Source of the DNA: Planctomycetota bacterium
Lineage (GTDB): Bacteria; Planctomycetota; Phycisphaerae; Phycisphaerales; SM1A02
DNA length: 63,784 nucleotides
Assembly (NCBI GenBank): GCA_024230295.1
Contig: JAAERN010000007.1
Location: 1-63,784, forward strand
Direction of reading: 5' to 3'
The position numbers and the translations under genes were made by a program. The notes below the pieces were generated by a model. That model did no database searches. It worked only from the letters and a program-made list of their open reading frames with translations, and was not told the origin of the DNA. Shown piece by piece: positions 1 to 63,784 of this stretch; the stretch's first letter is position 1, and the number at the start of each line of letters is the position of its first letter.

Positions 1-1394
1 GCGGCGGCGGTGGCGGCGTCTACGGAAACTATGACGCCGACGAGGAAGAGCTGCTCGAGAATCTGATTCAGATCATCAAGAAGAATGTGGATCCCCCGAG
101 CTGGTTTGAAGAGACGATTGGCGATCCGATGTTGTTCAATCGCAATCTCGTTGTTCGCCAGACGCCTGCAAATCACATCAAGATTGGAAAGCTTCTCCGG
201 CAGCTCCGCGAAGCCAGATCGGTATTGATTAGCGTAGAGGCGAGATTCCTTCGTATTCAAACCGACTGGTTTGAGGAGATCGGAGTCGATCTCGATCTGT
301 ACTTCAATACCAATAATGGTCTGTGGAACAGCATGAAGGAGCAGGATCCTTCCGCGAATCTGAGCGACTTCTTCTACACCGGTGGCGCTAACGCTGGGCA
401 GCTCAAGCCAGCGGTGCTGTGGAGTACGATCAATCAATTGGATGAGAACGGCAGCCCAGTAGCGCCTCTCAACACAATCAACTATGGAAGCCAAGAGGCT
501 GTGCCTACCGCTGATGGCGCTGGCGTGGAGTACATATTCGGTGGCATCGGCGGCGATGGAGCACCCGTTCGACTTGGTGCCGATCAGTCCGGATGGAGCC
601 CCATTGGTGTTGTCAACAACAGTCTGAGCATCGTTGAATCGATCGCCTCAGGTTCTGCTCCTATCTTCGGTCAGCAATTGCTGGGTGACGCGCCAGCCCT
701 CGGTTTCGGGATGAAGTATCTCGATGACATTCAAGTGGATCTGCTGGTGAAAGCCACGCAGGCAGACGAACGGTCAGTGCAGCTGTCATCACCCCGTCTC
801 ACATTCTTCAACGGCCAGGGGGCCTGGATTTCGATCACGACCGAACAAGCCTATGTTCAAGGATTGACTGCTACATCGGGAAGTGGCTCAGGTGCATTCG
901 TGCCACAAGTCGGAACGATCAACACTGGCGTCATGCTTCATATCAAGGGTGCTGCATCGGCAGATCGCCGCTATGTGACGATGAATGTGAACTTTCAGAA
1001 GTCGGAATTGGATGGCATCGCAACTGCTGCGACGACTGGTGCAGCAGGCGGCGGTGGTATCGGTGGCGGTGGCGCAGCGAACTTCGCGGGCCGAATTGAA
1101 TTGCCCACGATTTCAGTGCAGCAGCTTCGGGTAACGACGTCGGTGCCAGACAAGGGCACTGCGATGCTCGGCGGATATCGGACGAGTGAGGAATTCGAGA
1201 CAGAGGCGGGCGTCCCGCTGTTGTCGAAAATCCCTTACATCAACCGATTCTTCGCCAATCGCATTACTGCGACCGAAGAAAACACGATGTTGATCCTGCT
1301 CCGACCGGAAATCATTCTCCAGCACGAGAACGAAGATCAATTGTTCCCGGGACTGAGCGAATCCTTGCGGCTGGGCTCCGCGTACTCGCAGTGA
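1..1394 (+). CDS. Secretin-family outer-membrane protein, 5'-truncated
   Basis: The frame is open from the first complete codon (position 3) to the TGA at 1392-1394, so the start lies outside the window and the GTG at 87 is only internal. The visible start is Gly-rich and then acidic. It leads into a segment reading 'NHIKIGKLLRQLREARS' then 'VLISVEARFLRI', which is the N-domain-to-secretin transition of GspD/PilQ proteins. The C-terminal part has the secretin core: 'LSSPRLTFFNGQGAWI', a Gly-rich gate-like stretch, and 'GTAMLGGYRTSEEFETEAGVPLLSKIPYINRFF' (in pieces), ending in 'ENTMLILLRPEII'. Secretins form ring channels in the outer membrane for type II secretion or type IV pili. No pilus or secretion gene is adjacent in the window; STAS and HATPase genes follow. 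The family is confident; the specific system is not. Confidence 0.85.
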   Translation, partial: GGGGGVYGNYDADEEELLENLIQIIKKNVDPPSWFEETIGDPMLFNRNLVVRQTPANHIKIGKLLRQLREARSVLISVEARFLRIQTDWFEEIGVDLDLYFNTNNGLWNSMKEQDPSANLSDFFYTGGANAGQLKPAVLWSTINQLDENGSPVAPLNTINYGSQEAVPTADGAGVEYIFGGIGGDGAPVRLGADQSGWSPIGVVNNSLSIVESIASGSAPIFGQQLLGDAPALGFGMKYLDDIQVDLLVKATQADERSVQLSSPRLTFFNGQGAWISITTEQAYVQGLTATSGSGSGAFVPQVGTINTGVMLHIKGAASADRRYVTMNVNFQKSELDGIATAATTGAAGGGGIGGGGAANFAGRIELPTISVQQLRVTTSVPDKGTAMLGGYRTSEEFETEAGVPLLSKIPYINRFFANRITATEENTMLILLRPEIILQHENEDQLFPGLSESLRLGSAYSQ

Positions 1395-1488
1395 GGTTGA
1401 TCTAGTAGGGGTGTGTTTCCGTCGTCCGAAATGGGGGCATCACACGCAGTATGGCGGGGTGGCGAATTCCCGCTGAGGAGGTCTTCTA

Positions 1489-1857
1489 GTGTCTGAGAAT
1501 TCGAAGCATATTCAGACTCGCGAAGACGGCGGCGTTGTAGAGGCCAAACTGCTGGATCGGCACATTCTCGATGAATTGATTATCCAGCAGATCGGGGAAG
1601 AACTTGACAGCATCATACGCGATGCGTCTTCAGCGAATCTTGTGCTCAATTTCGAAGATGTCGAACATCTCTCGTCTTCGGCACTGGGTTTGCTCATCAC
1701 GTTGAACAGTCGGCTGCAGGATCGGTCTGGCGGATTGTGCTTGATCCACATAGCGGATCCAATAGCGGATGTGTTTCGGATTACTCGGTTGGACAAAGTA
1801 CTTCGCAGCGAGCCAGACTTCGCTGCTGCGAGGGCGGTCTTGCTGGACGGAGAGTGA
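1489..1857 (+). CDS. STAS-domain anti-anti-sigma factor
   Basis: A 122-residue single-domain protein of the SpoIIAA/RsbV type. The hallmark segment is 'FEDVEHLSSSALGLLITL', with Ser62-64 at the position where the partner kinase phosphorylates these proteins. The length matches the family. The GTG start at 1489 is preceded by GAGGAGG about ten bases upstream. The HATPase anti-sigma kinase begins 42 bp downstream on the same strand, giving the classic antagonist plus kinase pair of a partner-switching module. No sigma factor or PP2C phosphatase is in view, so the target is unknown. Confidence 0.88.
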   Translation: MSENSKHIQTREDGGVVEAKLLDRHILDELIIQQIGEELDSIIRDASSANLVLNFEDVEHLSSSALGLLITLNSRLQDRSGGLCLIHIADPIADVFRITRLDKVLRSEPDFAAARAVLLDGE

Positions 1858-1899
1858 GGGCTTGGATCCCAGATCAGCAGCCCAGCGGAAAGCGATGAG

Positions 1900-2331
1900 A
1901 TGACGGCATCGGCGGCATGGCAGGGCTCGTGGAAGGTGACAGGCCATCGGGAGGCCTGCCAGACCATTGTTGATGAGATTCTTGCGGCCATGGACGAGGC
2001 TCAAATGGAGTCTGCCGTGGTCTTTGCAGTACGTTTGTCAGTTGAGGAAGCTTTGTCCAACGCGATCGCCCATGGACATGGGGGGGATCTATCGCTTCAG
2101 CTTTGTGTTGACGCCGAAGTACGACCTGAAGAAGTTGTCGTGTCGGTGAAAGATGTGGGGCCAGGGTTCGATCCTGCTTCGGTGCCGGATCCAACTGCTG
2201 AGGAGAACCTCACCATCGCGTCGGGCCGAGGGCTCGCGCTTATCCGGGCGTTCATGACCGAGGTTGACGTGCCTCCGCCCGGGAATCGCATTGTCATGCG
2301 ATGGAAAGGCTGTGGCTGCGACGCAAGATAG
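1900..2331 (+). CDS. Anti-sigma regulatory factor, RsbW-type HATPase
   Basis: A 143-residue GHKL ATPase with N box 'VEEALSNAIAHGHGG' (Glu50, Asn54), G1 box 'DVGPGF' (residues 85-90) and G2 box 'SGRGLALI' (108-115). This is the minimal layout of SpoIIAB/RsbW serine kinases, which hold a sigma factor or other output protein and phosphorylate a STAS partner. The partner is probably the STAS protein encoded just upstream. The ATG at 1900 has only a weak ribosome binding site, consistent with coupling to the upstream gene. Confidence 0.85.
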   Translation: MTASAAWQGSWKVTGHREACQTIVDEILAAMDEAQMESAVVFAVRLSVEEALSNAIAHGHGGDLSLQLCVDAEVRPEEVVVSVKDVGPGFDPASVPDPTAEENLTIASGRGLALIRAFMTEVDVPPPGNRIVMRWKGCGCDAR

Positions 2332-2583
2332 GTGAGCGGGCCCCTTACTCCACAATCCAACGACCCTCTCGCTGGGCTTTCGGTCGGAACTCCTCCCGGG
2401 TTGGGGAGCGAAACAACGATGTGCCCTCCTCCTGCGTAGTGGGCGAGTGGTTGGCTGCAGCCGGATGGGGGCGGTACGCTCCTGTTCGACTGACTTCACC
2501 TCCGCCGGCTCGGCTGCTGCCGCAGATCAGGTTACGGACCTTCGGTGCGAGGAACGCTTCTCCGGGGAAGCTCGCTTGGCGGT

Positions 2584-2632
2584 GATGCACACGGAGCCAG
2601 GAGTCCATGCGGACTTCTGGCTCCTGTGCATC
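2584..2632. terminator. Long hairpin between convergent genes
   Basis: An almost perfect 22-23 bp inverted repeat (2584-2606 and 2611-2632) around a 4-base loop lies in the 323-bp gap between the anti-sigma gene (ends 2331) and the convergent gene ending at 2655. There is no long T tract, so it is a likely bidirectional transcription barrier rather than a textbook intrinsic terminator. I see nothing else in 2332-2654. Confidence 0.55.
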
Positions 2633-2654
2633 GAGCGTATCGGGCCGGGCGACT

Positions 2655-5600
2655 TTAGGGTCGCGACGATCCCGTGAGTCCTCGAAGTTCAACGAAGTCG
2701 AGGTAGTAGTTGTAGTCATCCACGGTATTCAAGTTCGTGAGGATCCGGATGTACAGTCGTCCCGAGCTCGGTTCGAGATACCTGCTGAGACCAGACGGAG
2801 CACCAGGCCACGGTTCTGCGAAGAACTCTTGCGGTGCGTCAGCCGAAGGGGTGGTATCTGCGGTGAATTGCCGCCATGCATTTCGGGAGAAGTCAAAGAG
2901 GTAGGTCTTGAAGCGGCCGATCTGATCAGGTCCCGCTCGATTGGAGAACACGCCGAATCCTGTTGTTGCAATCACCTCATCCGAGATCGCGCACGTAAGA
3001 AGAATGTCTGTGTAGTCGCGATGGGAGCTGTAGTAGATGGGGCCTGGGGTGTAGAAGTTAATCGGCGGATAGCCGGCGCTCATTTCTTCGCTCTTCATCC
3101 ACACCCATTCGTCATCGCCCTGGATTGCCAAACTGAACCGAGAGCCATCCTGTAATTCGCCGGACACAATATCCATGCGAATAATGCGGAAGGGGATTTC
3201 TTCGGTGAAGTCGCCGTCGTCGGGGACATCGAAGGCGAGGCTCTCAGCCAAATTGCCAAGTCGCGGAATTCGACCGACGGATCGCGTCTCGATGGCTTCT
3301 TGATTCAAGTCCCATGTATATAGACCACCTGCATTGGCTGGAGAACCCACCAACCCAGTCGGTTGCCCACCAGCATTACCAAACACAGCAGTTTCGATCA
3401 TGCGGCCTTGCAGAATATTTGGAAGGATCGGGTCGTCATACAGGGTTATGCAGAGACTCTGTGCACACGCCACCGAAGCAGCAATCTGGGCTGCTGCCGC
3501 GACTGTGCCGTCGATCTGAGATCCAAAGTCGTTGGTATACGATTGTGCTCGTCCCGCTTGGGTCAACTGATATGAGCCAGTGTCGGGATCGACATCGGCT
3601 GCCCCTTCGATCGTAAGCAGTGTCAGGTTGGCGTTGCCGCCCGTGGTCGTGACGGCTCCACCCCAAGCACAGATATTTGGCAGGCCGTCTTGCGGGCTTA
3701 TGACGGTGTCAACGACATCGCTGTAGTTGGAACTCCACCAACGCAGGTATTGATCATCACTGCCAGGAACTGCAGCGCCGACCACTGTGACATTCTGAAT
3801 GCCTGGAAAGTCAAGACCGCCCGGCAGTGCTGCACCGCGATCGCCCGCGGGCACGATGACATTGATGTCAGATGCTGCGGCGATCGCGACCAACGACTGG
3901 ACTTCCGGGTCGTCCAGAAGGAACCCATCCGCAGTGCTTGATTCAAAGGCGAGCAAGAGCACGTCACCAGAGTTGAGTATCGAAAGGGCATGCAGAAAGG
4001 CATCTTCGAGCCGTTCTTGGGGACCAAGGCCTGGTGCCGGAACAGCTCGCGTTGGGAAGAAGTAGGTATCGGCCTGGTGGGCCATGCCGGTTACGCCGAT
4101 GTCGTTGTCTTCGGCTGCAATCACACCCAGAACAGCAGTGCCGCGAGCAGTGAGTGTTTGATCACTGAAGTCGAGCGTGACACTTGGAAGTCCGATTGCC
4201 GGGCCTTCGAGAATGACGTTACCGATCAGGTCTTCGTGCTCGGCACCTTGAATTGGGCCACCCAACGGTGGTTCCCACTGCTGCAGCCAAGCCGACTCAG
4301 CGAGGACGGCAATCCTTACGCCGTCGCCGTAGGGATCAATATCTTCACCCCGTGCCTGAGACAAATACGAGATCCCCGATGTCCACGTCTTGAAGAAGTC
4401 CTGATTGCCGAGTTCGAAGGGGTTGTTTGCAGGCCACAGGCCAACACCCTCAGCGCGATAGTAGGGGGCTGGGCACATTTCAAAGATGTTCTGGTGTGCC
4501 GGGACACACGCTGCAGACCCTTCGTTCGCCATGGGATCTGACCAAGAGAATGGGGCGTAGATCAACTGTCTGAGGAGCGAACTGTCAGTCACAGATGTAC
4601 CGTCCGCACCCTCGATGAATTCGCTGGATGGATCTCCAGGCGCACCCGCTCGCTGCTGATACGCCTCGGCGCCAGCATGAAGTTGTAGCGGGAAGAAGTC
4701 GGGAGTAACAGCGGACGTTTCGACCGAGGGATAGCACAGATCGCGTGCCTTCATGGCCATGTACGGAGTCCATTGTCCGGCAAGCGCCGGCAATAGCGGG
4801 TCATCTTCGCTATATCCCATGTGGGCAAAGTTGATCCACTCGAGGTCGCTGAAGTCGTTTCCACTCGTACTGCTGTCCTTCTCTTGCAGCATTGTGGCAA
4901 TAACCCGCATGCAGCAGTCGAAGTCTTGACATCCAATGATGATGCTCTCATCTTCGGCCACTGCATCCCATGCTGACCGGCCACTCTCGGAGCCGGGAAC
5001 ACTGCATTGCCCTGCCGAGGAAAAGATTCCTTGGCATCGCGGCATGAACTGGAAGAGCCGTCCGGCTTGATCCCGGACCTGGGCGTAGTTTGGCCATCCA
5101 CCATCGGTCGGTGGCACCGGAAGTGGAGGTGCGAGCCTATTGATGTTGTTGGTGTCCGCTACTTCGCACGAGCCCTCAATGTAGCTGGGGTCGATCCACT
5201 CTGGTAGCACTGCGTCAAGATAGGGGTTGATCGCAACATTGCGAGGATCGGAGTTGTACTGCCCCGGCGTATAGAGGATCGGCGGAGCTGGGGCACTCGG
5301 TGGCCACGCATAGGTCGGGTCATAAGGACCGTCTGCAGACACGGGCCAACTTGGCACCAGGAACGGCGTGATTCCTCGGCAGGTGTAGTCGGCATACTCG
5401 GTGAATGTGTTGCCCTGATTGAGAAGGTATTGATCCACTGCAACTTGAATGCACTCAGAGTCCCAGACGATATGAGGGCCGCCCTCCGCGCAGCATCCCG
5501 GCATGAGCGTCTCGACGTAGTCGCAGCACGTGTCGTCATTGCAGTAATTGCCGACATAGCACTCCTGCTCGCCCTCCAAATCAGGTGTTTCCAATAGCGT

Positions 5601-8591
5601 TGGAAATCGCATGCTGTGCGGGAAGAAGCAACTTCCGCGTGTCGCGTTGCCGCTGAGCGGATAGTCGGTGCTCGGGAGCAGATATGGGAAGACGATCGAA
5701 TTGTAATCCGACGGCTCGCCACCTCCGGGCGGCATTGCCTCTGGAGAATCGAAATCGCCTTGGTAGGTCCAGATTGTTTCTCCTGAGGCGGGTGATTGGA
5801 GATACCTCGCATTGGAGAAGAACACAGGATCTGGAGTTATTTGTCCATAGTCGAAGAATCCGATGGTTTCTGTCCACCGGTTCCAGCCGTCATTGAATGG
5901 GTCAAGCTTCTGAGGTGTAACGCCACCATCGCTGATGCCGGCCATGTTGTCGACTTGCCAGCCGTATACCCACTGGTTCCAGGTTGGATAGACCAGCCAC
6001 TTCGGCTCACCGGTGGCAGGGTCATCCCATGGCAAGGACACTCCCCGCTGGGTTGCCAAGCCGTCTGAGCTTTCAAACTCATCGCAAGTTGGCTCGAAGC
6101 CGTGCTTGACGCCATGAGCATAGAAACCAGGATCGAAGATCCCGACACCGTCGCCAGTAGACGCTGCAGGCCGGAGTCCAACGCTGCCATCGAGCGGTGG
6201 GAACCACTTATCAAATACTACCTCTGAGAGACCGAGCGTCACGCCCTCGTCAAACCACCTTGAGGGATCCCAGCCGGTCCATTCCACGCGCGAGCCCATG
6301 TATTCCCATGGTGGGACCAAGTAGTTCGCGGGGTCAGTCTGATAGTCGGGGGGGATGACACAACTCGGGTCGAATGCCGCTAGGGGCAAGAAGGGATTGA
6401 GTGGGGGGCACCATGTGTCAGTACCAATAAAAGCCGGCGGATCGGTCGGCCCGGTGGCATCGCCACAATCGTCAAATGCGCAGGCCACGCTCGGCGGTGT
6501 GCACCAGATCGCCCATGTTGGCCGCCACTGGTTCTGGTGAATCCGGTGGACAAGCGCGTTGTTCGTCGGATCAGGGATCAAGAGTCCCGGGTCGATCATG
6601 TCCGCCAGCCAAAGCGGATTGGGCTGCCTCTGGCCCAGATTCGAGCCCCACTGCATTGGCGGCAGCAGGACGGATGACCCTGCCCCCCATTCGTCGCAAG
6701 TGACCTTGTCCTTCACCTCGATACCACCGGTGGAGTTCATGCAGCCACCCAAAATGGTTTCTTCGAACTGACACAGTCGGTCGCCGCCGAACAAAAGCGC
6801 TGGATACTGGTCGAGCTCGTTCTCGTTCTGAATATACCCCGCCCACTGGCCTTGCATTTGTTCGCACCGCGAATCGGCGCTGGTCGCGTCGTTGTTGGTG
6901 ACCAGCCGAGCCGAACCGATAACGGTTGTTCTGCCCGGCCTCATTCGCACCCAAGGATTGGTGTAGATCCATGGATTGCTCTCTGTGGCATCCCATGGGA
7001 ACGGGCCAATAGCGTCGGGCAATCCCCTGCCCTGCCACTGGGGCATAAAGTCAACCTGCGCTGATCGAGCGTGTCCTGTGTAACTTTCAAGTGGGAGTGG
7101 TTCAAGATCGGGCTGCCACCACAGACCGCCTCGGTCAGAGGGCGGCCAGTTTGGAACATAGGTCGGGCGACCAGGGGCGTTGGGCGTCACTGCGTCCGCG
7201 ACGTCGCATGCCCTGAACTTGTCGTTGGTTTCGGTGCCTGGCTCGGTGTCTTCAAAATTCCATGTTTCAACCTGGCCAACAGCCTCTTCTTCAAGGCAGC
7301 ACATGCCAAATCGGAGCACGCATACGGCGCAATTGGCGTAGGCTTTCGTCCACTGGTCCCAAGTCCAATCCAGTCCCACTGACCCAGGTACATCAGGCCC
7401 GTCGCCCGTGCCAAATGACCCGTTCCAGTCATCGTCGCAGCCGTCACGATAGGTATCTGATCCGCCTCGGAACTCAAGCTGGTCGGTACAGCAGGCTCCA
7501 TACGCCCTGCACTGGCCTGGGGCTGTTCCGTCTTCGTTGAACTCGGTTCCCGCAACGACGGTTATCCATCCACCAGGAGGCTCTTGGTTGGGGAAGTCTA
7601 TGTAATCGTCCTCAAGCAACTCCTTCGCGGCGTCCTGCGCGACGATGTCGCAACCGTCCTCATCGACAACGTCGTTCTGATATCCCCGGAGGTACAAGGG
7701 GCCGCTCGCATCTGCGTACGGGCCAATTTCGACAGAGATGTGGAAACAGCACGAATTGGCCCGACTGCCCCCGCGGGACGGGGGGCGGTCTTGATTGTCA
7801 ACTGCCGATGAAAGCCTGCTGGCGTCGCTATCAGCAAAACGCTTTTGGCGGAGCCGCTCGATGGCCTCGAGACTTCCGATTTTGGCTTGGCGAAGATTCG
7901 CCTCATCTTGAGCCTCGCGGGCGCGTATTTCGTCAAGTTCGGTGTTGTTCTCAATACCCACATCTCCGGTGAGTGTGAGTGAGTTTCGGTTCTGACTCGG
8001 GACTGTGGTTCGACGGGCCATATGAACCGGGGTTGCTGGCTGCGGAGCTTGCCTTGCGAACGTGACTACCTCGAATTCATCGAGGCGGGAGAGCCGCTGC
8101 GCAACTCGGCCCATGTCTTGGGGATTGCCGTTGACCCAAAAGGTCGCAGCAAAGTCAGCAAAGGAACCACCACTCTTGATCTCCGCTCGCCGCTGAAGCT
8201 TCTGGATTGTGTTCTCCGAAACAGTGGTCGCGGGGGTGAGCTGTACCCCGAGTGATTCAAGCAGTACGTCGACGGCAGCGAGATCGTGTCCACTCATCGA
8301 GAAGAGTTGCCCGTTTGGTAGAACGCGGGCACCAAGTTCGCGATTGAGGCGGACCTTGAGCCTGTGATTCATGAGATCGCGGGGAATCTCAACGGCGTAC
8401 TTCGTTGCTTGATGTGTACCTGCGCCAACACCTGCCACGAGGGGCAACCTTGTCGGTGTCGCTGCGTTGTGTTGAGGTCGGGCCGAGCCTGATGAGGGGC
8501 GGGCCGCCATAACCGCGCTGGCCGTGGCCAACGACAGGGTTGCAAGGAGCGTAAAGCGAACGCAGCGACGTGTAGTCATGTGTCGTCTCAT
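2655..8591 (-). CDS. Giant exported protein with degenerate subtilisin-like domain
   Basis: A 1978-residue protein. The N-terminus is a typical Sec signal (Arg-rich, then 'FTLLATLSLATASAVMAA'). Residues about 270-1400 are low-similarity, Cys- and Trp-rich, with 'CC' pairs and many Asp/Pro/Gly; I do not recognise a domain there. Residues about 1424-1720 follow the plan of a subtilase of the proprotein-convertase kind. The three catalytic motifs are altered: the Asp motif reads 'VRIAVLAES' (no Asp), the His motif reads 'ARGTAVLGVIAA' (His to Arg1483), and the Ser motif reads 'DGTVAAAAQIAAS' (Ser to Val1697). The oxyanion Asn region reads 'PAGD'. It is therefore probably a non-catalytic binding or structural surface protein. 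The C-terminal 250 residues look like a beta-sandwich. An alternative start is Met5. It is the only gene on its strand between the rpoC terminator and the convergent hairpin. Confidence 0.8.
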   Translation of the reverse strand: MRRHMTTRRCVRFTLLATLSLATASAVMAARPSSGSARPQHNAATPTRLPLVAGVGAGTHQATKYAVEIPRDLMNHRLKVRLNRELGARVLPNGQLFSMSGHDLAAVDVLLESLGVQLTPATTVSENTIQKLQRRAEIKSGGSFADFAATFWVNGNPQDMGRVAQRLSRLDEFEVVTFARQAPQPATPVHMARRTTVPSQNRNSLTLTGDVGIENNTELDEIRAREAQDEANLRQAKIGSLEAIERLRQKRFADSDASRLSSAVDNQDRPPSRGGSRANSCCFHISVEIGPYADASGPLYLRGYQNDVVDEDGCDIVAQDAAKELLEDDYIDFPNQEPPGGWITVVAGTEFNEDGTAPGQCRAYGACCTDQLEFRGGSDTYRDGCDDDWNGSFGTGDGPDVPGSVGLDWTWDQWTKAYANCAVCVLRFGMCCLEEEAVGQVETWNFEDTEPGTETNDKFRACDVADAVTPNAPGRPTYVPNWPPSDRGGLWWQPDLEPLPLESYTGHARSAQVDFMPQWQGRGLPDAIGPFPWDATESNPWIYTNPWVRMRPGRTTVIGSARLVTNNDATSADSRCEQMQGQWAGYIQNENELDQYPALLFGGDRLCQFEETILGGCMNSTGGIEVKDKVTCDEWGAGSSVLLPPMQWGSNLGQRQPNPLWLADMIDPGLLIPDPTNNALVHRIHQNQWRPTWAIWCTPPSVACAFDDCGDATGPTDPPAFIGTDTWCPPLNPFLPLAAFDPSCVIPPDYQTDPANYLVPPWEYMGSRVEWTGWDPSRWFDEGVTLGLSEVVFDKWFPPLDGSVGLRPAASTGDGVGIFDPGFYAHGVKHGFEPTCDEFESSDGLATQRGVSLPWDDPATGEPKWLVYPTWNQWVYGWQVDNMAGISDGGVTPQKLDPFNDGWNRWTETIGFFDYGQITPDPVFFSNARYLQSPASGETIWTYQGDFDSPEAMPPGGGEPSDYNSIVFPYLLPSTDYPLSGNATRGSCFFPHSMRFPTLLETPDLEGEQECYVGNYCNDDTCCDYVETLMPGCCAEGGPHIVWDSECIQVAVDQYLLNQGNTFTEYADYTCRGITPFLVPSWPVSADGPYDPTYAWPPSAPAPPILYTPGQYNSDPRNVAINPYLDAVLPEWIDPSYIEGSCEVADTNNINRLAPPLPVPPTDGGWPNYAQVRDQAGRLFQFMPRCQGIFSSAGQCSVPGSESGRSAWDAVAEDESIIIGCQDFDCCMRVIATMLQEKDSSTSGNDFSDLEWINFAHMGYSEDDPLLPALAGQWTPYMAMKARDLCYPSVETSAVTPDFFPLQLHAGAEAYQQRAGAPGDPSSEFIEGADGTSVTDSSLLRQLIYAPFSWSDPMANEGSAACVPAHQNIFEMCPAPYYRAEGVGLWPANNPFELGNQDFFKTWTSGISYLSQARGEDIDPYGDGVRIAVLAESAWLQQWEPPLGGPIQGAEHEDLIGNVILEGPAIGLPSVTLDFSDQTLTARGTAVLGVIAAEDNDIGVTGMAHQADTYFFPTRAVPAPGLGPQERLEDAFLHALSILNSGDVLLLAFESSTADGFLLDDPEVQSLVAIAAASDINVIVPAGDRGAALPGGLDFPGIQNVTVVGAAVPGSDDQYLRWWSSNYSDVVDTVISPQDGLPNICAWGGAVTTTGGNANLTLLTIEGAADVDPDTGSYQLTQAGRAQSYTNDFGSQIDGTVAAAAQIAASVACAQSLCITLYDDPILPNILQGRMIETAVFGNAGGQPTGLVGSPANAGGLYTWDLNQEAIETRSVGRIPRLGNLAESLAFDVPDDGDFTEEIPFRIIRMDIVSGELQDGSRFSLAIQGDDEWVWMKSEEMSAGYPPINFYTPGPIYYSSHRDYTDILLTCAISDEVIATTGFGVFSNRAGPDQIGRFKTYLFDFSRNAWRQFTADTTPSADAPQEFFAEPWPGAPSGLSRYLEPSSGRLYIRILTNLNTVDDYNYYLDFVELRGLTGSSRP

Positions 8592-9061
8592 CTCTCGGCC
8601 AGAATGGCCCTATTCTTCCTCGGGGCTCATTCCCGAGGATGTCTCAACTCGATCTGTCCCACACCATGGAAAGCCCCAGGGGATCTTTCTCAGTCTCTCA
8701 CGCAAGTTCGTATTCTGGATACATTTGTATTCGCTCAAAGTACGCCGCAGGATCCATCCACGCGATGTCCATTTGGGGCAAAGAATGGATCTTGAAGTAT
8801 ATCGCCAGCCGCTTTGGAACGGGTGTCGATTGAGGGGCTTTGGGATGTGATAGGTAATACCCCTTTGGGGCCCAGTTGAGGCGAACCGATTTGATGGATC
8901 TGGGCGTCCTGGGGTTTGGAATACTCTGAGGTGTGTGCGGAACACTGGGGCTGTCAACTCCACCCCGGCAGGGACCGGTTTGTGGCGGATAAGCGAGATT
9001 CATGTGGGGTGTGCGGGCGGCGGTGCCGCAGGCACTTGGTATCTCTCCGAAGCCCAAAGAA

Positions 9062-9095
9062 CGACGCCCTATCTCCATCAGGCGATAGGGCGTCG
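9062..9095 (-). terminator. rpoC terminator-like hairpin
   Basis: A perfect 12-bp stem (9062-9073 with 9084-9095) with a 10-base loop lies about 50 bases past the rpoC stop. On the minus strand it is followed by TCTTTGGG, a weak T-rich tail. It would end the rplK-rpoC transcript. The remaining bases of 8592-9146 should hold the promoter of the giant exported protein gene, but I could not pick out convincing -35/-10 elements. Confidence 0.65.
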
Positions 9096-9146
9096 CTGTC
9101 GTTGTGTAATCGGCCACATCCCCTCTTCGCAGAGGGGGACTCAGGC

Positions 9147-12100
9147 TCAAGGCGTGGACTCTTCAGCGGGTCCGGCCGTGATGGCTTCCATGGGCTCAGG
9201 GAGTGGCTCGGGCTCGGCGACGCTGCCACCCATGACAGTCGGCGGCTCGGCTCCGAGTGCTTCGGCTCTCACCGCAGCAGCTTCCATTGCGGCTCTGGCG
9301 TCGTCTTCCTCGGTGGTTGGCGGCTCTGCGAGACGCTCCACCTGCATGTCCGTGTAGGTGCGGAACCCGGTCCCCGCCGGGATCAGGTGTCCGAGCAGGA
9401 CATTTTCCTTGAGGCCACGAAGTTCGTCGACCGCACCTCGCAACGAGGCTTCGGTGAGCACCTTGGTGGTCTCTTGGAATGATGCGCTTGAGAGGAATGA
9501 ATCAGATTGCAGCGAAGCCTTCGTGATGCCGAGTAGCAACGTCTGGCCCGTTGCAGGCTGGGCCCGCTTGGTCTTGGCTGGTTTCTTGTCTTCTGCTTCG
9601 GCGACTGCATTGACTTCCTTGGCTTCGGCGCGGTCGACGAGATCTCCGACGATCAACGAAGTCTCGCCAGCATCTTCAATTCGAAGTTTTGCGCTCGTCG
9701 ACTGGTTATATCCTCGGAATGCGTGGCGATCGATGATCTCCTCCGGGAGCAAACCTGTGTCGCCCGGCCGCTTGACCAGTACCTTCGAGAGCATGCACGA
9801 GAGAATCGTCTCGATGTGCTTGTCCGAAATCGGAACGCCCTGCGCGCGATACACGTTCTGGACTTCATCCAGCATGTAGTTGAAGACGACCTCTTCGCCG
9901 CGAATCGACAGGATCTCTTGGGGGTCAAGTGGACCTTCGGTCAGCGGATCTCCCGCCTCGACCCAGTCTCCAGCATGCACGAGCAGGTGCTTGCCTTGCG
10001 GGACATGGTGGTCGATTTCTTCCTGGACATCGGTGATGACCCGAACAGTCATCTTGTTCTTGCGGACAGCATCGTGCAACTCGATCGTGCCCGAGACCTT
10101 GGACATGATCGCTGGATCCTTGGGCGTTCGAGCTTCGAAGATCTCAGTAACCCGGGGAAGGCCGCCGGTAATGTCGGCCGAACCGGCAACATCCTTGGGT
10201 TGGCGTGCGAGCATCTCGCCCTGGCTGATCTTCTGGCCTTCTTCAACCTCGATTCGGCACTTCGCAGGAAGATGATGGAAGTCAAGGATGTGACCATCCT
10301 TGTCTTCGATCAGGATCTGCGGGTGCATTTCGCCAGTGTGCTCGATGACAATAAGCTCGTCTTGATCGGCACCCTTGGCAGCCTCCTTGCGGATGGTCTT
10401 GCCAATCTCAATGTCCTTGAAGCGAACGATTCCGCTCTCCTCTGCGAGGATTGGAGTGAGGTGGGGGTTCCACTCGACCAGAACCTGGCCCTTGGATATT
10501 TCTTGGTCGTTCTTGGTGTGGATAATGCCGCCGTAGGGAACCTTGTACTTCTCAAGTTCTCTGCCGCGATCATCGAGCACAGCAATTTCGCCCTGCCGCT
10601 TGAGTGCGACCAGGCACATTGTGCCTTCGAGTTCCACTTCAACTTCGCGGCAGTCTCGAATCTGGGCTGTGCCAGAATGTCCGGCGCGGTATGACGTTTC
10701 GGTCAAACTGCGCGACGCGATACCGCCGGTATGGAATGTTCGCATGGTCAGCTGTGTGCCGGGCTCACCGATCGACTGCGCGGCAATGGTGCCGACCGCA
10801 AGGCCGCCTTCAACCAGATTTCCGGTCGACATATCCATGCCGTAACAGCATGCACAGATACCTCGTGCAGTATCACACGTCAGTGGACTACGCACTTGTA
10901 CCGAGTCGATTCCGAGCTTCTCGATCTTGGCGGCAATCTCACCGGTGATGATGTCATTCTCTTTTACGATAACATCGTCCGTGAGCGGATTGATGATCGT
11001 TTGCCTGCTGGTGCGTCCGGTGATGATCTCGCGGAGCGGGACATCTACTTCTTCACCCTTGTAAATCGCACGCTTGGAGATGCCTCGCCGGGTTCCACAG
11101 TTGTGTTCGGTGACGACCACGGCTTGGGCGACGTCGTACAGCTTTCTCGTGAGGTAACCAGAGTCGGCCGTCTTGAGTGCCGTATCAGCAAGTCCCTTTC
11201 GGGCTCCGTGCGTTGACGAGAAGTACTCAAGCACATTGAGACCTTCGCGAAAGTTTGCGCGGATGGGTGTTTCGATGATCTCGCCGCTGGGCTTGGCCAT
11301 CAAACCACGCATGCCAGCGAGCTGCTGCATTTGGCTCACATTGCCTCGGGCACCCGAGGTCGACATGAGATACACGGGATTCAAGTAGTGCTGTCCCTCG
11401 TTGCTGTCGATCGGGACTTCCTGCAACGTATCCATGTTGCGGCGGTCATGCTTGAGTGTCTCGACCAGTGCCTTTGTCAATTCTTCCCTGCAGTGAGCCC
11501 AGATATCGAGCAACTGATTATGTCGCTCTCGCTCTGTGATGGCACCGGCGGCATAGGCCCGCTTGACGGCATCAACCTTCTTCTGAGCCACGCCAAGAAG
11601 ATCAGGCTTCGAGGCGGGAATCCGCATGTCGGTGATTGCGATGGAGAGCCCGGATGTCGTGGCTGTCTTGAAGCCGATCTCCTTGAGATCATCCAGCAGC
11701 GTCAGCGTTGCAGCCCGGCCGCAATATTTGAACGTATCGTCAATGACGCGGCTGCAGCCCTTCTTGCCAAGGGTGCAGTTGTAGAACGGCATGCCGTCTG
11801 GAAGAATTGCAGCGAAACGAAGTCGACCGACAGTCGTAACGACCCGCCCACTCTTGCCAATCGGCTCGACGTCGCCGCGCTCGCTCATGACCTGTTGCGT
11901 GAAGCGTGATAGACGCACCACGATTCGCTCATGAAGCGAAATTTGCTTGTGCTCCAATGCCATGAGGGCTTCAGCCAAGTCGCGGAAAGCATGGAGTTCG
12001 CGGTCGGGCTTTTTGTTTTCCTCATCCATATGGGTGAGGAAATACATGCCCATGATGATGTCCTGACTGGGCGAGACGATCGGATTGCCGTTGGCCGGCG

Positions 12101-13562
12101 AGAAGATGTTGTGAGTCGAAAGCATGAGCACATGCGTCTCGACCTGGGCTTCGATTGAGAGTGGCAGGTGGACTGCCATCTGGTCACCATCGAAGTCGGC
12201 GTTGTATCCCGTGCAGACCAGAGGGTGCAGTGTGATCGCGTTGCCTTCAACGAGTACCGGTTCGAACGCCTGAATACCCATTCTGTGAAGGGTGGGGGCG
12301 CGATTGAGCATGACGGGATGCTGGTAGATCACCTGCTCCAGAATGTCCCAGACCTCCGGGTCGCGTCGCTCAAGCATTCTCTTGGCGGACTTGATCGTGT
12401 CTGCAAGCCCGTGTTCCTTGAGCTTGCGAATGATGAACGGCTGATAGAGCTCCAAGGCGATCTTCTTTGGAAGACCACACTGATGAAGCTTGAGTTCCGG
12501 TCCCACCACGATGACGGAACGCGCGGAGTAGTCCACACGCTTGCCCAGCAGGTTTTCGCGGAAGCGACCCTGCTTGCCCTTGATCATGTCGGTGAGTGAT
12601 TTGAGCGGACGATTGCTACTGCCGAGTACTGGTCGGCGGCATCGGTCGTTGTCGAAGAGCGCATCGACTGCCTGCTGGAGCATCCGCTTTTCGTTGCGGA
12701 TGATGACCTCCGGGGCGTTGAGATCCATGAGCTTCTTGAGACGGTTGTTGCGGTTGATGATCCGGCGATAGAGGTCGTTCAAGTCGCTGGTTGCGAAGTT
12801 GCCCGAGTCGAGTAGCACGAGGGGGCGGAGATCCGGAGGAATGACCGGGATCACGTCGAGCACCATCCACGTGGGTTCGTTGTCGCTGTAGCGTAGTTGC
12901 TCGACGATCTTGAGCCGCTTCGCAAGATCCTTGATCTTCTGCTTGGATCGCGTCTTGGTGAGTCCGTCTCGTATCTCAGCTGCAGTTGCGGTCAGATCGA
13001 GCCCGTGCAGCAACTCGATAACGGCGTCGGCGCCCATCATGGCCTTAAAGGCGGATGGTCCATATTCGCGCTGAAGTTCGCGGCACGTATCTTCATCGAC
13101 GACCTGTCGGTATTCCAGTTCGGTGTCGCCGGGATCGGTGATGACATAGTCCTGAAAGTAGATGACCTTCTCAAGATCAGAAGTCTTCATCCCAAGAAGC
13201 GTGCCAAGGCGACTCGGGAGTGCCTTGAAGAACCAGATATGCACGATCGGCGCGGCAAGGTTGATGTGCCCCATGCGCTTGCGGCGAACACGCGAGTGCG
13301 TGACTTTGACGCCGCAGCGATCGCAGATGATCCCTTTGAACTTGGTGCCCTTGTACTTGCCGCATGCACACTCATAATCGCGCTCGGGTCCGAAGATCCG
13401 TTCGCAAAAGAGGCCGTCCTTTTCAGGGCGGTACGTGCGGTAGTTGATCGTTTCGGGCTTCTTGACTTCACCAAAGCTCCAACTCCTGATGTCGTTGGGG
13501 CTCGCCAAGGTAATCTTGACTGACGTGAAGTCGTTTACTCGATCAAAGACGTTCTCGGTCAT
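9147..13562 (-). CDS. rpoC: DNA-directed RNA polymerase subunit beta'
   Basis: A 1471-residue beta' subunit. The N-terminal zinc site has Cys65, Cys67, Cys80 and Cys83 ('CACGKYKG...CDRCGVKV'). The catalytic Mg loop '[12 protein letters not shown]' lies near residue 455. The second Cys cluster is '[13 protein letters not shown]'. The trigger-loop/bridge region around 'MRTFHTGG' is intact. The C-terminus carries an Ala/Glu/Pro-rich tail of about 60 residues beyond the usual end. The start is ATG at 13562, 57 bp after rpoB, in one transcription unit. Long open frames on the opposite strand (for example 9723-10694) are shadows of this gene. Confidence 0.98.
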
Positions 13563-13619
13563 GGATTGCGTGTCCGTAAAAATCCGAGTGGGGGATCAGT
13601 TTCAGTCACTCAGGGCCGA

Positions 13620-16600
13620 TCAGAGCATCGGACCCACTTCATCGTGGGACTTCTCGAGATTGATGTTCATGCCAAGGCCACGAATCTCGTGGCAGAGGAC
13701 GTCGAAGACGACCGGCATACCCGCCTCAAGCGTGTTCGTGCCCTTGACCATCGAATCGTAAATCTTGGTGCGCCCCTCGACATCATCACTCTTGACAGTG
13801 AGCAGTTCCTGAAGCACGTGGGCGGCTCCGTAGCCTTCCAATGCCCAGACTTCCATCTCACCGAATCGCTGACCACCTGTACGGGCCTTGCCACCGAGCG
13901 GTTGCTGGGTGATGAGGCTGTAGGGGCCGGTGGCGCGAGCGTGAATCTTGTCATCCACCAGATGGTGCAGCTTGAGCATGTACATGTAGCCGAGCGAGGT
14001 CGGTTGAGCGAACGCTTCGCCCGTACGGCCGTCGTAGAGCTGGGCCTTGCCGCCGAATGGCACGCGAGCAAGAAGTTCGCGTGAACCGCCCGGATTCTGT
14101 CGGGTCTCTTCAAACTGACTTAGGCGGGAATCAACATGTGCGTTTGCCTCGTCAATGCAGTCGAGCACTTCTTGCTCGGTTGCGCCGTCGAATACTGGCG
14201 TAATGCACTGGAACCCGAGCACACGGGCTGCCCAGCCCATGTGAAGTTCAAGCAACTGCCCGACGTTCATTCGACTCGGCACGCCGAGGGGGTTGAGCAG
14301 GATGTCGACGGGCGTACCGTCTTCAAGGAACGGCATGTCTTCCACCGGCACGATTCGGGCAACAACGCCCTTGTTGCCGTGACGGCCAGCCATCTTGTCG
14401 CCGACCGAGATCTGTCTCTTGTTGGCCATGTAGACCTTGACCATCTCAAGGACACCACTCTGCAGTTCATCGCCACGCTTCATGTGAGCAAGGCGACGTT
14501 CCTTTTCTTCCTGGACGCCGCCGATGCGGGGCCAGAACTGATTGCGGATCGTGACCGCCTCGGCCCTGACTTCCTTCGAGCCCTTGATCCACTTCTCGTT
14601 GAAGTTCTCGATCTGCTCGATGATGACTTCAGGAATGTCGGACGCACCCACCTTCTGGCGTGTCGTCGGGTCAATCATCTCGGAGCCCGCAAGCTCGTTG
14701 ATCATTGCGATCATCTCTCGGAAGAGGACGATCGCCTTCAGGTTCATTTCATCGCCGTAGGCGGCCATGTCAGTCTTGAGTTTGGCCTTCTGTTCATCGC
14801 TGAGATGCATGCGGCGACTGAAGTGGCGGGTGCCGATGACGATACCGCTGCTGCCGGCAGAGACCTCGAGGGAGTCGTTCTTCACATCCTCGCCAGCACG
14901 CCCAAAGATCGCGTGGAGGAGTTTTTCCTCGGGGGTCAGTTCGGACTTGCTCTTCGGGCTGACTTTGCCCACGAGAATGTCGCCAGGGCCGACACGAGCA
15001 CCGCATCTGATGATGCCGCGTTCGTCGAGATTGCGAAGCTGCTTCTCCGAGACATTCGGGATGTCATCGGTGAATTCCTCGCGGCCGAGCTTTGTATCGC
15101 GAACCTCGACTGTGAACGACTCGATGTGAATCGATGTGAAGTCATCGTCTCGGACGAGTCGGTCCGAAACAACGATGGCATCCTCAAAGTTGTATCCATC
15201 AAACGTGTTGAATGCGACGAGCGCGTTACGGCCGATTGCCATCTGCCCAAGTCTTGTCGATGCGCCGTCAGCGATGATCTGACCTTCGGCGACCGTCTCG
15301 CCGAGGTTGATGACAGGCTTCTGAGTCTGGCAGGTTCGTTCGTTGAGTTGGCGGTACCGCTGCAACTCGTATTCGTCGGTGTTGTCGATAATGATGCGTT
15401 CAGCATCGACGCTGGTGATCGTGCCGCCGCGTCGGGCCTTGACAATCATTCCAGAATGCTCACCCGCGATCTGCTCCATGCCCGTTCCGACGAGCGGCGG
15501 ATCCACCTTGATGAGCGGAACAGCTTGCCGCTGCATGTTCGAGCCCATCAACGCCCGGTTGGCGTCGTCATGCTCAAGGAAGGGGATGAGCGAAGCCGAT
15601 ACGCCGACGATCTGCTTCGGGCTGACATCGACGAACTGAACATCTTTGGCGGGAACAGTGCTGAGTTCGCCGCTGACGCGGGACAGCACGTGCTTGCCTT
15701 TCAGTTTGCCATTATCAAGCGAGTCGGCGGTTGCCAGAATCGCTTGCATCTCCTGATCGGCGCGGAGGTACTCCACTTTGCCTGTCGCCGTTGCTCCGTC
15801 GATTCGCTGATACGGAGTCAGAATGAAACCGTATTCATCGACGCGGGCGAAAATGCCAAGCGAGGCGATCAGGCCGATGTTGGTGCCTTCCGGCGTCTCA
15901 ATCGGGCAGATGCGTCCATAGTGAGAAATGTGGACGTCTCGGACCTCGAAGCCGGCTCGTTTTCGGTTCAGACCGCCTGGGCCCAAGGCCGAGAGTCGTC
16001 GCTCGTGGACGAGCATCGAGAGCGGATTCGTCTGGTCGACGACCTGAGAGAGTTCGCTTCGGCCGAAGAAGAAGTCGATGGCGCTACTGATCGACTTGGA
16101 GTTCACAAGGTCAGCGATCTTGGAGAGCTCGTCGGGATCCTTGACGCTCATTCGCTCTTGGACTGTGCGGCGAAGTTTCAGGAAGCCCTTTCGCATTTCC
16201 TCGATAGCGAGCTCGTCGAGGGTTCGAAGGCGGCGATTGCCCAAATGATCGATGTCATCGATATAGGCTTTGTTTCGCTTCGATCTCAGATCGAGTACGT
16301 AGCGAGTCACCGCCATGAAGTCTTCGCCGCGGAGGTGCATGACGTCTTCCGGAATGTCCATGTCGAACTTCCGGTTGATTCGGAACCGGCCAACTCGTCC
16401 AAGTCGATAGCGATTCTCGTCGAAGAACTTCTCGCGGAAGAGTGCCTTGGCCTTGTCGCGCTGCGGCGGGTTGCCGGGTCGAAGGCGGCTGTAGATTCGA
16501 AGGAGGGCGGCCTCGTGCTCCGTGGCATCCGCCATGAAGTCGAGTCGCTCCATTGCGAGCGTGTTGAGGATGAGCGGATCGCTCGGATCCTGCACGACGT

Positions 16601-17402
16601 TGATCTTCTTGACATTGGAGGACTGGAGTGCCTCCAAGGCGTCGCCAATGGGGGCGCCGACTCGGCAGAGTTCCTCACCTTCGTCGGTGAAGATCGTCTC
16701 GGCGGAGTAGTGCTCTGGCTCGAGTTTGGCAACGGGACAGGCGACGACATCGTAGAAGGTCTCGAGAATCGCCTCGGTGCTGCTGAGCGACTCGTCCAAC
16801 GCGCGAAGGAACACGGTTGCGGCGATCTTCGGCGACTGGTCGATCTTCATCGCCAGAACGTCTTTCTTGGTGACCTCGAGTTCAATCCACGAGCCACGCT
16901 CCGGAATGATCCGAGCGCTATGGAGTGGCCGATCACCGAGGTCTTGCGTGATTCCGAAGTCGACGCCGGGCGATCGGTGCAACTGGCTGACGATGCAACG
17001 TTCAGAACCGTTGACGATGAACTCGCCGCCGCCAAGCATGATCGGGATTTCGCCGAGGTAGATCTCTTCCTCGGGGATGTCGGCAATACCTTCGCGGACA
17101 AACCGAACGCCGATGCGGAAGGGGCGACCGTACGTCAGTCGCAACTCCTTGCACTCGTCCGGGGTGTACCGAGGCTTATCGAGCTTGTAGTAGAGGTACT
17201 CGAGTCGCATCGTGCCGTCATACGACTCGATGGGAAAGACCTCTTTCAGGAGGCTCTCAAGTCCCATATGTGGATCGCGCTTGAGCGGATCCAATTGAAG
17301 CTGAATAAAACGTTCATACGCGGCCTGCTGTACTTCCGTCAAAGCCGGGACTGGAATTGCGTCGCCACGCTTTGAGAAGTTGCGCACCGTCATCGAAGTC
17401 AT
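13620..17402 (-). CDS. rpoB: DNA-directed RNA polymerase subunit beta
   Basis: A 1260-residue beta subunit, full length. The rifampicin-pocket region contains '[18 protein letters not shown]', followed by '[13 protein letters not shown]' and '[16 protein letters not shown]'. The catalytic-domain hallmarks 'GRHGNKGVV' and 'PFGGKAQ' with '[15 protein letters not shown]' are present. The start is ATG at 17402, with GAGG seven bases upstream. It is separated from rplL by 540 bp holding a strong hairpin and a candidate promoter, so it may be expressed partly independently of the ribosomal genes. The 1079-residue antisense frame at 14136-17375 is a codon-bias artefact. Confidence 0.98.
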
Positions 17403-17534
17403 GCGGTCACCTCTGAGAGAGAGAAGGGAACGCGTCTTTTCATCGATCAGGCACTGAATGACCCTTAGGACCGGGGTCTTCCTGCCGAAGAAAAAACGAT
17501 TGGTTGTTGGTCAAATGCCTCCGCCGAGCCGGGC

Positions 17535-17563
17535 AGTGTAGACCAGAGGCCAAAAAACCGCAA
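17535..17563 (-). promoter_or_regulatory. Candidate sigma-70-type promoter upstream of rpoB
   Basis: On the minus strand TTGCGG (17558-17563) is separated by exactly 17 bases from TACACT (17535-17540), about 130 bases before the rpoB start. The match to the -35/-10 consensus and the spacing are good. Planctomycete promoters are poorly defined, so this remains a prediction. It would let rpoBC be transcribed apart from rplJL. Confidence 0.4.
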
Positions 17564-17878
17564 CCGATTCTTGCAAGCAAAACCCGTTCCTGAACCGATA
17601 ACGCGCCGACTTTCGGAATAGAAACGGCCCCACGCTCGCATAACCACTTTCAAAAAAGAGGTTTAGGCGATTTATCAGCCAGCAAAGAGACAATTTTGGG
17701 ATTCATAGGCCTCGGCACCCCTAATAATGCCAGTCCGATAACCAGCCGGGAACCTCCAGTCACGGTGCGTGACTGTGAGGATAGAACTTACGCGAGCGGC
17801 GGCGAGATAATCCGTTGTCGTGCAGAGAGATAGGGTGGCATCAGGCCTCTCCGCAGTTGGCGGCAGGTTGAATGACAA

Positions 17879-17902
17879 GCGGGGCCCCAAGTGGGGCCCC
17901 GC
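17879..17902 (-). terminator. GC-rich hairpin after rplL (terminator or attenuator)
   Basis: A perfect 10-bp stem of GCGGGGCCCC and its complement around a 4-base loop lies 41 bases past the rplL stop, inside the 540-bp rplL-rpoB gap. On the minus strand it is followed by TTGTCATT, a poor T tract, so partial termination is more likely than complete termination. An attenuator at this place is well known in Escherichia coli. Apart from this hairpin and the candidate promoter at 17535-17563, I see nothing in 17403-17942. Confidence 0.6.
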
Positions 17903-17942
17903 CTGTATGCGATTCGATTGGTGCCACCCGAGGTGGCTCACA

Positions 17943-18353
17943 TCACTTGACGTTGACCGAGGCACCTGCTTCTTCGAGCTTGGCCTTGAGGTCGTTGGCC
18001 TCTTCTTCGGAGACCTTCTCCTTGATGGCCTTGGGCGCGCTATCCACGAGTCCCTTGGCTTCCTTGAGGCCCAAGCCAGTCGCTTCGCGGACGGCCTTGA
18101 TGACGGCAATTTTCTTGTCGCCAGCGGCTTCAAGAACGACGTCGAATTCGGTTTGGGCGTCATCGCCACCGCCATCGTCGCCACCGACAGGACCCCCCAT
18201 CACGACGCCGCCGCCTGCTGCGGGCTCGATGCCGTAGGCATCCTTCATGTAATCAGCCAGGTCGACGGCTTCCTTGAGCGTGAGACCGGCGATCTCGTCG
18301 CCCATCTTGGTGACCTTGGCATCGAATTCTTTGACTGCTGTTTCTTCGGACAT
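17943..18353 (-). CDS. rplL: 50S ribosomal protein L7/L12
   Basis: A 136-residue protein with an N-terminal dimerisation helix, a Gly/Ala/Asp-rich hinge (residues about 45-65) and the canonical C-terminal domain ('[20 protein letters not shown]' through the Lys/Ala-rich end). It forms the flexible stalk that recruits translational GTPases. The hinge is longer and more Gly/Asp-rich than in Escherichia coli. It lies 108 bp after rplJ, in the standard order. Confidence 0.97.
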
Positions 18354-18461
18354 AGTGTTGAACTCCAGAACTCAGTGTTGCGATCGAGAGGAGCCGCCGT
18401 GCGGCTTTTAACCCCGAGGGGCCAGTCAATCGCGTGTGTGTATTGAAATAAACTCGGCTAC

Positions 18462-19007
18462 TCAGCCGACCTTGGCGATCTCCTCGCCCTTCTCCAGCCG
18501 CTCCTCGATCTCCTTGACGATCCCGAGCAGATTGGCTCCAGCACTCTTCGCTGCGCCGAGCACGTTGCCAGCGGGGGAGAGTATGAGCTGGACGACCTTG
18601 GCCTGTGCCTCGTCCCGCGTAGGGAACGTGCTCAGCCGCTTGACGCCATTGTCGCCCTCGAAGAACTCGCCGTCGAGGCAAGCGCCCTTGAGATCCAACT
18701 TCTCGACCTTCTTGGCCCAGGTGACCAGTTCACGGGCGACCTCCACGACAGAGTCGGCGCCGTAGCACATGGCGGAGGGGCCATCGAGACCAGCGGTCAA
18801 TATCTCTAATGGGGTCTCTTTGAAAGCATCGCGGGCCAGCGTGTTTCGCACGACCGTGATCTTGATACCAGAGGCATGCAGGCTTTGGCGCAATGCATTG
18901 TTGTCGTTGGCCTCGATGCCGCGGATATCCACGAGCAGGGCGTTATCGACACCTTCGAAGCGGCGGCGGTATTCCGCCACCATCATGCTTTTGATTGGCT
19001 TACTCAT
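18462..19007 (-). CDS. rplJ: 50S ribosomal protein L10
   Basis: A 181-residue L10, the base of the L7/L12 stalk. The N-terminal half has 'YRRRFEGVDNALLVDIRG' and 'VVRNTLARDAFK', the RNA-binding part. The C-terminal helix that binds L12 dimers ends in 'KEIEERLEKGEEIAKVG'. I chose the ATG at 19007 rather than the upstream in-frame start at 19055. It overlaps the rplA stop as ATGA (19004-19007), and the resulting N-terminus (MSKPIKSMM) fits the family. This overlap implies translational coupling. Confidence 0.95.
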   Translation of the reverse strand: MSKPIKSMMVAEYRRRFEGVDNALLVDIRGIEANDNNALRQSLHASGIKITVVRNTLARDAFKETPLEILTAGLDGPSAMCYGADSVVEVARELVTWAKKVEKLDLKGACLDGEFFEGDNGVKRLSTFPTRDEAQAKVVQLILSPAGNVLGAAKSAGANLLGIVKEIEERLEKGEEIAKVG

Positions 19008-19831
19008 GAGACGCTCACCTCCACGCCGGGCGTCATCGTGCCTGAGATCACGCATTTCTTCATGTAGAACCCCTTGACCGCGGCCGGTCGGAGCTTCTCG
19101 ATCGTATTGAGGAAGAACTCGAGGTTCTCCGTCAGGTCGGCCTCGGGGAAACTCAGCCGTCCGATGACGACGTGCAGGTTGCCGCCGTCATCATTTCGAT
19201 ATTCGCTCTTGCCTGCAGCAAACTCCTTCACTGCAGTGATCGGATCAGGCGAGACCGTTCCAGCCTTTGGTGAAGGCATCAGACCCTTCGGCCCAAGCAC
19301 CTTGCCGAGTTGTCCGACGACTCGCATCATGTCTGGAGACGCGATGGCGACGTCAAAGTCAAACCAACCGGCCTTGATCTTGTCACCAAGATCGTCGCTT
19401 CCAGCTTCGATGGCTCCGGCAGCCTTGGCTTCATCGACCTTGTCAGCGCCGCAGAAGCAGATGACTCGGGCAGTCTTGCCGGTCCCCTTGGGCATGGACA
19501 ATGCTCCGCGAAGCTGCTGATCAGCCTGCCGAGGATCGATTCCGAGGTGCAGGCAGCATTCGACCGTCTGATCGAACTTGGCTGGCTTGAATTTCTTCAG
19601 GATCTGAACGGCCTCTGCAGTGGGGTGAGCCCCCAGGGCGGCTTCGGCCATTTTGCGATTCTCCGCGGTGCGGCCAGAGCGTGTGCGTCGGCGGCGACGG
19701 GCGAGTCTGGCCTTCCAAGCTGTGCGCTCTTCGGTTGCAGTTCCAGCGGCGGCGTCAACCTGCGGAGTTGCTTCAGCAGAAGGCGCTTGTGCTTCGGTAG
19801 CCTCTGTATTGGGAGTCGTTTCTTCGCTCAC
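19004..19831 (-). CDS. rplA: 50S ribosomal protein L1
   Basis: A 275-residue L1. The first 50 or so residues are a low-complexity Glu/Ala/Thr-rich stretch followed by a basic patch ('[14 protein letters not shown]'), an extension not present in Escherichia coli L1. The rest is the two-domain L1 fold with '[16 protein letters not shown]' and the C-terminal '[18 protein letters not shown]'. It binds the 23S rRNA L1 stalk and, in many bacteria, represses its own operon. The start is GTG at 19831, which overlaps the rplK stop as GTGA; GGAGGTGA lies just upstream. Confidence 0.96.
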
Positions 19832-20259
19832 GCGTCACCTCCTTCGACCGTGATACCCATCGATCGGGCTGTGCCTTCGATCATCCGCATTGCAGATTCG
19901 ACCGTCGCAGCATTGAGGTCGGCAAGTTTCTCTTCGGCAATGGCCCTGACCTGATCGGTGGTCACAGATGCGATCGGGTCCTGCGGCGTGCCGGCACCCT
20001 TGTCGATGCCGGCAGCATCTTTGAGCAGGGCCGAAGCTGGGGAGCTCTTGAGTTCGAAGTCGAACGAACGGTCCGCGTAGACCGAGATCAGGCACGTCAC
20101 GGCCTTGCCGTTCAGTTCCTTGGTTCGTTCATTGAAACTCTGGATGAATTGGCCCGGATTGATGCCATTGGCACCGAGGGCGGGCCCGAGCGGAGGGGCT
20201 GGGGTCGCCTGACCGCCGGGCGCGACGATCTTGAACTGCTTTTCAAGCTTCTTGGCCAT
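19828..20259 (-). CDS. rplK: 50S ribosomal protein L11
   Basis: A 143-residue L11, part of the GTPase-associated centre. It carries the typical start '[20 protein letters not shown]' and the proline-rich '[14 protein letters not shown]' loop. The ATG at 20259 is preceded by GGAGGATC, so the longer open frame to 20307 is not used. It is the first gene of the cluster. The 290-bp gap upstream contains a small hairpin (near 20291-20304) and a TACTAT hexamer at 20366-20371 as a possible -10. The usual upstream neighbours secE and nusG are absent; an M20 amidohydrolase gene lies there instead. Confidence 0.96.
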
Positions 20260-20549
20260 TGAGATCCTCCTGCCTCCCACCTTGCTCGGATGTCCCATCG
20301 GGGACACTGGTCAGGCCGGACCAGCGAGGCAAAGTGGTATTGCGGCGTCAAGTTTTGAGCCGGGGATAGTAGCAAGTTCGCCGCTTTGGTGCGAGGGGGC
20401 TCTGGTCATTCAAGCGACGGACTCAGGGGCATTTGGAGTGTGCCGTTGTGATCGTCGGACACCCATCACGCTCGGAGAGTGAGGCTTTTCAAGACAGAGA
20501 GCGGCTGGAAACGCTGCCATTATCGGACAAAGTGTGTAGGGCGGTCGCC

Positions 20550-21728
20550 TCAAGCCATGGCGAGCGCGATGAAGGCCTCAATTCCAACGGGAATCGCGTC
20601 ATCGTTGAAGTCAAAGCACGGGTGGTGAAGCCCTGGCATGGAGTTCTGACCCTCAGGCAAAAGACCTAAAGCAAAGAAGCATGCTGGAACCACCTGCCCA
20701 TAGAAGGAGAAGTCCTCACCTCCCATGACCGGGGACATTGTTTGCACCCGATCGCGACCAAAGGTCTTCGCTGTCACCGCGTCCCAGTGGGCGTACGCCT
20801 CGGGGTCGTTGTACGTCACCGGGTAGCCATCGTGCCAGTCGATTTCGGCAGTGCAGCCGTGAGCGGCAGCAACGCCATGGAGAATCTCCTCAAACCCGCT
20901 ATGCAGCGCCTCGCCTGCTTCCGGCTCAAGGAAACGCGTCGTGCCCTGCAGAAAGACTTGTTCAGGAATGATGTTGTGAGTCGTCCCGCCCTCGACTCGA
21001 GTGATGGACAACACGCCACCCTGCACAGGATCGACTCGTCTGGAAACAACATGCTGCGCTGACTGAATGACTGCGGCAGCGGCGGCAATTGGATCGACGC
21101 AGAGATGCGGCATCGCAGCGTGGCCTCCCCGTCCTGTTATCCGGGCTTCGAACCCATCGGCGGAAGCCAAAATGGGACCGGGGCGGGAAGCCAATATCCC
21201 CAGCGGCAACGCGGGCCAGCCGTGCAATCCGAACATCGCCGACACAGCAGGCCCCAGAACCGAGCCGTCCAAGCAGCCATCGTCCACCATCCGCTTGCCG
21301 CCGGCCCCACCCTCCTCGGCGGGCTGAAATACAAGTGTGACGGGCCGCGGCAGGCTGCCTTCGCGGCTCATGGCTGCGAGTATTTGAGCCGTGCCGATCA
21401 GAATCGTCGTATGCCCGTCGTGTCCGCAGGCATGCATTCGGCCTTCATGCTTGGATGTCCAGTCCACGCCACTCTGTTCGAGAATGGGCAAGGCATCCAT
21501 GTCCGCCCGCAAAGCGATTGGTTGACCGTCGCCACCGGGAATGTGTCCGAGCACACCTGTTCCGCCTGCGAGCCCCGCTCGAAACTCGACGCCCGCACTC
21601 TTGAGCGCTTGCTGGACGACTTCGCTGGTTCGATGCTCCTCGTACCCGAGTTCCGGGTGTTCGTGAAGATCCCGCCGAATGCCAACGAGCTCAGTCAGAC
21701 ACGATTCCATCATCGGCACGGTACTCAT
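20550..21728 (-). CDS. M20 family amidohydrolase (hippurate/N-acyl amino acid hydrolase type)
   Basis: A 392-residue metal-dependent hydrolase. Metal-binding and catalytic motifs are 'ALRADMDALPI', 'MHACGHDGHTTILIGTA', 'PAEEGGAGG' and, in the lid domain, 'GRGGHAAMPH'. This is the M20D (amidohydrolase/hippuricase/HipO-AbgA) pattern with a dimerisation lid. It removes acyl groups from amino acids; the exact substrate cannot be read from sequence. A perfect AGGAGGT lies seven bases before the ATG at 21728. It is the last gene of a same-strand run beginning with the S41 protease and starts only 13 bp after the RF-1-domain gene. Confidence 0.9.
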   Translation of the reverse strand: MSTVPMMESCLTELVGIRRDLHEHPELGYEEHRTSEVVQQALKSAGVEFRAGLAGGTGVLGHIPGGDGQPIALRADMDALPILEQSGVDWTSKHEGRMHACGHDGHTTILIGTAQILAAMSREGSLPRPVTLVFQPAEEGGAGGKRMVDDGCLDGSVLGPAVSAMFGLHGWPALPLGILASRPGPILASADGFEARITGRGGHAAMPHLCVDPIAAAAAVIQSAQHVVSRRVDPVQGGVLSITRVEGGTTHNIIPEQVFLQGTTRFLEPEAGEALHSGFEEILHGVAAAHGCTAEIDWHDGYPVTYNDPEAYAHWDAVTAKTFGRDRVQTMSPVMGGEDFSFYGQVVPACFFALGLLPEGQNSMPGLHHPCFDFNDDAIPVGIEAFIALAMA

Positions 21729-21741
21729 CTGTACCTCCTAG

Positions 21742-22299
21742 TCACTTACGAAGTTGGTGCCATCCACGGGCGACTCGCCCCCGATTGACACGTTCAAATG
21801 CACCCGGGTCATGGCGGACCAAGCGAACAAGTTGCGACATGGTGATGCCCAATGTCCCGGCAGCCCCCGCGACGTCCCATGCTCGAGCTTCAATGACATC
21901 CATTGCCTCGGCGAGGAGAGGCGGGTAGTCAGTGTGTTTCGGGCTGACCCCCATCCGCTCGCCTTGCCGCCGCTGTTTCCAGAGATCGCTACAGATGTAA
22001 CGGTTGGTGTCGATCCGGCGTCGAACTCGCCTGGCGAGCTTCAGTCGGAGCCGCCTCCATGCAACGCGGCGATTCTCCTGTTGGCTCCGACGTTCGGCGG
22101 CCACGATTTCAACGCCACTGGGAATGTGCCGCAGGTGCACAGCCGAATCTCGTCGATTTCGATGCTGTCCACCGGGTCCTCGTTGGCGACCAAAGGTCTC
22201 CTCGCACTCTTTGCGAAGTTGGTCATTGTCTAGGCAAGCAGGGTGAACGCCCTCCATCAGAATGGGAGGCGTCGGCGGTGGTGGGGCATCATTGGTCAT
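21742..22299 (-). CDS. RF-1 domain (GGQ) peptidyl-tRNA hydrolase-like protein
   Basis: A 185-residue protein with a class I release factor catalytic domain. The GGQ tripeptide is at residues 43-45 in 'RQRGPGGQHRNRRDSAVHL', followed by 'GVEIVAAERRSQQENRRVAW'. It lacks codon-recognition domains, as do ArfB (YaeJ) and PrfH-like proteins that rescue stalled ribosomes. Unlike ArfB, it does not end in a simple basic tail. After the Arg-rich helix there is a further segment of about 70 residues, 'EARAWDVAGAAGTLGITMSQLVRL', that looks like a helix-turn-helix. Met15 is an alternative start. It is 22 bp downstream of tsaD. A ribosome-rescue role is inference. Confidence 0.8.
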   Translation of the reverse strand: MTNDAPPPPTPPILMEGVHPACLDNDQLRKECEETFGRQRGPGGQHRNRRDSAVHLRHIPSGVEIVAAERRSQQENRRVAWRRLRLKLARRVRRRIDTNRYICSDLWKQRRQGERMGVSPKHTDYPPLLAEAMDVIEARAWDVAGAAGTLGITMSQLVRLVRHDPGAFERVNRGRVARGWHQLRK

Positions 22300-22321
22300 T
22301 CTGGTGGCCGCGGTGGGTGGG

Positions 22322-23380
22322 TCACCCTACAGGAGGAGCGATTGGTTGGCGCGGGCTCGCCTGAAGTTCGAGGTCGTCAACAAGTCCGGCCTGAAGGCGA
22401 ATCGCGGCCAGGCCAGCGATCATGGCGGCGTTGTCAACGCAGTATCTCAACGGTGGAACTCGAAGTTTCAGCCCATGCGACTCTGCAAATGTTCCCAGTT
22501 GCCGCCGCAGTTCACTGTTGGCCAGGACGCCGCCCCCAGCACAGAGTGATCGGAATTGGCCTTCGGTTGCCGCTGCTGCGACACCTCGCATTAAGGCCGC
22601 AATGGCACATCGCTGAAAACTCGCCGCGAGATCAGCGCGGGCCTCATGTGTAAGTTCGGACACCGCTCGAGGAAACCGAGCCGCTCGACCACGCCCCACA
22701 GGATGCCCCCGCACTGCGTACAGCAAGGCCGTTTTGAGCCCTGCATAGGAAAAGTCGCAGCGGTTCTGACCTGCCTTCGGAATCGGAAGGTCGATGGCGT
22801 TCGGATCCCCACTCACCGCCAGCCGCTCGATTGCCGGGCCGCCGGGATAGCCCGCATCAAGCATGGTGGCCGCCTTGTCGAAGGCCTCCCCGACGGCATC
22901 ATCGATGGTGGAGCCCACCCGTGTGGCGCTGAGCGAATCCATCTGACGGTACAGGGCTGTATGCCCTCCCGAAGCGATCAATGAGAGGGCGGGGAATTCG
23001 ATGGGGTCGTCATCCAGTGCCGGAGCGTGCAAGTGCGCGAGCAAGTGGTGCACGCCAATGATCGGGATGTCGAGGCTCCATGCCAGTGACTTCGCTGTGC
23101 TGACTCCAACCAGCAGCGATCCGATCAGCCCAGGTGTGTGGCCGACCGCCACGGCATCCAGGTCCTTGAGTTCGATGCCGGCTTCCCGAATGGCTTCATC
23201 GATGACCGGCAGGGTCCGTGCTGCGTGCGCTCTGCTGGCGATCTCGGGTACGACCCCGGCGAATCGCTCGTGCAGGTCGTGCTGAGTCGCCACGATGCTC
23301 GACCGGACGGCGTCCGGACCTTCGACGACCGCGGCGGCCGACTCATCGCAACTGGTTTCAATGCCGAGGATCAAAGGCAT
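22322..23380 (-). CDS. tsaD: tRNA N6-adenosine threonylcarbamoyltransferase
   Basis: A 352-residue TsaD/Kae1/Gcp protein that transfers the threonylcarbamoyl group to A37 of ANN-decoding tRNAs. Signature motifs are 'ILGIETSCDESAAAVV' at the N-terminus, the metal-binding 'GVHHLLAHLHAP', 'LSLIASGGHTALY' and 'DDAVGEAFDKAA'. I set the start at the ATG at 23380, which gives the canonical N-terminus and lies 16 bp after the protease gene. The longer open frame to 23590 would overlap that gene. No tsaB or tsaE is nearby. Confidence 0.95.
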   Translation of the reverse strand: MPLILGIETSCDESAAAVVEGPDAVRSSIVATQHDLHERFAGVVPEIASRAHAARTLPVIDEAIREAGIELKDLDAVAVGHTPGLIGSLLVGVSTAKSLAWSLDIPIIGVHHLLAHLHAPALDDDPIEFPALSLIASGGHTALYRQMDSLSATRVGSTIDDAVGEAFDKAATMLDAGYPGGPAIERLAVSGDPNAIDLPIPKAGQNRCDFSYAGLKTALLYAVRGHPVGRGRAARFPRAVSELTHEARADLAASFQRCAIAALMRGVAAAATEGQFRSLCAGGGVLANSELRRQLGTFAESHGLKLRVPPLRYCVDNAAMIAGLAAIRLQAGLVDDLELQASPRQPIAPPVG

Positions 23381-23396
23381 AGTGACGTCGCGGAGA

Positions 23397-25058
23397 TCAT
23401 CCGGCCTCGTCATTCTCGTCGACGGTGACTGGTTCCAATTCGAGTCCATCCAGGCTCGTCCTGATGTCCCCGCTTTCTGCAAATCGCCAGACGCCGATCG
23501 TCGATCCGTCGGCGGCCCGCAGCGTAATCTCGGCACCAGAGACATCGACGCCCTCATCAAGTCCCACCAGCCCACGCTCGATGGTTTCATTGCTGCCCAT
23601 CAGGCGAAGGATCTCGTCGTTCAGATCAAGAAGATGCCGTTCGATGGCTTCTCTTCGATCCAGCGCTGCATCAAGGTCCGCTTGGAGTGGGGGGAAAGCG
23701 AGATCTTCGTCTTCAGCCAACTCGGGCCACACTTGGTGGACCTGATGGTGCTGGAGCAAAGCCATCGCTTCGGCGAGGGCGGGGTCCTTGTATTCGGTTC
23801 GAAGCCATGTTTCGTTGACGATTTCCGGTACATCGGCTTCGCTGTCGGTGATGGCGTCGAAAGCCCAGCGGCTTTCTACGCGATCACGAAATGCTTCGGG
23901 TGTTTCCGGAACGATGCATCCAGGAGACGGATCGACGCCCCACTCTGCGTCGGGCTCGTGCCTTCGTCGGTGGATATTGCGGCCACTCGGGACGAAGTAG
24001 TACGCGGTCGTGAATTTCAGCACGCCCATGTCGTCGTCCAAGGGCCGCACCTCCTGCACAGAACCTTTGCCGAATGATCGCTCTCCAACGATGAGTGCTC
24101 GGTCGTTGTCTCTGAGCGCGCCGGCGACGATCTCGCTGGCTGAGGCTGAATTCTCATCGATCAGCACAACCAGGGGCATGTCTTCAAACGCTTCGCCCGC
24201 CGACGCGGTCGCCGTGCGGTGTTCGCCAGACCGGTCCTCGCGGTCTGGCGCGATGCTCACAATCTCACCTCCCCCGAGGAACAATTCCGCCATGTTGATG
24301 GCGGCGGGGAGTGCGCCGCCTGGGTTGCCACGGAGATCAAGCACAAGCCCCTTGAGCGAGGCGTCGTCTTGGAGTGGCTTCAGTGCGTCGAGTAGTTGCG
24401 GCACCGTATCCATCGTGAATTGATTCACTCGGGCGTATGCAATGCCCTTCGATTCGTCCAGGAGATACCGCCATTCCTGATTCTGTCGGGCCAACCCGGC
24501 AACTGTCGGGGCGGCAATTGGCTGCCGCACGACCGTGAGCCACTCTTCTTCCTCGTCGGTATGTCGTACTTGCACGCGGACCTCCGAGCCTGGCTCCCCA
24601 AGAAGTTCGTCAATGCAGGCTTGGATTGGTTGGTCGAGCGTACTGAACTCATCGATCATCAATACGACATCTCCTGCGCGAATGCCGGCCTTCAGCGCGG
24701 GGGAGTCATCCATCGGAGACAGGATGGTGAGCCGTCCGGCCCTTCCGTTGACGTGGGCACCGATACCGACATAGCGACCGCTGAGATCCTTCTGGAAGTC
24801 GTCCGCGTGGGCCGGTGGAACGTAGATGGTGTACGGGTCGTCCATACTATTGACGATGGCCTCGATCGCGGCCTGCTGCATGGCCTCCTCGTCGGGCATT
24901 TCCACATAGTTGTTCATGAGGATCGACCGCGTGTCGATGACAGGCCCGAACCAGTCGTAGTTGCGGGCTCGTCCTGCAATGGCAGAGGGAAGCTCAATCG
25001 CCAGAATGGCCGCTAGAGCGATCAGCAGGATGGTGGGTACGATTTGCCGAATATTCAT
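23397..25058 (-). CDS. S41 family C-terminal processing peptidase
   Basis: A 553-residue exported or membrane-anchored protease. Residues about 5-25 form a hydrophobic signal/anchor. A PDZ domain follows (about 95-165, containing 'GIGAHVNGRAGRLTILSPMD'). The S41 catalytic domain has 'GLVLDLRGNPGG', the nucleophile Ser in 'IDENSASASEIVAGAL' and the general-base Lys in 'GERSFGKGSVQ'. The C-terminal 150 residues are an acidic, helical extension without a recognised domain. Members trim C-termini of periplasmic substrates. It is the first gene of the run continuing to tsaD, and it is divergent from hflX across a 111-bp gap that must hold both promoters. Confidence 0.93.
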   Translation of the reverse strand: MNIRQIVPTILLIALAAILAIELPSAIAGRARNYDWFGPVIDTRSILMNNYVEMPDEEAMQQAAIEAIVNSMDDPYTIYVPPAHADDFQKDLSGRYVGIGAHVNGRAGRLTILSPMDDSPALKAGIRAGDVVLMIDEFSTLDQPIQACIDELLGEPGSEVRVQVRHTDEEEEWLTVVRQPIAAPTVAGLARQNQEWRYLLDESKGIAYARVNQFTMDTVPQLLDALKPLQDDASLKGLVLDLRGNPGGALPAAINMAELFLGGGEIVSIAPDREDRSGEHRTATASAGEAFEDMPLVVLIDENSASASEIVAGALRDNDRALIVGERSFGKGSVQEVRPLDDDMGVLKFTTAYYFVPSGRNIHRRRHEPDAEWGVDPSPGCIVPETPEAFRDRVESRWAFDAITDSEADVPEIVNETWLRTEYKDPALAEAMALLQHHQVHQVWPELAEDEDLAFPPLQADLDAALDRREAIERHLLDLNDEILRLMGSNETIERGLVGLDEGVDVSGAEITLRAADGSTIGVWRFAESGDIRTSLDGLELEPVTVDENDEAG

Positions 25059-25169
25059 TGAAGGATGCGCCTCGTCTCGGGACTACACATGTCGTACGAT
25101 CGGTCCGACGATGTGTTCGGGGCCGGTTGAACCCCATCGTAGCCGCCAACGGAGAGCCAGATCACACCC

Positions 25170-26585
25170 ATGTCTCAATCGCAGCGTGAGCAGCTCAAGG
25201 TAGCACGGGAACACGCTGTGCTTGTGGCACTTCGTCTGCCCGAGGATCGGGTAGATCTGGAGGAGCGGTTTGAAGAGCTTCAAGCCTTGGCTTCGACGGC
25301 CGGGGCCGAAGTTGTGGGGATACTCTCACAGCGGAGGCGGAAACCGGTTGGTCGGACATTTCTGGGCAAGGGCAAGGTGGAAGAATTGGCTCGTCTCATT
25401 GAGATGACCAAGGCCACGATCGCCATCTTTGACCACGACCTCACACCAGCGCAGATTCGAAACCTCGAGAAAGAACTGTCGGTCAAAATTATCGATCGAA
25501 GCGAACTCATTCTCGACATTTTTGCCCGGCGGGCAATGACACATGCAGCCAAGTTACAGGTTGAGATTGCGCAATTGGAATACACGTATCCGCGACTTCG
25601 CGCCATGTGGGACCACCTTGGGCAGGTGACCGGTGGAGCTCCGGTCGGGATTGGAACACGGGGCCCGGGCGAGCAGCAACTGGAAATCGATCGTCGGCTG
25701 GTGCAGCGTCGACTCAAGCAGTTGCGGCGAGAGTTGGATGGAATCCATGCTCGTAAGGAGCGGGAAGTGAGCCATCGCAATGAAGATCACTTTACGGTTG
25801 GCTTGGTGGGATATACCAACGCGGGCAAGTCGAGCATTTTCAATCGTCTCACGGCGGGCGGGGCGTTCGCGCATGACAAACTCTTTGCAACGCTCTCAAC
25901 ACGGGTTGAGCAGTGGAGCCTCGGAGACGGGAATAGCGTGCTTCTGAGTGACACCGTGGGATTCATCCGGGATCTTCCGCACCATCTCGTCGCGTCATTT
26001 CGATCGACGCTTGAGGAGACCGTGCATTGTCAATTGCTGCTGGTTGTCGTAGACGTCAATGATCAGACTGCGCATCAGCAGTTTGAGTCCGTGCTTCGCA
26101 CGCTGGACGAAATCGGCGCCACCGGGCAGCCCCGCCAACTTGTGCTCAACAAGGTGGATCAATTGGAGCGGCAGGACGATCTGCTCTGCTGGCTCCGGGA
26201 TCATCCCGATGCCTTGCCAGTCAGTGCCGAAACCAGAGAAGGACTCGACCGCCTGACGGAACTGGTTCGTGATGCTTCGATTGGTCCGAAGATTGACCTC
26301 GCCGTGACACTTGCGACTCGCGATGCACGCGCTGTCGACTTTCTGGAGCGACGCACCCCTGTGACGAACCGCGAATATGGCGACGGAATCGTGACGATTC
26401 AGACTTCGCTTGGATTGAGGCAGGCCAGTCAATTACTGTCCCATACGCGGAATGCGAGAGTGGGCGAAATTCTTCTGTCCGAGGCTCTCTCGACACTTTG
26501 GCCTCCGCCTACCGTTCTTGGTGATTCATGCAGAATCCCTCCGCATCGAACTCATGAGTCAACGTCATCCTGGACGAGCGAATGA
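25170..26585 (+). CDS. hflX: GTPase HflX
   Basis: A 471-residue HflX with the N-terminal ribosome-binding domain ('GRTFLGKGKVEELA', 'IFDHDLTPAQIRNLEK'), the Gly-rich 'GIGTRGPGEQQLEIDRR' helix bundle, then the G domain: G1 'GYTNAGKSSIFN', the switch region 'FATLSTRVE', G3 'DTVGFIRDLP' and G4 'NKVD'. In other bacteria HflX splits stalled or hibernating 70S ribosomes. The last 40 or so residues are unremarkable. Its stop overlaps the next gene's start as ATGA (26582-26585), so the two proteins are probably made together. Confidence 0.95.
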   Translation: MSQSQREQLKVAREHAVLVALRLPEDRVDLEERFEELQALASTAGAEVVGILSQRRRKPVGRTFLGKGKVEELARLIEMTKATIAIFDHDLTPAQIRNLEKELSVKIIDRSELILDIFARRAMTHAAKLQVEIAQLEYTYPRLRAMWDHLGQVTGGAPVGIGTRGPGEQQLEIDRRLVQRRLKQLRRELDGIHARKEREVSHRNEDHFTVGLVGYTNAGKSSIFNRLTAGGAFAHDKLFATLSTRVEQWSLGDGNSVLLSDTVGFIRDLPHHLVASFRSTLEETVHCQLLLVVVDVNDQTAHQQFESVLRTLDEIGATGQPRQLVLNKVDQLERQDDLLCWLRDHPDALPVSAETREGLDRLTELVRDASIGPKIDLAVTLATRDARAVDFLERRTPVTNREYGDGIVTIQTSLGLRQASQLLSHTRNARVGEILLSEALSTLWPPPTVLGDSCRIPPHRTHESTSSWTSE

Positions 26586-27535
26586 CGAAGTCTTCATCCG
26601 GACTTGATCGTTATCAAGGCAATCTTGATCCATCCTTGCTTGCGAGAGTGCGATCATGGCGTGAGGTTCCCGGGCTTTCGCCACTGTTGGATTCGTTGAA
26701 CGCACAGCATCGCCCGCGACGTTTTATGGATCATTGGGTTGAGGCGCTTGTAGCGGATCGATTGCACCGTCGTGGATGTGAGTTGCAGGTCGAAGTCGAA
26801 ACACCGGCAGGTCGGACATGCGACTTTCGCGTTCGGCTCGACGGGCTGGAGTGGTTTCTGCATGTCAAGCGGCTCGACGAAGGGGATCGAGGCGAACCCA
26901 GGCAGCTGTCAATCTCTCCTCGACTGCGCGTGCTCGAGCAGATTGCTCGCCCATTCATGGTTCGCATCCGCTGGGCCGAGGGAATCGACGAGGACTTGAT
27001 GCAGGAGTTCGTGGAGCGGGCGAGCATCTTTCTGGAGATGGCGAAGATCGGAGATGAGCTCACGGTCAGGGATGAATCGGGCCTGGAACTTGGCGCGGTC
27101 CGTGTTGTCGGATACTGGGAGGGACGGACGATCTCACTGGCGATCGGACTTCCGTCCGGCTTTATCGATGAGACACCACGCATACGAAGGCTTTTGGATC
27201 GCGCCTATCGGCAGTTCATGCCTCGCGCGGAAAATGTTGTGCTGGTTGTCGGGACGCGGCCGGCTGAGTCCATCGACTTTGAATCTGCCTTGCTTGGCGC
27301 GGCCGAAGAACGATGGGATACCCATCCGGCTGGCGGCGGCCGAGCGGCAGTCGGGCGAGCGGGGGATGGATTCTGGGCAGGAGGAAGCCGGCCTGAGAGT
27401 ACGATCTGCGCGTGGAGCCACGCCTCGTTGGCGTCGCGGACGCTGGAGATCGACCTGCGTTTCCGCGATGATCCACGACCGAACCCGGTGTTGGCGAAAC
27501 AGGTCAGCACCCTATTTGTCGACGCTCACTATTGA
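26582..27535 (+). CDS. Uncharacterised protein with PD-(D/E)XK nuclease-like core
   Basis: A 317-residue soluble protein I cannot assign to a named family. Residues 47-97 read like a PD-(D/E)XK core: a helix with Glu54 ('FMDHWVEALVADRLHRRG'), a strand with Asp81 ('RTCDFRVRLDGLE'), then 'WFLHVKRL' with Lys96. The usual Glu/Gln two residues before the Lys is His94. The remaining 200 residues are alpha/beta with no recognised motif, and the segment near residues 245-270 is Gly/Arg-rich. The 4-bp overlap with hflX suggests translational coupling and perhaps a role linked to ribosome or RNA quality control, which is inference. A purely structural, non-nuclease role is also possible. Confidence 0.7.
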   Translation: MTKSSSGLDRYQGNLDPSLLARVRSWREVPGLSPLLDSLNAQHRPRRFMDHWVEALVADRLHRRGCELQVEVETPAGRTCDFRVRLDGLEWFLHVKRLDEGDRGEPRQLSISPRLRVLEQIARPFMVRIRWAEGIDEDLMQEFVERASIFLEMAKIGDELTVRDESGLELGAVRVVGYWEGRTISLAIGLPSGFIDETPRIRRLLDRAYRQFMPRAENVVLVVGTRPAESIDFESALLGAAEERWDTHPAGGGRAAVGRAGDGFWAGGSRPESTICAWSHASLASRTLEIDLRFRDDPRPNPVLAKQVSTLFVDAHY

Positions 27536-27551
27536 GAGGACTTGATTCAGT

Positions 27552-28679
27552 ATGCACGATCCACGGATGACCGATCTGGCCCGCCTCTTGGCCTCGCACT
27601 CGACGGCGTTGCAACCCGGCGAGCATGTGCTCATCGAAGCATTTGACATTCCCGATGCGATGGTGATTGAACTGGTGCAAGCCTGCCGTGATCGCGGCGC
27701 ACATCCGCATGTCGCCTTGCGATCCAATCGCATTCTCCGATCACTCGTTGAAGGTGGGGCCGATGCTCAATTCGAAACAGTTGCGGCCAGCGACTTGGAC
27801 CGAATGACTCGGATGGATGCCTACATTGGTATGCGAGGGGGCTTCAACATCAATGAGATGGCCGGCGTTCCAGCAGATCGGATAAAGGCATGGGGCTCCC
27901 ACTACATGAAGCCCGTCCACTTGAAGCAACGAGTCAATCACACGAAGTGGTGTGTTCTTCGATGGCCAACCGCGTCAATGGCTCAGTTGGCCGAGTCGTC
28001 GACGGCATCCTTCGAAGACTTCTACTTCAATGTCTGCACGCTTGACTATGCGGGAATGGCTGGTGCGGCGGCGGCACTGACTGCTCGAATGAACCGAACA
28101 GATCAAGTGCATTTGATGGGTCCCGGCGATACGGACCTTCGGTTTTCAATCAAGGACATCCCTGCAATTGCGTGCACCGGATCTCACAACATTCCTGATG
28201 GCGAGTGCTTCACTGCTCCCGTGCGTGACTCAATCAACGGTGTGATTCACTACAACACGCCGAGCGTATATCAGGGGCAGAGTTTTCGAAACGTACGGCT
28301 TGTGTTCAAGGATGGTCGAATTGTCGAGCACGACGCCGAGTCTGGCGGAGAGCATCTCGCGGCAATCTTTGATACCGACGAAGGAGCTCGCTCGGTCGGC
28401 GAATTCGCGATTGGGTTTAACCCATACGTGCGTGAACCAATGATGGACATCCTCTTCGACGAGAAGATTGCCGGGTCACTTCATTTCACTCCTGGGCAGG
28501 CGTATGAAGACGCCGATAACGGCAATCGCAGTGACATTCACTGGGATCTTGTTTTGATCCAGCGACCGGAATACGGCGGCGGCCAAATTGAGTTTGATGG
28601 TGAAGTGATCAGGCAGGATGGAGAGTTTGTCGTTGACGATTTACTTCCACTCAATGCCGAGAATCTTGTCGGCTCATGA
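27552..28679 (+). CDS. M29 family aminopeptidase
   Basis: A 375-residue thermophilic-type (AmpS/PepS/AmpT) metallo-aminopeptidase. The family's metal-ligand segments are present: '[11 protein letters not shown]' (Glu), '[11 protein letters not shown]' (Glu), '[13 protein letters not shown]' (His) and 'RSDIHWDLV' (His, Asp). Family members are dimeric and remove N-terminal residues from peptides. The ATG at 27552 follows the previous stop by 16 bp, after AGAGGA; Met6 is an alternative. Its 3' end overlaps the convergent exporter gene by 6 bp. It probably belongs to the hflX transcription unit. Confidence 0.9.
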
Positions 28680-31301
28680 AGCCGAGGGCCGGCGGTGCCG
28701 TTGAGTTCGAATTCGGAGGACTGCTGGCAGAACTGTCCACGATGCGGCCAGCGAAATCAGCAGCCCGATCACCATGACGATTGCAAGTGATTGAATGCCC
28801 CGGTGCTCTGCGAGCATGAGGGATGCGAATCCAATCACAGTGGTCGTCGTCGTCAGGAGAATGCCGGTTCCGGTTCCTCCCCACAGGCCGGGCGGCCGCA
28901 CATTTGGGTTGCTCAACCACCTGTGTACGACATGAATGCCACTATCAACACCGATGCCGAAGATCATCGGGAGCACCATCAAGTTTGCAAAGTTCAGGTG
29001 CAATCCGATGAGCCCCATGAGGCCGAACGTGCCAGCAAACCCGACGATGACTGGAAGAATGGCGCAGCACGCGTCGGCGAGTGATCTAAAGTCAAACACC
29101 AAAAGAGCCAGTACGGCTACAAGCGCGAGTCCGCCGGATGTCGCGTAGGCCCGGACGATGAGTCGAGAAGACTCAAGAACTTGAACGGGTGGTCCAAGTA
29201 TGTCGGGAGCAACGCGGCGGACGGCAGTGACGAATGCGTCCAGCCGTTCTGGTTCGAGGATCGAAATGTCCCCTGTCACTGGTGCTACACGAAGCAGCCA
29301 CTGCCCATCACGCCCTACAAATGATGATTGCAGCAGCGGGGGAAGATCTGACGGAGCAGGGTTCGCTGCATCCAGAGCCTGAGCAATATATGAAGCGGCT
29401 TCAGGTCTCTCCTGAGCCCACTGGCTATTGAGTCGATCAATGCGTGCTGTTCGTTCCGGTATGTTTCGGTCAAGGGCATGCCAACTCTTGACAGCATGGT
29501 CAAGAGACTCAACCAGCGGTATCAAATCAGGGTGCGTTGGTGCCTCTCCCCGTAGCCTGTCCCGAAGCGTACTCAGAACGGTGGGCACAAAACCGAGATT
29601 GGTTGGTGCAGATTTCGGAGCAGCGGGAGTCTTTAACACAGCGGCGATATCCGCCTGCCGCGCTGCAAGATCTGGCGGAAAGAGCATTCCCATGCCGCCA
29701 ACGTCTTCAACTTGATCGAGCGTTCGTAAAGATGAGACGAGTTCGGGAGCTCGCTGCGGCGATGTCATGACCAGGCCGCTCCAAAGATCGGCGCCGGGTT
29801 CAGCGGCGAGTTTCCGTTGCCATGCGACCGCCTCGAGATGTGGCGGCTGGAGATTCATGATGTTGGAGTCATACTGAAGTCGGGATGACAGGGCCACCAG
29901 AGCGAGTGTTGCGATTGCGGCGATTGTGAGCATCAACTTGGCATGCCGATGCAGTGGTCGAACAAGACGGCGGAGGATTCCGGCTCCGACTGGTCTCATG
30001 ACCGCGAGGTCGTTTCGCCAGCGTGCTGAGAGTGTCAGCATTGCTGGAAAGGCGCTCATGATGGCAAACAGGCACAGCAAAACGCCACCAGCGGCGATGA
30101 TTCCCATCTCGGCGACACCCAGAAAGGCGCTGAATGCCGTACAGCCGAAGGCGGCGGCGGTCGTAATGGCTCCCGTGACGAGCCCGGGCCCGACATCTTG
30201 GAATGTACGTGCCATTGCGTCGGGGAGTGTTTTGCAGTCCTTCTCGATGATTCGTAGCCTCGCCACGATATGCAGCGCGAAGTCAACACCGAGGCCGATG
30301 AGAATTGCCGAGAAGACCATGGAGAGCAGTTGAAGGTGCCCAATGGAAATGACGACCCACGCGAAGCTCCAGGCGATTCCGATGAGCAGCGACGTCGCGG
30401 CCATCAGCGGAAGGCGAATACGACGGAACACGCCGATGAGCATTGCCGTGACCAGTAAGAAGGCGACGATCGAGGCGATCGTGGAGTCCTTCGTTGCCTG
30501 CTCCGTTTCGTCCGACTCAATTGCGGGAATACCAGTGATTCCCCATGAAGTTTCATCGAGCTGTTCCCGCTGCAGCCATTGGGAGACGTCGCTGCGAACC
30601 GCATCAAGACTGTTCGCGAGACCAGCGATTGAATCCTCTGCGGGTCGGGCCAGCGAGACCATGATCAAACGGATTCGTCCAGACGCTGTGACAAGTGGAG
30701 TCCAGCCCTCACGCAGTGGGTCGAGCAGGCCAAAGTGCACGGGGTTTCCTTCGAGCGAGTCGATGTACGGGCGAAGCATGTTGGTGAGTGCGGCGGCATC
30801 CACCTCCGTGGAATCGCTCTCTCCTTGAAGCATGGTGAGGAGGGCATCAGCAGCCGTTGCCGCCGCTGCAACGCTTCGGCCACGATTCAACTTTGTAAGC
30901 GTGTCCTGGAATACCTCCGTGGGGGCCACTTTCCATAGTCGCGGGCCTGTGGAGGCGTTCGCAAAGCCTGCATTGGCAGCATGAATCTCGGGCAGAGTTC
31001 GGAGGTGTTCGGCAAGCCGGCGGGCTGTGTGGTCGACCGCTGAATCGCCAGTTTCGCCTTCCAGACAGATGATGATGTCGTCCCATCTGGGAAAGTCTTC
31101 GCGATACTCAGCGTACAACCTTGTCCAGGGCAGGTCTTCGGACAAAAGGTCGTTGCGGTCGGCCTTGATCTCGAGACTTGTGACGGCGAGGAGCACGGAT
31201 ACTGCAGCAAGAAGGCTGCAGACCCAGAGCGTCCACGCAGGATGCGTTGTGACAAATCGGCCCCACTTGCGGAGCAGGCGATCTCGAAGACGACGATGCA
31301 T
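28674..31301 (-). CDS. MMPL/RND-family exporter (HpnN-like)
   Basis: An 875-residue inner-membrane protein with the RND-superfamily duplicated layout: one N-terminal helix ('[20 protein letters not shown]'), a large periplasmic loop, five helices, then the same again. The membrane block contains '[17 protein letters not shown]' and, in the second half, '[17 protein letters not shown]', the paired motifs of the MMPL/HpnN/patched-like branch. Such proteins move lipids or hopanoids toward the outer membrane. No hopanoid gene is adjacent, so the substrate is open. No partner membrane-fusion or outer-membrane factor is present. The start codon has no clear ribosome binding site. Confidence 0.88.
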
Positions 31302-31483
31302 TGAGGGTGGAGGCTATCAGGGCGGGGGTGTGCCCCGCCCAAGGTGGTGCGAGGGGGAGCATTGTCCCACCAAACCGCATGACCAGACCTCATGCAGCCG
31401 GGCATGCATCACTGCGGGTATCCCGCTTCAGTGGGGCAAAGTCCGTGACGACCAGAGAAATGACACAAGGGAGTCAGGACTTC

Positions 31484-31966
31484 ATGGAACTTCGATTGGG
31501 ACACTTGTTAGTTCGAAATGGGATCTTGGAGTCGTCGCAGGTTGATCGAGCATTGATCGAGCAGGACCGAACCGGCGAGCCGTTTGGAGCCACCTGTGAG
31601 CGGCTCTTTGGTATCGATCCTCGCGATGTGGAACGTGCCTGGGCCGATCAATATGCGAGTCTTACGCAGAAGATCTCACTGCGTGACGAGGTGTTGGATT
31701 CAGAGGTGCTGTCACTCCTGACTCGTCGGCAAGCTTGGCAATTCGGTGCGATGCCGATTCGTTGGGATGGGGGAGAGTTGATGGTGGCGACGACGTCGGA
31801 CTTGCTGGTCCGTGCGCATCGATTCCTGAGCGGAACCCTCACCTTCCCTGTGTTCTTCGTCATGACGAGCCGGGAAGATCTTGCCGCGACCCTTCAGCGG
31901 GTCTATCCACTTCCTGGTGGGGCCCTGCCCTCAAGCGAGGCTGGCCGCGGACGAACTGCGGCATAA
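31484..31966 (+). CDS. Stand-alone MshEN/GspE N-terminal domain protein
   Basis: A 160-residue protein made only of the domain that begins type II secretion/type IV pilus ATPases. It starts with 'RLGHLLVRNGILESSQVD', the nucleotide-binding pattern of MshEN domains. It then has the GspE-N-like 'YASLTQKISLRDEVLDSEVLS' and 'AWQFGAMPIRWDGGELMVAT'. There is no ATPase domain. I prefer the ATG at 31484, with AAGGGAG upstream; 31460 is also possible, while the frame back to 31301 would be untranslated leader. MshEN domains are known c-di-GMP receptors, so a small c-di-GMP-responsive adaptor is plausible. It is divergent from the exporter. Confidence 0.75.
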   Translation: MELRLGHLLVRNGILESSQVDRALIEQDRTGEPFGATCERLFGIDPRDVERAWADQYASLTQKISLRDEVLDSEVLSLLTRRQAWQFGAMPIRWDGGELMVATTSDLLVRAHRFLSGTLTFPVFFVMTSREDLAATLQRVYPLPGGALPSSEAGRGRTAA

Positions 31967-32114
31967 GCAAGCACAGCAGTCTGACTGAGTGGCCTGCGCG
32001 AGCGAATTTGGCTGCGGCCTCCTCACTCCTGAGGCTCTGCAGATCGCTGCCGAGAGTGACTCAGTGCTCTACGGTTGCTGCACGGAGCGAATCCGAATAG
32101 GCTGCCCCAACTCC

Positions 32115-32187
32115 GGCGAGGTAGCTCAGTTGGTAGAGCACGGCATTGAAAATGCCGGTGTCCCCGGTTCAAGTCCGGGTCTCGCCA
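32115..32187 (+). tRNA. tRNA-Phe (GAA)
   Basis: A complete cloverleaf: acceptor GGCGAGG pairs with TCTCGCC, there is a D-arm, the anticodon stem CGGCA/TGCCG has loop TTGAAAA (anticodon GAA), and the T-loop is TTCAAGT. Discriminator A73 is at 32187. CCA is not encoded. The 5' half of a strong terminator hairpin begins at the last base. Confidence 0.97.
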
Positions 32188-32221
32188 TTGAAAACGCCGC
32201 CCCCAAGGCGGCGTTTTCAAT
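32187..32221. terminator. Terminator of tRNA-Phe, probably bidirectional
   Basis: A perfect 15-bp stem (32187-32201 with 32207-32221) with loop CCCAA. Its ends are A/T-rich (GAAAA and TTTTC), giving an intrinsic terminator on either strand. It lies between tRNA-Phe and the convergent amidase gene. Confidence 0.85.
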
Positions 32222-32249
32222 AGAGCGGTTCGCAAAGCGAACGCCGCTA

Positions 32250-33026
32250 CTACTCCGATCCCCCAAGAAGATCCTCTCTTACATCCTGCAACACCGGAAA
32301 TGCCGCTCTCCAGGCCCGGATTGCATCGAGGTCCAAATCTGCAGAGATGACCGCAGCCCGATCGTCTCCCTCGGCCAAAACGACGCCTTGAGCATCGACG
32401 ATGAGCGATCCACCCGCGTAGCGAAAGTTCGGGTCCGCTCCGGTCCGATTGCATCCGATTACGACGGCTTGATTTTCAATCGCGCGAGCAATGAGAAGTG
32501 ATCGCCAGTGGTCTGCCCTCTGCTCGGGCCAGTTTGCGATGACGGTGAACACTTCCCCCCCTTGGCGCATCCCTGCCCGAAAGGCTTCGGGAAACCGCAA
32601 GTCGTAACAGGTCAGCGGGCACAGCACCGTTGTCCCGATATCGAAGGTCTGGACGCGATCGCCCGGCACGAAGACGTTGCCAGCATTTCCCAGCGTAAAC
32701 GAGTGCATTTTCTCCGCGATGCCGATGAGATTTCCATCCGGTCCAGCCAATCCCGACACATTGCGTGCCTCGCCGTTCGACCCCCGCATGGGCCATCCGT
32801 GGACGACCCAGCAGTCCAATTGCTGGGCGAGCCTGCACGCCCACGCCTGAGATCGATCATCGATGATCCGATCAAGGGCGAAACTGAACCCGACGTCGGC
32901 GAGTTCGGGCAGAACAACCAGATCGCCGGCCTCCGGGGGAGACTCGGCCAGCATCTGCTCGATGTGGGTGTGATTGGCGTCCTTGTTCTCCCAAGCGATG
33001 TCGAACTGGACGCAGTGAATTCGCAT
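32250..33026 (-). CDS. Carbon-nitrogen hydrolase (nitrilase superfamily, omega-amidase-like)
   Basis: A 258-residue enzyme with the Glu-Lys-Cys triad of the superfamily: Glu in 'LVVLPELADVGFS', Lys in 'GIAEKMHSFTLG' and Cys in 'PLTCYDLRFPEAFR'. The length and the 'CYDLRFPE' context fit the YafV/omega-amidase branch, which hydrolyses 2-oxoglutaramate-type metabolites; the substrate is inferred. I start it at the ATG at 33026 (MRIHCVQFDIAWE), the family-typical beginning. The longer open frame to 33155 reads through tRNA-His. The tRNA ends 11 bp upstream, so the two are probably co-transcribed. Confidence 0.9.
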   Translation of the reverse strand: MRIHCVQFDIAWENKDANHTHIEQMLAESPPEAGDLVVLPELADVGFSFALDRIIDDRSQAWACRLAQQLDCWVVHGWPMRGSNGEARNVSGLAGPDGNLIGIAEKMHSFTLGNAGNVFVPGDRVQTFDIGTTVLCPLTCYDLRFPEAFRAGMRQGGEVFTVIANWPEQRADHWRSLLIARAIENQAVVIGCNRTGADPNFRYAGGSLIVDAQGVVLAEGDDRAAVISADLDLDAIRAWRAAFPVLQDVREDLLGGSE

Positions 33027-33037
33027 GGTGAGGAAAG

Positions 33038-33110
33038 GGCGACCGACGGGATTTGAACCCGCGACATCCTGGACCACAACCAGGTGCTCTACCCCTGAGC
33101 TACGGTCGCC
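33038..33110 (-). tRNA. tRNA-His (GTG)
   Basis: On the minus strand the cloverleaf has anticodon stem CCTGG/CCAGG with loop TTGTGGT (anticodon GTG). The acceptor stem has the extra G(-1) pairing with C73, the histidine identity element. The T-loop is TTCAAAT. CCA is not encoded. Confidence 0.95.
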
Positions 33111-33266
33111 AGTGCAGCCCGGCAGGGTACCCGGAGCCGGGCAGCTCAGCCACATCGGGACACCGCTTTTTCAGACGTTGGGGCCAGTGGTTCGATACAA
33201 TTCCCTCCTTCGCTTCATTGCGGCCGTGTGGCTGAATGGGGCAAGCAATGAGACTGGAGCCGAGGC

Positions 33267-34844
33267 ATGACCACCGCCACGACATCGCCGCTTGAGTTCT
33301 CCACAACGGTCCACTCGAATATGCCGGCCGCGTGGTTGATCGAAGAAGCACTTCGCCGAGGCGAAGGCATGCTTGCAGCCAACGGCGCCTTGGCGGTTGA
33401 TACCGGGGAGCGAACAGGTCGTAGCCCCAAAGACAAGTTTCTGGAGGACACGCCCGGTATTCATGACAACATTGACTGGGGTGCTGTGAACCGTCCAATT
33501 TCGCCGGAGCGGTTCGCCGAGTTGGAGAAGCGGGCTCGCCAGCATCTGGAATCGAGAGACACCCTGTACCGATTTGATGGGTACTGCGGCGCGGACTCGA
33601 GCCACCGACTGAAAGTGAGTGTGGTGACAGAACTGGCATGGCACTGCCAGTTCGCATCGACATTGTTCATCAAGGCAGACCCCGCGGACTTGAAAGGCTT
33701 CGATTCGGATTGGACGATTCTCAATGCGGCGACATGCAAAGTCGACGATTGGGAGGAACTCGGGCTGAACGGTCCGGTTGCGATTGTTCAGTCGCTTGAG
33801 CAGAAGAAAGTCGTGATTCTCGGTACCGAGTATGCGGGCGAGATGAAGAAGTCGATCTTCTTTGCGATGAACTATGACATGCCCGACGCAGGTGTGTTTC
33901 CGATGCACTGTTCGGCCAACGTCGCCGAACGCGATTCGTCTAATGTGGCACTGTTTTTCGGGCTTTCAGGTACAGGGAAGACGACGCTCTCAGCCGATCC
34001 CGATCGTCCACTCATCGGCGATGATGAGCACGGCTGGTCGGACAGTGGCGTCTTCAACTTCGAAGGGGGTTGCTACGCAAAATGCATCAAGCTCTCGGAA
34101 GAAGGCGAGCCGCAAATCTGGAACGCGATCCGGTTTGGATCGGTTCTTGAGAACACAGTCATTGATGAGGGCACGCGTGTTCCGGACTATGACCGGACAG
34201 ATAAGACTGAGAACACGCGAGTGACCTATCCGGTGGAGTACATTCCGGGCGCGTGCATTCCGTCGATGGGTGGGCATCCTCAGAACGTCATTTTCTTGAC
34301 TGCTGATGCATTCGGCGTTCTGCCGCCGGTGTCGCTTCTGACACGTGAGCAGGCCATGTACTACTTCGTGAACGGATATACGTCAAAGCTCGCTGGCACC
34401 GAGGCAGGCGTCACCGAGCCAATGCCCAACTTCAGCCCGTGCTTTGGTGGGCCGTTCCTTCCGAGACCGCCCATGGTCTACGCGGAATGGCTCGATAAGC
34501 GTGTGCAGTCTCAGGACGCCAACGTGTGGCTGCTCAATACCGGGTGGACCGGCGGAGCCTACGGCACCGGTGAACGATTCAAACTGGCGTGGACTCGGGC
34601 ATTTGTAGCCGCGATTCTGGACGGCTCTTTGAAAGATGCGAACTGGACGCCGGATCCGATCTTCGGGCTTCGAACCCCAGATTCGTGCCCGGGCGTACCA
34701 GCCAATGTTCTGACCGCGCGGAATACCTGGGCGGATGCCGAGGCCTACGACCGGGCCGCTATGGATCTTGCAGCCAGGTTCCGGGCGAACGATGGCACCT
34801 ACGAGCTTTCGGATGCTGTCCGTGGAGCGGGACCGAACGCTTAG
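33267..34844 (+). CDS. pckA: Phosphoenolpyruvate carboxykinase (ATP)
   Basis: A 525-residue ATP-dependent PEP carboxykinase, which converts oxaloacetate to phosphoenolpyruvate in gluconeogenesis. It has the early 'TGERTGRSPKDKF' motif, the metal/substrate site 'FPMHCSANV', the kinase loop 'GLSGTGKTTLSADP' from about residue 232, then 'LIGDDEHGWSD' and 'FNFEGGCYAKCI'. The length is typical. The ATG at 33267 has GGAGCCGAGG just upstream. It is a single gene, with tRNA-His on the other strand before it and a 600-bp gap after it. Confidence 0.97.
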   Translation: MTTATTSPLEFSTTVHSNMPAAWLIEEALRRGEGMLAANGALAVDTGERTGRSPKDKFLEDTPGIHDNIDWGAVNRPISPERFAELEKRARQHLESRDTLYRFDGYCGADSSHRLKVSVVTELAWHCQFASTLFIKADPADLKGFDSDWTILNAATCKVDDWEELGLNGPVAIVQSLEQKKVVILGTEYAGEMKKSIFFAMNYDMPDAGVFPMHCSANVAERDSSNVALFFGLSGTGKTTLSADPDRPLIGDDEHGWSDSGVFNFEGGCYAKCIKLSEEGEPQIWNAIRFGSVLENTVIDEGTRVPDYDRTDKTENTRVTYPVEYIPGACIPSMGGHPQNVIFLTADAFGVLPPVSLLTREQAMYYFVNGYTSKLAGTEAGVTEPMPNFSPCFGGPFLPRPPMVYAEWLDKRVQSQDANVWLLNTGWTGGAYGTGERFKLAWTRAFVAAILDGSLKDANWTPDPIFGLRTPDSCPGVPANVLTARNTWADAEAYDRAAMDLAARFRANDGTYELSDAVRGAGPNA

Positions 34845-35445
34845 TCCGAGGCGGTCACGCTGGCCCCTTTTTCAAACGATCCGCATTCTCCTCAAATTAA
34901 GAGTCTCGCTGGCTCGAAGACGAACCAGCGGGGCTGTAGCACGTAATCCACTGGTAATGAACGGATTGCGACTTTTTGGAATGTCGACCACCTCATTCGG
35001 CAGTTTCGGGCACCCACCACAAGTTTTCTTGCGATTGAGATATCTCCTTGTCGCTGCTGGTGATAGGTGAGCAATCGGAACTGATCGCCGATGCCGCACA
35101 AGGCCCTAGCTCTACGAAGGTCTGAAATTGAAGAGTGTCTTTGGGGGGGAGAGCGATTCAGGGCGAAGCGACAAGGTAACACTTTGCAGAGGAAAGATTT
35201 ACAGGACTTCAGTCGAATGAAATAGGCGGTTTGTGGAGCCGTCTTAGCGGCTCACACAGTCCCTTTATGGGCTCTTTCAGGATTGTGCCGGGAAAGAGGG
35301 ATATTCCAATTATTTACAAAGTGAGGGTTCTATCCATCGTTCTTGAAAGATGACGGAGCCTTGGTGAACTGTCTCCTTGAACGAACCGATGCACGCTGCG
35401 GGACATAAGGATCCCGCACAAAGCTGACACGAGGATCTCATACCG
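34845..35445. other. 601-bp intergenic stretch
   Basis: No convincing gene on either strand. It includes a short hairpin (35236-35241 with 35248-35253, GAGCCG/CGGCTC) about 190 bases before the HTH-receiver gene. An A/T-rich stretch around 35305-35325 may be part of that gene's promoter. I see no riboswitch or terminator that I would defend. Confidence 0.5.
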
Positions 35446-36024
35446 ATGACCATGTTCGATAAAGACGTATTTACCACCGGCGAAGTTGCCAAGATCTGCA
35501 ATGTGGCCGCCCGAACCGTGAGCAAGTGGTTCGACTCAGGGCAGTTGCAGGGTTACAGGATTCCAGGTTCAAAGGACCGCCGGATCCCAGTTGCCAGTTT
35601 GATGCAATTCATGAAGGCTCACGGCATCCCGCTGGACGGACTGATGTCCGGATCGACCAGAGTGCTGATCTGTGACATGGATGACAGCGTGTGCGAAGCA
35701 CTGAGTACTGTCTTGAAACAAGAGACAAACTACGAGGTGCATACCAGCAGCGACCTGTTCTCAATGGGGCTTGAATGCGAGCGATTCCGTCCGCATGTGC
35801 TGCTTATGGATGTCAACGTTCCAAACTTCGACTCATCAAAGTTCATGGCCTCTATTCGTTGTGTTGACGACCTCAGCGCTATGCGAGTGATCGCGATGAG
35901 TGGCAGCCTGACAGATGGGCAGGCTGCATCGCTAGAACGGAGCGGCTTTGACGGCACGCTCCGCAAGCCCTTCACGGTCCGTCAGGTCATTGACTGCATC
36001 GAAGCAGCCTCCGCCTTTGTCTGA
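35446..36024 (+). CDS. HTH (excisionase/MerR-like) plus receiver-domain regulator
   Basis: A 192-residue protein. Residues 8-66 form a winged helix of the excisionase/MerR type ('FTTGEVAKICNVAARTVSKW', then 'GYRIPGSKDRRIPVASLMQF'). Residues 72-190 form a response-regulator receiver with the acidic pair Asp77/Asp79-80, phospho-acceptor Asp122 in 'LLMDVNVPNFD' and Lys174 in 'LRKPF'. The order, DNA-binding first and receiver second, is the reverse of ordinary response regulators. No histidine kinase is adjacent. A second protein of the same architecture lies at 59256-59876 but lacks the phospho-acceptor. An intrinsic terminator follows. Confidence 0.88.
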   Translation: MTMFDKDVFTTGEVAKICNVAARTVSKWFDSGQLQGYRIPGSKDRRIPVASLMQFMKAHGIPLDGLMSGSTRVLICDMDDSVCEALSTVLKQETNYEVHTSSDLFSMGLECERFRPHVLLMDVNVPNFDSSKFMASIRCVDDLSAMRVIAMSGSLTDGQAASLERSGFDGTLRKPFTVRQVIDCIEAASAFV

Positions 36025-36050
36025 CGTTTCGGGTACCTCTTAAACTATTC

Positions 36051-36084
36051 CGTAGGAGCCCCCAAGGGCTCCTGCGGTGTTTTT
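36051..36084 (+). terminator. Intrinsic terminator
   Basis: An 11-bp stem (36051-36061 with 36066-36076, one G-T pair), loop CCAA, followed by TGTTTTT. It terminates the HTH-receiver gene immediately upstream of nadE. Confidence 0.9.
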
Positions 36085-36107
36085 GGCTCCACGGCTACCA
36101 TGCCCAC

Positions 36108-37769
36108 GTGCGAATTGCCGTCCCGAGATTTGATCCCATCGTCGGCGACATCGTCGGTAACGCCCGACTGATCGTTGAAGCCGCTGAGTCGGCGGTAGCT
36201 GCCGCCGCTCATGTCCTGCTTCTCCCCGAGTTGGCCCTGTGTGGATATCCGCCAAGGGATCTGCTTCTTCGTGGTGACTTCGTTACCTCCTGCGAGCAGG
36301 AGATCGATCGCCTGGCGCGTCAGCTTCCATCAGAGCTGCTGGTACTGATAGGTACGCCAATTCACGGAGGAGGCAATGTTCTGCACAACGCATTGGTCGC
36401 GATTCGCGATGGCGTCCAGGTTGCCGTTGGGATCAAACGCTTGATGCCTGACTATGACGTCTTTGACGAAGACCGATGGTTCACGCCGGGCGGCTCAGCG
36501 ACGATCGTTGAACATCGGGGGCAGCGGCTCGGCCTGCTGATCTGCGAGGACCTTTGGCAGGGAGACGATGCGCAGGTCACGACCTATTGGCCCTGTGATC
36601 CGGTTGCCGAACTTGCCGCCGCGGGCTGCGATGCTGTTGTTGCATCTTCCGCAAGTCCATTTGTGTGCGGTAAATCCGCGCGGCAGGTGCAGCGAGTATG
36701 CAGTGTGGCTCGCCAACTCGGTGTGGATGTCGTGTCTGTCAACCAAGCGGGTGCCAACGACGATCTGGTGTTCGGCGGCGATGTGATCCACGCAGGCAGT
36801 GACGGATCGTTGCGTCCAGGAAGGCTTCCGTTCTGTGGGGGGGAACCCGAACTCATCGTGAAACTTGGCGCCGCGCCGATTGCGAGTGAGCCGACATGGG
36901 GGGATGACTTCGATATCGCATTTGCTTTGCGAGAGGCCATCCGTGGCTACGTCGGAAAGACTGGCGTGCATGGGGTACTCCTGGGTTTGAGCGGTGGCAT
37001 CGACTCTGCTTTGACAGCAACGTTGGCGGTCGCGGCGCTTGGCCCTGATCGAGTCCGGGGTCTTGCGATGCCCTCGCGATATTCCGCCGACGTCAGTTTG
37101 AGAGATGCGCAGGCACTTTGTCACTCGCTCGGGATGAGTCCGCCCGATGTCATCGAAATCGAGTCGGTTCACCTGGCAATGCGTGAGACGCTGGCGGCTG
37201 GAGGCCGGTCCGTCGTCGATGGAGATCTGGTCGATCAGAATCTGCAGGCGAGAATCCGCGGCCAGATCCTCATGGCAATGTCCAATGAACTCGGTTGGCT
37301 CGTCCTTCCCACCGGCAATAAGTCCGAGTTGGCCGTCGGGTACGCAACGCTGTATGGAGACATGTGCGGCGCGTTGGCGGTGCTCGGTGATGTTCGAAAG
37401 ACCCAAGTGCAATCGATGTCGGTCGCTATCAACGGATCACCTGAGCGTCTGGGGCTTGCAAAGCCGCCCATTCCACTCAGCACAATTGATCGGCCGCCGA
37501 GTGCCGAGTTGGCGCCGGACCAGTGTGACCAGGACAGTTTGCCTCCATATGAGGTCTTGGATGCAATCATCGAACACATCGTGGATCACGATTGTTCGGT
37601 AGCCGAGACAGTTGAGGCAACAGGCCTCGATGCTGAACTTGTTACGGCGTGGGTACGCCGAATCGACCATAATGAATTCAAGCGTTGGCAGGCGGCGATC
37701 ATTCCCAAGATCTCGCGGCGGGCATTTGGGAGGGGCCGCCGCTGGCCTCTTGTCGCACGAACCGTCTGA
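36108..37769 (+). CDS. nadE: Glutamine-dependent NAD(+) synthase
   Basis: A 553-residue two-domain enzyme for the last step of NAD synthesis. The N-terminal nitrilase-type glutaminase has Glu in 'LLLPELALCGYPP', Lys in 'GIKRLMPDYDVFDE' and Cys in 'LLICEDLW'. The C-terminal synthetase has the pyrophosphatase loop 'GLSGGIDSALTATLA' near residue 295 and 'LVLPTGNKSELAVGYATLYGD' (in pieces). The start is GTG at 36108, giving the canonical MRIAVPRFDPIVGDI. There is no clear ribosome binding site, and a terminator hairpin ends only about 25 bases upstream, so its transcript may have a very short leader. Confidence 0.95.
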   Translation: MRIAVPRFDPIVGDIVGNARLIVEAAESAVAAAAHVLLLPELALCGYPPRDLLLRGDFVTSCEQEIDRLARQLPSELLVLIGTPIHGGGNVLHNALVAIRDGVQVAVGIKRLMPDYDVFDEDRWFTPGGSATIVEHRGQRLGLLICEDLWQGDDAQVTTYWPCDPVAELAAAGCDAVVASSASPFVCGKSARQVQRVCSVARQLGVDVVSVNQAGANDDLVFGGDVIHAGSDGSLRPGRLPFCGGEPELIVKLGAAPIASEPTWGDDFDIAFALREAIRGYVGKTGVHGVLLGLSGGIDSALTATLAVAALGPDRVRGLAMPSRYSADVSLRDAQALCHSLGMSPPDVIEIESVHLAMRETLAAGGRSVVDGDLVDQNLQARIRGQILMAMSNELGWLVLPTGNKSELAVGYATLYGDMCGALAVLGDVRKTQVQSMSVAINGSPERLGLAKPPIPLSTIDRPPSAELAPDQCDQDSLPPYEVLDAIIEHIVDHDCSVAETVEATGLDAELVTAWVRRIDHNEFKRWQAAIIPKISRRAFGRGRRWPLVARTV

Positions 37770-37817
37770 CTGCAACTTCCACCACTTTCCTTCCCCCCTC
37801 GCCGGTACGATGACACC

Positions 37818-39548
37818 ATGCCCATCCGCCCATTGCCACCGGTTGTCGTCAATCAAATTGCGGCTGGCGAGGTTGTTGAGCGGCCCGCGAGCGTCATCAA
37901 GGAAGTCGTTGAAAACGCACTGGATGCTGGCTCCACTCGCATCGAGATTCTGGTGGAGGGTGGCGGCATCGAGCGGATGGAAGTCGTGGACGACGGGTGC
38001 GGTATCCCCCAAGATGAGCTTCCGCTGGCAATCGCATCGCACGCCACGAGCAAGGTGGCGGCCCTCGATGATTTGGAACACATAGCAACGATGGGATTCC
38101 GGGGCGAGGCGCTCGCGTCCATCGGTTCTGTGGCGAGACTTGAGATCCGCAGCCGCGTACGCGGTAATGATGTCGGCGGCGTAATTATTGTCGACCACGG
38201 TGATGTGGGAAGTGCCGAGCCGGCTGCGTGTCCACCTGGAACGCGGGTGAAGATCACAGATCTCTTTGGCCGCGTGCCGGTCCGGCGCAAGTTTCTGAAA
38301 TCTGCGCAGGCGGAGACGACTCGCATTCGGAGAGTGGTGCGTGATCTTGCTGCGGCGAATCCGGATGTCGGATTTTGCCTTGTTTCTGAAGGGCGTACGC
38401 TCCTGAACTTCACAGCGTCGGACGCCGTTTCGCGGATCAATGCGATTCTTGGCAAGGAAGCCTCGAGTCAGATGCTGGAGGTCGATCTCAGCCGCGACGG
38501 CGTTTCGATCTGGGGTCTGGCGGGACGTCCCGATCTTGCAAGGCCCACAGCGCAGCATCAGATCCTGTGCCTCAACGGTCGCCCCATTGTTGATCGCAGT
38601 CTTCGATTTGCGATTCGCGAAGCCTATCGGGGCCTCATCGAGCCGAGCCGACATCCGACCGTCGCACTGTTCTTAGGCGTTCCGCCGAACCGGGTTGATG
38701 TCAATGTGCACCCGGCCAAGACCGAAGTGCGTTTCCGAGACGACCGTCTCGTGTTCTCAGTGCTCAAGCGAGGCCTTGAACAATCGCTCCTGAAGGCCGA
38801 TATTGTTCCGCCTCTTCGGGTGTCTGCTCCAGAAACACAAAGCGGAGGTGGACATCGTCCACTCTTTGGCAGTGGCCAGAGGCACGCGGAATCGGGACTT
38901 CTCGCTGAGCAAGCCCGAGAAATTCTGGCAGAAGCGTCGCCGCCGAATGATCCGGTGTCGATTGTCGACTCGGCCCGACCGGTGATACAAGTCCATCGGA
39001 TGTTTCTTGTGACAGAAGATGCCGATGGCGTTCTCATTATCGATCAGCATGCGCTGCACGAGCGTGTCATGTTCGAGCGTCTGCTTGAGCGGATTGGTTC
39101 AGCGAACCTACCCTCGCAGCGGCTTCTTGTTCCGGAGATGGTCGACGCCTCTGCCGATGCGATCGAATCCTTGGAGAGTTTGGGAGCCATGCTGACCCGT
39201 CTCGGTTTTGATGTTGGCGCCTCTGGACCCGGAATGTTGGCCATTCACGCTGTGCCGTCGCTGCTTGCGGAGCGGCGAGTCGATATCGGCCGGTTCATGG
39301 TCGACCTGCTTGACCGCGCGGCCGACCTTCGAGCGGCGACGGATGAAGAGACTGCGCTGCGGGATGTACTGGACATGATGGCCTGTAAGGCGGCGATCAA
39401 GGCTGGAGACTCGCTCAACAGCCGCGAACTCGCTGACCTTCTTTCGATGCGTGAGCAGGTCGAGCGATCGAGCAACTGCCCCCACGGAAGGCCGACGACG
39501 CTCAGGATTTCGATCGAGGAATTAGAGCGGCGGTTCGGTCGTCGGTAG
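37818..39548 (+). CDS. mutL: DNA mismatch repair protein MutL
   Basis: A 576-residue MutL. The N-terminal GHKL ATPase has 'QIAAGEVVERPASVIKEVVE', 'VVDDGCGIP' and 'TMGFRGEALASI'. The C-terminal domain keeps the latent endonuclease motif DQHA-x2-E-x4-E ('DQHALHERVMFE', near residue 409), 'ACKAAIKAGD' and 'CPHGRPT'. This indicates a nicking MutL as in bacteria without MutH. The linker is shorter than average. No mutS is in the window. It is convergent with moaD, with only a 6-bp gap. Confidence 0.96.
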   Translation: MPIRPLPPVVVNQIAAGEVVERPASVIKEVVENALDAGSTRIEILVEGGGIERMEVVDDGCGIPQDELPLAIASHATSKVAALDDLEHIATMGFRGEALASIGSVARLEIRSRVRGNDVGGVIIVDHGDVGSAEPAACPPGTRVKITDLFGRVPVRRKFLKSAQAETTRIRRVVRDLAAANPDVGFCLVSEGRTLLNFTASDAVSRINAILGKEASSQMLEVDLSRDGVSIWGLAGRPDLARPTAQHQILCLNGRPIVDRSLRFAIREAYRGLIEPSRHPTVALFLGVPPNRVDVNVHPAKTEVRFRDDRLVFSVLKRGLEQSLLKADIVPPLRVSAPETQSGGGHRPLFGSGQRHAESGLLAEQAREILAEASPPNDPVSIVDSARPVIQVHRMFLVTEDADGVLIIDQHALHERVMFERLLERIGSANLPSQRLLVPEMVDASADAIESLESLGAMLTRLGFDVGASGPGMLAIHAVPSLLAERRVDIGRFMVDLLDRAADLRAATDEETALRDVLDMMACKAAIKAGDSLNSRELADLLSMREQVERSSNCPHGRPTTLRISIEELERRFGRR

Positions 39549-39554
39549 GCGCAG

Positions 39555-39818
39555 TCAGCCGCCGCTGACTGGGGGGATGAGTGCGACGGTATCACCGGGT
39601 TCGATGATCTGCGTCGTCTGCGCATAGGTGTTGTTGACGGCAACTGCAACCGAATCCTTCATTTCGGCGACGGCAGCGTGGCGTCGCGACGCCTCATCGA
39701 GGAGGGCCGCAACAGTTCTTCCCTGTGCGGCGTCGTAGGATTCCTCTCGAGTGCCGATGCGATCGGCCAGAATAGCGAAGTACTGCACAGTGATGGTCAT
39801 GGGAGTCTCGTTGGTCAT
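39555..39818 (-). CDS. moaD: Molybdopterin synthase small subunit MoaD
   Basis: An 87-residue ubiquitin-like sulfur carrier ending in the required Gly-Gly ('ALIPPVSGG'), with 'VQYFAILADRIG' at the N-terminal strand. The thiocarboxylated C-terminus donates sulfur to precursor Z together with MoaE, which is not in the window. I start it at the ATG at 39818 because that overlaps the moeA stop as ATGA (39815-39818). The longer open frame to 40208 is a shadow inside moeA. Confidence 0.93.
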   Translation of the reverse strand: MTNETPMTITVQYFAILADRIGTREESYDAAQGRTVAALLDEASRRHAAVAEMKDSVAVAVNNTYAQTTQIIEPGDTVALIPPVSGG

Positions 39819-40999
39819 GGCCAGGGGGCAAAGGAGACACGCTCGCCAGCCGGAGCGTGATTGGTCTGCGGAAGGCGCACAATTCCATTCGTCCCGGCTG
39901 CGTGAACAAGGTCGCCTGATCCCTGCCACTTCGGGATCGATACGTGGGTCGAGTCCTTTAATAGTGCAGGGCGAAGTAGCGTGCGGTTGGGGTTGGACTT
40001 GGCGTCTTCCGCCAACTCGACTGATCGCCAGTTGGGTCCCGGCTCGATGCCGAGGTACTTCTGGAGAATGGGAGTGAGAAATACCGCGGCCGTCACGAGC
40101 GCCGACACGGGATTTCCGGGAAGGCAAACGACGGTGCATTCCCCCAGCGACCCGATTCGGAGGGGTTTGCCCGGCTGCATTCCAACGCCGCTGATGAGCC
40201 ACTGGCACCCCAGTGACTCAAAGGCGTCAGGAAGGTAGTCGTGCCGGCCCGCGCTGATGCCACCGGTCGTCACGATCACATCACATGAGTCAGAAGCTCG
40301 CCGAATGGACTGAGTCGTCGATTCGAGATCATCTCGAAGGTGCTGGTGATGCTCGATCCGACCGCCGATGCGTCTGACCAGTGCACTCACCATCGGCCCG
40401 TTGGAGTTGCGAATCTGATGCGGCGCTGGCATCGCTCCTTCCTGGACAACTTCATCACCGCTGGTCAGAAGGCACACGCGGGGTGCACCGCGAACCGACA
40501 GTGCCACATGTCCGGCCATCGCTGCGATTCCAATCTCGGCGGGGCCGAGCGACGTACCCGGGCGAACCAAAACGTCGCCCGCCACTGCGTCACTTCCCTG
40601 TTGGTGTATGTGTCTCCCCGAAACAGGAAGATCGCCGTCGATACGCACGGGGTCGCCACGGTTGGTCAACTCGAACGGAATGACGGTGTCGCACGGATCG
40701 GGAACGGCGGCGCCGGTTGAGATTTCGATGCAAGTGCCCGGAGGGACATCGATCGCTTTCACTTCACCGGCGCGGCGGGCGCCCGCGATGGGCATGGATT
40801 TTGAGGCCGAAGCGTGAACGAACGCGTACCCGTCCATCGCCGCTCGATTGAATGGCGGAAGATCTCGATCAGCAACCAACCGCTCGGCCAAGACACACCC
40901 CATGGCTTCGTCAAGAGATCGGGTTTCCGTATTCGTAAGCGGCAGCGATAGCGACTTCACGAGGTCGACAGCGTTGTCAAATTCAATCAGTTGCGGCAT
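39815..40999 (-). CDS. moeA: Molybdopterin molybdenumtransferase MoeA
   Basis: A 394-residue protein that inserts molybdate into adenylated molybdopterin. Diagnostic segments are 'LPPFNRAAMDGYAF', 'IEISTGAAVPDPCDTVIPFE', 'VCLLTSGDEVV', 'VIVTTGGISAGRHDYL' and 'VVCLPGNPVSALVTAAVFL'. It is translationally coupled to moaD through a 4-bp overlap, forming a small molybdenum cofactor operon. Confidence 0.96.
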   Translation of the reverse strand: MPQLIEFDNAVDLVKSLSLPLTNTETRSLDEAMGCVLAERLVADRDLPPFNRAAMDGYAFVHASASKSMPIAGARRAGEVKAIDVPPGTCIEISTGAAVPDPCDTVIPFELTNRGDPVRIDGDLPVSGRHIHQQGSDAVAGDVLVRPGTSLGPAEIGIAAMAGHVALSVRGAPRVCLLTSGDEVVQEGAMPAPHQIRNSNGPMVSALVRRIGGRIEHHQHLRDDLESTTQSIRRASDSCDVIVTTGGISAGRHDYLPDAFESLGCQWLISGVGMQPGKPLRIGSLGECTVVCLPGNPVSALVTAAVFLTPILQKYLGIEPGPNWRSVELAEDAKSNPNRTLLRPALLKDSTHVSIPKWQGSGDLVHAAGTNGIVRLPQTNHAPAGERVSFAPWP

Positions 41000-41035
41000 G
41001 GTCCGGAGAGGGTAGCACTCGCGCCGCCACTGTGA

Positions 41036-41263
41036 TCAGTTGCTTGGGATCATTAGAGGAATCTGCACGTCACCAGTCTGGAGCATGCGCCTCAAGTACG
41101 GTCTACACATGCCGCAACTTCGGCCACATTCCCAGTGGTCACGAATGTCGTCGAGAGTGGTTTCTTCCCGGTGCCGAGCCCAATCCTGAATGTCGGCGAA
41201 AGTCACCTCGTGACAGGCGCACCGATCCACCATGGGTTGAGGTCGCGACGGGGGCAGAGTCAC
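41036..41263 (-). CDS. BFD-like [2Fe-2S]-binding protein
   Basis: A 75-residue protein with the bacterioferritin-associated-ferredoxin pattern: Cys-x-Cys in 'VDRCACHEVTFADI' and Cys-x3-Cys-x2-Cys in 'CGRSCGMCRPYLRRML'. BFD domains hold a [2Fe-2S] cluster and either mobilise iron from ferritin or pass electrons. I chose the GTG at 41263 because AGGAAGGG lies six bases upstream; ATG codons at 41299 and 41233 are alternatives. It begins 22 bp after the pseudopilin-like gene on the same strand, making it the last gene of the unit headed by the cobalamin riboswitch. Confidence 0.75.
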   Translation of the reverse strand: MTLPPSRPQPMVDRCACHEVTFADIQDWARHREETTLDDIRDHWECGRSCGMCRPYLRRMLQTGDVQIPLMIPSN

Positions 41264-41285
41264 TTTGGTTCCCTTCCTGAACAGA

Positions 41286-42104
41286 TCAGCGAGGATCATA
41301 CGCGAAAGCGTCGTCAGAAAGAAAACCATTGTTCGGCCAATCGAGCGAGTCGGTAAGCCAACTCGGGAGCGCTTCCCAATGGGCACCTTGGTATGGGTTC
41401 CGCCGCGTCGACACATGACCATCAATCCATCCAACGTTGCTCGCCCCCTCCGGGAAGGACTGTCCGCCCGCGTAGGCGGTGTCGTAGCCGCTGCCAGCAT
41501 TCACGGGCGAACGCATGAACTTGTTGACGCCACCAAGTCTTCCACCCGTTCCGAAAAGCGCTGTTGTTCCAGTCCTCCTGCACTGGGCCAGTGTCAGTTG
41601 CTTCAGGCCCTCGAGATTGGATTTCTCGATGACTAAGTCCCAAGCCCCCAAGCCAGTGTCGGCACCGTTCGGAGTGCGAGCTTCGGCGGCGACAAAGGCG
41701 ACGTTGTAGTTGTAGCCGGTCACCGGGTCGCCCTCCCAGCCTGCGAGCGCCGTGTCGCAGGTCGGGCATTGCAGCACCTGAACTTCACCGCCGCGATCGG
41801 TAAATGCCCATAGGGGACCGGGCCGCACAGTGCCGCCTGGTTGGCGCCACCAATCCCATGCCCGCACATCACCGCTAGACGCGTTGGCGTCGGTGCCGTG
41901 CAGGAGCCCCGGCGGGAATCGGCCATTTCTCCCGATGGCATACTGGATGGCGGCTCGCGTCAGTTGCCTGAGGTTGGTTCGGCAGTGAGTCCGTAGTGAT
42001 GCTGTTGAGGTTGTGTGGAGCGTAGGGATGAGGATACTCATCAGCATGCTCAGGATGATCAGTACGACAACGAGTTCGATGATGGTGAATCCGCGTCTCG
42101 TCAT
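41286..42104 (-). CDS. Prepilin-type N-terminal cleavage/methylation protein (pseudopilin-like)
   Basis: A 272-residue protein starting MTRRGFTIIELVVVLIILSM, the prepilin peptidase recognition motif (Gly then Phe) and hydrophobic helix of type II secretion pseudopilins. The C-terminal half contains four Cys and ends near 'VGWIDGHVSTRRN', the H-x9-DG-like motif common in planctomycete pseudopilin-like proteins. The ATG at 42104 overlaps the stop of the upstream surface-protein gene as ATGA; the ATG at 42110 is less likely. It belongs to the cobalamin-riboswitch unit, which is unusual for this family. Confidence 0.85.
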   Translation of the reverse strand: MTRRGFTIIELVVVLIILSMLMSILIPTLHTTSTASLRTHCRTNLRQLTRAAIQYAIGRNGRFPPGLLHGTDANASSGDVRAWDWWRQPGGTVRPGPLWAFTDRGGEVQVLQCPTCDTALAGWEGDPVTGYNYNVAFVAAEARTPNGADTGLGAWDLVIEKSNLEGLKQLTLAQCRRTGTTALFGTGGRLGGVNKFMRSPVNAGSGYDTAYAGGQSFPEGASNVGWIDGHVSTRRNPYQGAHWEALPSWLTDSLDWPNNGFLSDDAFAYDPR

Positions 42105-42982
42105 GTCCATGCCTTCAAGACCACAAGCAGGTCATTGACGTCGGTTGTGCTGTCACCGTTTGCATCGCCGGGGCCGCTGGCTGCTCCCCAGTCACCAATC
42201 ACCATCAGTAAGTCGTCAACACCGACAAGGCCGTCGCCGTTGAGGTCGGCCGGGTTCCAAGATCCAGCGTCGACAACGGCATCGACTTCCACAGAGAGGA
42301 AGGCGTCTGCTGATACGTCGATACGCACTGCCGTTACGGCGCTGAGTTCAGCGGCCCCGATGTCAATACCGACGCCTCCTGACGAACCGTCATACAGATC
42401 GAGAAGTTCATCGTGTCCAAGGCCTTCGGCATCGGCAACATTGAGCGTGGGGGCCATCGCTTTGGTCGAGTCGGATGGCACGAGCCCCGGCCATTCGTCA
42501 TATGGACCTGCGTCGAGCCAGCCCAAGGTTGGCCATGGGCCGTCAGCGGTGACATTGTCAAGCAGCACCCAGTCGGAGCCGTTTTCGCTCAAGGAAATAC
42601 TGCCACCATCGGCGCCAAAGATGCCACCGCAAACTCCAGTGGGCCATGCGAGATCGATGAAGCCTGCGTTTCCGAACACGATCATGTCGACTCCAAATGG
42701 GTTGTCGGGGTCGTTGAGAATCGGTGGATCAAACACAACGGTGAGCGAGCCGCCAGCACCGATCGAGACGATTTCATCAGGCATCCATGCTGGCGAGAAC
42801 GGAGAAACCACCATCGGCGTTTCGGTGCCTTCGCCGGTCCAGCGAGTGGGGGGGCCAAGTGCGGCAATCGGGTCGTCGTATCCCGCAACTCCTCCGACGC
42901 CGGGATCGAACTGAATGACGGTGTCGGCCCACGGGTCGGCACTGACTGTCAGTGCTATGAGAGCACAGAGGGGTAACTGCAT
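42101..42982 (-). CDS. Exported dockerin-tailed surface protein under cobalamin riboswitch
   Basis: A 293-residue protein: signal peptide 'MQLPLCALIALTVSADPWA', a beta-rich domain (about 20-225), then two EF-hand/dockerin-like repeats ('DLNGDGLVGVDDLLMVIGDW' and 'DANGDSTTDVNDLLVVLKAW'). The beta domain opens with 'VIQFDPGVGG' and 'YDDPIAALGPPTRWTG', and later 'IVSIGAGGSLTVVFDPPIL' and 'DMIVFGNAGFID'. I recall similar secreted proteins near B12 genes in other bacteria but cannot verify it. The ATG at 42982 (GAAAGAGA upstream) is chosen. The open frame back to 43315 would read through the riboswitch. A role in binding cobalamin or a related compound at the surface is inferred from the riboswitch only. 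Confidence 0.82.
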   Translation of the reverse strand: MQLPLCALIALTVSADPWADTVIQFDPGVGGVAGYDDPIAALGPPTRWTGEGTETPMVVSPFSPAWMPDEIVSIGAGGSLTVVFDPPILNDPDNPFGVDMIVFGNAGFIDLAWPTGVCGGIFGADGGSISLSENGSDWVLLDNVTADGPWPTLGWLDAGPYDEWPGLVPSDSTKAMAPTLNVADAEGLGHDELLDLYDGSSGGVGIDIGAAELSAVTAVRIDVSADAFLSVEVDAVVDAGSWNPADLNGDGLVGVDDLLMVIGDWGAASGPGDANGDSTTDVNDLLVVLKAWT

Positions 42983-43074
42983 GGGAATCTCTTTCCATAA
43001 TCCCAATTCGCGTGGGACTACTCCTGAAACTTCCCCACGCGGCGGGGGATATTCGGCAGGGGGATCACCTGGAG

Positions 43075-43275
43075 TCCTCGGGTGAGCAATACCTGCCGAC
43101 CCGATTCGCGCAGGCCGAGCATGAATCACCTGTGGGCAGGTTTTCCGGCTCCGGGGCCGCTGCTCGGCCTTCCCACTCAAGAGGAGCAGTGGCGGGTGGG
43201 CAGCGGGGCCACAATGGGCCTTCCCGTTACGGCGGCGCGTCCGCGGTGGCCTTTCACCACACTTCCCTGAGACGC
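43075..43275 (-). promoter_or_regulatory. Cobalamin (adenosylcobalamin-type) riboswitch
   Basis: The minus strand carries the conserved pieces of the B12 aptamer in order: GGGAAGTGTGGTGAAAGGCC (43248-43267), a GC-rich arm, GCCACTG (near 43185), GTGGGAAGGC (near 43168) and the B12 box AGCCGGAAAACCTGCC (43134-43149). It ends about 90 bases before the surface-protein start, so repression by cobalamin would act on the three-gene unit 42982-41036. The remainder of 42983-43434 shows no further feature. The exact aptamer ends are estimates. Confidence 0.85.
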
Positions 43276-43434
43276 CATCGGTGATAGTGGAGCATACCAT
43301 GAGGGAAGGTCCCACTCTGAGCCCTCTACAGGTTGCCGAGGCCCGTTCAGGGGGCTATCCTCGCTGACTTCACCCGCTTGTTCCCCCTGTTGTGGGCCTT
43401 ATCAGGGAGGGGCAATCACTCGGAGCCAGTATTC

Positions 43435-45594
43435 ATGTTCATGCGTAATCGATTTGCCGCGGCCTCGCTGCTCGTGGCCTCCATTTGTTCCTCAATGGGG
43501 CTTGCCGCATCGACGGACGCGTCCCCGGCAACATTACTGGAGGACTTCGTGCACTACACCCTGACCGCTCAAATTGAGATGGCTCAGGCCAATGGTGAGG
43601 CACTCCTCAAGAGCGGTCTTGATGCCGAACAACTTGCTGCGCTCGTTGACGAGCATCCCCGAATGAGGGATCGATTGCCAGTGGCAATTCGCTGGGCCCG
43701 AGAAGTACCCGCGCTGGAATCTGTGGCCGCATCGATCGAATCGACCGTGGAGCAGGGCCGACTTGATCTTGCTCGCGATGGCGGTCGGATTGACGAGGCC
43801 ATTGAGATGCTCTCCGGCACACGTCGCGCTCGGATGCTTGCCCATGATCGTCTCGTGGAAGCGGGCGAGTACGCGGTTCCGACAATGCTTCGACGCCTCG
43901 CGAATCCCGAGACGACGCCGGATACGCAACTCGGTGTGACCAATACGCTGCCGGCCCTCGGTCGGGAAGCGGTGCTTCCACTCTCGACGGCGTTGGCTCA
44001 GGTGCCCGAAGAGCAGCAGGTCATCATTATCAATACGCTGGCCGAGATCGGATATCCGCACGCAGCGGCCGCCATTCTCGAGACTGGTAGAAGTGAGAAC
44101 GTCAGTGAGGTTGTTGCTGCCGCATCGGCCAGAGCACTCAAGCGACTTGGCTGGGACTCTCCTGAGTCCATAGATCTTGCTGGACTGCACGTTCAGTTAG
44201 CTGAGGACTACTTGCGACAGATGGAGCATCTTCGCGCCCGCCCCACCATTGTGGTCGATTCTGATGGGAACAGGCGTGAGTACCAGAACATCTGGCAGTG
44301 GGATCCACATGAGGGTCTTGTGACTCTATTGGTACCTACGGACCTCTATTGGCCTGTGATGGCTGTGCGAAATGCAGATGCCGCAAGGAGTTTGCAGGAC
44401 GACAACGCAACAGCGTTGGCAATGTTTGTTGCTGGAAATCTAAGGATTGAAAATCGCCTCGGAGATCGCGACGTTTCGTTGCCGGTCCCTGAACTGGAGC
44501 GAAGCCCCGCATTCCACGCGACGGTCCATGGGCCGGGAGTTGCTCGCGATGTGCTCATCATGGCAATTGATCAGGGGGATACGGAGATGGCGAGAGATGC
44601 CTTAGCGGCACTCGCTCGAACCGGTGGAGCCTCAAGCCTTCTTGGTGGGCACGATCGTGAGCCAATGACTGAAGCGTTGAATTACCCGGATCAGCGTGTT
44701 CGGTACGACGCGGCGCTCGTTGTTGCGCGTGCGATGCCCTCGCGGGCTTTCCCTGGAAGTAATCAAGTCGTACCGCTGCTCGGCGCTGCTGTGCGGGGCG
44801 AGTCTGGTCAACAGGCTGCGATCGCCGGAGGTACTCCCGCCGAACGGGACGCTGCTGCGGAGAGGCTCAATGCCGCGGGTTATCAGATTTCCGCTGCAGG
44901 TGGGACTTGGCAGGATGTCGCAGATACCGGCAAGGGCGGTGCCTCCGACCTTGTCTACCTGATGGTCAAGGGCACTGGTGATATTGGCGCCGTGGAGCAA
45001 GTGACAGACGCTGGCATTCCCGTTGTGATGGTCGTTCCTGAGGGCTCACTCACGGAGATTCGCACTGCTGTTGTCGGTCTTCCTGAAGTGGGAGTGATCA
45101 AGAGTGGCGCATCGGATGCCGCGTTTGCATCACTCCTCGACTCGCTTGGTCTGGGTGAGCCACTGAGCGACGGCGACCAACGCTACTACGCCGCGGAAGC
45201 AATTTCGGCATTGCGGGATCTCGCAATGACGAAGCCAGCGGGGCTTGATGTGACCGAGGCAACGGAACTCCTCAAGCAAGGATTGACCGCCTCCTCGGGC
45301 CCGAAGCAGTTGATGGTTGCCGAGGTTCTCGCTCTTCTGAATGATCCTTCGGCCCAACAGGCCCTCGTCAATGCCTCGCTGAACGCGAGCGATGAATTTC
45401 AGCAGATTGCGCTTCTGGACCTCGCGGCAGCATCGGTCCGCCGATTTGGCGATCGTGTTTCGGCGCGGCAGGCAGCGGATTTGAGGAACTTCATCTCACA
45501 TGCGCGTGGTGATGTGGCGGACGCCGCTGGGCGACTCTACGGCGCCCTCGATCGCGGAGATGCTACTGCGAGCGTAGAGACCTCAGGCTCCTGA
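43435..45594 (+). CDS. Exported HEAT-repeat protein with Rossmann-like insert
   Basis: A 719-residue protein. The signal peptide is 'FAAASLLVASICSSMGLAAS'. Helical HEAT-type repeats follow (about residues 100-260, for example 'VPTMLRRLANPETTPDTQLG' and 'VLPLSTALAQVPEEQQVIII') and again at 380-440 and 600-700. Between them, about 460-590, is an alpha/beta segment ('ASDLVYLMVKGTGDIGAVEQ', 'GIPVVMVVPEG', 'VGVIKSGASDAAFASLLDSL') resembling a receiver-like Rossmann fold. No phospho-Asp or Lys pattern supports signalling there. It is probably a periplasmic scaffold; the function is unknown. The start is Met at 43435 or 43441, with CGGAG upstream. It is divergent from the riboswitch unit. Confidence 0.78.
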   Translation: MFMRNRFAAASLLVASICSSMGLAASTDASPATLLEDFVHYTLTAQIEMAQANGEALLKSGLDAEQLAALVDEHPRMRDRLPVAIRWAREVPALESVAASIESTVEQGRLDLARDGGRIDEAIEMLSGTRRARMLAHDRLVEAGEYAVPTMLRRLANPETTPDTQLGVTNTLPALGREAVLPLSTALAQVPEEQQVIIINTLAEIGYPHAAAAILETGRSENVSEVVAAASARALKRLGWDSPESIDLAGLHVQLAEDYLRQMEHLRARPTIVVDSDGNRREYQNIWQWDPHEGLVTLLVPTDLYWPVMAVRNADAARSLQDDNATALAMFVAGNLRIENRLGDRDVSLPVPELERSPAFHATVHGPGVARDVLIMAIDQGDTEMARDALAALARTGGASSLLGGHDREPMTEALNYPDQRVRYDAALVVARAMPSRAFPGSNQVVPLLGAAVRGESGQQAAIAGGTPAERDAAAERLNAAGYQISAAGGTWQDVADTGKGGASDLVYLMVKGTGDIGAVEQVTDAGIPVVMVVPEGSLTEIRTAVVGLPEVGVIKSGASDAAFASLLDSLGLGEPLSDGDQRYYAAEAISALRDLAMTKPAGLDVTEATELLKQGLTASSGPKQLMVAEVLALLNDPSAQQALVNASLNASDEFQQIALLDLAAASVRRFGDRVSARQAADLRNFISHARGDVADAAGRLYGALDRGDATASVETSGS

Positions 45595-45627
45595 CCGGTC
45601 ATCCAGTCGGTATCCTCCCGCCTTCAG

Positions 45628-45700
45628 GCCACCCTAGCTCAGTTGGTAGAGCGGAGCTTTCGTAAAGCTCAGGTCAGCGGTTCGAGTCCGCTGGGTGGCT
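45628..45700 (+). tRNA. tRNA-Thr (CGT)
   Basis: A complete cloverleaf: acceptor GCCACCC with GGGTGGC, anticodon stem GAGCT/AGCTC with loop TTCGTAA (anticodon CGT, reading ACG), T-loop TTCGAGT and discriminator T73. The 3' half is duplicated exactly at 60486-60535, so this gene appears to be an integration target. Confidence 0.97.
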
Positions 45701-45703
45701 CTT
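45654..45703 (+). repeat. Left copy of 50-bp direct repeat (putative attL in tRNA-Thr)
   Basis: Bases from the anticodon stem to three bases past the tRNA 3' end are identical to 60486-60535. The identity stops sharply on both sides (G versus C before, C versus T after). Confidence 0.9.
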
Positions 45704-45956
45704 CTGCACGACGCCGCGCCATGTTGCGTGGCGTCTATCAATCGAGGAAGTTCGTCGATATTGATGGCGATACCGATATCGAGGATGCGTTGCAGTTTCT
45801 TGGATGATTCGGAAGTCCTTACGCCGTGGATGACCTTCTTGGCAGACTTGGCGAGTACGGGTGCGGCACCGGCTGAATGACGTACACAACGAGCCTTCTT
45901 CCTTCAGCGTCCGGTTGGAAACACTCGTGATCCCAGCCCGGCGAATCTTTGCAATG
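45704..45956 (-). pseudogene. Possible gene remnant next to the tRNA-Thr boundary
   Basis: The minus strand reads as protein-like stretches in two different frames: 'DIAKIRRAGITSVSNRTLKE' in one, then 'VLAKSAKKVIHGVRTSESSK' followed by 'LQRILDIGIAINIDELPRLI' in the next frame. No start or complete frame links them. An integrase gene would normally sit at this position, but I cannot identify these fragments as one. It may equally be non-coding. Confidence 0.25.
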
Positions 45957-48665
45957 TCAGATGCATGGTCCCCATGCCGCCATGAGTATGAGGAGATCAT
46001 CGATGCCAACGATGCCGGTGTTATCAAAGTCAGCCGCGAGATTGTCCGTTCCGTAGAACTCGATGAAACGAAGTAGATCTGCGACATCGACGAGACCATC
46101 TGCATTGGCAATGTCCTGACGGCATAGTGTCACGCATGGCGGGCCCAAAAGGGACACTGCGTCAATCGCTGCTTCAACACAATCGCTGCTGCCCTCATCA
46201 CAGGCAGTGAATCGAAGACGAAAGTCTGATGTTGGCTGGAATCCACTGATATCACTGAGAGCGAATGAGCGATCAACCCATCCTCCTGTAGCGTCAGGGT
46301 CATCTTCGGAGATCGCCTCTAGTACGATCCAGTTGATTCCGTCATCGATCGAGAACTCGATCAGAAATCCATCATCGTGCGAGTGGCCACATCCACCGTT
46401 GCTGAACCACCTCGCGTACGAGAGTGTGAGATCGTTCATCGAAGCGTTCATTGCGGGAGATGTCAGCCAAGAGCATCCGTTGTCTAAGTCGCCACAATCA
46501 GCACTATTCCCTCGCTGCGTCATGAGACAGTAGGTTGAGCCTTCTTCGGAATCAAAGGTTGGTTCCCCTCTATTCTCGCACCATGGTCCGGGCTCGGCGT
46601 GGTGCCAGGCTCCCGAGCTGGCGGATGTGGTAACAGACCATCCAAGGTCACTCTCCATGGAATCAGTGAAGATTGTTGAGATGAGGTCACCAACCGGAAG
46701 TGTAAATGCGACGCTTGGTGCGCCGAGAGGCAATGTTTGTGTGCCAGTGAGTGAACTTTGTGCTTCGATCCACCACGTGATTGTCGAGCCACATCCAGCA
46801 GGCGGCAAATTGGCTGTCCATGTTTCGCCGTTTTGTACAAGCGGTGTGGAGATTGGCGTTTCTCCATCAACCGATGCATAGAGCAGCGTAGAACCCTCCA
46901 CGATCGTTTCGCCCGTAGCTTTGATCTGTGCGGTCACCGGCGTTGGGGTCCAGTGCACGCCATGATCAGCGACGCTGACGATCGAGAGGAGTGTGTGTGC
47001 CATTGGAGGCGAAGAGACGAGTGAGTAGGCCTGCCCAGTGGGTTCAGTGATACTTGTTCCGCTGACATAGACGGTCCATGTGCCCGGTTCCGGATCTGCG
47101 ACGTAGACCTGCTCGATGGTATTGACACGATCGACGTTCCGCTGCGCAGGCTGGTTGGGGTTGTTCGGATCAAGACTCCATGGGGATACCAGGCCACTGC
47201 TTGGATGAACCAGCAAAAGATCCAGATCATTCATGAGCGTCTCAGCAGTTCCGGCCACTGCTGGAAGATCGTCCCATGCGAGAGTGACTCGGAGCGGCTC
47301 GGAGGGGTCTTCTACCTCAATGACATATGAAGCCAAGTCACTCGGAAGGAGGGAGTTCTCAGTCCAGTTGTGTGCAATCGTGGATTCTGCAGCAGCTTCC
47401 GCGTCAAGAAGGCCCCATCCATAGCGATAGTCCGGACCATCCTGCCAGAGGTCTTCAGCTGTGTGGCACAGAATCGCTCGCCATGTGGAAGGGAGTGGGG
47501 GTGGTGCGTCTGGCCATGCCTGTTGGTGTAGTTCGGCGAGAAGGGCGAGCGTTCCTGACACGATGGGAGTCGCCATCGAGGTTCCGGACATGGTGGCGTA
47601 CGTGCTCTGTTCGCCGCACGAAGTAATTCCAAAGTCATCACTGAGTTGTGAGCCGGGTGCCACGATGTCAGGCTTGATGCGACCATCGTCGGTGGGCCCC
47701 CAGCTGCTGAAGATCGTGACGACATTCGAATCGCTGTAGACCGCGCCAACCGAGATGACATTCTTGGCTGTCGCAGGTTGGCCGATCGTTCCATAGTCAT
47801 AGCCGCAGGTGTCATATGCTCGCTCATTGCCTGCGGCCCACACGCTTGTGACCGGAGTTCCGAGTTCGCCTCGCACGATGCCATCGAGAAGTTCTGCTGT
47901 GACTCCGTAGTCGCCATGCAGCGAGCATGGGTAGCCGTTCAACTGAATGTTGCTGCCAAGTGACTGGTTAAAGGCAATCGGGGTGTACTCGGCCAATTCG
48001 TCTTCATAGAGCGATTCGAGATTCCCGGGATCACTGTAGAAGAAGTAGTCATCGACATTATTGATAACGCGGGCATCGAGCATGACATTCGGTGCCGTGC
48101 CCGTCCATGTGCCACTACTGAGTATTCCATTGCCAGCGATAATGCCGGCGACATGCGTTGCGTGTGCACTGGAGATGCCTGATGAAAATGTCGTAACTCG
48201 GCCAGCCAGATCTGGATGGTCAATGTCGGGCAGTGATGGTTCTACAATGACCACACGCTGGCCTTCACCTTCGAGGTTCCACGCGGGGCTGTGGAGAACA
48301 TCGATTCCGACATCTGGACGCGCGCTATCCATGCAGGGCGTGAGTGGCAGGGGGGCAGGCTCAATCCAGATCGCCCCGGGGAGGGATGCAATAGATTCCA
48401 ATGTGTGTGGTGGAATCAGGAGCGTCAGGATGGGCGTGGTGTGGAGCCGAGAGAGGATCCGACCCCCGAGGGTTGGAATCAGTACTGCAAGTCGATCAGC
48501 ATCAGCGTGCGATGCTGCGCGGAGACAGATCGCCCATTCTGGCGATCTCTCATCAGAACCTGAGTTGACGAACCACGCCTTCGCCGGTGGATCATGCAGC
48601 ATGGGGTGTAGTTCTGCTGCTCCAACAGACGAGGTGAGGAGGATGGAGGCGAGCCATGTCATCAT
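45957..48665 (-). CDS. Secreted S8 subtilase with dockerin tail, altered Asp motif
   Basis: A 902-residue protein with a signal peptide ('MTWLASILLTSSVGA'). The peptidase S8 domain (about 110-430) has His168 in 'HATHVAGIIAG' (Ala replaces the usual Gly), Asn280 in 'VWAAGNE' and Ser363 in 'MSGTSMATPIVSG'. At the catalytic Asp position the sequence is 'RVVIVEPSLPDIDHPDL', with Glu142 instead of Asp. A P-domain-like beta-sandwich follows, then a lectin/jelly-roll-like domain ('DSMESDLGWSVTT', 'LTLSYARWFS'), then dockerin/EF-hand repeats ('DIANADGLVDVADLLRFIEF', 'DFDNTGIVGIDDLLILMAAW'). Its ATG overlaps the stop of the upstream beta-helix gene as ATGA, so they are translated together. Activity may be reduced. 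Confidence 0.85.
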   Translation of the reverse strand: MMTWLASILLTSSVGAAELHPMLHDPPAKAWFVNSGSDERSPEWAICLRAASHADADRLAVLIPTLGGRILSRLHTTPILTLLIPPHTLESIASLPGAIWIEPAPLPLTPCMDSARPDVGIDVLHSPAWNLEGEGQRVVIVEPSLPDIDHPDLAGRVTTFSSGISSAHATHVAGIIAGNGILSSGTWTGTAPNVMLDARVINNVDDYFFYSDPGNLESLYEDELAEYTPIAFNQSLGSNIQLNGYPCSLHGDYGVTAELLDGIVRGELGTPVTSVWAAGNERAYDTCGYDYGTIGQPATAKNVISVGAVYSDSNVVTIFSSWGPTDDGRIKPDIVAPGSQLSDDFGITSCGEQSTYATMSGTSMATPIVSGTLALLAELHQQAWPDAPPPLPSTWRAILCHTAEDLWQDGPDYRYGWGLLDAEAAAESTIAHNWTENSLLPSDLASYVIEVEDPSEPLRVTLAWDDLPAVAGTAETLMNDLDLLLVHPSSGLVSPWSLDPNNPNQPAQRNVDRVNTIEQVYVADPEPGTWTVYVSGTSITEPTGQAYSLVSSPPMAHTLLSIVSVADHGVHWTPTPVTAQIKATGETIVEGSTLLYASVDGETPISTPLVQNGETWTANLPPAGCGSTITWWIEAQSSLTGTQTLPLGAPSVAFTLPVGDLISTIFTDSMESDLGWSVTTSASSGAWHHAEPGPWCENRGEPTFDSEEGSTYCLMTQRGNSADCGDLDNGCSWLTSPAMNASMNDLTLSYARWFSNGGCGHSHDDGFLIEFSIDDGINWIVLEAISEDDPDATGGWVDRSFALSDISGFQPTSDFRLRFTACDEGSSDCVEAAIDAVSLLGPPCVTLCRQDIANADGLVDVADLLRFIEFYGTDNLAADFDNTGIVGIDDLLILMAAWGPCI

Positions 48666-50068
48666 GGACAGCTCACTCCGTACATGGAAATGAGTTCGAG
48701 CAGATCTTCAACGAGCACCGCGCCATCGCCTGTGCCGTCGTAGCGGCAGGTTCCGAGCATGCTCATGAGGAGATTAAGGTCATTCTGGTCGATGTTTCCG
48801 TCTGCATCGATGTCCCCCGCGGCTGCGTTTGACTCGTTGAGCGGAATGAGTCCATCGAGTGACAGGTCTGCAGCGATCCGATACTCAGGAAACCAGGGTG
48901 TTTCGATATCGTAAATTCCGAGTCCAGTAGCACCGTTGTTTCCGTCAAAGCCACAGGCTGAAAAACAGACACGAGGTGGTTGGCCATTACAGATCTCGCA
49001 GGTGGCGAGAAGAACCCCTCCGTATTGAGTACCGGAGGTTGTGTTGTTCTCAAAGTTACAGCGAGTGAGCGTGAGATCGACAGGCTGGGCCAGCCCGTCT
49101 GCTTCCATATAGATCGTTCCCTCACGTGACACATTGTTTGCGAAGAGGCAGTCGTTGAAGGCGGGCGCAGCATCTGTGCAGTACACAGTGCCTTCGCCTG
49201 CTGCGGTCTGGTTCTCTGTAATACGTGTTGCGTGCCACGTGCTCTCGTCGTTCTTCAATCTGATGACACCGTACAAGCCCGCCTCATTTCCGCTTACTGA
49301 ACAGCCGTGGAATGCAGGCCTTCCACCGTTGACCGTAATGACGCAAACGGGCTCTTCATTCATGGCATAGGGCTGACCGCCAGCGAATGTCCCCGTGAAG
49401 ACACAGTCGATGAACTGTGTCGTGGTGGCCGGTCCAGTGCACATGACGCCGCCACCGAATCCATCAGAACTGGTAATCAAGCAATCCTGGAATGTTGCTT
49501 GCCCATCTTCGCTGAGAATGGCCACGTCATCGATGCTTCGGCTCCAGAACGTAAACGCAGCGTGAGAGGTGTTCTCTGAGATTGAGTGAACGGGTATTGC
49601 CGCCCCCGCCGGATCCCACTCGCCGGGTACAACAAGCGTGGGTTCGATGTATTCATTCGGAAGTTGCTTGAGTTGTCGTGGCCGCCCGATGTAGGTGTTT
49701 GCCGCGCCTGTGGTTCGAAGAGCGAAAATGTTGTCGTTCTCAAACCCCTCGGTGGGATTCCAGAATGTGACGTCTGCCCACGTCCCTGCGGCAGTGCAAG
49801 CAGGTCGGAGCGTGATATCTGCATTGTCAATTTCTAGGCTCTCGACGTAGAGACCGGTGGCTACGACAATGTCGTCACCATCGCCACAGGCATCAAGTAC
49901 GCTTTGCAGAATCGGATACTGGGTATTGTTTCCGACATACCAAGTCCACGATCCATCCGAATTCGGGGCTGGGTTTGGATCCGGCCATTCGGCACTCTGC
50001 GTGGTCGCTGCCACACTTGCCAGTGTTCCTAGTGATGTCCAAACTACCCTCCGCACGTGTCGCTCCAT
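48662..50068 (-). CDS. Secreted beta-helix/dockerin protein, paralogue 1 (divergent)
   Basis: A 468-residue protein whose signal peptide is followed by the family start 'AEWPDPNPAP' and 'NTQYPILQSVLDACGDGDDI'. The body is a right-handed parallel beta-helix of short Asn/Cys/Gly-rich rungs ('FQDCLITSSDGFGGGVMCTG', 'FHGCSVSGNEAGLYG'). It ends in two EF-hand/dockerin repeats ('DIDADGNIDQNDLNLLMSML' and a second containing 'LVEDLLELISMYG'). It is the most diverged of five tandem paralogues. The start is set at the ATG at 50068; the open frame to 50122 adds residues before the signal. It is coupled to the subtilase gene by a 4-bp overlap, which the other paralogues lack. Confidence 0.83.
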   Translation of the reverse strand: MERHVRRVVWTSLGTLASVAATTQSAEWPDPNPAPNSDGSWTWYVGNNTQYPILQSVLDACGDGDDIVVATGLYVESLEIDNADITLRPACTAAGTWADVTFWNPTEGFENDNIFALRTTGAANTYIGRPRQLKQLPNEYIEPTLVVPGEWDPAGAAIPVHSISENTSHAAFTFWSRSIDDVAILSEDGQATFQDCLITSSDGFGGGVMCTGPATTTQFIDCVFTGTFAGGQPYAMNEEPVCVITVNGGRPAFHGCSVSGNEAGLYGVIRLKNDESTWHATRITENQTAAGEGTVYCTDAAPAFNDCLFANNVSREGTIYMEADGLAQPVDLTLTRCNFENNTTSGTQYGGVLLATCEICNGQPPRVCFSACGFDGNNGATGLGIYDIETPWFPEYRIAADLSLDGLIPLNESNAAAGDIDADGNIDQNDLNLLMSMLGTCRYDGTGDGAVLVEDLLELISMYGVSCP

Positions 50069-50219
50069 CTTCCAATAGGTATGAGACAGGAGACGCTGTA
50101 TAACGTCAAGGCATTGTCGCATAGGATCTTGCGCCTATACGACAGCTCGTGGCACTGTAGGCAAGATAGGCAAGCAGGTATGCCGTGGTCTCATAGGCAG
50201 GCACGCTGAAATGAGGCTA

Positions 50220-50243
50220 CCCCGGCCTGCAAGCAGGCCGGGG
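50220..50243 (-). terminator. GC-rich hairpin downstream of paralogue 2
   Basis: A perfect 11-bp inverted repeat of CCCCGGCCTGC around AA, about 115 bases past the stop at 50359. There is no T tract, so termination strength is uncertain. Confidence 0.55.
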
Positions 50244-50358
50244 CAACTCGCGTCACGCGAGAGAGAATGCTGTGTGCTGCGTGCGAAGACTCGACAGATG
50301 AAGCCGTCACGCTCTTCTTGGAGCCTGCCATACCTCAGGGGCAGAATTCGCTCAGCAA

Positions 50359-51756
50359 TCAGTTGCAGCTGTTGCCATAGACGGCAATGAGATCGAGCAG
50401 GTCGCCGATTTGGACGTCGCCGCTGTAGTCGCTGTCGTGGGTGCAGGTGCCGAGCATGGTGAAGAGCTCATCGAGGTCGGTCGTGTCGACGAAGCCGTCG
50501 GCGTTCACATCACCAGGAACGCCGGTGCCTGGGGCACCGGCGACGAAGCCACTGTCATTGATGTCCATAGCGATGCGGTACTCGGGAAAGTATGGGGAAT
50601 CGATGTCATAGAGACCGAGGCCCGAGTTTCCGTTGTTGTTGTCAAAGCTGCAGTTGGAGAAGGACACCTCAGGAGCATCGCCTGCGCAGTCGTCGCAGAC
50701 GACCTGCAGGACGCCGCCGTACTGGCCACCCGAGGTCGTGTTGTCCAAGAAGTTGGACAGGGTGAAATTCATGAATCGACTTCCGTCGACGCCTGTACTG
50801 TCGAAGTACACAGTCCCTTCGCGTGAAGCGTTGTTGTAGAAGTGGCAGCCATTGAACATAGGAGTTCCGCCGGTGCACTGATACATGCCTTCGCCAGACA
50901 TGCAGATGTTGAGTGCAAAAGTGCATTTGTACCAGAGGGCTCCGCCGCCGGCCTGATTGACGATCCCAGGTTCGCCACCTTCACTAGTACTGATTACGCA
51001 GCGATGGAACTGCGGCTCGCCGCCTCGGATTGTGATGACGCAGACAGGCTCTCCGTTGAGGTCGAAGGGCTGTCCTCCAGCGAATGTCTCTGCGAAGTTA
51101 CATGTGACAAACTGTGTCGTGTTGGCGTCGCCCGTGATCATGGCACCGCCCCCGAACCCGTCAGCGCTGCTGATTCTGCAGTCTTGGAAGGTGGCCTGCC
51201 CGTTGTGGCTGTAGATGGCGACGTCGTCAATGGACCGACTCCAGAAACGGAACCCCCGGTTGTACACATTCCGGACGTCCACAGGATCGCCTTTGGGATC
51301 CCACTCACCGGGTGTCACTTCTGTGGCTACGGCATAGCCGTTCGGCAACTGCGTGAGCATGCGTGGTCGGCCAATATATGTGTTGTTGCCACCAGTGATA
51401 TAGATGGCGTACTGGTTGTCATTTTCGAATCCTTCGGTCGGGTTCCAGAAGTAGACTTCTGCCCATGCACCGCCTCCGCCACTGAGAGCATCGAGTTCGC
51501 AGAAGGGGCGCAGAGTGATATCGTTGTTATCGATTGCGAGGCTCTCAACGTAGAGCCCCCCAGACACGACGATTTCATCACCGTCACCACAGGCGTCAAG
51601 GACGTCTTGGATGATCGGGTACTGAGTGTTGTTGCCCACGTACCAGGTGTTGGTGCCGTCGCCGTTGGGCGCAGGGTTGGGGTCCGGCCATTCCGCGCCG
51701 ATTGCTGCTGTGGCCAGCAGGCTTGTTGCAGTGATACATACGAGAGCATGTTGCAT
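50359..51756 (-). CDS. Secreted beta-helix/dockerin protein, paralogue 2
   Basis: A 465-residue protein with signal 'ALVCITATSLLATAAIGA', then 'EWPDPNPAPNGDGTNTWYVG', the beta-helix rungs and the dockerin tail ('DVNADGFVDTTDLDELFTML', 'DSDYSGDVQIGDLLDLIAVY', ending GNSCN). The ATG at 51756 follows AAGGAGA; the frame back to 51840 reads through the upstream terminator. The last 150 or so bases are nearly identical to those of paralogues 3-5, pointing to recent duplication or gene conversion. The middle third (residues about 240-340) differs most among copies. Confidence 0.88.
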   Translation of the reverse strand: MQHALVCITATSLLATAAIGAEWPDPNPAPNGDGTNTWYVGNNTQYPIIQDVLDACGDGDEIVVSGGLYVESLAIDNNDITLRPFCELDALSGGGGAWAEVYFWNPTEGFENDNQYAIYITGGNNTYIGRPRMLTQLPNGYAVATEVTPGEWDPKGDPVDVRNVYNRGFRFWSRSIDDVAIYSHNGQATFQDCRISSADGFGGGAMITGDANTTQFVTCNFAETFAGGQPFDLNGEPVCVITIRGGEPQFHRCVISTSEGGEPGIVNQAGGGALWYKCTFALNICMSGEGMYQCTGGTPMFNGCHFYNNASREGTVYFDSTGVDGSRFMNFTLSNFLDNTTSGGQYGGVLQVVCDDCAGDAPEVSFSNCSFDNNNGNSGLGLYDIDSPYFPEYRIAMDINDSGFVAGAPGTGVPGDVNADGFVDTTDLDELFTMLGTCTHDSDYSGDVQIGDLLDLIAVYGNSCN

Positions 51757-51795
51757 GAGAAGTCTCCTTCTTGTTCTCTTCGAAGAGCAAGATTG

Positions 51796-51829
51796 AAAAA
51801 CCCTGGCTGCCGATTTCCGGCAGCCAGGG
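51796..51829 (-). terminator. Intrinsic terminator of paralogue 3
   Basis: A perfect 12-bp stem (51801-51812 with 51818-51829), 5-base loop, followed on the minus strand by TTTTT (51796-51800). It lies 20 bases past the paralogue 3 stop, so paralogues 2 and 3 are separate transcripts. The same hairpin, with one mismatch, follows paralogue 4. Confidence 0.88.
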
Positions 51830-51849
51830 CGTGAAATCACAAGATCAGA

Positions 51850-53274
51850 TCAGTTGCAACTGTTGCCATAGACGGCGATGAGATCAAGCAGGTCGCCGAT
51901 TTGGACGTCGCCGCTGTAGTCGCTGTCATGGGTGCAGGTGCCGAGCATGGCGAAGAGCTCGTCGAGGTCGGTCGTGTCGACCAAACCATCGGCGTTTACG
52001 TCACCAGCAACGCCGGCGTCTGGGGCGCCAGCAACGAGGCCACCGTCATCGATGTCACCAGCGATGCGGTACTCGGGGAAGTATGGGGAATCAATGTCAT
52101 AGAGACCAAGGCCCATGTTTCCGTTGTTGCCGTCGAAACCGCAGTCGGAGAATGAAATCTCCGGAGCATCGCCCGAGCAGTCATCGCAGACGACTTGGAC
52201 TGCGCCGCCGTACTGATCGCCCGAGGTGCTGTTGTCCTCGAAGTTACAGCTGATGAAGTTCATGAATCGAGCGCCGTCCACGCCTGTGCTATCGAAGTAC
52301 ACAGTGCCTTCTCGTGACACGTTGTCTTCGAACCAGCAGTGGTTGAACATCGGTGTTCCGCCGGTGCACTGATACATGCCTTCGCCAGACATGCAGTAGT
52401 TCTCGTCAAACCAGCAGTCGTACCAGATGGTGCCGCCACCGGCCTGGTTGACGATTCCAGTCTCGCCGCCCTCATTCTCGTCGATCTCACAGTCATGGAA
52501 TTGGGCTTCGCCGCCGCGGATCGTGATCACACAGACGGGCTCGCCGTTTGGCGCAAATGTCTGACCGCCAGCGTAGGTTCCCTCGAATTCACATTCAACG
52601 AACTGCGTCGTGTTGGCGTCGCCGGTGATCATGGCACCGCCGCCAAAGCCGTCGGAGCTTGTGATGAAACAATCTTGGAATGTGGCTTGGCCGTTGTCGC
52701 TGTAGATGGCGACGTTGTCAATTGAGCGGCTCCAGAAAGCCATGGTGCGGTTGTCAGCAACATCAGTTCCTTGTACATCTTGCACGTCGATCGGAGGCCC
52801 CGCCGGATCCCATTCGCCTGGAACTACTGTGGTGGTGACCACATTCGTGTTGGGAAGCTGTGTGAGCATTCGCGGTCGTCCGACGTATGTGTTATTGCCA
52901 CCGGTGACATATATGGCGTATTCGTTGTCGTTCTCAAAGCCCTCAGTGGGGTTCCAGAACACGACTGAGGCCCATTGGCCCACGCAGCCGCCATTGTCGA
53001 GCCAGCCCCCAACTTCGCAGAACGGACGAAGGGTGACATCGTTGTTATCGATCGCGAGGCTCTCCACGTAGAGGCCTCCGGCTACAACGATTTCATCGCC
53101 GTCACCACAGGCGTCCAAGACATCCTGAATGATCGGATACTGAGTGTTGTTGCCCACGTACCAGGTGTTGGTGCCGTCGCCGTTTGGCGCAGGGTTGGGG
53201 TCCGGCCATTCCGCGCCGATAGCGGCTGTGGCCATTAGGCTTGTTGCAGTGATGCACATAAGAGTGTGTCGCAT
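51850..53274 (-). CDS. Secreted beta-helix/dockerin protein, paralogue 3
   Basis: A 474-residue protein, the closest relative of paralogue 2. The signal 'MCITATSLMATAAIGA' is followed by 'EWPDPNPAP'. The beta-helix contains 'FWSRSIDNVAIYSDNGQATF' and 'GDANTTQFVECEFEGTYAGG'. The dockerin tail matches paralogues 2, 4 and 5. Distinctive inserts are 'GGWLDNGGCVGQWASVV' after the first rungs and 'DVQGTDVADNRT' mid-protein. The ATG at 53274 has GGGAGAG upstream. Surface adhesion or carbohydrate binding through the beta-helix is inference; no polysaccharide lyase catalytic signature is visible. Confidence 0.88.
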   Translation of the reverse strand: MRHTLMCITATSLMATAAIGAEWPDPNPAPNGDGTNTWYVGNNTQYPIIQDVLDACGDGDEIVVAGGLYVESLAIDNNDVTLRPFCEVGGWLDNGGCVGQWASVVFWNPTEGFENDNEYAIYVTGGNNTYVGRPRMLTQLPNTNVVTTTVVPGEWDPAGPPIDVQDVQGTDVADNRTMAFWSRSIDNVAIYSDNGQATFQDCFITSSDGFGGGAMITGDANTTQFVECEFEGTYAGGQTFAPNGEPVCVITIRGGEAQFHDCEIDENEGGETGIVNQAGGGTIWYDCWFDENYCMSGEGMYQCTGGTPMFNHCWFEDNVSREGTVYFDSTGVDGARFMNFISCNFEDNSTSGDQYGGAVQVVCDDCSGDAPEISFSDCGFDGNNGNMGLGLYDIDSPYFPEYRIAGDIDDGGLVAGAPDAGVAGDVNADGLVDTTDLDELFAMLGTCTHDSDYSGDVQIGDLLDLIAVYGNSCN

Positions 53275-53287
53275 GAGAGCTCTCCCT

Positions 53288-53335
53288 ATTTCTTCCTCAC
53301 AAATCAAGATCATTTCTTCCTCGCGAATCAAGATC
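53288..53335. repeat. Tandem 24-bp duplication upstream of paralogue 3
   Basis: Two adjacent copies (53288-53311 and 53312-53335) differ at two bases. They lie between the ribosome binding site of paralogue 3 and the terminator of paralogue 4, consistent with slippage in a leader region. Confidence 0.75.
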
Positions 53336-53340
53336 AAAGA

Positions 53341-53369
53341 CCCTGGCTACCGATTTCCGGCAGCCAGGG
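53341..53369 (-). terminator. Terminator hairpin of paralogue 4
   Basis: The same hairpin as at 51801-51829 with one mismatch in the stem, 20 bases past the stop of paralogue 4. It is followed by TCTTTGATC rather than a pure T run. It appears to have been copied along with the gene. Confidence 0.75.
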
Positions 53370-53389
53370 CGTGAAATCACAAGATCAGA

Positions 53390-54778
53390 TCAGTTGCAAC
53401 TGTTGCCATAGACGGCGATGAGATCAAGCAGGTCGCCGATTTGGACGTCGCCGCTGTAGTCGCTGTCATGGGAGCAGGTGCCGAGCATGGCGAAGAGCTC
53501 GTCGAGGTCGGTCGTATCGACCAAGCCATCGGCGTTCACGTCACCAGCAATGCCGCTGTCTGGGGCATCGGCTACGAGGCCACCATCATTGATGTCGCCA
53601 GCGATGCGGTACTCAGGGAAGTATGGGGAATCAATGTCATAGAGACCAAGGCCCATGTTCCCGTTGTTGTCGTCGAAACCGCAGTCGGAGAATGAAATCT
53701 CCGGAGCATCGCCCGAGCAGTCATCGCAGACGACTTGAACTGCGCCGCCGTACTGATCGCCAGAGGTGCTGTTCGCCTCGAAGTTGCACTCGACGAAGTT
53801 CATGAATCGAGCGCCGTCCACGCCGGTGCTGTCGAAGTACACAGTGCCTTCTCGTGAATGGTTATAACTGAAGTCGCACTGGTAGAACGCTGGGGTGCCA
53901 CCTGTGCAGCGGTACGTGCCTTCACCAGACATGGCGAAGTTGTCGTCGAACCCGCAGTCGTACCAGATGGTGCCGCCGCCAACTTGGTTGACGATTCCAG
54001 ATTCGCCACCTTCGTTATCACCGACATAGCAGCCATGAAACTGAGATTCGCCGCCACGGATCGTGATGACACAGACGGGCTCGCCGTTGAGATCAAAGGT
54101 TTGGCCACCCGCATAGGTGCCAAAGAAGTAACAGTTGACAAACTGCGTGGTGTTGGCATCGCCTGTGATCATGGCGCCACCGCCAAAGCCCTCAGCGCTG
54201 GTGATTCCGCAGTCTTGGAAGGTTGCTTGGCCGTTGTCGCTGTAGATGGCGACGTTGTCGATCGAGCGGCTTGCGAAACCGAAGTTATCGCCCCAGACAT
54301 CCTGAACGTCGACGGGTGCACCCATTGGAGACCACTCGCCAGGCTGAATCATTGTGGTAACGACGTTGGTGTTCGGGAGTTGCGTGAGCATCCGAGGTCG
54401 GCCGATGTAGGTGTTGTTGCCACCGGTGACGTACATGGCGTACTCGTTATCGTTCTCGAAGCCCTCGGTTGGATTCCAGAACCAGACCTCATCCCAATAG
54501 CCGCCACCTTTGGTTGGCGAGCAGAACGGACGAAGTGTGACGTCGTTGTTGTCAATTGAAAGGCTCTCAACGTAGAGGCCTCCGGCTACGACGATCTCAT
54601 CGCCGTCACCGCAGGCGTCAAGGACGTCCTGAATGATTGGGTACTGAGTGTTGTTGCCCACGTACCACGTGTTCGTTCCGTCACCATTTGGTGCCGGATT
54701 CGGGTCAGGCCATTCCGCCCCAAGCGCCGAAACCGTGGCGAAACAAATCGCCGTTGCTGCAAATGCAAACTTTTTCAT
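53390..54778 (-). CDS. Secreted beta-helix/dockerin protein, paralogue 4
   Basis: A 462-residue protein with a different signal peptide from paralogues 2-3 ('FAFAATAICFATVSALGA', after MKK), then the shared 'EWPDPNPAP' start, beta-helix and near-identical dockerin tail. Variable rungs include 'FHGCYVGDNEGGESG' and 'YQCDFSYNHSREGT'. The ATG at 54778 is preceded by GGAGAGAGAG; the open frame to 54826 is an extension. A 573-bp gap separates it from paralogue 5. Confidence 0.88.
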   Translation of the reverse strand: MKKFAFAATAICFATVSALGAEWPDPNPAPNGDGTNTWYVGNNTQYPIIQDVLDACGDGDEIVVAGGLYVESLSIDNNDVTLRPFCSPTKGGGYWDEVWFWNPTEGFENDNEYAMYVTGGNNTYIGRPRMLTQLPNTNVVTTMIQPGEWSPMGAPVDVQDVWGDNFGFASRSIDNVAIYSDNGQATFQDCGITSAEGFGGGAMITGDANTTQFVNCYFFGTYAGGQTFDLNGEPVCVITIRGGESQFHGCYVGDNEGGESGIVNQVGGGTIWYDCGFDDNFAMSGEGTYRCTGGTPAFYQCDFSYNHSREGTVYFDSTGVDGARFMNFVECNFEANSTSGDQYGGAVQVVCDDCSGDAPEISFSDCGFDDNNGNMGLGLYDIDSPYFPEYRIAGDINDGGLVADAPDSGIAGDVNADGLVDTTDLDELFAMLGTCSHDSDYSGDVQIGDLLDLIAVYGNSCN

Positions 54779-55351
54779 TGCTCTCTCTCCATGTGTGCTG
54801 TTGCACAAGACATTGGTTGTTGCCAAGTCGCACCGTGCGTCATGGCAGCGTTATTTCACAGGGGGGCTGGAACAGTCCCACCGCCCATCTTGCGTTCGTT
54901 GATATCAGAAGAAACCCATGGTGTCATGGCGACGTAAGTCGCTCTGAAACATCTGGTTGAGTTCTTCCAATGAAGTTTTGGTCTGGCCAGCAATTGGCAA
55001 AGAGAGACCAATGAAACTCCAGATCGTGTATTCAAGGGCACCATGGCGACACGCTTTGATGTTGAGGAATGAGGGCGATGTGGGGGGGAGAGGCGAGGCG
55101 TCATAAGCCAGACAGGTGTGGCATCTTGGGAGGGTTGGGGGGTATTGGCAGACTTGCGATCGCAAGAGTTGATGGGAGAACCGGTTGAAGCAAAGTCTTG
55201 CTTTTAATGTTTTTTGCGGGCCATTTCTAACGTCAACTATGACACGTCCTTGTACGCAAACCACCCCCGCCAGCGTGTGCTAGCGGGGGTGGAAGAGCGC
55301 CCGTATAGATAGAACAAGGCTGAGCCTTGTAAGGGGAATCTCAGAATCGGG
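54779..55351 (-). other. 573-bp gap between paralogues 4 and 5, with terminator hairpin
   Basis: A strong hairpin at 55261-55292 (10-bp CCACCCCCGC stem, with an inner AGC/GCT pairing) lies 60 bases past the paralogue 5 stop and probably ends its transcript. A minus-strand open frame of 119 codons (54905-55264) starts inside the hairpin and has no family-like features or ribosome binding site, so I do not call it a gene. The rest should contain the paralogue 4 promoter, which I cannot locate. Confidence 0.6.
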
Positions 55352-56743
55352 TCAGTTGCAACTATTGCCATAGACAGCAATGAGATCGAGCAGGTCGCCG
55401 ATTTGGACGTCGCCGCTGTAGTCACTGTCATGGGTGCAGGTGCCGAGCATGGCGAAGAGCTCCTCAAGATCGGTCGTGTTGACGAAGCCGTCAGCGTTCA
55501 CGTCACCGGCAGCACTGTTGCCTGAAGCATCGGTGACGAGGCCGCCGTCATTGATGTCAGCAGCGATACGGTACTCGGGGAAGTATGGGGAATCGATGTC
55601 ATAGAGACCAAGGCCCATATTTCCGTTGTTGCCGTCGAATCCGCAGTCCGAGAAGGAGATCTCGGGGGCGTCGCCTGAACAGTCGTCGCAGACGACCTGC
55701 ACCGCACCGCCGTACTGAGCACCAGACGTATAGTTGCCTTCAAAGTTGCAGTGGCTGAAGTTCATGAAGCGAGCACCTGAAACGCCAGTGCTGTTGAAGT
55801 AGATGGTTCCTTCGCGTGATTCGTTCTTGGCGAATATGCAGTCGTTGAAGGAAGGCGTGCCGCCTTCGCAGCGGTACATGCCTTCACCAGACATGGTGAA
55901 GTTGTCGGCGAAGTCACAGTCGTACCAGATGCCACCGCCATCACGCTGGTGAATAACGCCAGCAGCACCGGCCTCGTTTCCAATAATTCCACAGCCATGG
56001 AACTGCGGTTCGCCGCCAATGATGGTGACGACGCAGACTGGCTCGCCGTTGAGTTCAAAGTTCTGTCCACCGGCATACGTGTTGGTGAACAGGCAATTCA
56101 CGAACTGGGTCGTGTTGGCATCGCCTGTAATCATGGCGCCACCACCGAAACCATCAGAACTGCTGATTATGCAGTCTTGGAACGTGGCAAGGCCGTCAAC
56201 GCTGTAAATGGCGACATTGTCGATTGAACGGCTCCAGAAGGTGATCGCGAATCCGCTCGTTGCAGACGCGACATCCTGAACGTCCATTGGGGCGCCTGAA
56301 GGATCCCACTCTCCCGGCTGGATCATCGTGGTGACAACATTCGTGTTGGGAAGTTGCGTGAGCATTCGAGGGCGACCAATGTAGGTGTTGTTTCCACCAG
56401 TGACGAACATTGCGTAGTCATTGTCATTTTCGAACCCCTCAGTGGGATTCCAGAACGTGACAGAATCCCACTCTCCGTCCTCGTTGCAGAATGGTCGAAG
56501 CGTGACATCATTGTTGTCGATTGAGAGGCTCTCGACATAGAGGCCTTCGGCTACCACGATTTCATCGCCGTCACCGCAGGCGTCCAAGACATCCTGAATA
56601 ATTGGATATTGGGTGTTGTTGCCCACGTACCAGGTGTTTGTCCCGTCGCCATTTGGGGCAGGGTTTGGGTCAGGCCATTCGGCACCGACTGCTGAGCCAG
56701 CAGCGAAGCAGAGGGCTGCTGTTGTGCATACGAAGTTTCTCAT
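55352..56743 (-). CDS. Secreted beta-helix/dockerin protein, paralogue 5
   Basis: A 463-residue protein. The signal is 'VCTTAALCFAAGSAVGA', with mature start 'EWPDPNPAP' at about residue 22. Beta-helix rungs include 'FQDCIISSSDGFGGGAMITG', 'FHGCGIIGNEAGAAG' and 'FNDCIFAKNESREGT'. The C-terminal dockerin (residues about 413-463) has EF-hand loops 'DVNADGFVNTTDL' and 'DSDYSGDVQIGDLLDL', which would bind calcium and may anchor the protein to a surface partner. The start at 56743 has GGAGAGA upstream. It is the first of the five in transcription order. Confidence 0.88.
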   Translation of the reverse strand: MRNFVCTTAALCFAAGSAVGAEWPDPNPAPNGDGTNTWYVGNNTQYPIIQDVLDACGDGDEIVVAEGLYVESLSIDNNDVTLRPFCNEDGEWDSVTFWNPTEGFENDNDYAMFVTGGNNTYIGRPRMLTQLPNTNVVTTMIQPGEWDPSGAPMDVQDVASATSGFAITFWSRSIDNVAIYSVDGLATFQDCIISSSDGFGGGAMITGDANTTQFVNCLFTNTYAGGQNFELNGEPVCVVTIIGGEPQFHGCGIIGNEAGAAGVIHQRDGGGIWYDCDFADNFTMSGEGMYRCEGGTPSFNDCIFAKNESREGTIYFNSTGVSGARFMNFSHCNFEGNYTSGAQYGGAVQVVCDDCSGDAPEISFSDCGFDGNNGNMGLGLYDIDSPYFPEYRIAADINDGGLVTDASGNSAAGDVNADGFVNTTDLEELFAMLGTCTHDSDYSGDVQIGDLLDLIAVYGNSCN

Positions 56744-57180
56744 TGCGGTCTCTCCTCAGAGTCCTCGTCCCCAGTGCGGGGTGAGGCGTGACGTGGTGTT
56801 GCAGGTGCGCCTGCGTTGAATCAGTTGCCTGGCGACGAATCTGCCACCAAGTCTGTGCTGTGATACCACGTTGAAGGATCGTGATAAACCCATGTGAAGA
56901 CTATTGTTCTGGCAGCATCATGCATGCATTTTGCATTGCATCGGAGATGTCCGTTGTACCGATGTGGCATTCGTGTATCAGAGCGTGCCGCGGCTTTGTT
57001 CACAGGCCACAGATGGGGGCGTCTGGTAAATCAGTGAACAGTAGAGGCCTGGTTAAGGCAGGGGGTTTGCATAGGCCTTGGTCATTGGCGGCATGTGCGT
57101 AGGGAGAGGAACTATTTCGGAAGAAAACGCGGCCCGCCACTGCTGTGACCGGCCGCATTGGTTTGGATTGAGAGTTCGAA
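56744..57180 (-). other. 437-bp gap with terminator of the hydrolase gene
   Basis: On the minus strand GCGGCC and GGCCGC (57129-57156) form a hairpin followed by GTTTTCTT, about 25 bases past the hydrolase stop: a plausible intrinsic terminator. The rest, 56744-57128, is gene-free and should contain the paralogue 5 promoter. It includes an A/T-rich stretch with ATGCATGCATTTTGCATTG near 56920-56940, which I cannot interpret. Confidence 0.55.
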
Positions 57181-59223
57181 CTACTTCGCTGTGGCCAGTG
57201 ACGAGTCTTCCCCCGAGAGTGTATCTGCGGTGATGAGGCTGGTTCGACGAGCCTTGGCTACTGGCTCTGTGATTGGGACGCTTACCAGCATGCGGTGGGC
57301 AATGTCTCCGGTAGGGGCGACCACGCCAACCGTGGCTTCCGAGCAAAGCGGCGAGCGGTGAGAAGACACCAGAATCAGATCATGCTGCTCGTGCGTGGTC
57401 TCGTTGGTGCCTGCATGCGTTCGCGTTGCAGTAATCGGGATGCCTGCGGTCAACGCATGCCAGTGAAGATTGCTGTCGGCATTGCCATAGAGGATGACAT
57501 TGCTGCAGGAGGATTTGTCGGTGTCGAATTCTGTGTCCGAGATCACTGTGGCGCCAGCATTGGACGTGATCCACATTCGCTCCTGATCAAAGCGAGCCTT
57601 GTTGCGAAGTGAGTGTGTTTCGTTGTCTGTTCCCTGCGTGCCGTATACGAGAATCAGAGGCCGCTCGAGAATACGGTCGAATCCGTCTCGCTCAGTTGGC
57701 GTCGCGACTGGATTTGCGGTGCGAGTTGATGATGCAAGAAAGGTGTCAAGCGACTCTGAGGCAACGGTATCTCGTCCCCACCAGTGTCCTTGTTCTGGAA
57801 TGACTTCGATCGTGGCACTCGCAACATTGGACGCCAGTGCGTTATTCAATCGCTTGGCTGCGTCAGCTGGCATGGAGGGGTCATCGGCACCCCATCGGAG
57901 CAGTACGTGCATGTCTCGGGCCGTAGAGAGGGGTACATCGCCGGGAAGATCCGTGCCAACTGGCATAACTCCCGCGAAAGATTCCGGGTGCGAGAGTGCG
58001 AGCCGCCATGCGGCGCGGCCAGCATCAGAGAATCCTGTGACGCACTGGCGAGATTCATCGATCTCATAACGAGAGTGCATTTGCGCGAGCGCTTCCATGG
58101 CGTCCGCTCGGCCAAGTGGCGTTCCAGCAACACCTGTTCGGCGGCTCCATGGGACGCATACATATCGATCGTCTTGATGGTGATAGGCTCGGGCAGTGCT
58201 GTGTGGCGATTTGACCGATGCGGTCAGTGCCATCAGGAGCGGCTTGGGGCCTTCCGTCACGTCTTCACTGGCTGGGGGCACCATGATGCACGATTGCACC
58301 GAGCCGTCGAGTTCACTGATCCAGGTGTGACGAATCCGATCTGTGGGATAGCGAGTTGCCAGATTGACAACGTTACCTGCCATGCGGGTTCCTGCTGCGT
58401 TTCGAATTTCGACATCAACTGGATAGGGCGAGCCTGTGAGTTTGAAGGGTGGTGGCCCGACGATTCGGAACGGAACCTTGCGCACCGAATTGGCAGGAAT
58501 CGACACCATCGGTTCAACATGCCATTGAGTGGGGGGAAGTTCTGGATACAGCCGAGGAATCATCTTCTGATCTGGAACAAACCGGCAATAGGTTGCAATA
58601 TCAAGCCCTTCGAGAGGCCGATCCGATGCGTTTATGATCAGAATGGAGCCTACTTCATCAACCGGCTGCAGATCGATGATCTGCGGAAGCGTGGCATCGT
58701 ACGGTGATACGAAGACAAGATCGTTGCCATCGAGTGGGTCGATGGTCATGGTGATAGGGCCGCCCGATGATCTCACAAGGATGTCATTGTTGCCTTCGCG
58801 AAGAGTGATAGGAAGTTTGTGGATTCCGGGTGACTCGGTTGCTCCGACGCGGGACGCACCGTTGACAATGGCGAGGTTGTGGCCGCCACACGTCAGCATC
58901 GCGGGGCCAGCGACCGCGTCATCCACGCGGTATGCGATCCACGCACCGGAAGGGGCAGGGATCCGGCCATAGGCATCTGGAGAGACAGATACCCACGTTG
59001 ATGTGCCATGTGCGGAGTCACCGGAAGTGGGACGACCCAGTTCATTACGTGCAAGCATTCCAAGAACGGGGTCCAATTCTACCGATGCAGACGCAGCAAT
59101 TGGATATGCGGGATGTGATGAAGGCGCAACAAAGAGAAGCGCTTCGCTTGGTTTGATCGTTGATGCGGCGTGTGTGGCGGAGGTGGCCAATGTGATTGCA
59201 GTGGTGATGTACAGCCAATTCAT
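57181..59223 (-). CDS. Exported alpha/beta hydrolase (esterase/PHB depolymerase-like)
   Basis: A 680-residue protein with a short signal peptide ('LYITTAITLATSATHAA'). The N-terminal 300 residues are beta-rich with no named domain. Residues about 310-500 form an alpha/beta hydrolase domain with nucleophile Ser399 in 'TGFSDAGRAAW', acid Asp448 in 'RWGADDPSMP' and His480 in 'PEQGHWWG'. This order fits secreted esterases and polymer depolymerases of the prolyl-oligopeptidase-like group. The C-terminal 180 residues form a second alpha/beta segment ('PLILVYGTQGTDNETHSL', 'SSCSNVILYGNADSN'), as in other two-part exported hydrolases. It follows the regulator gene by 32 bp, probably as an operon. The substrate is unknown. 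Confidence 0.82.
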   Translation of the reverse strand: MNWLYITTAITLATSATHAASTIKPSEALLFVAPSSHPAYPIAASASVELDPVLGMLARNELGRPTSGDSAHGTSTWVSVSPDAYGRIPAPSGAWIAYRVDDAVAGPAMLTCGGHNLAIVNGASRVGATESPGIHKLPITLREGNNDILVRSSGGPITMTIDPLDGNDLVFVSPYDATLPQIIDLQPVDEVGSILIINASDRPLEGLDIATYCRFVPDQKMIPRLYPELPPTQWHVEPMVSIPANSVRKVPFRIVGPPPFKLTGSPYPVDVEIRNAAGTRMAGNVVNLATRYPTDRIRHTWISELDGSVQSCIMVPPASEDVTEGPKPLLMALTASVKSPHSTARAYHHQDDRYVCVPWSRRTGVAGTPLGRADAMEALAQMHSRYEIDESRQCVTGFSDAGRAAWRLALSHPESFAGVMPVGTDLPGDVPLSTARDMHVLLRWGADDPSMPADAAKRLNNALASNVASATIEVIPEQGHWWGRDTVASESLDTFLASSTRTANPVATPTERDGFDRILERPLILVYGTQGTDNETHSLRNKARFDQERMWITSNAGATVISDTEFDTDKSSCSNVILYGNADSNLHWHALTAGIPITATRTHAGTNETTHEQHDLILVSSHRSPLCSEATVGVVAPTGDIAHRMLVSVPITEPVAKARRTSLITADTLSGEDSSLATAK

Positions 59224-59255
59224 GTGATTGGTTCCTTCTCTCTAAAGGGCAAGTA

Positions 59256-59876
59256 TCAGCCAGCGGTTGCTCGTTGGAGCATGCGAGTCAACTCGCTGAT
59301 GGCAATCGGCTTTCGGAGGAAGAACCGAACGTTTGCTTCCTTAAGCGATTCCATTTCTCCCTGCCGAAACTTCGTCGCAATGACGATGACTTCGGAAGAA
59401 GGCAGGCCATTGGCTTTACGAAGCGTTCTGCAGGCCGAGACGATGTCGATGTCGGGAAGCCTTGCATTGAGAATGGTGACGTGCGGCTCGATCTTCGCTG
59501 TCAGTACGCCTGCGTCGTATGCGGTGGCTGCGACGTGTACTGCCATGTCGCCTAAGTTGTCTGCTGCTTGCTTGATGAGATCGAGGGTGTCCGACTCGTG
59601 GTCCATCACAAGGAGGGTGATGGCATTGAGCCCGAGTGCATCAAGTGGCATCTTGTGGGCCCGCATGAACCGAATGAGGTCCTCGCGAGGAATTCGGCGA
59701 GCTTTTGAGCCCGGGACACGAAATCCACGTATGCGCCCGTCGTCAAAGCACCGGATGATTGTTTGTTGCGAAAGGTTGCAAAGTCTCGCCGCTTCACCAG
59801 TTGTGAATACTTGCTTGCCAGCTTCCGGGGCGAGACGATTTCCATTCAGTCCCGCCAGTGTTGTTGTCTGGGCCAT
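59256..59876 (-). CDS. HTH plus pseudo-receiver regulator
   Basis: A 206-residue paralogue of the regulator at 35446-36024. It has an excisionase/MerR-like winged helix (residues 23-80, 'FTTGEAARLCNLSQQTIIRC', 'GFRVPGSKARRIPREDLIRF') and a receiver domain (86-200). The receiver keeps the acidic residues at 'VMDHES' and the conserved Lys189 in 'FLRKP', but the phospho-acceptor is Asn137 ('VTILNARLPDID'), so ordinary phosphorylation is unlikely. The start is taken as the ATG at 59876 after a run of G; TTG at 59888 is an alternative. As first gene of the island in transcription order and 32 bp from the hydrolase, it may control island expression (inference). Confidence 0.85.
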   Translation of the reverse strand: MAQTTTLAGLNGNRLAPEAGKQVFTTGEAARLCNLSQQTIIRCFDDGRIRGFRVPGSKARRIPREDLIRFMRAHKMPLDALGLNAITLLVMDHESDTLDLIKQAADNLGDMAVHVAATAYDAGVLTAKIEPHVTILNARLPDIDIVSACRTLRKANGLPSSEVIVIATKFRQGEMESLKEANVRFFLRKPIAISELTRMLQRATAG

Positions 59877-60283
59877 TGGCCCCCCCAATCTTGCGTGTCG
59901 TACGCTTCTTTTCCTTCTTGCGTGGTTACTCAGTACTTCTTCGCTTGCCGTTGTAACAAGTTGCAGGAGAGGTTTTTATGGTGAGGCAGTCAGAAAACAG
60001 GAGACAAGTCTCTGTTAGAGCGGCGCTTCTGTTGTATGAGTTGGGCTGCTGTCCGAAAATGAAGACCTGCAGGAAAAGATATGTAACGTGTTATTTGGCA
60101 AGTGTTAGTGGGTTGAGAATCAGGGCGTGCCGTGCTCCTGTCACAGAACACGGTGTGCCGTATGTACTTAGGTCAGAAAAACTTCTAGATTCTCTCAATT
60201 ACCCAGTTGTCCACAGTGAGTTCAGGTTCCAGCGGCGGCGTACGAGCCTTGGACAGAACAGAATGGTTGCAACTCCGCCTCCC

Positions 60284-60389
60284 CCACATGGCCGTCGCCG
60301 GACGCCGTGACCATCGTCATGATGCCCGCGCGAATCGGGTTCGGCAGCGTTGGCCAGATTTTCATCAGCCGCCACAGGTCGGCGTCCTC
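60284..60389 (-). pseudogene. Possible remnant of an integrase-associated coding sequence
   Basis: The minus strand encodes 'EDADLWRLMKIWPTLPNPIR' and then 'AGIMTMVTASGDG', inside an 85-codon frame with no good start. This resembles the 'D-x-aWp-x-Lp-x2-i-x2-gI-x-amV' segment I associate, from memory, with C-terminal tails or small genes next to planctomycete integrases. Its place beside the putative attR would fit a decayed recombination module. Identification is tentative. Confidence 0.3.
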
Positions 60390-60485
60390 GGGTAAATTGC
60401 GTGCGCTACTGCTGGGCCTACTGCTGGGGGGCTGGTTCAGTAGTGGCGTAAGTCGCCGATCCACCGCAGGTTGTGGCATCGCCCC

Positions 60486-60535
60486 GAGCTTTCGTAAAGC
60501 TCAGGTCAGCGGTTCGAGTCCGCTGGGTGGCTCTT
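60486..60535 (+). repeat. Right copy of 50-bp direct repeat (putative attR, tRNA-Thr 3' fragment)
   Basis: Exact copy of 45654-45703: anticodon arm, variable loop, T arm and 3' acceptor strand of tRNA-Thr(CGT), without the 5' acceptor strand and D arm. It cannot fold as a tRNA. Confidence 0.9.
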
Positions 60536-60584
60536 TGATCACCGAGTTGTCGGCGCCGCGACACATACATCGGGAGGGCTCACC

Positions 60585-61625
60585 ATGCCACGGTTTCGGA
60601 ATGTCCGGTTGTTGAGTATTGCGGTTCTGACGGTAGTACTTCCGGCGATGGGCCAATCGCCAGCAGATGCGGGGCCACCGACTGCTGAGGCAATCGTGGA
60701 GCGATTCATTGATGCCACAGGTGGGCGAGCAGCGTGGGAATCGCTGACGAGCATTCGCGGTCTCGGGACGATTGAAGTAGTCGGGGTGCCCGTTCGTGGC
60801 TCCGTGGCGATCTATCAGACTGCCGAGGGATTTCGGCGTTCGGTCGATGCGGACGGCGTAGGTGTGCAGGCGACGATTCGTCGCGGGGCTGAAGCTTGGA
60901 ATGTTCGCGGTGACGGTTTGGTCACGGCGATGGAGGGTGCTGAACTGCTGAAGATGCAGCGTGACAACTCCTTCAATCCACTCCTAGACCCGTCGCAGAT
61001 CTACGCATCGCTGGCGGTCAACGGTGTCGAAGAGGTTGCGGGGGCGCAGGCATGGGTCGTCCGCTGTGTTCCCGAGAACGATCCAGAAGCCGAAGACCTT
61101 CGATACTTCGATATGGAATCTGGCTTGCAGGTCAAACTGGTTCAGCGGGGATCAGGCCAAGGGGCCGCGATTCCGACCGAGATATTCCTTTCGGACTACC
61201 GTCCGGTTGGTGAAGTGCAATTCGCGTTTGAAACCATGATCGTGGCCGGCCGGGGCCGGATTCAGATCTCACTGCAGGCCATGCAGTCCAATGTGTCGAT
61301 TCCATCGTGTCTGTTTGAGACGCCCGATGGGAACATCATCAAACCATCCGCCGAGCAACCTCGTCAAGTTCTGGAGGCCTTCATGAAGGTGGATGTCAAT
61401 GCCCTGACTGCATCCCAGGTGGAGAAATGGATAGAGCGGCTCGATGACGCACATCGCCGGATTCCAAAGGGCTCACCGCAGGCCGAGGCCATGGGCAACG
61501 TCCTCCGCGAATGCCGCCGCGCATGCCATATGCGACTGCAGAAGATTGAGGAAGCGGGCGATGGTGCCAAGGAAGAACAACCTTCCGGAGGCGAGCATCC
61601 TACTGGAGCGGACCACCCCTCCTGA
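60585..61625 (+). CDS. Exported LolA-like (outer-membrane lipoprotein-sorting type) protein
   Basis: A 346-residue protein with signal 'LLSIAVLTVVLPAMGQSPAD', followed by 'EAIVERFIDATGGRAAWESL'. This is the opening of many exported proteins with a LolA/LppX-like half-barrel fold. The beta-rich body has 'GVEEVAGAQAWVVRC' and 'YFDMESGLQVKLVQR'. The C-terminal 90 residues are helical and end in a hydrophilic Glu/His/Pro tail. It is probably a periplasmic lipid- or lipoprotein-handling protein, by fold resemblance only. It is the first gene outside the right island boundary. Confidence 0.75.
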   Translation: MPRFRNVRLLSIAVLTVVLPAMGQSPADAGPPTAEAIVERFIDATGGRAAWESLTSIRGLGTIEVVGVPVRGSVAIYQTAEGFRRSVDADGVGVQATIRRGAEAWNVRGDGLVTAMEGAELLKMQRDNSFNPLLDPSQIYASLAVNGVEEVAGAQAWVVRCVPENDPEAEDLRYFDMESGLQVKLVQRGSGQGAAIPTEIFLSDYRPVGEVQFAFETMIVAGRGRIQISLQAMQSNVSIPSCLFETPDGNIIKPSAEQPRQVLEAFMKVDVNALTASQVEKWIERLDDAHRRIPKGSPQAEAMGNVLRECRRACHMRLQKIEEAGDGAKEEQPSGGEHPTGADHPS

Positions 61626-61800
61626 TGCACGCGGCGTCCTCGCCAACGAGTTCGATAGATCAATTTGTGGTTGCGAAGGCTCACGATACGTTGCAAGACA
61701 AAGTTCTGGCAAGACTATCGCTGCTGCGGTTGTCGCCGTGCCGGGAGCGGGTCCACCACGTTCCTTATGCGAGACCGAATCTCCTTCCCCCAAAATGAAA

Positions 61801-61831
61801 GGCGGGTGCCGGTCAGAGACCGGCACCCGCC
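61801..61831 (-). terminator. Intrinsic terminator of the Cys-rich dockerin gene
   Basis: A perfect 13-bp stem (61801-61813 with 61819-61831), 5-base loop, followed on the minus strand by TTTCATTTT. It lies 28 bases past the stop at 61859 and faces the convergent gene ending at 61625. Confidence 0.85.
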
Positions 61832-61858
61832 GCTAGGTCACACTGAGATCAGATCAGA

Positions 61859-63784
61859 TCACGGGGCGCATCCGAAGTCGGCGATCGCGGCGAGCAGATC
61901 GTCAACGTCATACGCTCCGCCGAATCCGTTGATGATGCTGAGGATGTCATCGACATCTGTGTCACCATCACCGTCCACGTCACCGACGCAACTGCTCTCG
62001 CACTCATCCGGGACTCCGTTTCCATTGGAATCGTCGCTGGTGCCGTTGGCGATATCGCACGCATCGGGCACCTGGTTGAGATTGCAGTCCTGCTCGCCTT
62101 GATAGGCGACCATGCCGGTTGCAGGCAACTGCCAGACGACGTTGTCAGCATCTCGGCCCTGGAAGAGGGCGTCGAACATGATCTCGGATGAGAGATCAAA
62201 CGTCGTCAAGCGGGCGATCCAGACACCACTGCGTACGGTGCAATCCTGGCTGATGTAATCAGCCTGGCCACCGGCCGGATCGTCTGGAATCACGAACCAC
62301 ACGCCGTTGTCGGCCGACACGTCGCCACCGTTTTCGAAGTCGGTGAAGTCGATGCCGATGTGGTTCAGATCGTTGCTGTCGTAGGGGTTACCGCTGGAAT
62401 CGATCGAGCCGATTCCGACACGGCTGTCCCACTCCAGATCCGGGACCATGTCATAGAAACCAGGATTCACATCCAACGTCGTCGGGCCACCGAGGTCGTC
62501 CTGATAGAACGTTCCGGTGCTCGCGATCGTCTTCAGTTGAGCCTGGTTGCCGGCCACGGCGTCGAGCCGCCATCCGTCCGGCGTTTCGAGATACACGTCC
62601 ACTGTGTAGTGCGGCTGATCCAGTGCGGTCAGGTCGACGCCAATGACGCGCCAACTGATCGCGATCTCGGATCCACCGACATCACAGGGGTTCGGGTCGC
62701 AGGAACTGCCGACGCCGTGGAAGGTGCCTCCCTGAATACCGCACTCGGATTGCGAGTACTGGTTGCAGCTCGTCCCGACGCAGCACGCGCCGAGCTCACT
62801 GGAACCACAGGGATCGCCAGCGCACGTGGTGTCGTCGCCCTGATAGGCGCCACCCGAGTTTTCGCAGGTCAACTCGTCCATGACTGTGCATGAAGTGCCG
62901 AAACAGCATGCGCCCTGAGCCGGTGCTTCGCACGGATTCGGGGAGCAGGGGACACCGTCGCCGATGTACATGCCGTCGTTGGCTGCACATATGTTGGCTG
63001 CGAGATACTCGCACGATTCGCCGAAGCAGCAGGCGCCTTCCTCAGGTGTGCCGAGGTCGGCGTCGATCGTCAATGTGCCGGATCCCGCGGCGGCCTGCCA
63101 TCCACCGAGGCGGATGTAGTAACTCTGGCCACCGGAAATCGAGACGGCGTCGATCTGAGAATGGTAATCCTGACAACCAGTGCTGTCGCCGTAATCACCA
63201 TTGCAGGCGATCTGGGAGAGACTGCCGCAGGAGGTGCCTTCATAGAGAACCATCGACGTGTCGTAGGACGACGGGTCGCAGGTCGTGAAGGTTGCGGTGC
63301 CATCGGCACCTGGGGTCCAGACGAACCAGAAGTCTTTGCTTCCACTCCACTCGAGATAGGTGCCATCGCATTGTGACTCGTCGGGCTCGCCATAACCGCT
63401 GTCGGTCATGGATGAGGTGTCGAAGGCGTTGCCGCCCTCAGAAGCAACAGCAGCATCGCTGCATGTGTCGCCTTCATCACCACCACCACCACCACATGGA
63501 TCACCCGAGCAACTCGTGCCATCACCAAGATACTTGCCGCCTGCGGCTTCGCAGTCGGCGCCTGTTTCGACTGAGCAGGACGTGCCAATGCAGCATCCGC
63601 CGGTGGGATCGCCTTCGCAGGTACAGTCGCCACCGTCGCAGTTGAACTCGTCACAGTTGAGGTAAATCGAAACGCCGTTCCAAGTGTAGGTGCCGTCATC
63701 GCAGTAGCCATCGCCGACCCAGCTGCTAGGGCAGCAGTTGCCATTGCAATCTTCGATTTCACCGGAAGGGCAATCGCCGCCGCC
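61859..63784 (-). CDS. Cys-rich surface protein with LNR module and dockerin tail, 5'-truncated
   Basis: The frame is open from the right window edge (first codon at 63784), so the start is outside; the ATG at 63409 is internal. The visible 641 residues contain a Lin12/Notch-like repeat at residues 13-54 ('WVGDGYCDD', then 'CDEFNCDGGDC'). At least four copies follow of a repeat of about 40 residues of the form GACC-x-G-x-SC ... C-x3-GG-x-Y-x-GDG-x2-C-x4-PC. Between the first and second copies is a pre-peptidase-C-like beta domain ('FWFVWTPGADGTATFTTC', 'QSYYIRLGGW'). Later there is a dockerin/EF-hand tail ('DVDGDGDTDVDDILSIINGF'). The poly-His frame on the other strand comes from a Gly run. 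It is probably a cell-surface or S-layer-associated protein. Confidence 0.85.
   Translation of the reverse strand, partial: GGGDCPSGEIEDCNGNCCPSSWVGDGYCDDGTYTWNGVSIYLNCDEFNCDGGDCTCEGDPTGGCCIGTSCSVETGADCEAAGGKYLGDGTSCSGDPCGGGGGDEGDTCSDAAVASEGGNAFDTSSMTDSGYGEPDESQCDGTYLEWSGSKDFWFVWTPGADGTATFTTCDPSSYDTSMVLYEGTSCGSLSQIACNGDYGDSTGCQDYHSQIDAVSISGGQSYYIRLGGWQAAAGSGTLTIDADLGTPEEGACCFGESCEYLAANICAANDGMYIGDGVPCSPNPCEAPAQGACCFGTSCTVMDELTCENSGGAYQGDDTTCAGDPCGSSELGACCVGTSCNQYSQSECGIQGGTFHGVGSSCDPNPCDVGGSEIAISWRVIGVDLTALDQPHYTVDVYLETPDGWRLDAVAGNQAQLKTIASTGTFYQDDLGGPTTLDVNPGFYDMVPDLEWDSRVGIGSIDSSGNPYDSNDLNHIGIDFTDFENGGDVSADNGVWFVIPDDPAGGQADYISQDCTVRSGVWIARLTTFDLSSEIMFDALFQGRDADNVVWQLPATGMVAYQGEQDCNLNQVPDACDIANGTSDDSNGNGVPDECESSCVGDVDGDGDTDVDDILSIINGFGGAYDVDDLLAAIADFGCAP

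Follow-up and report, generated by a model that had tools for sequence, protein, structure and literature searches.

The closest described counterparts of the locus reported here are the tRNA-gene islands catalogued by Islander (PMC4383910). These islands, like ours, combine an intact tRNA gene, a displaced 3′ fragment of it on the same strand and an anticodon-centred integration site, and they are required to carry an integrase gene. Among its 3919 candidates, islands with a 3′ fragment number 3760 and those with an anticodon-centred site 2083; the anticodon arm constitutes integrase sub-site A, and islands of the Xer type integrate at dif rather than in tDNA. Tycheposons (PMC10872708) also resemble our locus in being bordered by tRNA genes, carrying non-mobility genes and residing in aquatic bacteria, and they hold a tyrosine recombinase. 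Hitcher elements and cassette arrays lacking an integrase, CALINs among them, rely on the recombinase of a helper (PMC11389934). Among the matches listed in our literature search, no title or abstract beginning concerned tRNA-bounded islands in Phycisphaerales.

We analysed a window of 63,784 nucleotides from a Planctomycetota bacterium (genome G000), a single MAG of 180 contigs. A first-pass annotation had proposed an island bounded by a 50-bp direct repeat of tRNA-Thr(CGT), in the same orientation and about 14.8 kb apart. The exact repeat was verified: the 3′ half of the gene recurs on the same strand with 50/50 identical letters, the spacing between the two copies being 14,832 (Table 1), and for an exact 50-bp repeat within 64 kb chance is ruled out. 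The left-hand gene was called by ARAGORN and scored 65.8 bits against Rfam. A second complete tRNA called by ARAGORN at 60460-60533 was rejected, since only 11 of its first 26 bases agree with the real gene and Rfam gives no match there at E≤0.1, which leaves an intact tRNA at one end and a headless fragment at the other, as originally described. With this architecture, the locus is a tRNA-targeted genomic island in the wide sense.

The displaced fragment begins at tRNA position 27, the first base of the anticodon arm and thus a known integrase sub-site. In other genomes it starts at position 24 (G005), at position 23 (G007) and, in a lone copy, at the equivalent of 27 (G020). The simulated chance of four uniform starts falling within 5 nt was 0.0011, for a 5-nt window picked after the data were seen. 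These starts fit what would be expected for an integrase site of the anticodon type.

Table 1 Features of the island and its flanks (positions in the window)
Feature	Position	Strand	Evidence or remark
HEAT-repeat protein gene, conserved left chromosomal flank	43333..45594	+	HEAT_2 below curated cut-off; in 59/61 genomes
Intact tRNA-Thr(CGT)	45628..45701	+	ARAGORN, Rfam
Left 50-bp repeat copy, tRNA 3′ half from first base of anticodon arm	45654..45703	+	
Hairpin directly after tRNA	45710..45735	+	strict pattern; also here in G005, G007, G008
S8 subtilase, weak GC-type dockerin end (below cut-off)	45957..48665	-	profile match
Beta-helix paralogue BH5, most diverged	48662..50122	-	Pfam Beta_helix 27.0 bits, cut-off 25.9
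Beta-helix paralogue BH4	50359..51840	-	
Beta-helix paralogue BH3	51850..53337	-	
Beta-helix paralogue BH2	53390..54826	-	AF2 model, PDB matches
Beta-helix paralogue BH1	55352..56743	-	
DLH / extracellular PHB-depolymerase-like esterase	57181..59223	-	matches below curated cut-offs
HTH_17 + response-receiver regulator	59256..59888	-	53-60% identical to same-operon regulator, genus g52
Island right end, without recognisable gene	59889..60485	.	no integrase remnant detected
Right 50-bp repeat copy, displaced tRNA 3′ fragment	60486..60535	+	
LolA-like gene, conserved right chromosomal flank	60585..61625	+	named in first-pass annotation; no Pfam/NCBIfam match

Chromosomal gene order is conserved across the genus on both sides of the site. 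If the DNA between the repeats had been inserted, relatives should show an empty site, and taking the HEAT gene as the left neighbour, we found HEAT, a single tRNA-Thr and the LolA-like gene adjacent in five of the eight genus mates (G001, G002, G003, G004 and G006). Among these is the nearest relative, G001, with whose empty site the window flanks align once joined across the repeat. The exact repeat, the empty sites and the rejoining flanks all support the tRNA-targeted integration that had been claimed. Two further genus mates, G007 and G005, carry other cargo at this tRNA, and the three site contents have no protein cluster in common. On the tree, three supported sister groups each combine filled with empty genomes, G000 with G001 (100/100), G007 with G002 (100/100) and G005 with G003 and G006 (100/99), amounting to at least three state changes over the eight genomes. 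The tRNA-Thr(CGT) site has been used repeatedly.

Between the repeats lie eight large open reading frames, all on the minus strand, which form one operon encoding an S8 protease, five paralogues, a DLH-like esterase and a protein with HTH_17 and receiver domains. This agrees with the earlier description of a coherent one-strand cargo of a regulator, secreted enzymes and five paralogous surface proteins, secretion being predicted; the inferred function of the operon, making surface or secreted proteins that act on polymers, is a probable one. No conjugation, phage structural or integrase genes were recognised in the island by Pfam (all eight frames) or PHROGs (five of the eight), and the relaxase, secretion and capsid-related genes of an ICE, IME or phage satellite are likewise lacking. 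PHROGs linked the subtilase to protease and unknown-function profiles only, and the regulator to receiver and excisionase-type HTH profiles. We also rejected a defence island: PADLOC, applied to five of the eight frames, gave only subtilase/IetS (the S8 protease) and a weak mad1 match (the HTH).

The same HTH_17-receiver, esterase, beta-helix and subtilase genes occur in the same order and direction in genus g52 of the same family. There, however, the operon sits on contigs other than those of tRNA-Thr, near lepA in three of four genomes, whereas the island cargo lies at tRNA-Thr. The cargo is accessory: at E≤1e-40, beta-helix genes were found in 12 of 181 family genomes and in one of the nine genus genomes. 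Conservation as ancestral core of the genus would have spoken against integration, and the beta-helix family was matched at this threshold in none of the eight genus mates. In G008 there is a partial relative, with 42% identity over residues 322-477 (E 6e-20), that a contig end truncates. We found no support for a recent transfer from g52, to which the operon is not clearly closer than vertical genes are (regulator 53-60% identical, vertical paralogue HTHRR2 67%, HEAT 38-40%), and these comparisons point to no recent donor. Carriage of the cargo by plasmids, phages or viruses was rejected, as searches with BH2 against plasmids and phages and with the beta-helix alignment against viral contigs gave no match.

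The claim that the island contains no complete recombinase withstood a six-frame search of 45600-60600, in which a home-made integrase HMM found nothing above noise; as a control, the HMM gave 430 bits on the integrase of G028, itself in the training set. In this respect the island departs from both Islander islands, at least those of the putatively active type, and tycheposons. The window's genome has two tyrosine recombinases, probably XerC and XerD, and besides Xer-like genes only partial integrases occur in the genus (G002 and G005). In another genus, the phage-type integrase of G028 (PF00589, 80 bits) ends 37 bases from tRNA-Thr(CGT) at the HEAT locus, and a 40% relative adjoins the same tRNA in G031; none of the nine genus genomes has a relative of it at E≤1e-20. 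The G007 insert (~2 kb) and the part of the G005 left end examined (~1.2 kb) hold no integrase trace; the G005 island is split between two contigs, C179 and C293.

We considered the HTH_17-receiver protein as an excisionase, given a TIGR01764 match above cut-off and weak PHROG excisionase profiles. We rejected this role, as disfavoured rather than disproved, because the protein is one of a regulator family found throughout the order, with relatives in 60 of 61 genomes, and the g52 version of the operon starts with a 53-60% relative. None of 20 loci in a scan of this protein, including the window's own, has a recombinase within ~1.5 kb; one relative, in G028, adjoins a recombinase.

The hairpin that follows the tRNA was tried as a hallmark of the element. 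Its strict pattern gives a single match in each of G000, G005, G007 and G008, none at the five empty sites, and a one-mismatch match elsewhere in G001. We dropped it, since hairpins like it come after tRNA-Thr(CGT) in several further genera and a less strict pattern picks up the G002 empty site as well; other hairpins are present at some empty sites. The left-end hairpin resembles terminators found after this tRNA in other genera, and in G008 it occurs with no fragment, so the left end may be partly ancestral. Beyond the hairpin, the left ends of G000 and G007 show no significant likeness (their score was equalled or exceeded in 23 of 300 shuffles). Between G005 and G007 the right ends are similar (score 27 over 90 nt, against a maximum of 24 in 300 shuffles; over 600 nt, the score was attained in 5 of 300), and that of G000 is not significantly like either.

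The fragment and the tRNA of G000 differ at 0 of 50 positions (95% upper bound 5.8%) while fourfold sites are only 38% identical between G000 and G001 (376 sites), so the insertion looks recent on this sequence comparison. The composition shift of the island is small (GC 0.560 versus 0.585 and 0.599).

The reading that best explains the repeat, the empty sites, the alternative cargos, the conserved operon and the lack of a detectable integrase is, with high probability, that a DNA circle bearing the tRNA-Thr(CGT) 3′ half and the eight-gene operon integrated at the chromosomal tRNA-Thr(CGT), as a gain in G000. The circle would have recombined with the chromosomal gene at the anticodon arm, so that the left-hand tRNA would be completed by the circle's 3′ half, the previous one ending up displaced as the right-hand copy. 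The recombinase would most likely have been a tyrosine integrase of the type that now adjoins this tRNA in another genus and is absent from the island today. A circle that chanced to carry half a tRNA might instead have entered by RecA-type (Campbell) integration, without a site-specific recombinase. In principle, 50 bp of identity suffices for this, but with four fragments starting within 5 nt at the anticodon arm and the same site used repeatedly, we regard such an origin as highly improbable. An assembly chimera joined at the repeat is conceivable in a MAG of 180 contigs; since both flanks fit the genus synteny and the same architecture was assembled in G007, it is extremely unlikely. An ancestral position of the operon next to the tRNA, with loss in the empty relatives through recombination between tRNA and fragment, appears very unlikely. 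Hairpins of this kind are widespread after the tRNA in the family, 2-7 kb separate tRNA and LolA in six g52 genomes, and excision would also take the hairpin, matching the empty genomes. However, the contents of the three filled sites have no shared protein cluster, the g52 operon lies on other contigs, and a fragment without function that predated the genus would have departed from 50/50 identity where fourfold sites are near saturation, unless gene conversion had preserved it.

We give an even chance to the integrase having arrived with the island and been deleted after insertion. A path from autonomous to helper-dependent elements is known (the reductive model; PMC11389934), and the ~600-bp right end, in which no gene was recognised, could be the scar. 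Against this, six frames yielded no remnant, and with the repeat unaltered to this day, any deletion has to have been rapid and precise. Alternatively, the island may have lacked an integrase from the start and been inserted in trans by that of another element targeting this tRNA site, which we judge possible but rather unlikely. Three observations favour it besides the missing integrase trace in the G000 island, the G007 insert and the G005 left end, despite the recent look of the G000 insertion: the cargo is one operon and little else, a suitable integrase exists in other genera, and the G005 and G007 right ends are alike although their cargo differs. Yet the genus offers only Xer-like and partial recombinases, a clean deletion would give the same picture, the G000 right end does not share the likeness, and that of the left ends lies in a hairpin common after this tRNA. 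Like hitchers and CALINs (PMC11389934), the island would need a helper's recombinase, but for G000 neither a helper nor a common mobilisation signal was identified. More doubtful still is the broader idea that the tRNA-Thr(CGT) locus of these Phycisphaerales serves as an exchange port for bare operons, where circles with nothing but a tRNA half-site, short end sequences and a single functional operon would be swapped in and out by the integrase of other, short-lived elements, in the way that integron cassettes rely on an integrase encoded elsewhere.

As mobile islands go, the integrated island is genuine but of a common kind, and it stands out mostly through the absence of an integrase gene. 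For the uncultured Phycisphaerales it puts an insertion hotspot on the map, with three sister groups that contain both filled and empty sites, and its only cargo is a complete operon that probably encodes secreted proteins. If integrase-free transfer were true, tRNA sites would join those used by helper-dependent elements.

Among the cargo proteins, BH2 is 53-81% identical to the other four beta-helix paralogues. An AF2 model of BH2, with only the five window paralogues as input, has low confidence (mean pLDDT 60), and its best PDB matches in Foldseek are mostly beta-helix enzymes or polysaccharide-acting beta-helix proteins, at E ~6e-4 and low TM-scores; this modelled structure suggests the fold class only. 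In the beta-helix tree, one clade holds the five copies of the window and a second those of g23; the array therefore probably expanded separately in the two.

The direct repeat that the first-pass annotation had reported at the intact tRNA-Thr(CGT) gene proved exact. ARAGORN and Rfam both placed the tRNA, and the 3' segment that runs from the start of its anticodon stem to 2 bases beyond the tRNA end recurs base for base in the same orientation. The two copies are separated by 14,782 bp containing eight large genes, every one on the minus strand, as that annotation had also described. Within the repeat, the anticodon arm forms a near-palindrome (two arms of 7 bases around a centre of 3 bases), which we infer to be the recombination core; described integrase sub-sites include the anticodon loop (PMC4383910). 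The window is the whole of contig C7 in a genome of 2.70 Mb (180 contigs, 97.6% complete). ARAGORN additionally called a full tRNA-Thr over the displaced fragment, an annotation trap that we rejected, Rfam giving no match there.

Coordinates of features in the window and at loci of other genomes
Feature	Sequence	Position	Strand
Second HTH_17-receiver gene (HTHRR2)	window	35458-36015	plus
Cobalamin riboswitch (Rfam RF00174, 61.2 bits), at the head of the gene region that ends at 42101 (minus strand)	window	43118-43316	minus
HEAT gene, left flank	window	43333-45594	
Intact tRNA-Thr(CGT)	window	45628-45701	
Repeat copy within tRNA	window	45654-45703	
Hairpin-forming stretches between beta-helix genes	window	51801-51829, 53341-53369	
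Rejected ARAGORN tRNA-Thr	window	60460-60533	
Displaced repeat copy (fragment)	window	60486-60535	
LolA-like gene, right flank	window	60585-61625	
Phage-type integrase, G028	L249	2440-3762	
Related integrase, G031	L248	4148-5506	
Dockerin and beta-helix-like genes, G116	L251 (G116:C125)	1-2336	
Lone tRNA-Thr(CGT) fragment, G020	L144 (G020:C21), reversed	618 (start)	

The HEAT and LolA-like genes flanking the island were present in all nine genomes of the genus (G000, the genome of the window, to G008). Five of these (G001, G002, G003, G004, and G006) carry the empty site anticipated by the first-pass annotation, with one tRNA-Thr and no further gene between HEAT and LolA-like, and the window flanks rejoined at the repeat match the site of G001. 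G007 holds approximately 2 kb at this site, with one gene lacking a family match and a fragment that differs from the tRNA at 10/48 positions (0/50 in G000). The island of G005 is incomplete: the tRNA and then an Rce1-like protease gene lie on one contig, and the fragment (2/48 mismatches), followed by LolA, lies on another contig. In G008, the tRNA is followed by a hairpin and a short spacer, and a recognisable tRNA fragment was not found at its site. Beyond the LolA-like gene, the order of protein clusters c0, c3, c4, c5, c12, c13, and c14 is the same in G001, G002, G007, and G008, and c0, c3, c4, c5, and c10 are found there in G081 of genus g8; the right flank is therefore chromosomal. Outside the genus, the dockerin and beta-helix-like genes of G116 follow the tRNA and hairpin at a locus cut by the contig end, and in its genus mates G067 and G095 LolA comes immediately after the tRNA, which may make this another filled/empty case. 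The lone fragment in G020 starts exactly at the anticodon arm; its 3' end differs, and it lies on a contig other than that of the intact tRNA.

In the maximum-likelihood phylogeny built from the HEAT protein (13 rows), G000 (filled) is sister to G001 (empty) and G007 (filled) to G002 (empty), both at 100/100, and G005 (filled) groups with G003 and G006 (empty) at 100/99. At least three state changes are required over eight genomes, counted without G008 (a long branch) and the four outgroups. The filled sites have no protein cluster in common. Identity at HEAT fourfold sites is near saturation, at 38% for G000 and G001 (n=376), 36% (n=343) and 35% (n=293) for G005 against its sisters, and 34% for G007 and G002 (n=331). 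Taken with the unequal divergence of the fragments, this is most simply explained by independent insertions of differing ages, that of G000 being far younger than the G000/G001 split, although gene conversion by the tRNA could make a fragment look young. The finding is real and the island reading supported: in the wide sense, the element qualifies as a genomic island targeted to a tRNA gene. Unlike Islander-type and tycheposon-type elements, it has no integrase, which may have been lost by decay or may have acted in trans.

The first-pass annotation's statement that the island lacks a complete recombinase held up, as a home-made integrase HMM found nothing better than E 2.5 across 45600-60600. 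The same model scored the G028 integrase at 430 bits and two partial genes at 143.5 and 35.7 bits, its training set having included the first two of these three. PF00589 matched two proteins in G000, probably XerC and XerD, and one to three per genus mate. The third matches, in G005 (C86, L124) and G002 (C11, L125), are partial genes whose frames appear to continue at the C-terminal end into tRNA-like sequence; L125 additionally carries a beta-helix-like repeat protein. In G028, which belongs to a different genus, the tRNA-Thr(CGT) at the HEAT locus has a phage-type integrase ending 37 bases away; contamination of this bin is 7%, and a further contig carries a second copy of HEAT. Of 151 family genomes, 8 contain relatives of this integrase at E<=1e-20, whereas the nine genus genomes contain none. 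In G031, from a further genus, a second and complete tRNA-Thr(CGT) copy has the related integrase directly at its 5' end. Mobile elements are often missing from MAGs, so an integrase may be encoded elsewhere in the cell. For serine recombinases, no targeting of tRNA genes is known (PMC4383910).

A strict pattern placed a hairpin directly after the tRNA in G000, G005, G007, and G008 and at none of the five empty sites, which first suggested an element end. Against this, similar hairpins follow tRNA-Thr(CGT) in genera g5, g8, g22, g24, g27, g52, g53, and g55, and relaxing the pattern also marks the empty site of G002; the hairpin may therefore be an old terminator, lost with the excised island in some lineages. 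Compared whole, the G000 and G007 left ends are alike (score 69; top of 300 shuffles, 32), but without the hairpin their score was reached by 23 of 300 shuffles. By shuffle comparison, G005 and G007 resemble each other at their right ends, and the likeness of the G000 right end to these two was not significant (score reached by 50 and 240 of 300 shuffles).

The cargo is one operon, with relatives beyond the genus. Beta-helix relatives reaching E<=1e-40 were found in 12 of 181 family genomes, spread over 5 of 45 genera; G000 is the only member of its own genus among them. A relative in G008 is partial (42% identity over residues 322-477) and truncated at a contig edge, and matches in other mates lie mainly at the C-terminal end. 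Genus g52 (G094, G066, G115, and G130) has the order regulator, esterase-like gene, beta-helix copies, with the subtilase next in three of four operons and the contig ending at that point in G130. The g52 operon lies near lepA in G066 (TIGR01393, 909 bits) and in G115 and G130 (called by identical protein start). Genus g23 again has esterase-like and beta-helix genes, and in G087 a subtilase too. In a quick tree with SH-aLRT support only, the copies from the window (five; 98), from g23 (99), and from g52 (98) fall into separate clades, and the arrays have therefore probably expanded separately. Identity to g52 is 53-60% for the regulator, 40-43% for the subtilase, and 42-52% for beta-helix copy BH2, similar to that of genes kept in place (67% for HTHRR2, 38-40% for HEAT); the operon is thus part of the family's gene pool, with no recent donor seen.

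A GC-dockerin profile matches the subtilase weakly, below its cut-off, and to our reading the ends of the beta-helix copies appear to resemble this dockerin-like stretch. A low-confidence AF2 model of BH2 (pLDDT 60) resembles beta-helix polysaccharide enzymes at fold-class level only. We infer that the cargo is a regulated set of surface or secreted proteins handling polymers, or serving attachment. The two hairpin-forming stretches between beta-helix genes are near-identical and terminator- or repeat-like. HTHRR2 has relatives of 65-95% identity that are likewise encoded on the side of the tRNA where HEAT lies, in G001, G002, G008, G067, G116, and four g52 genomes.
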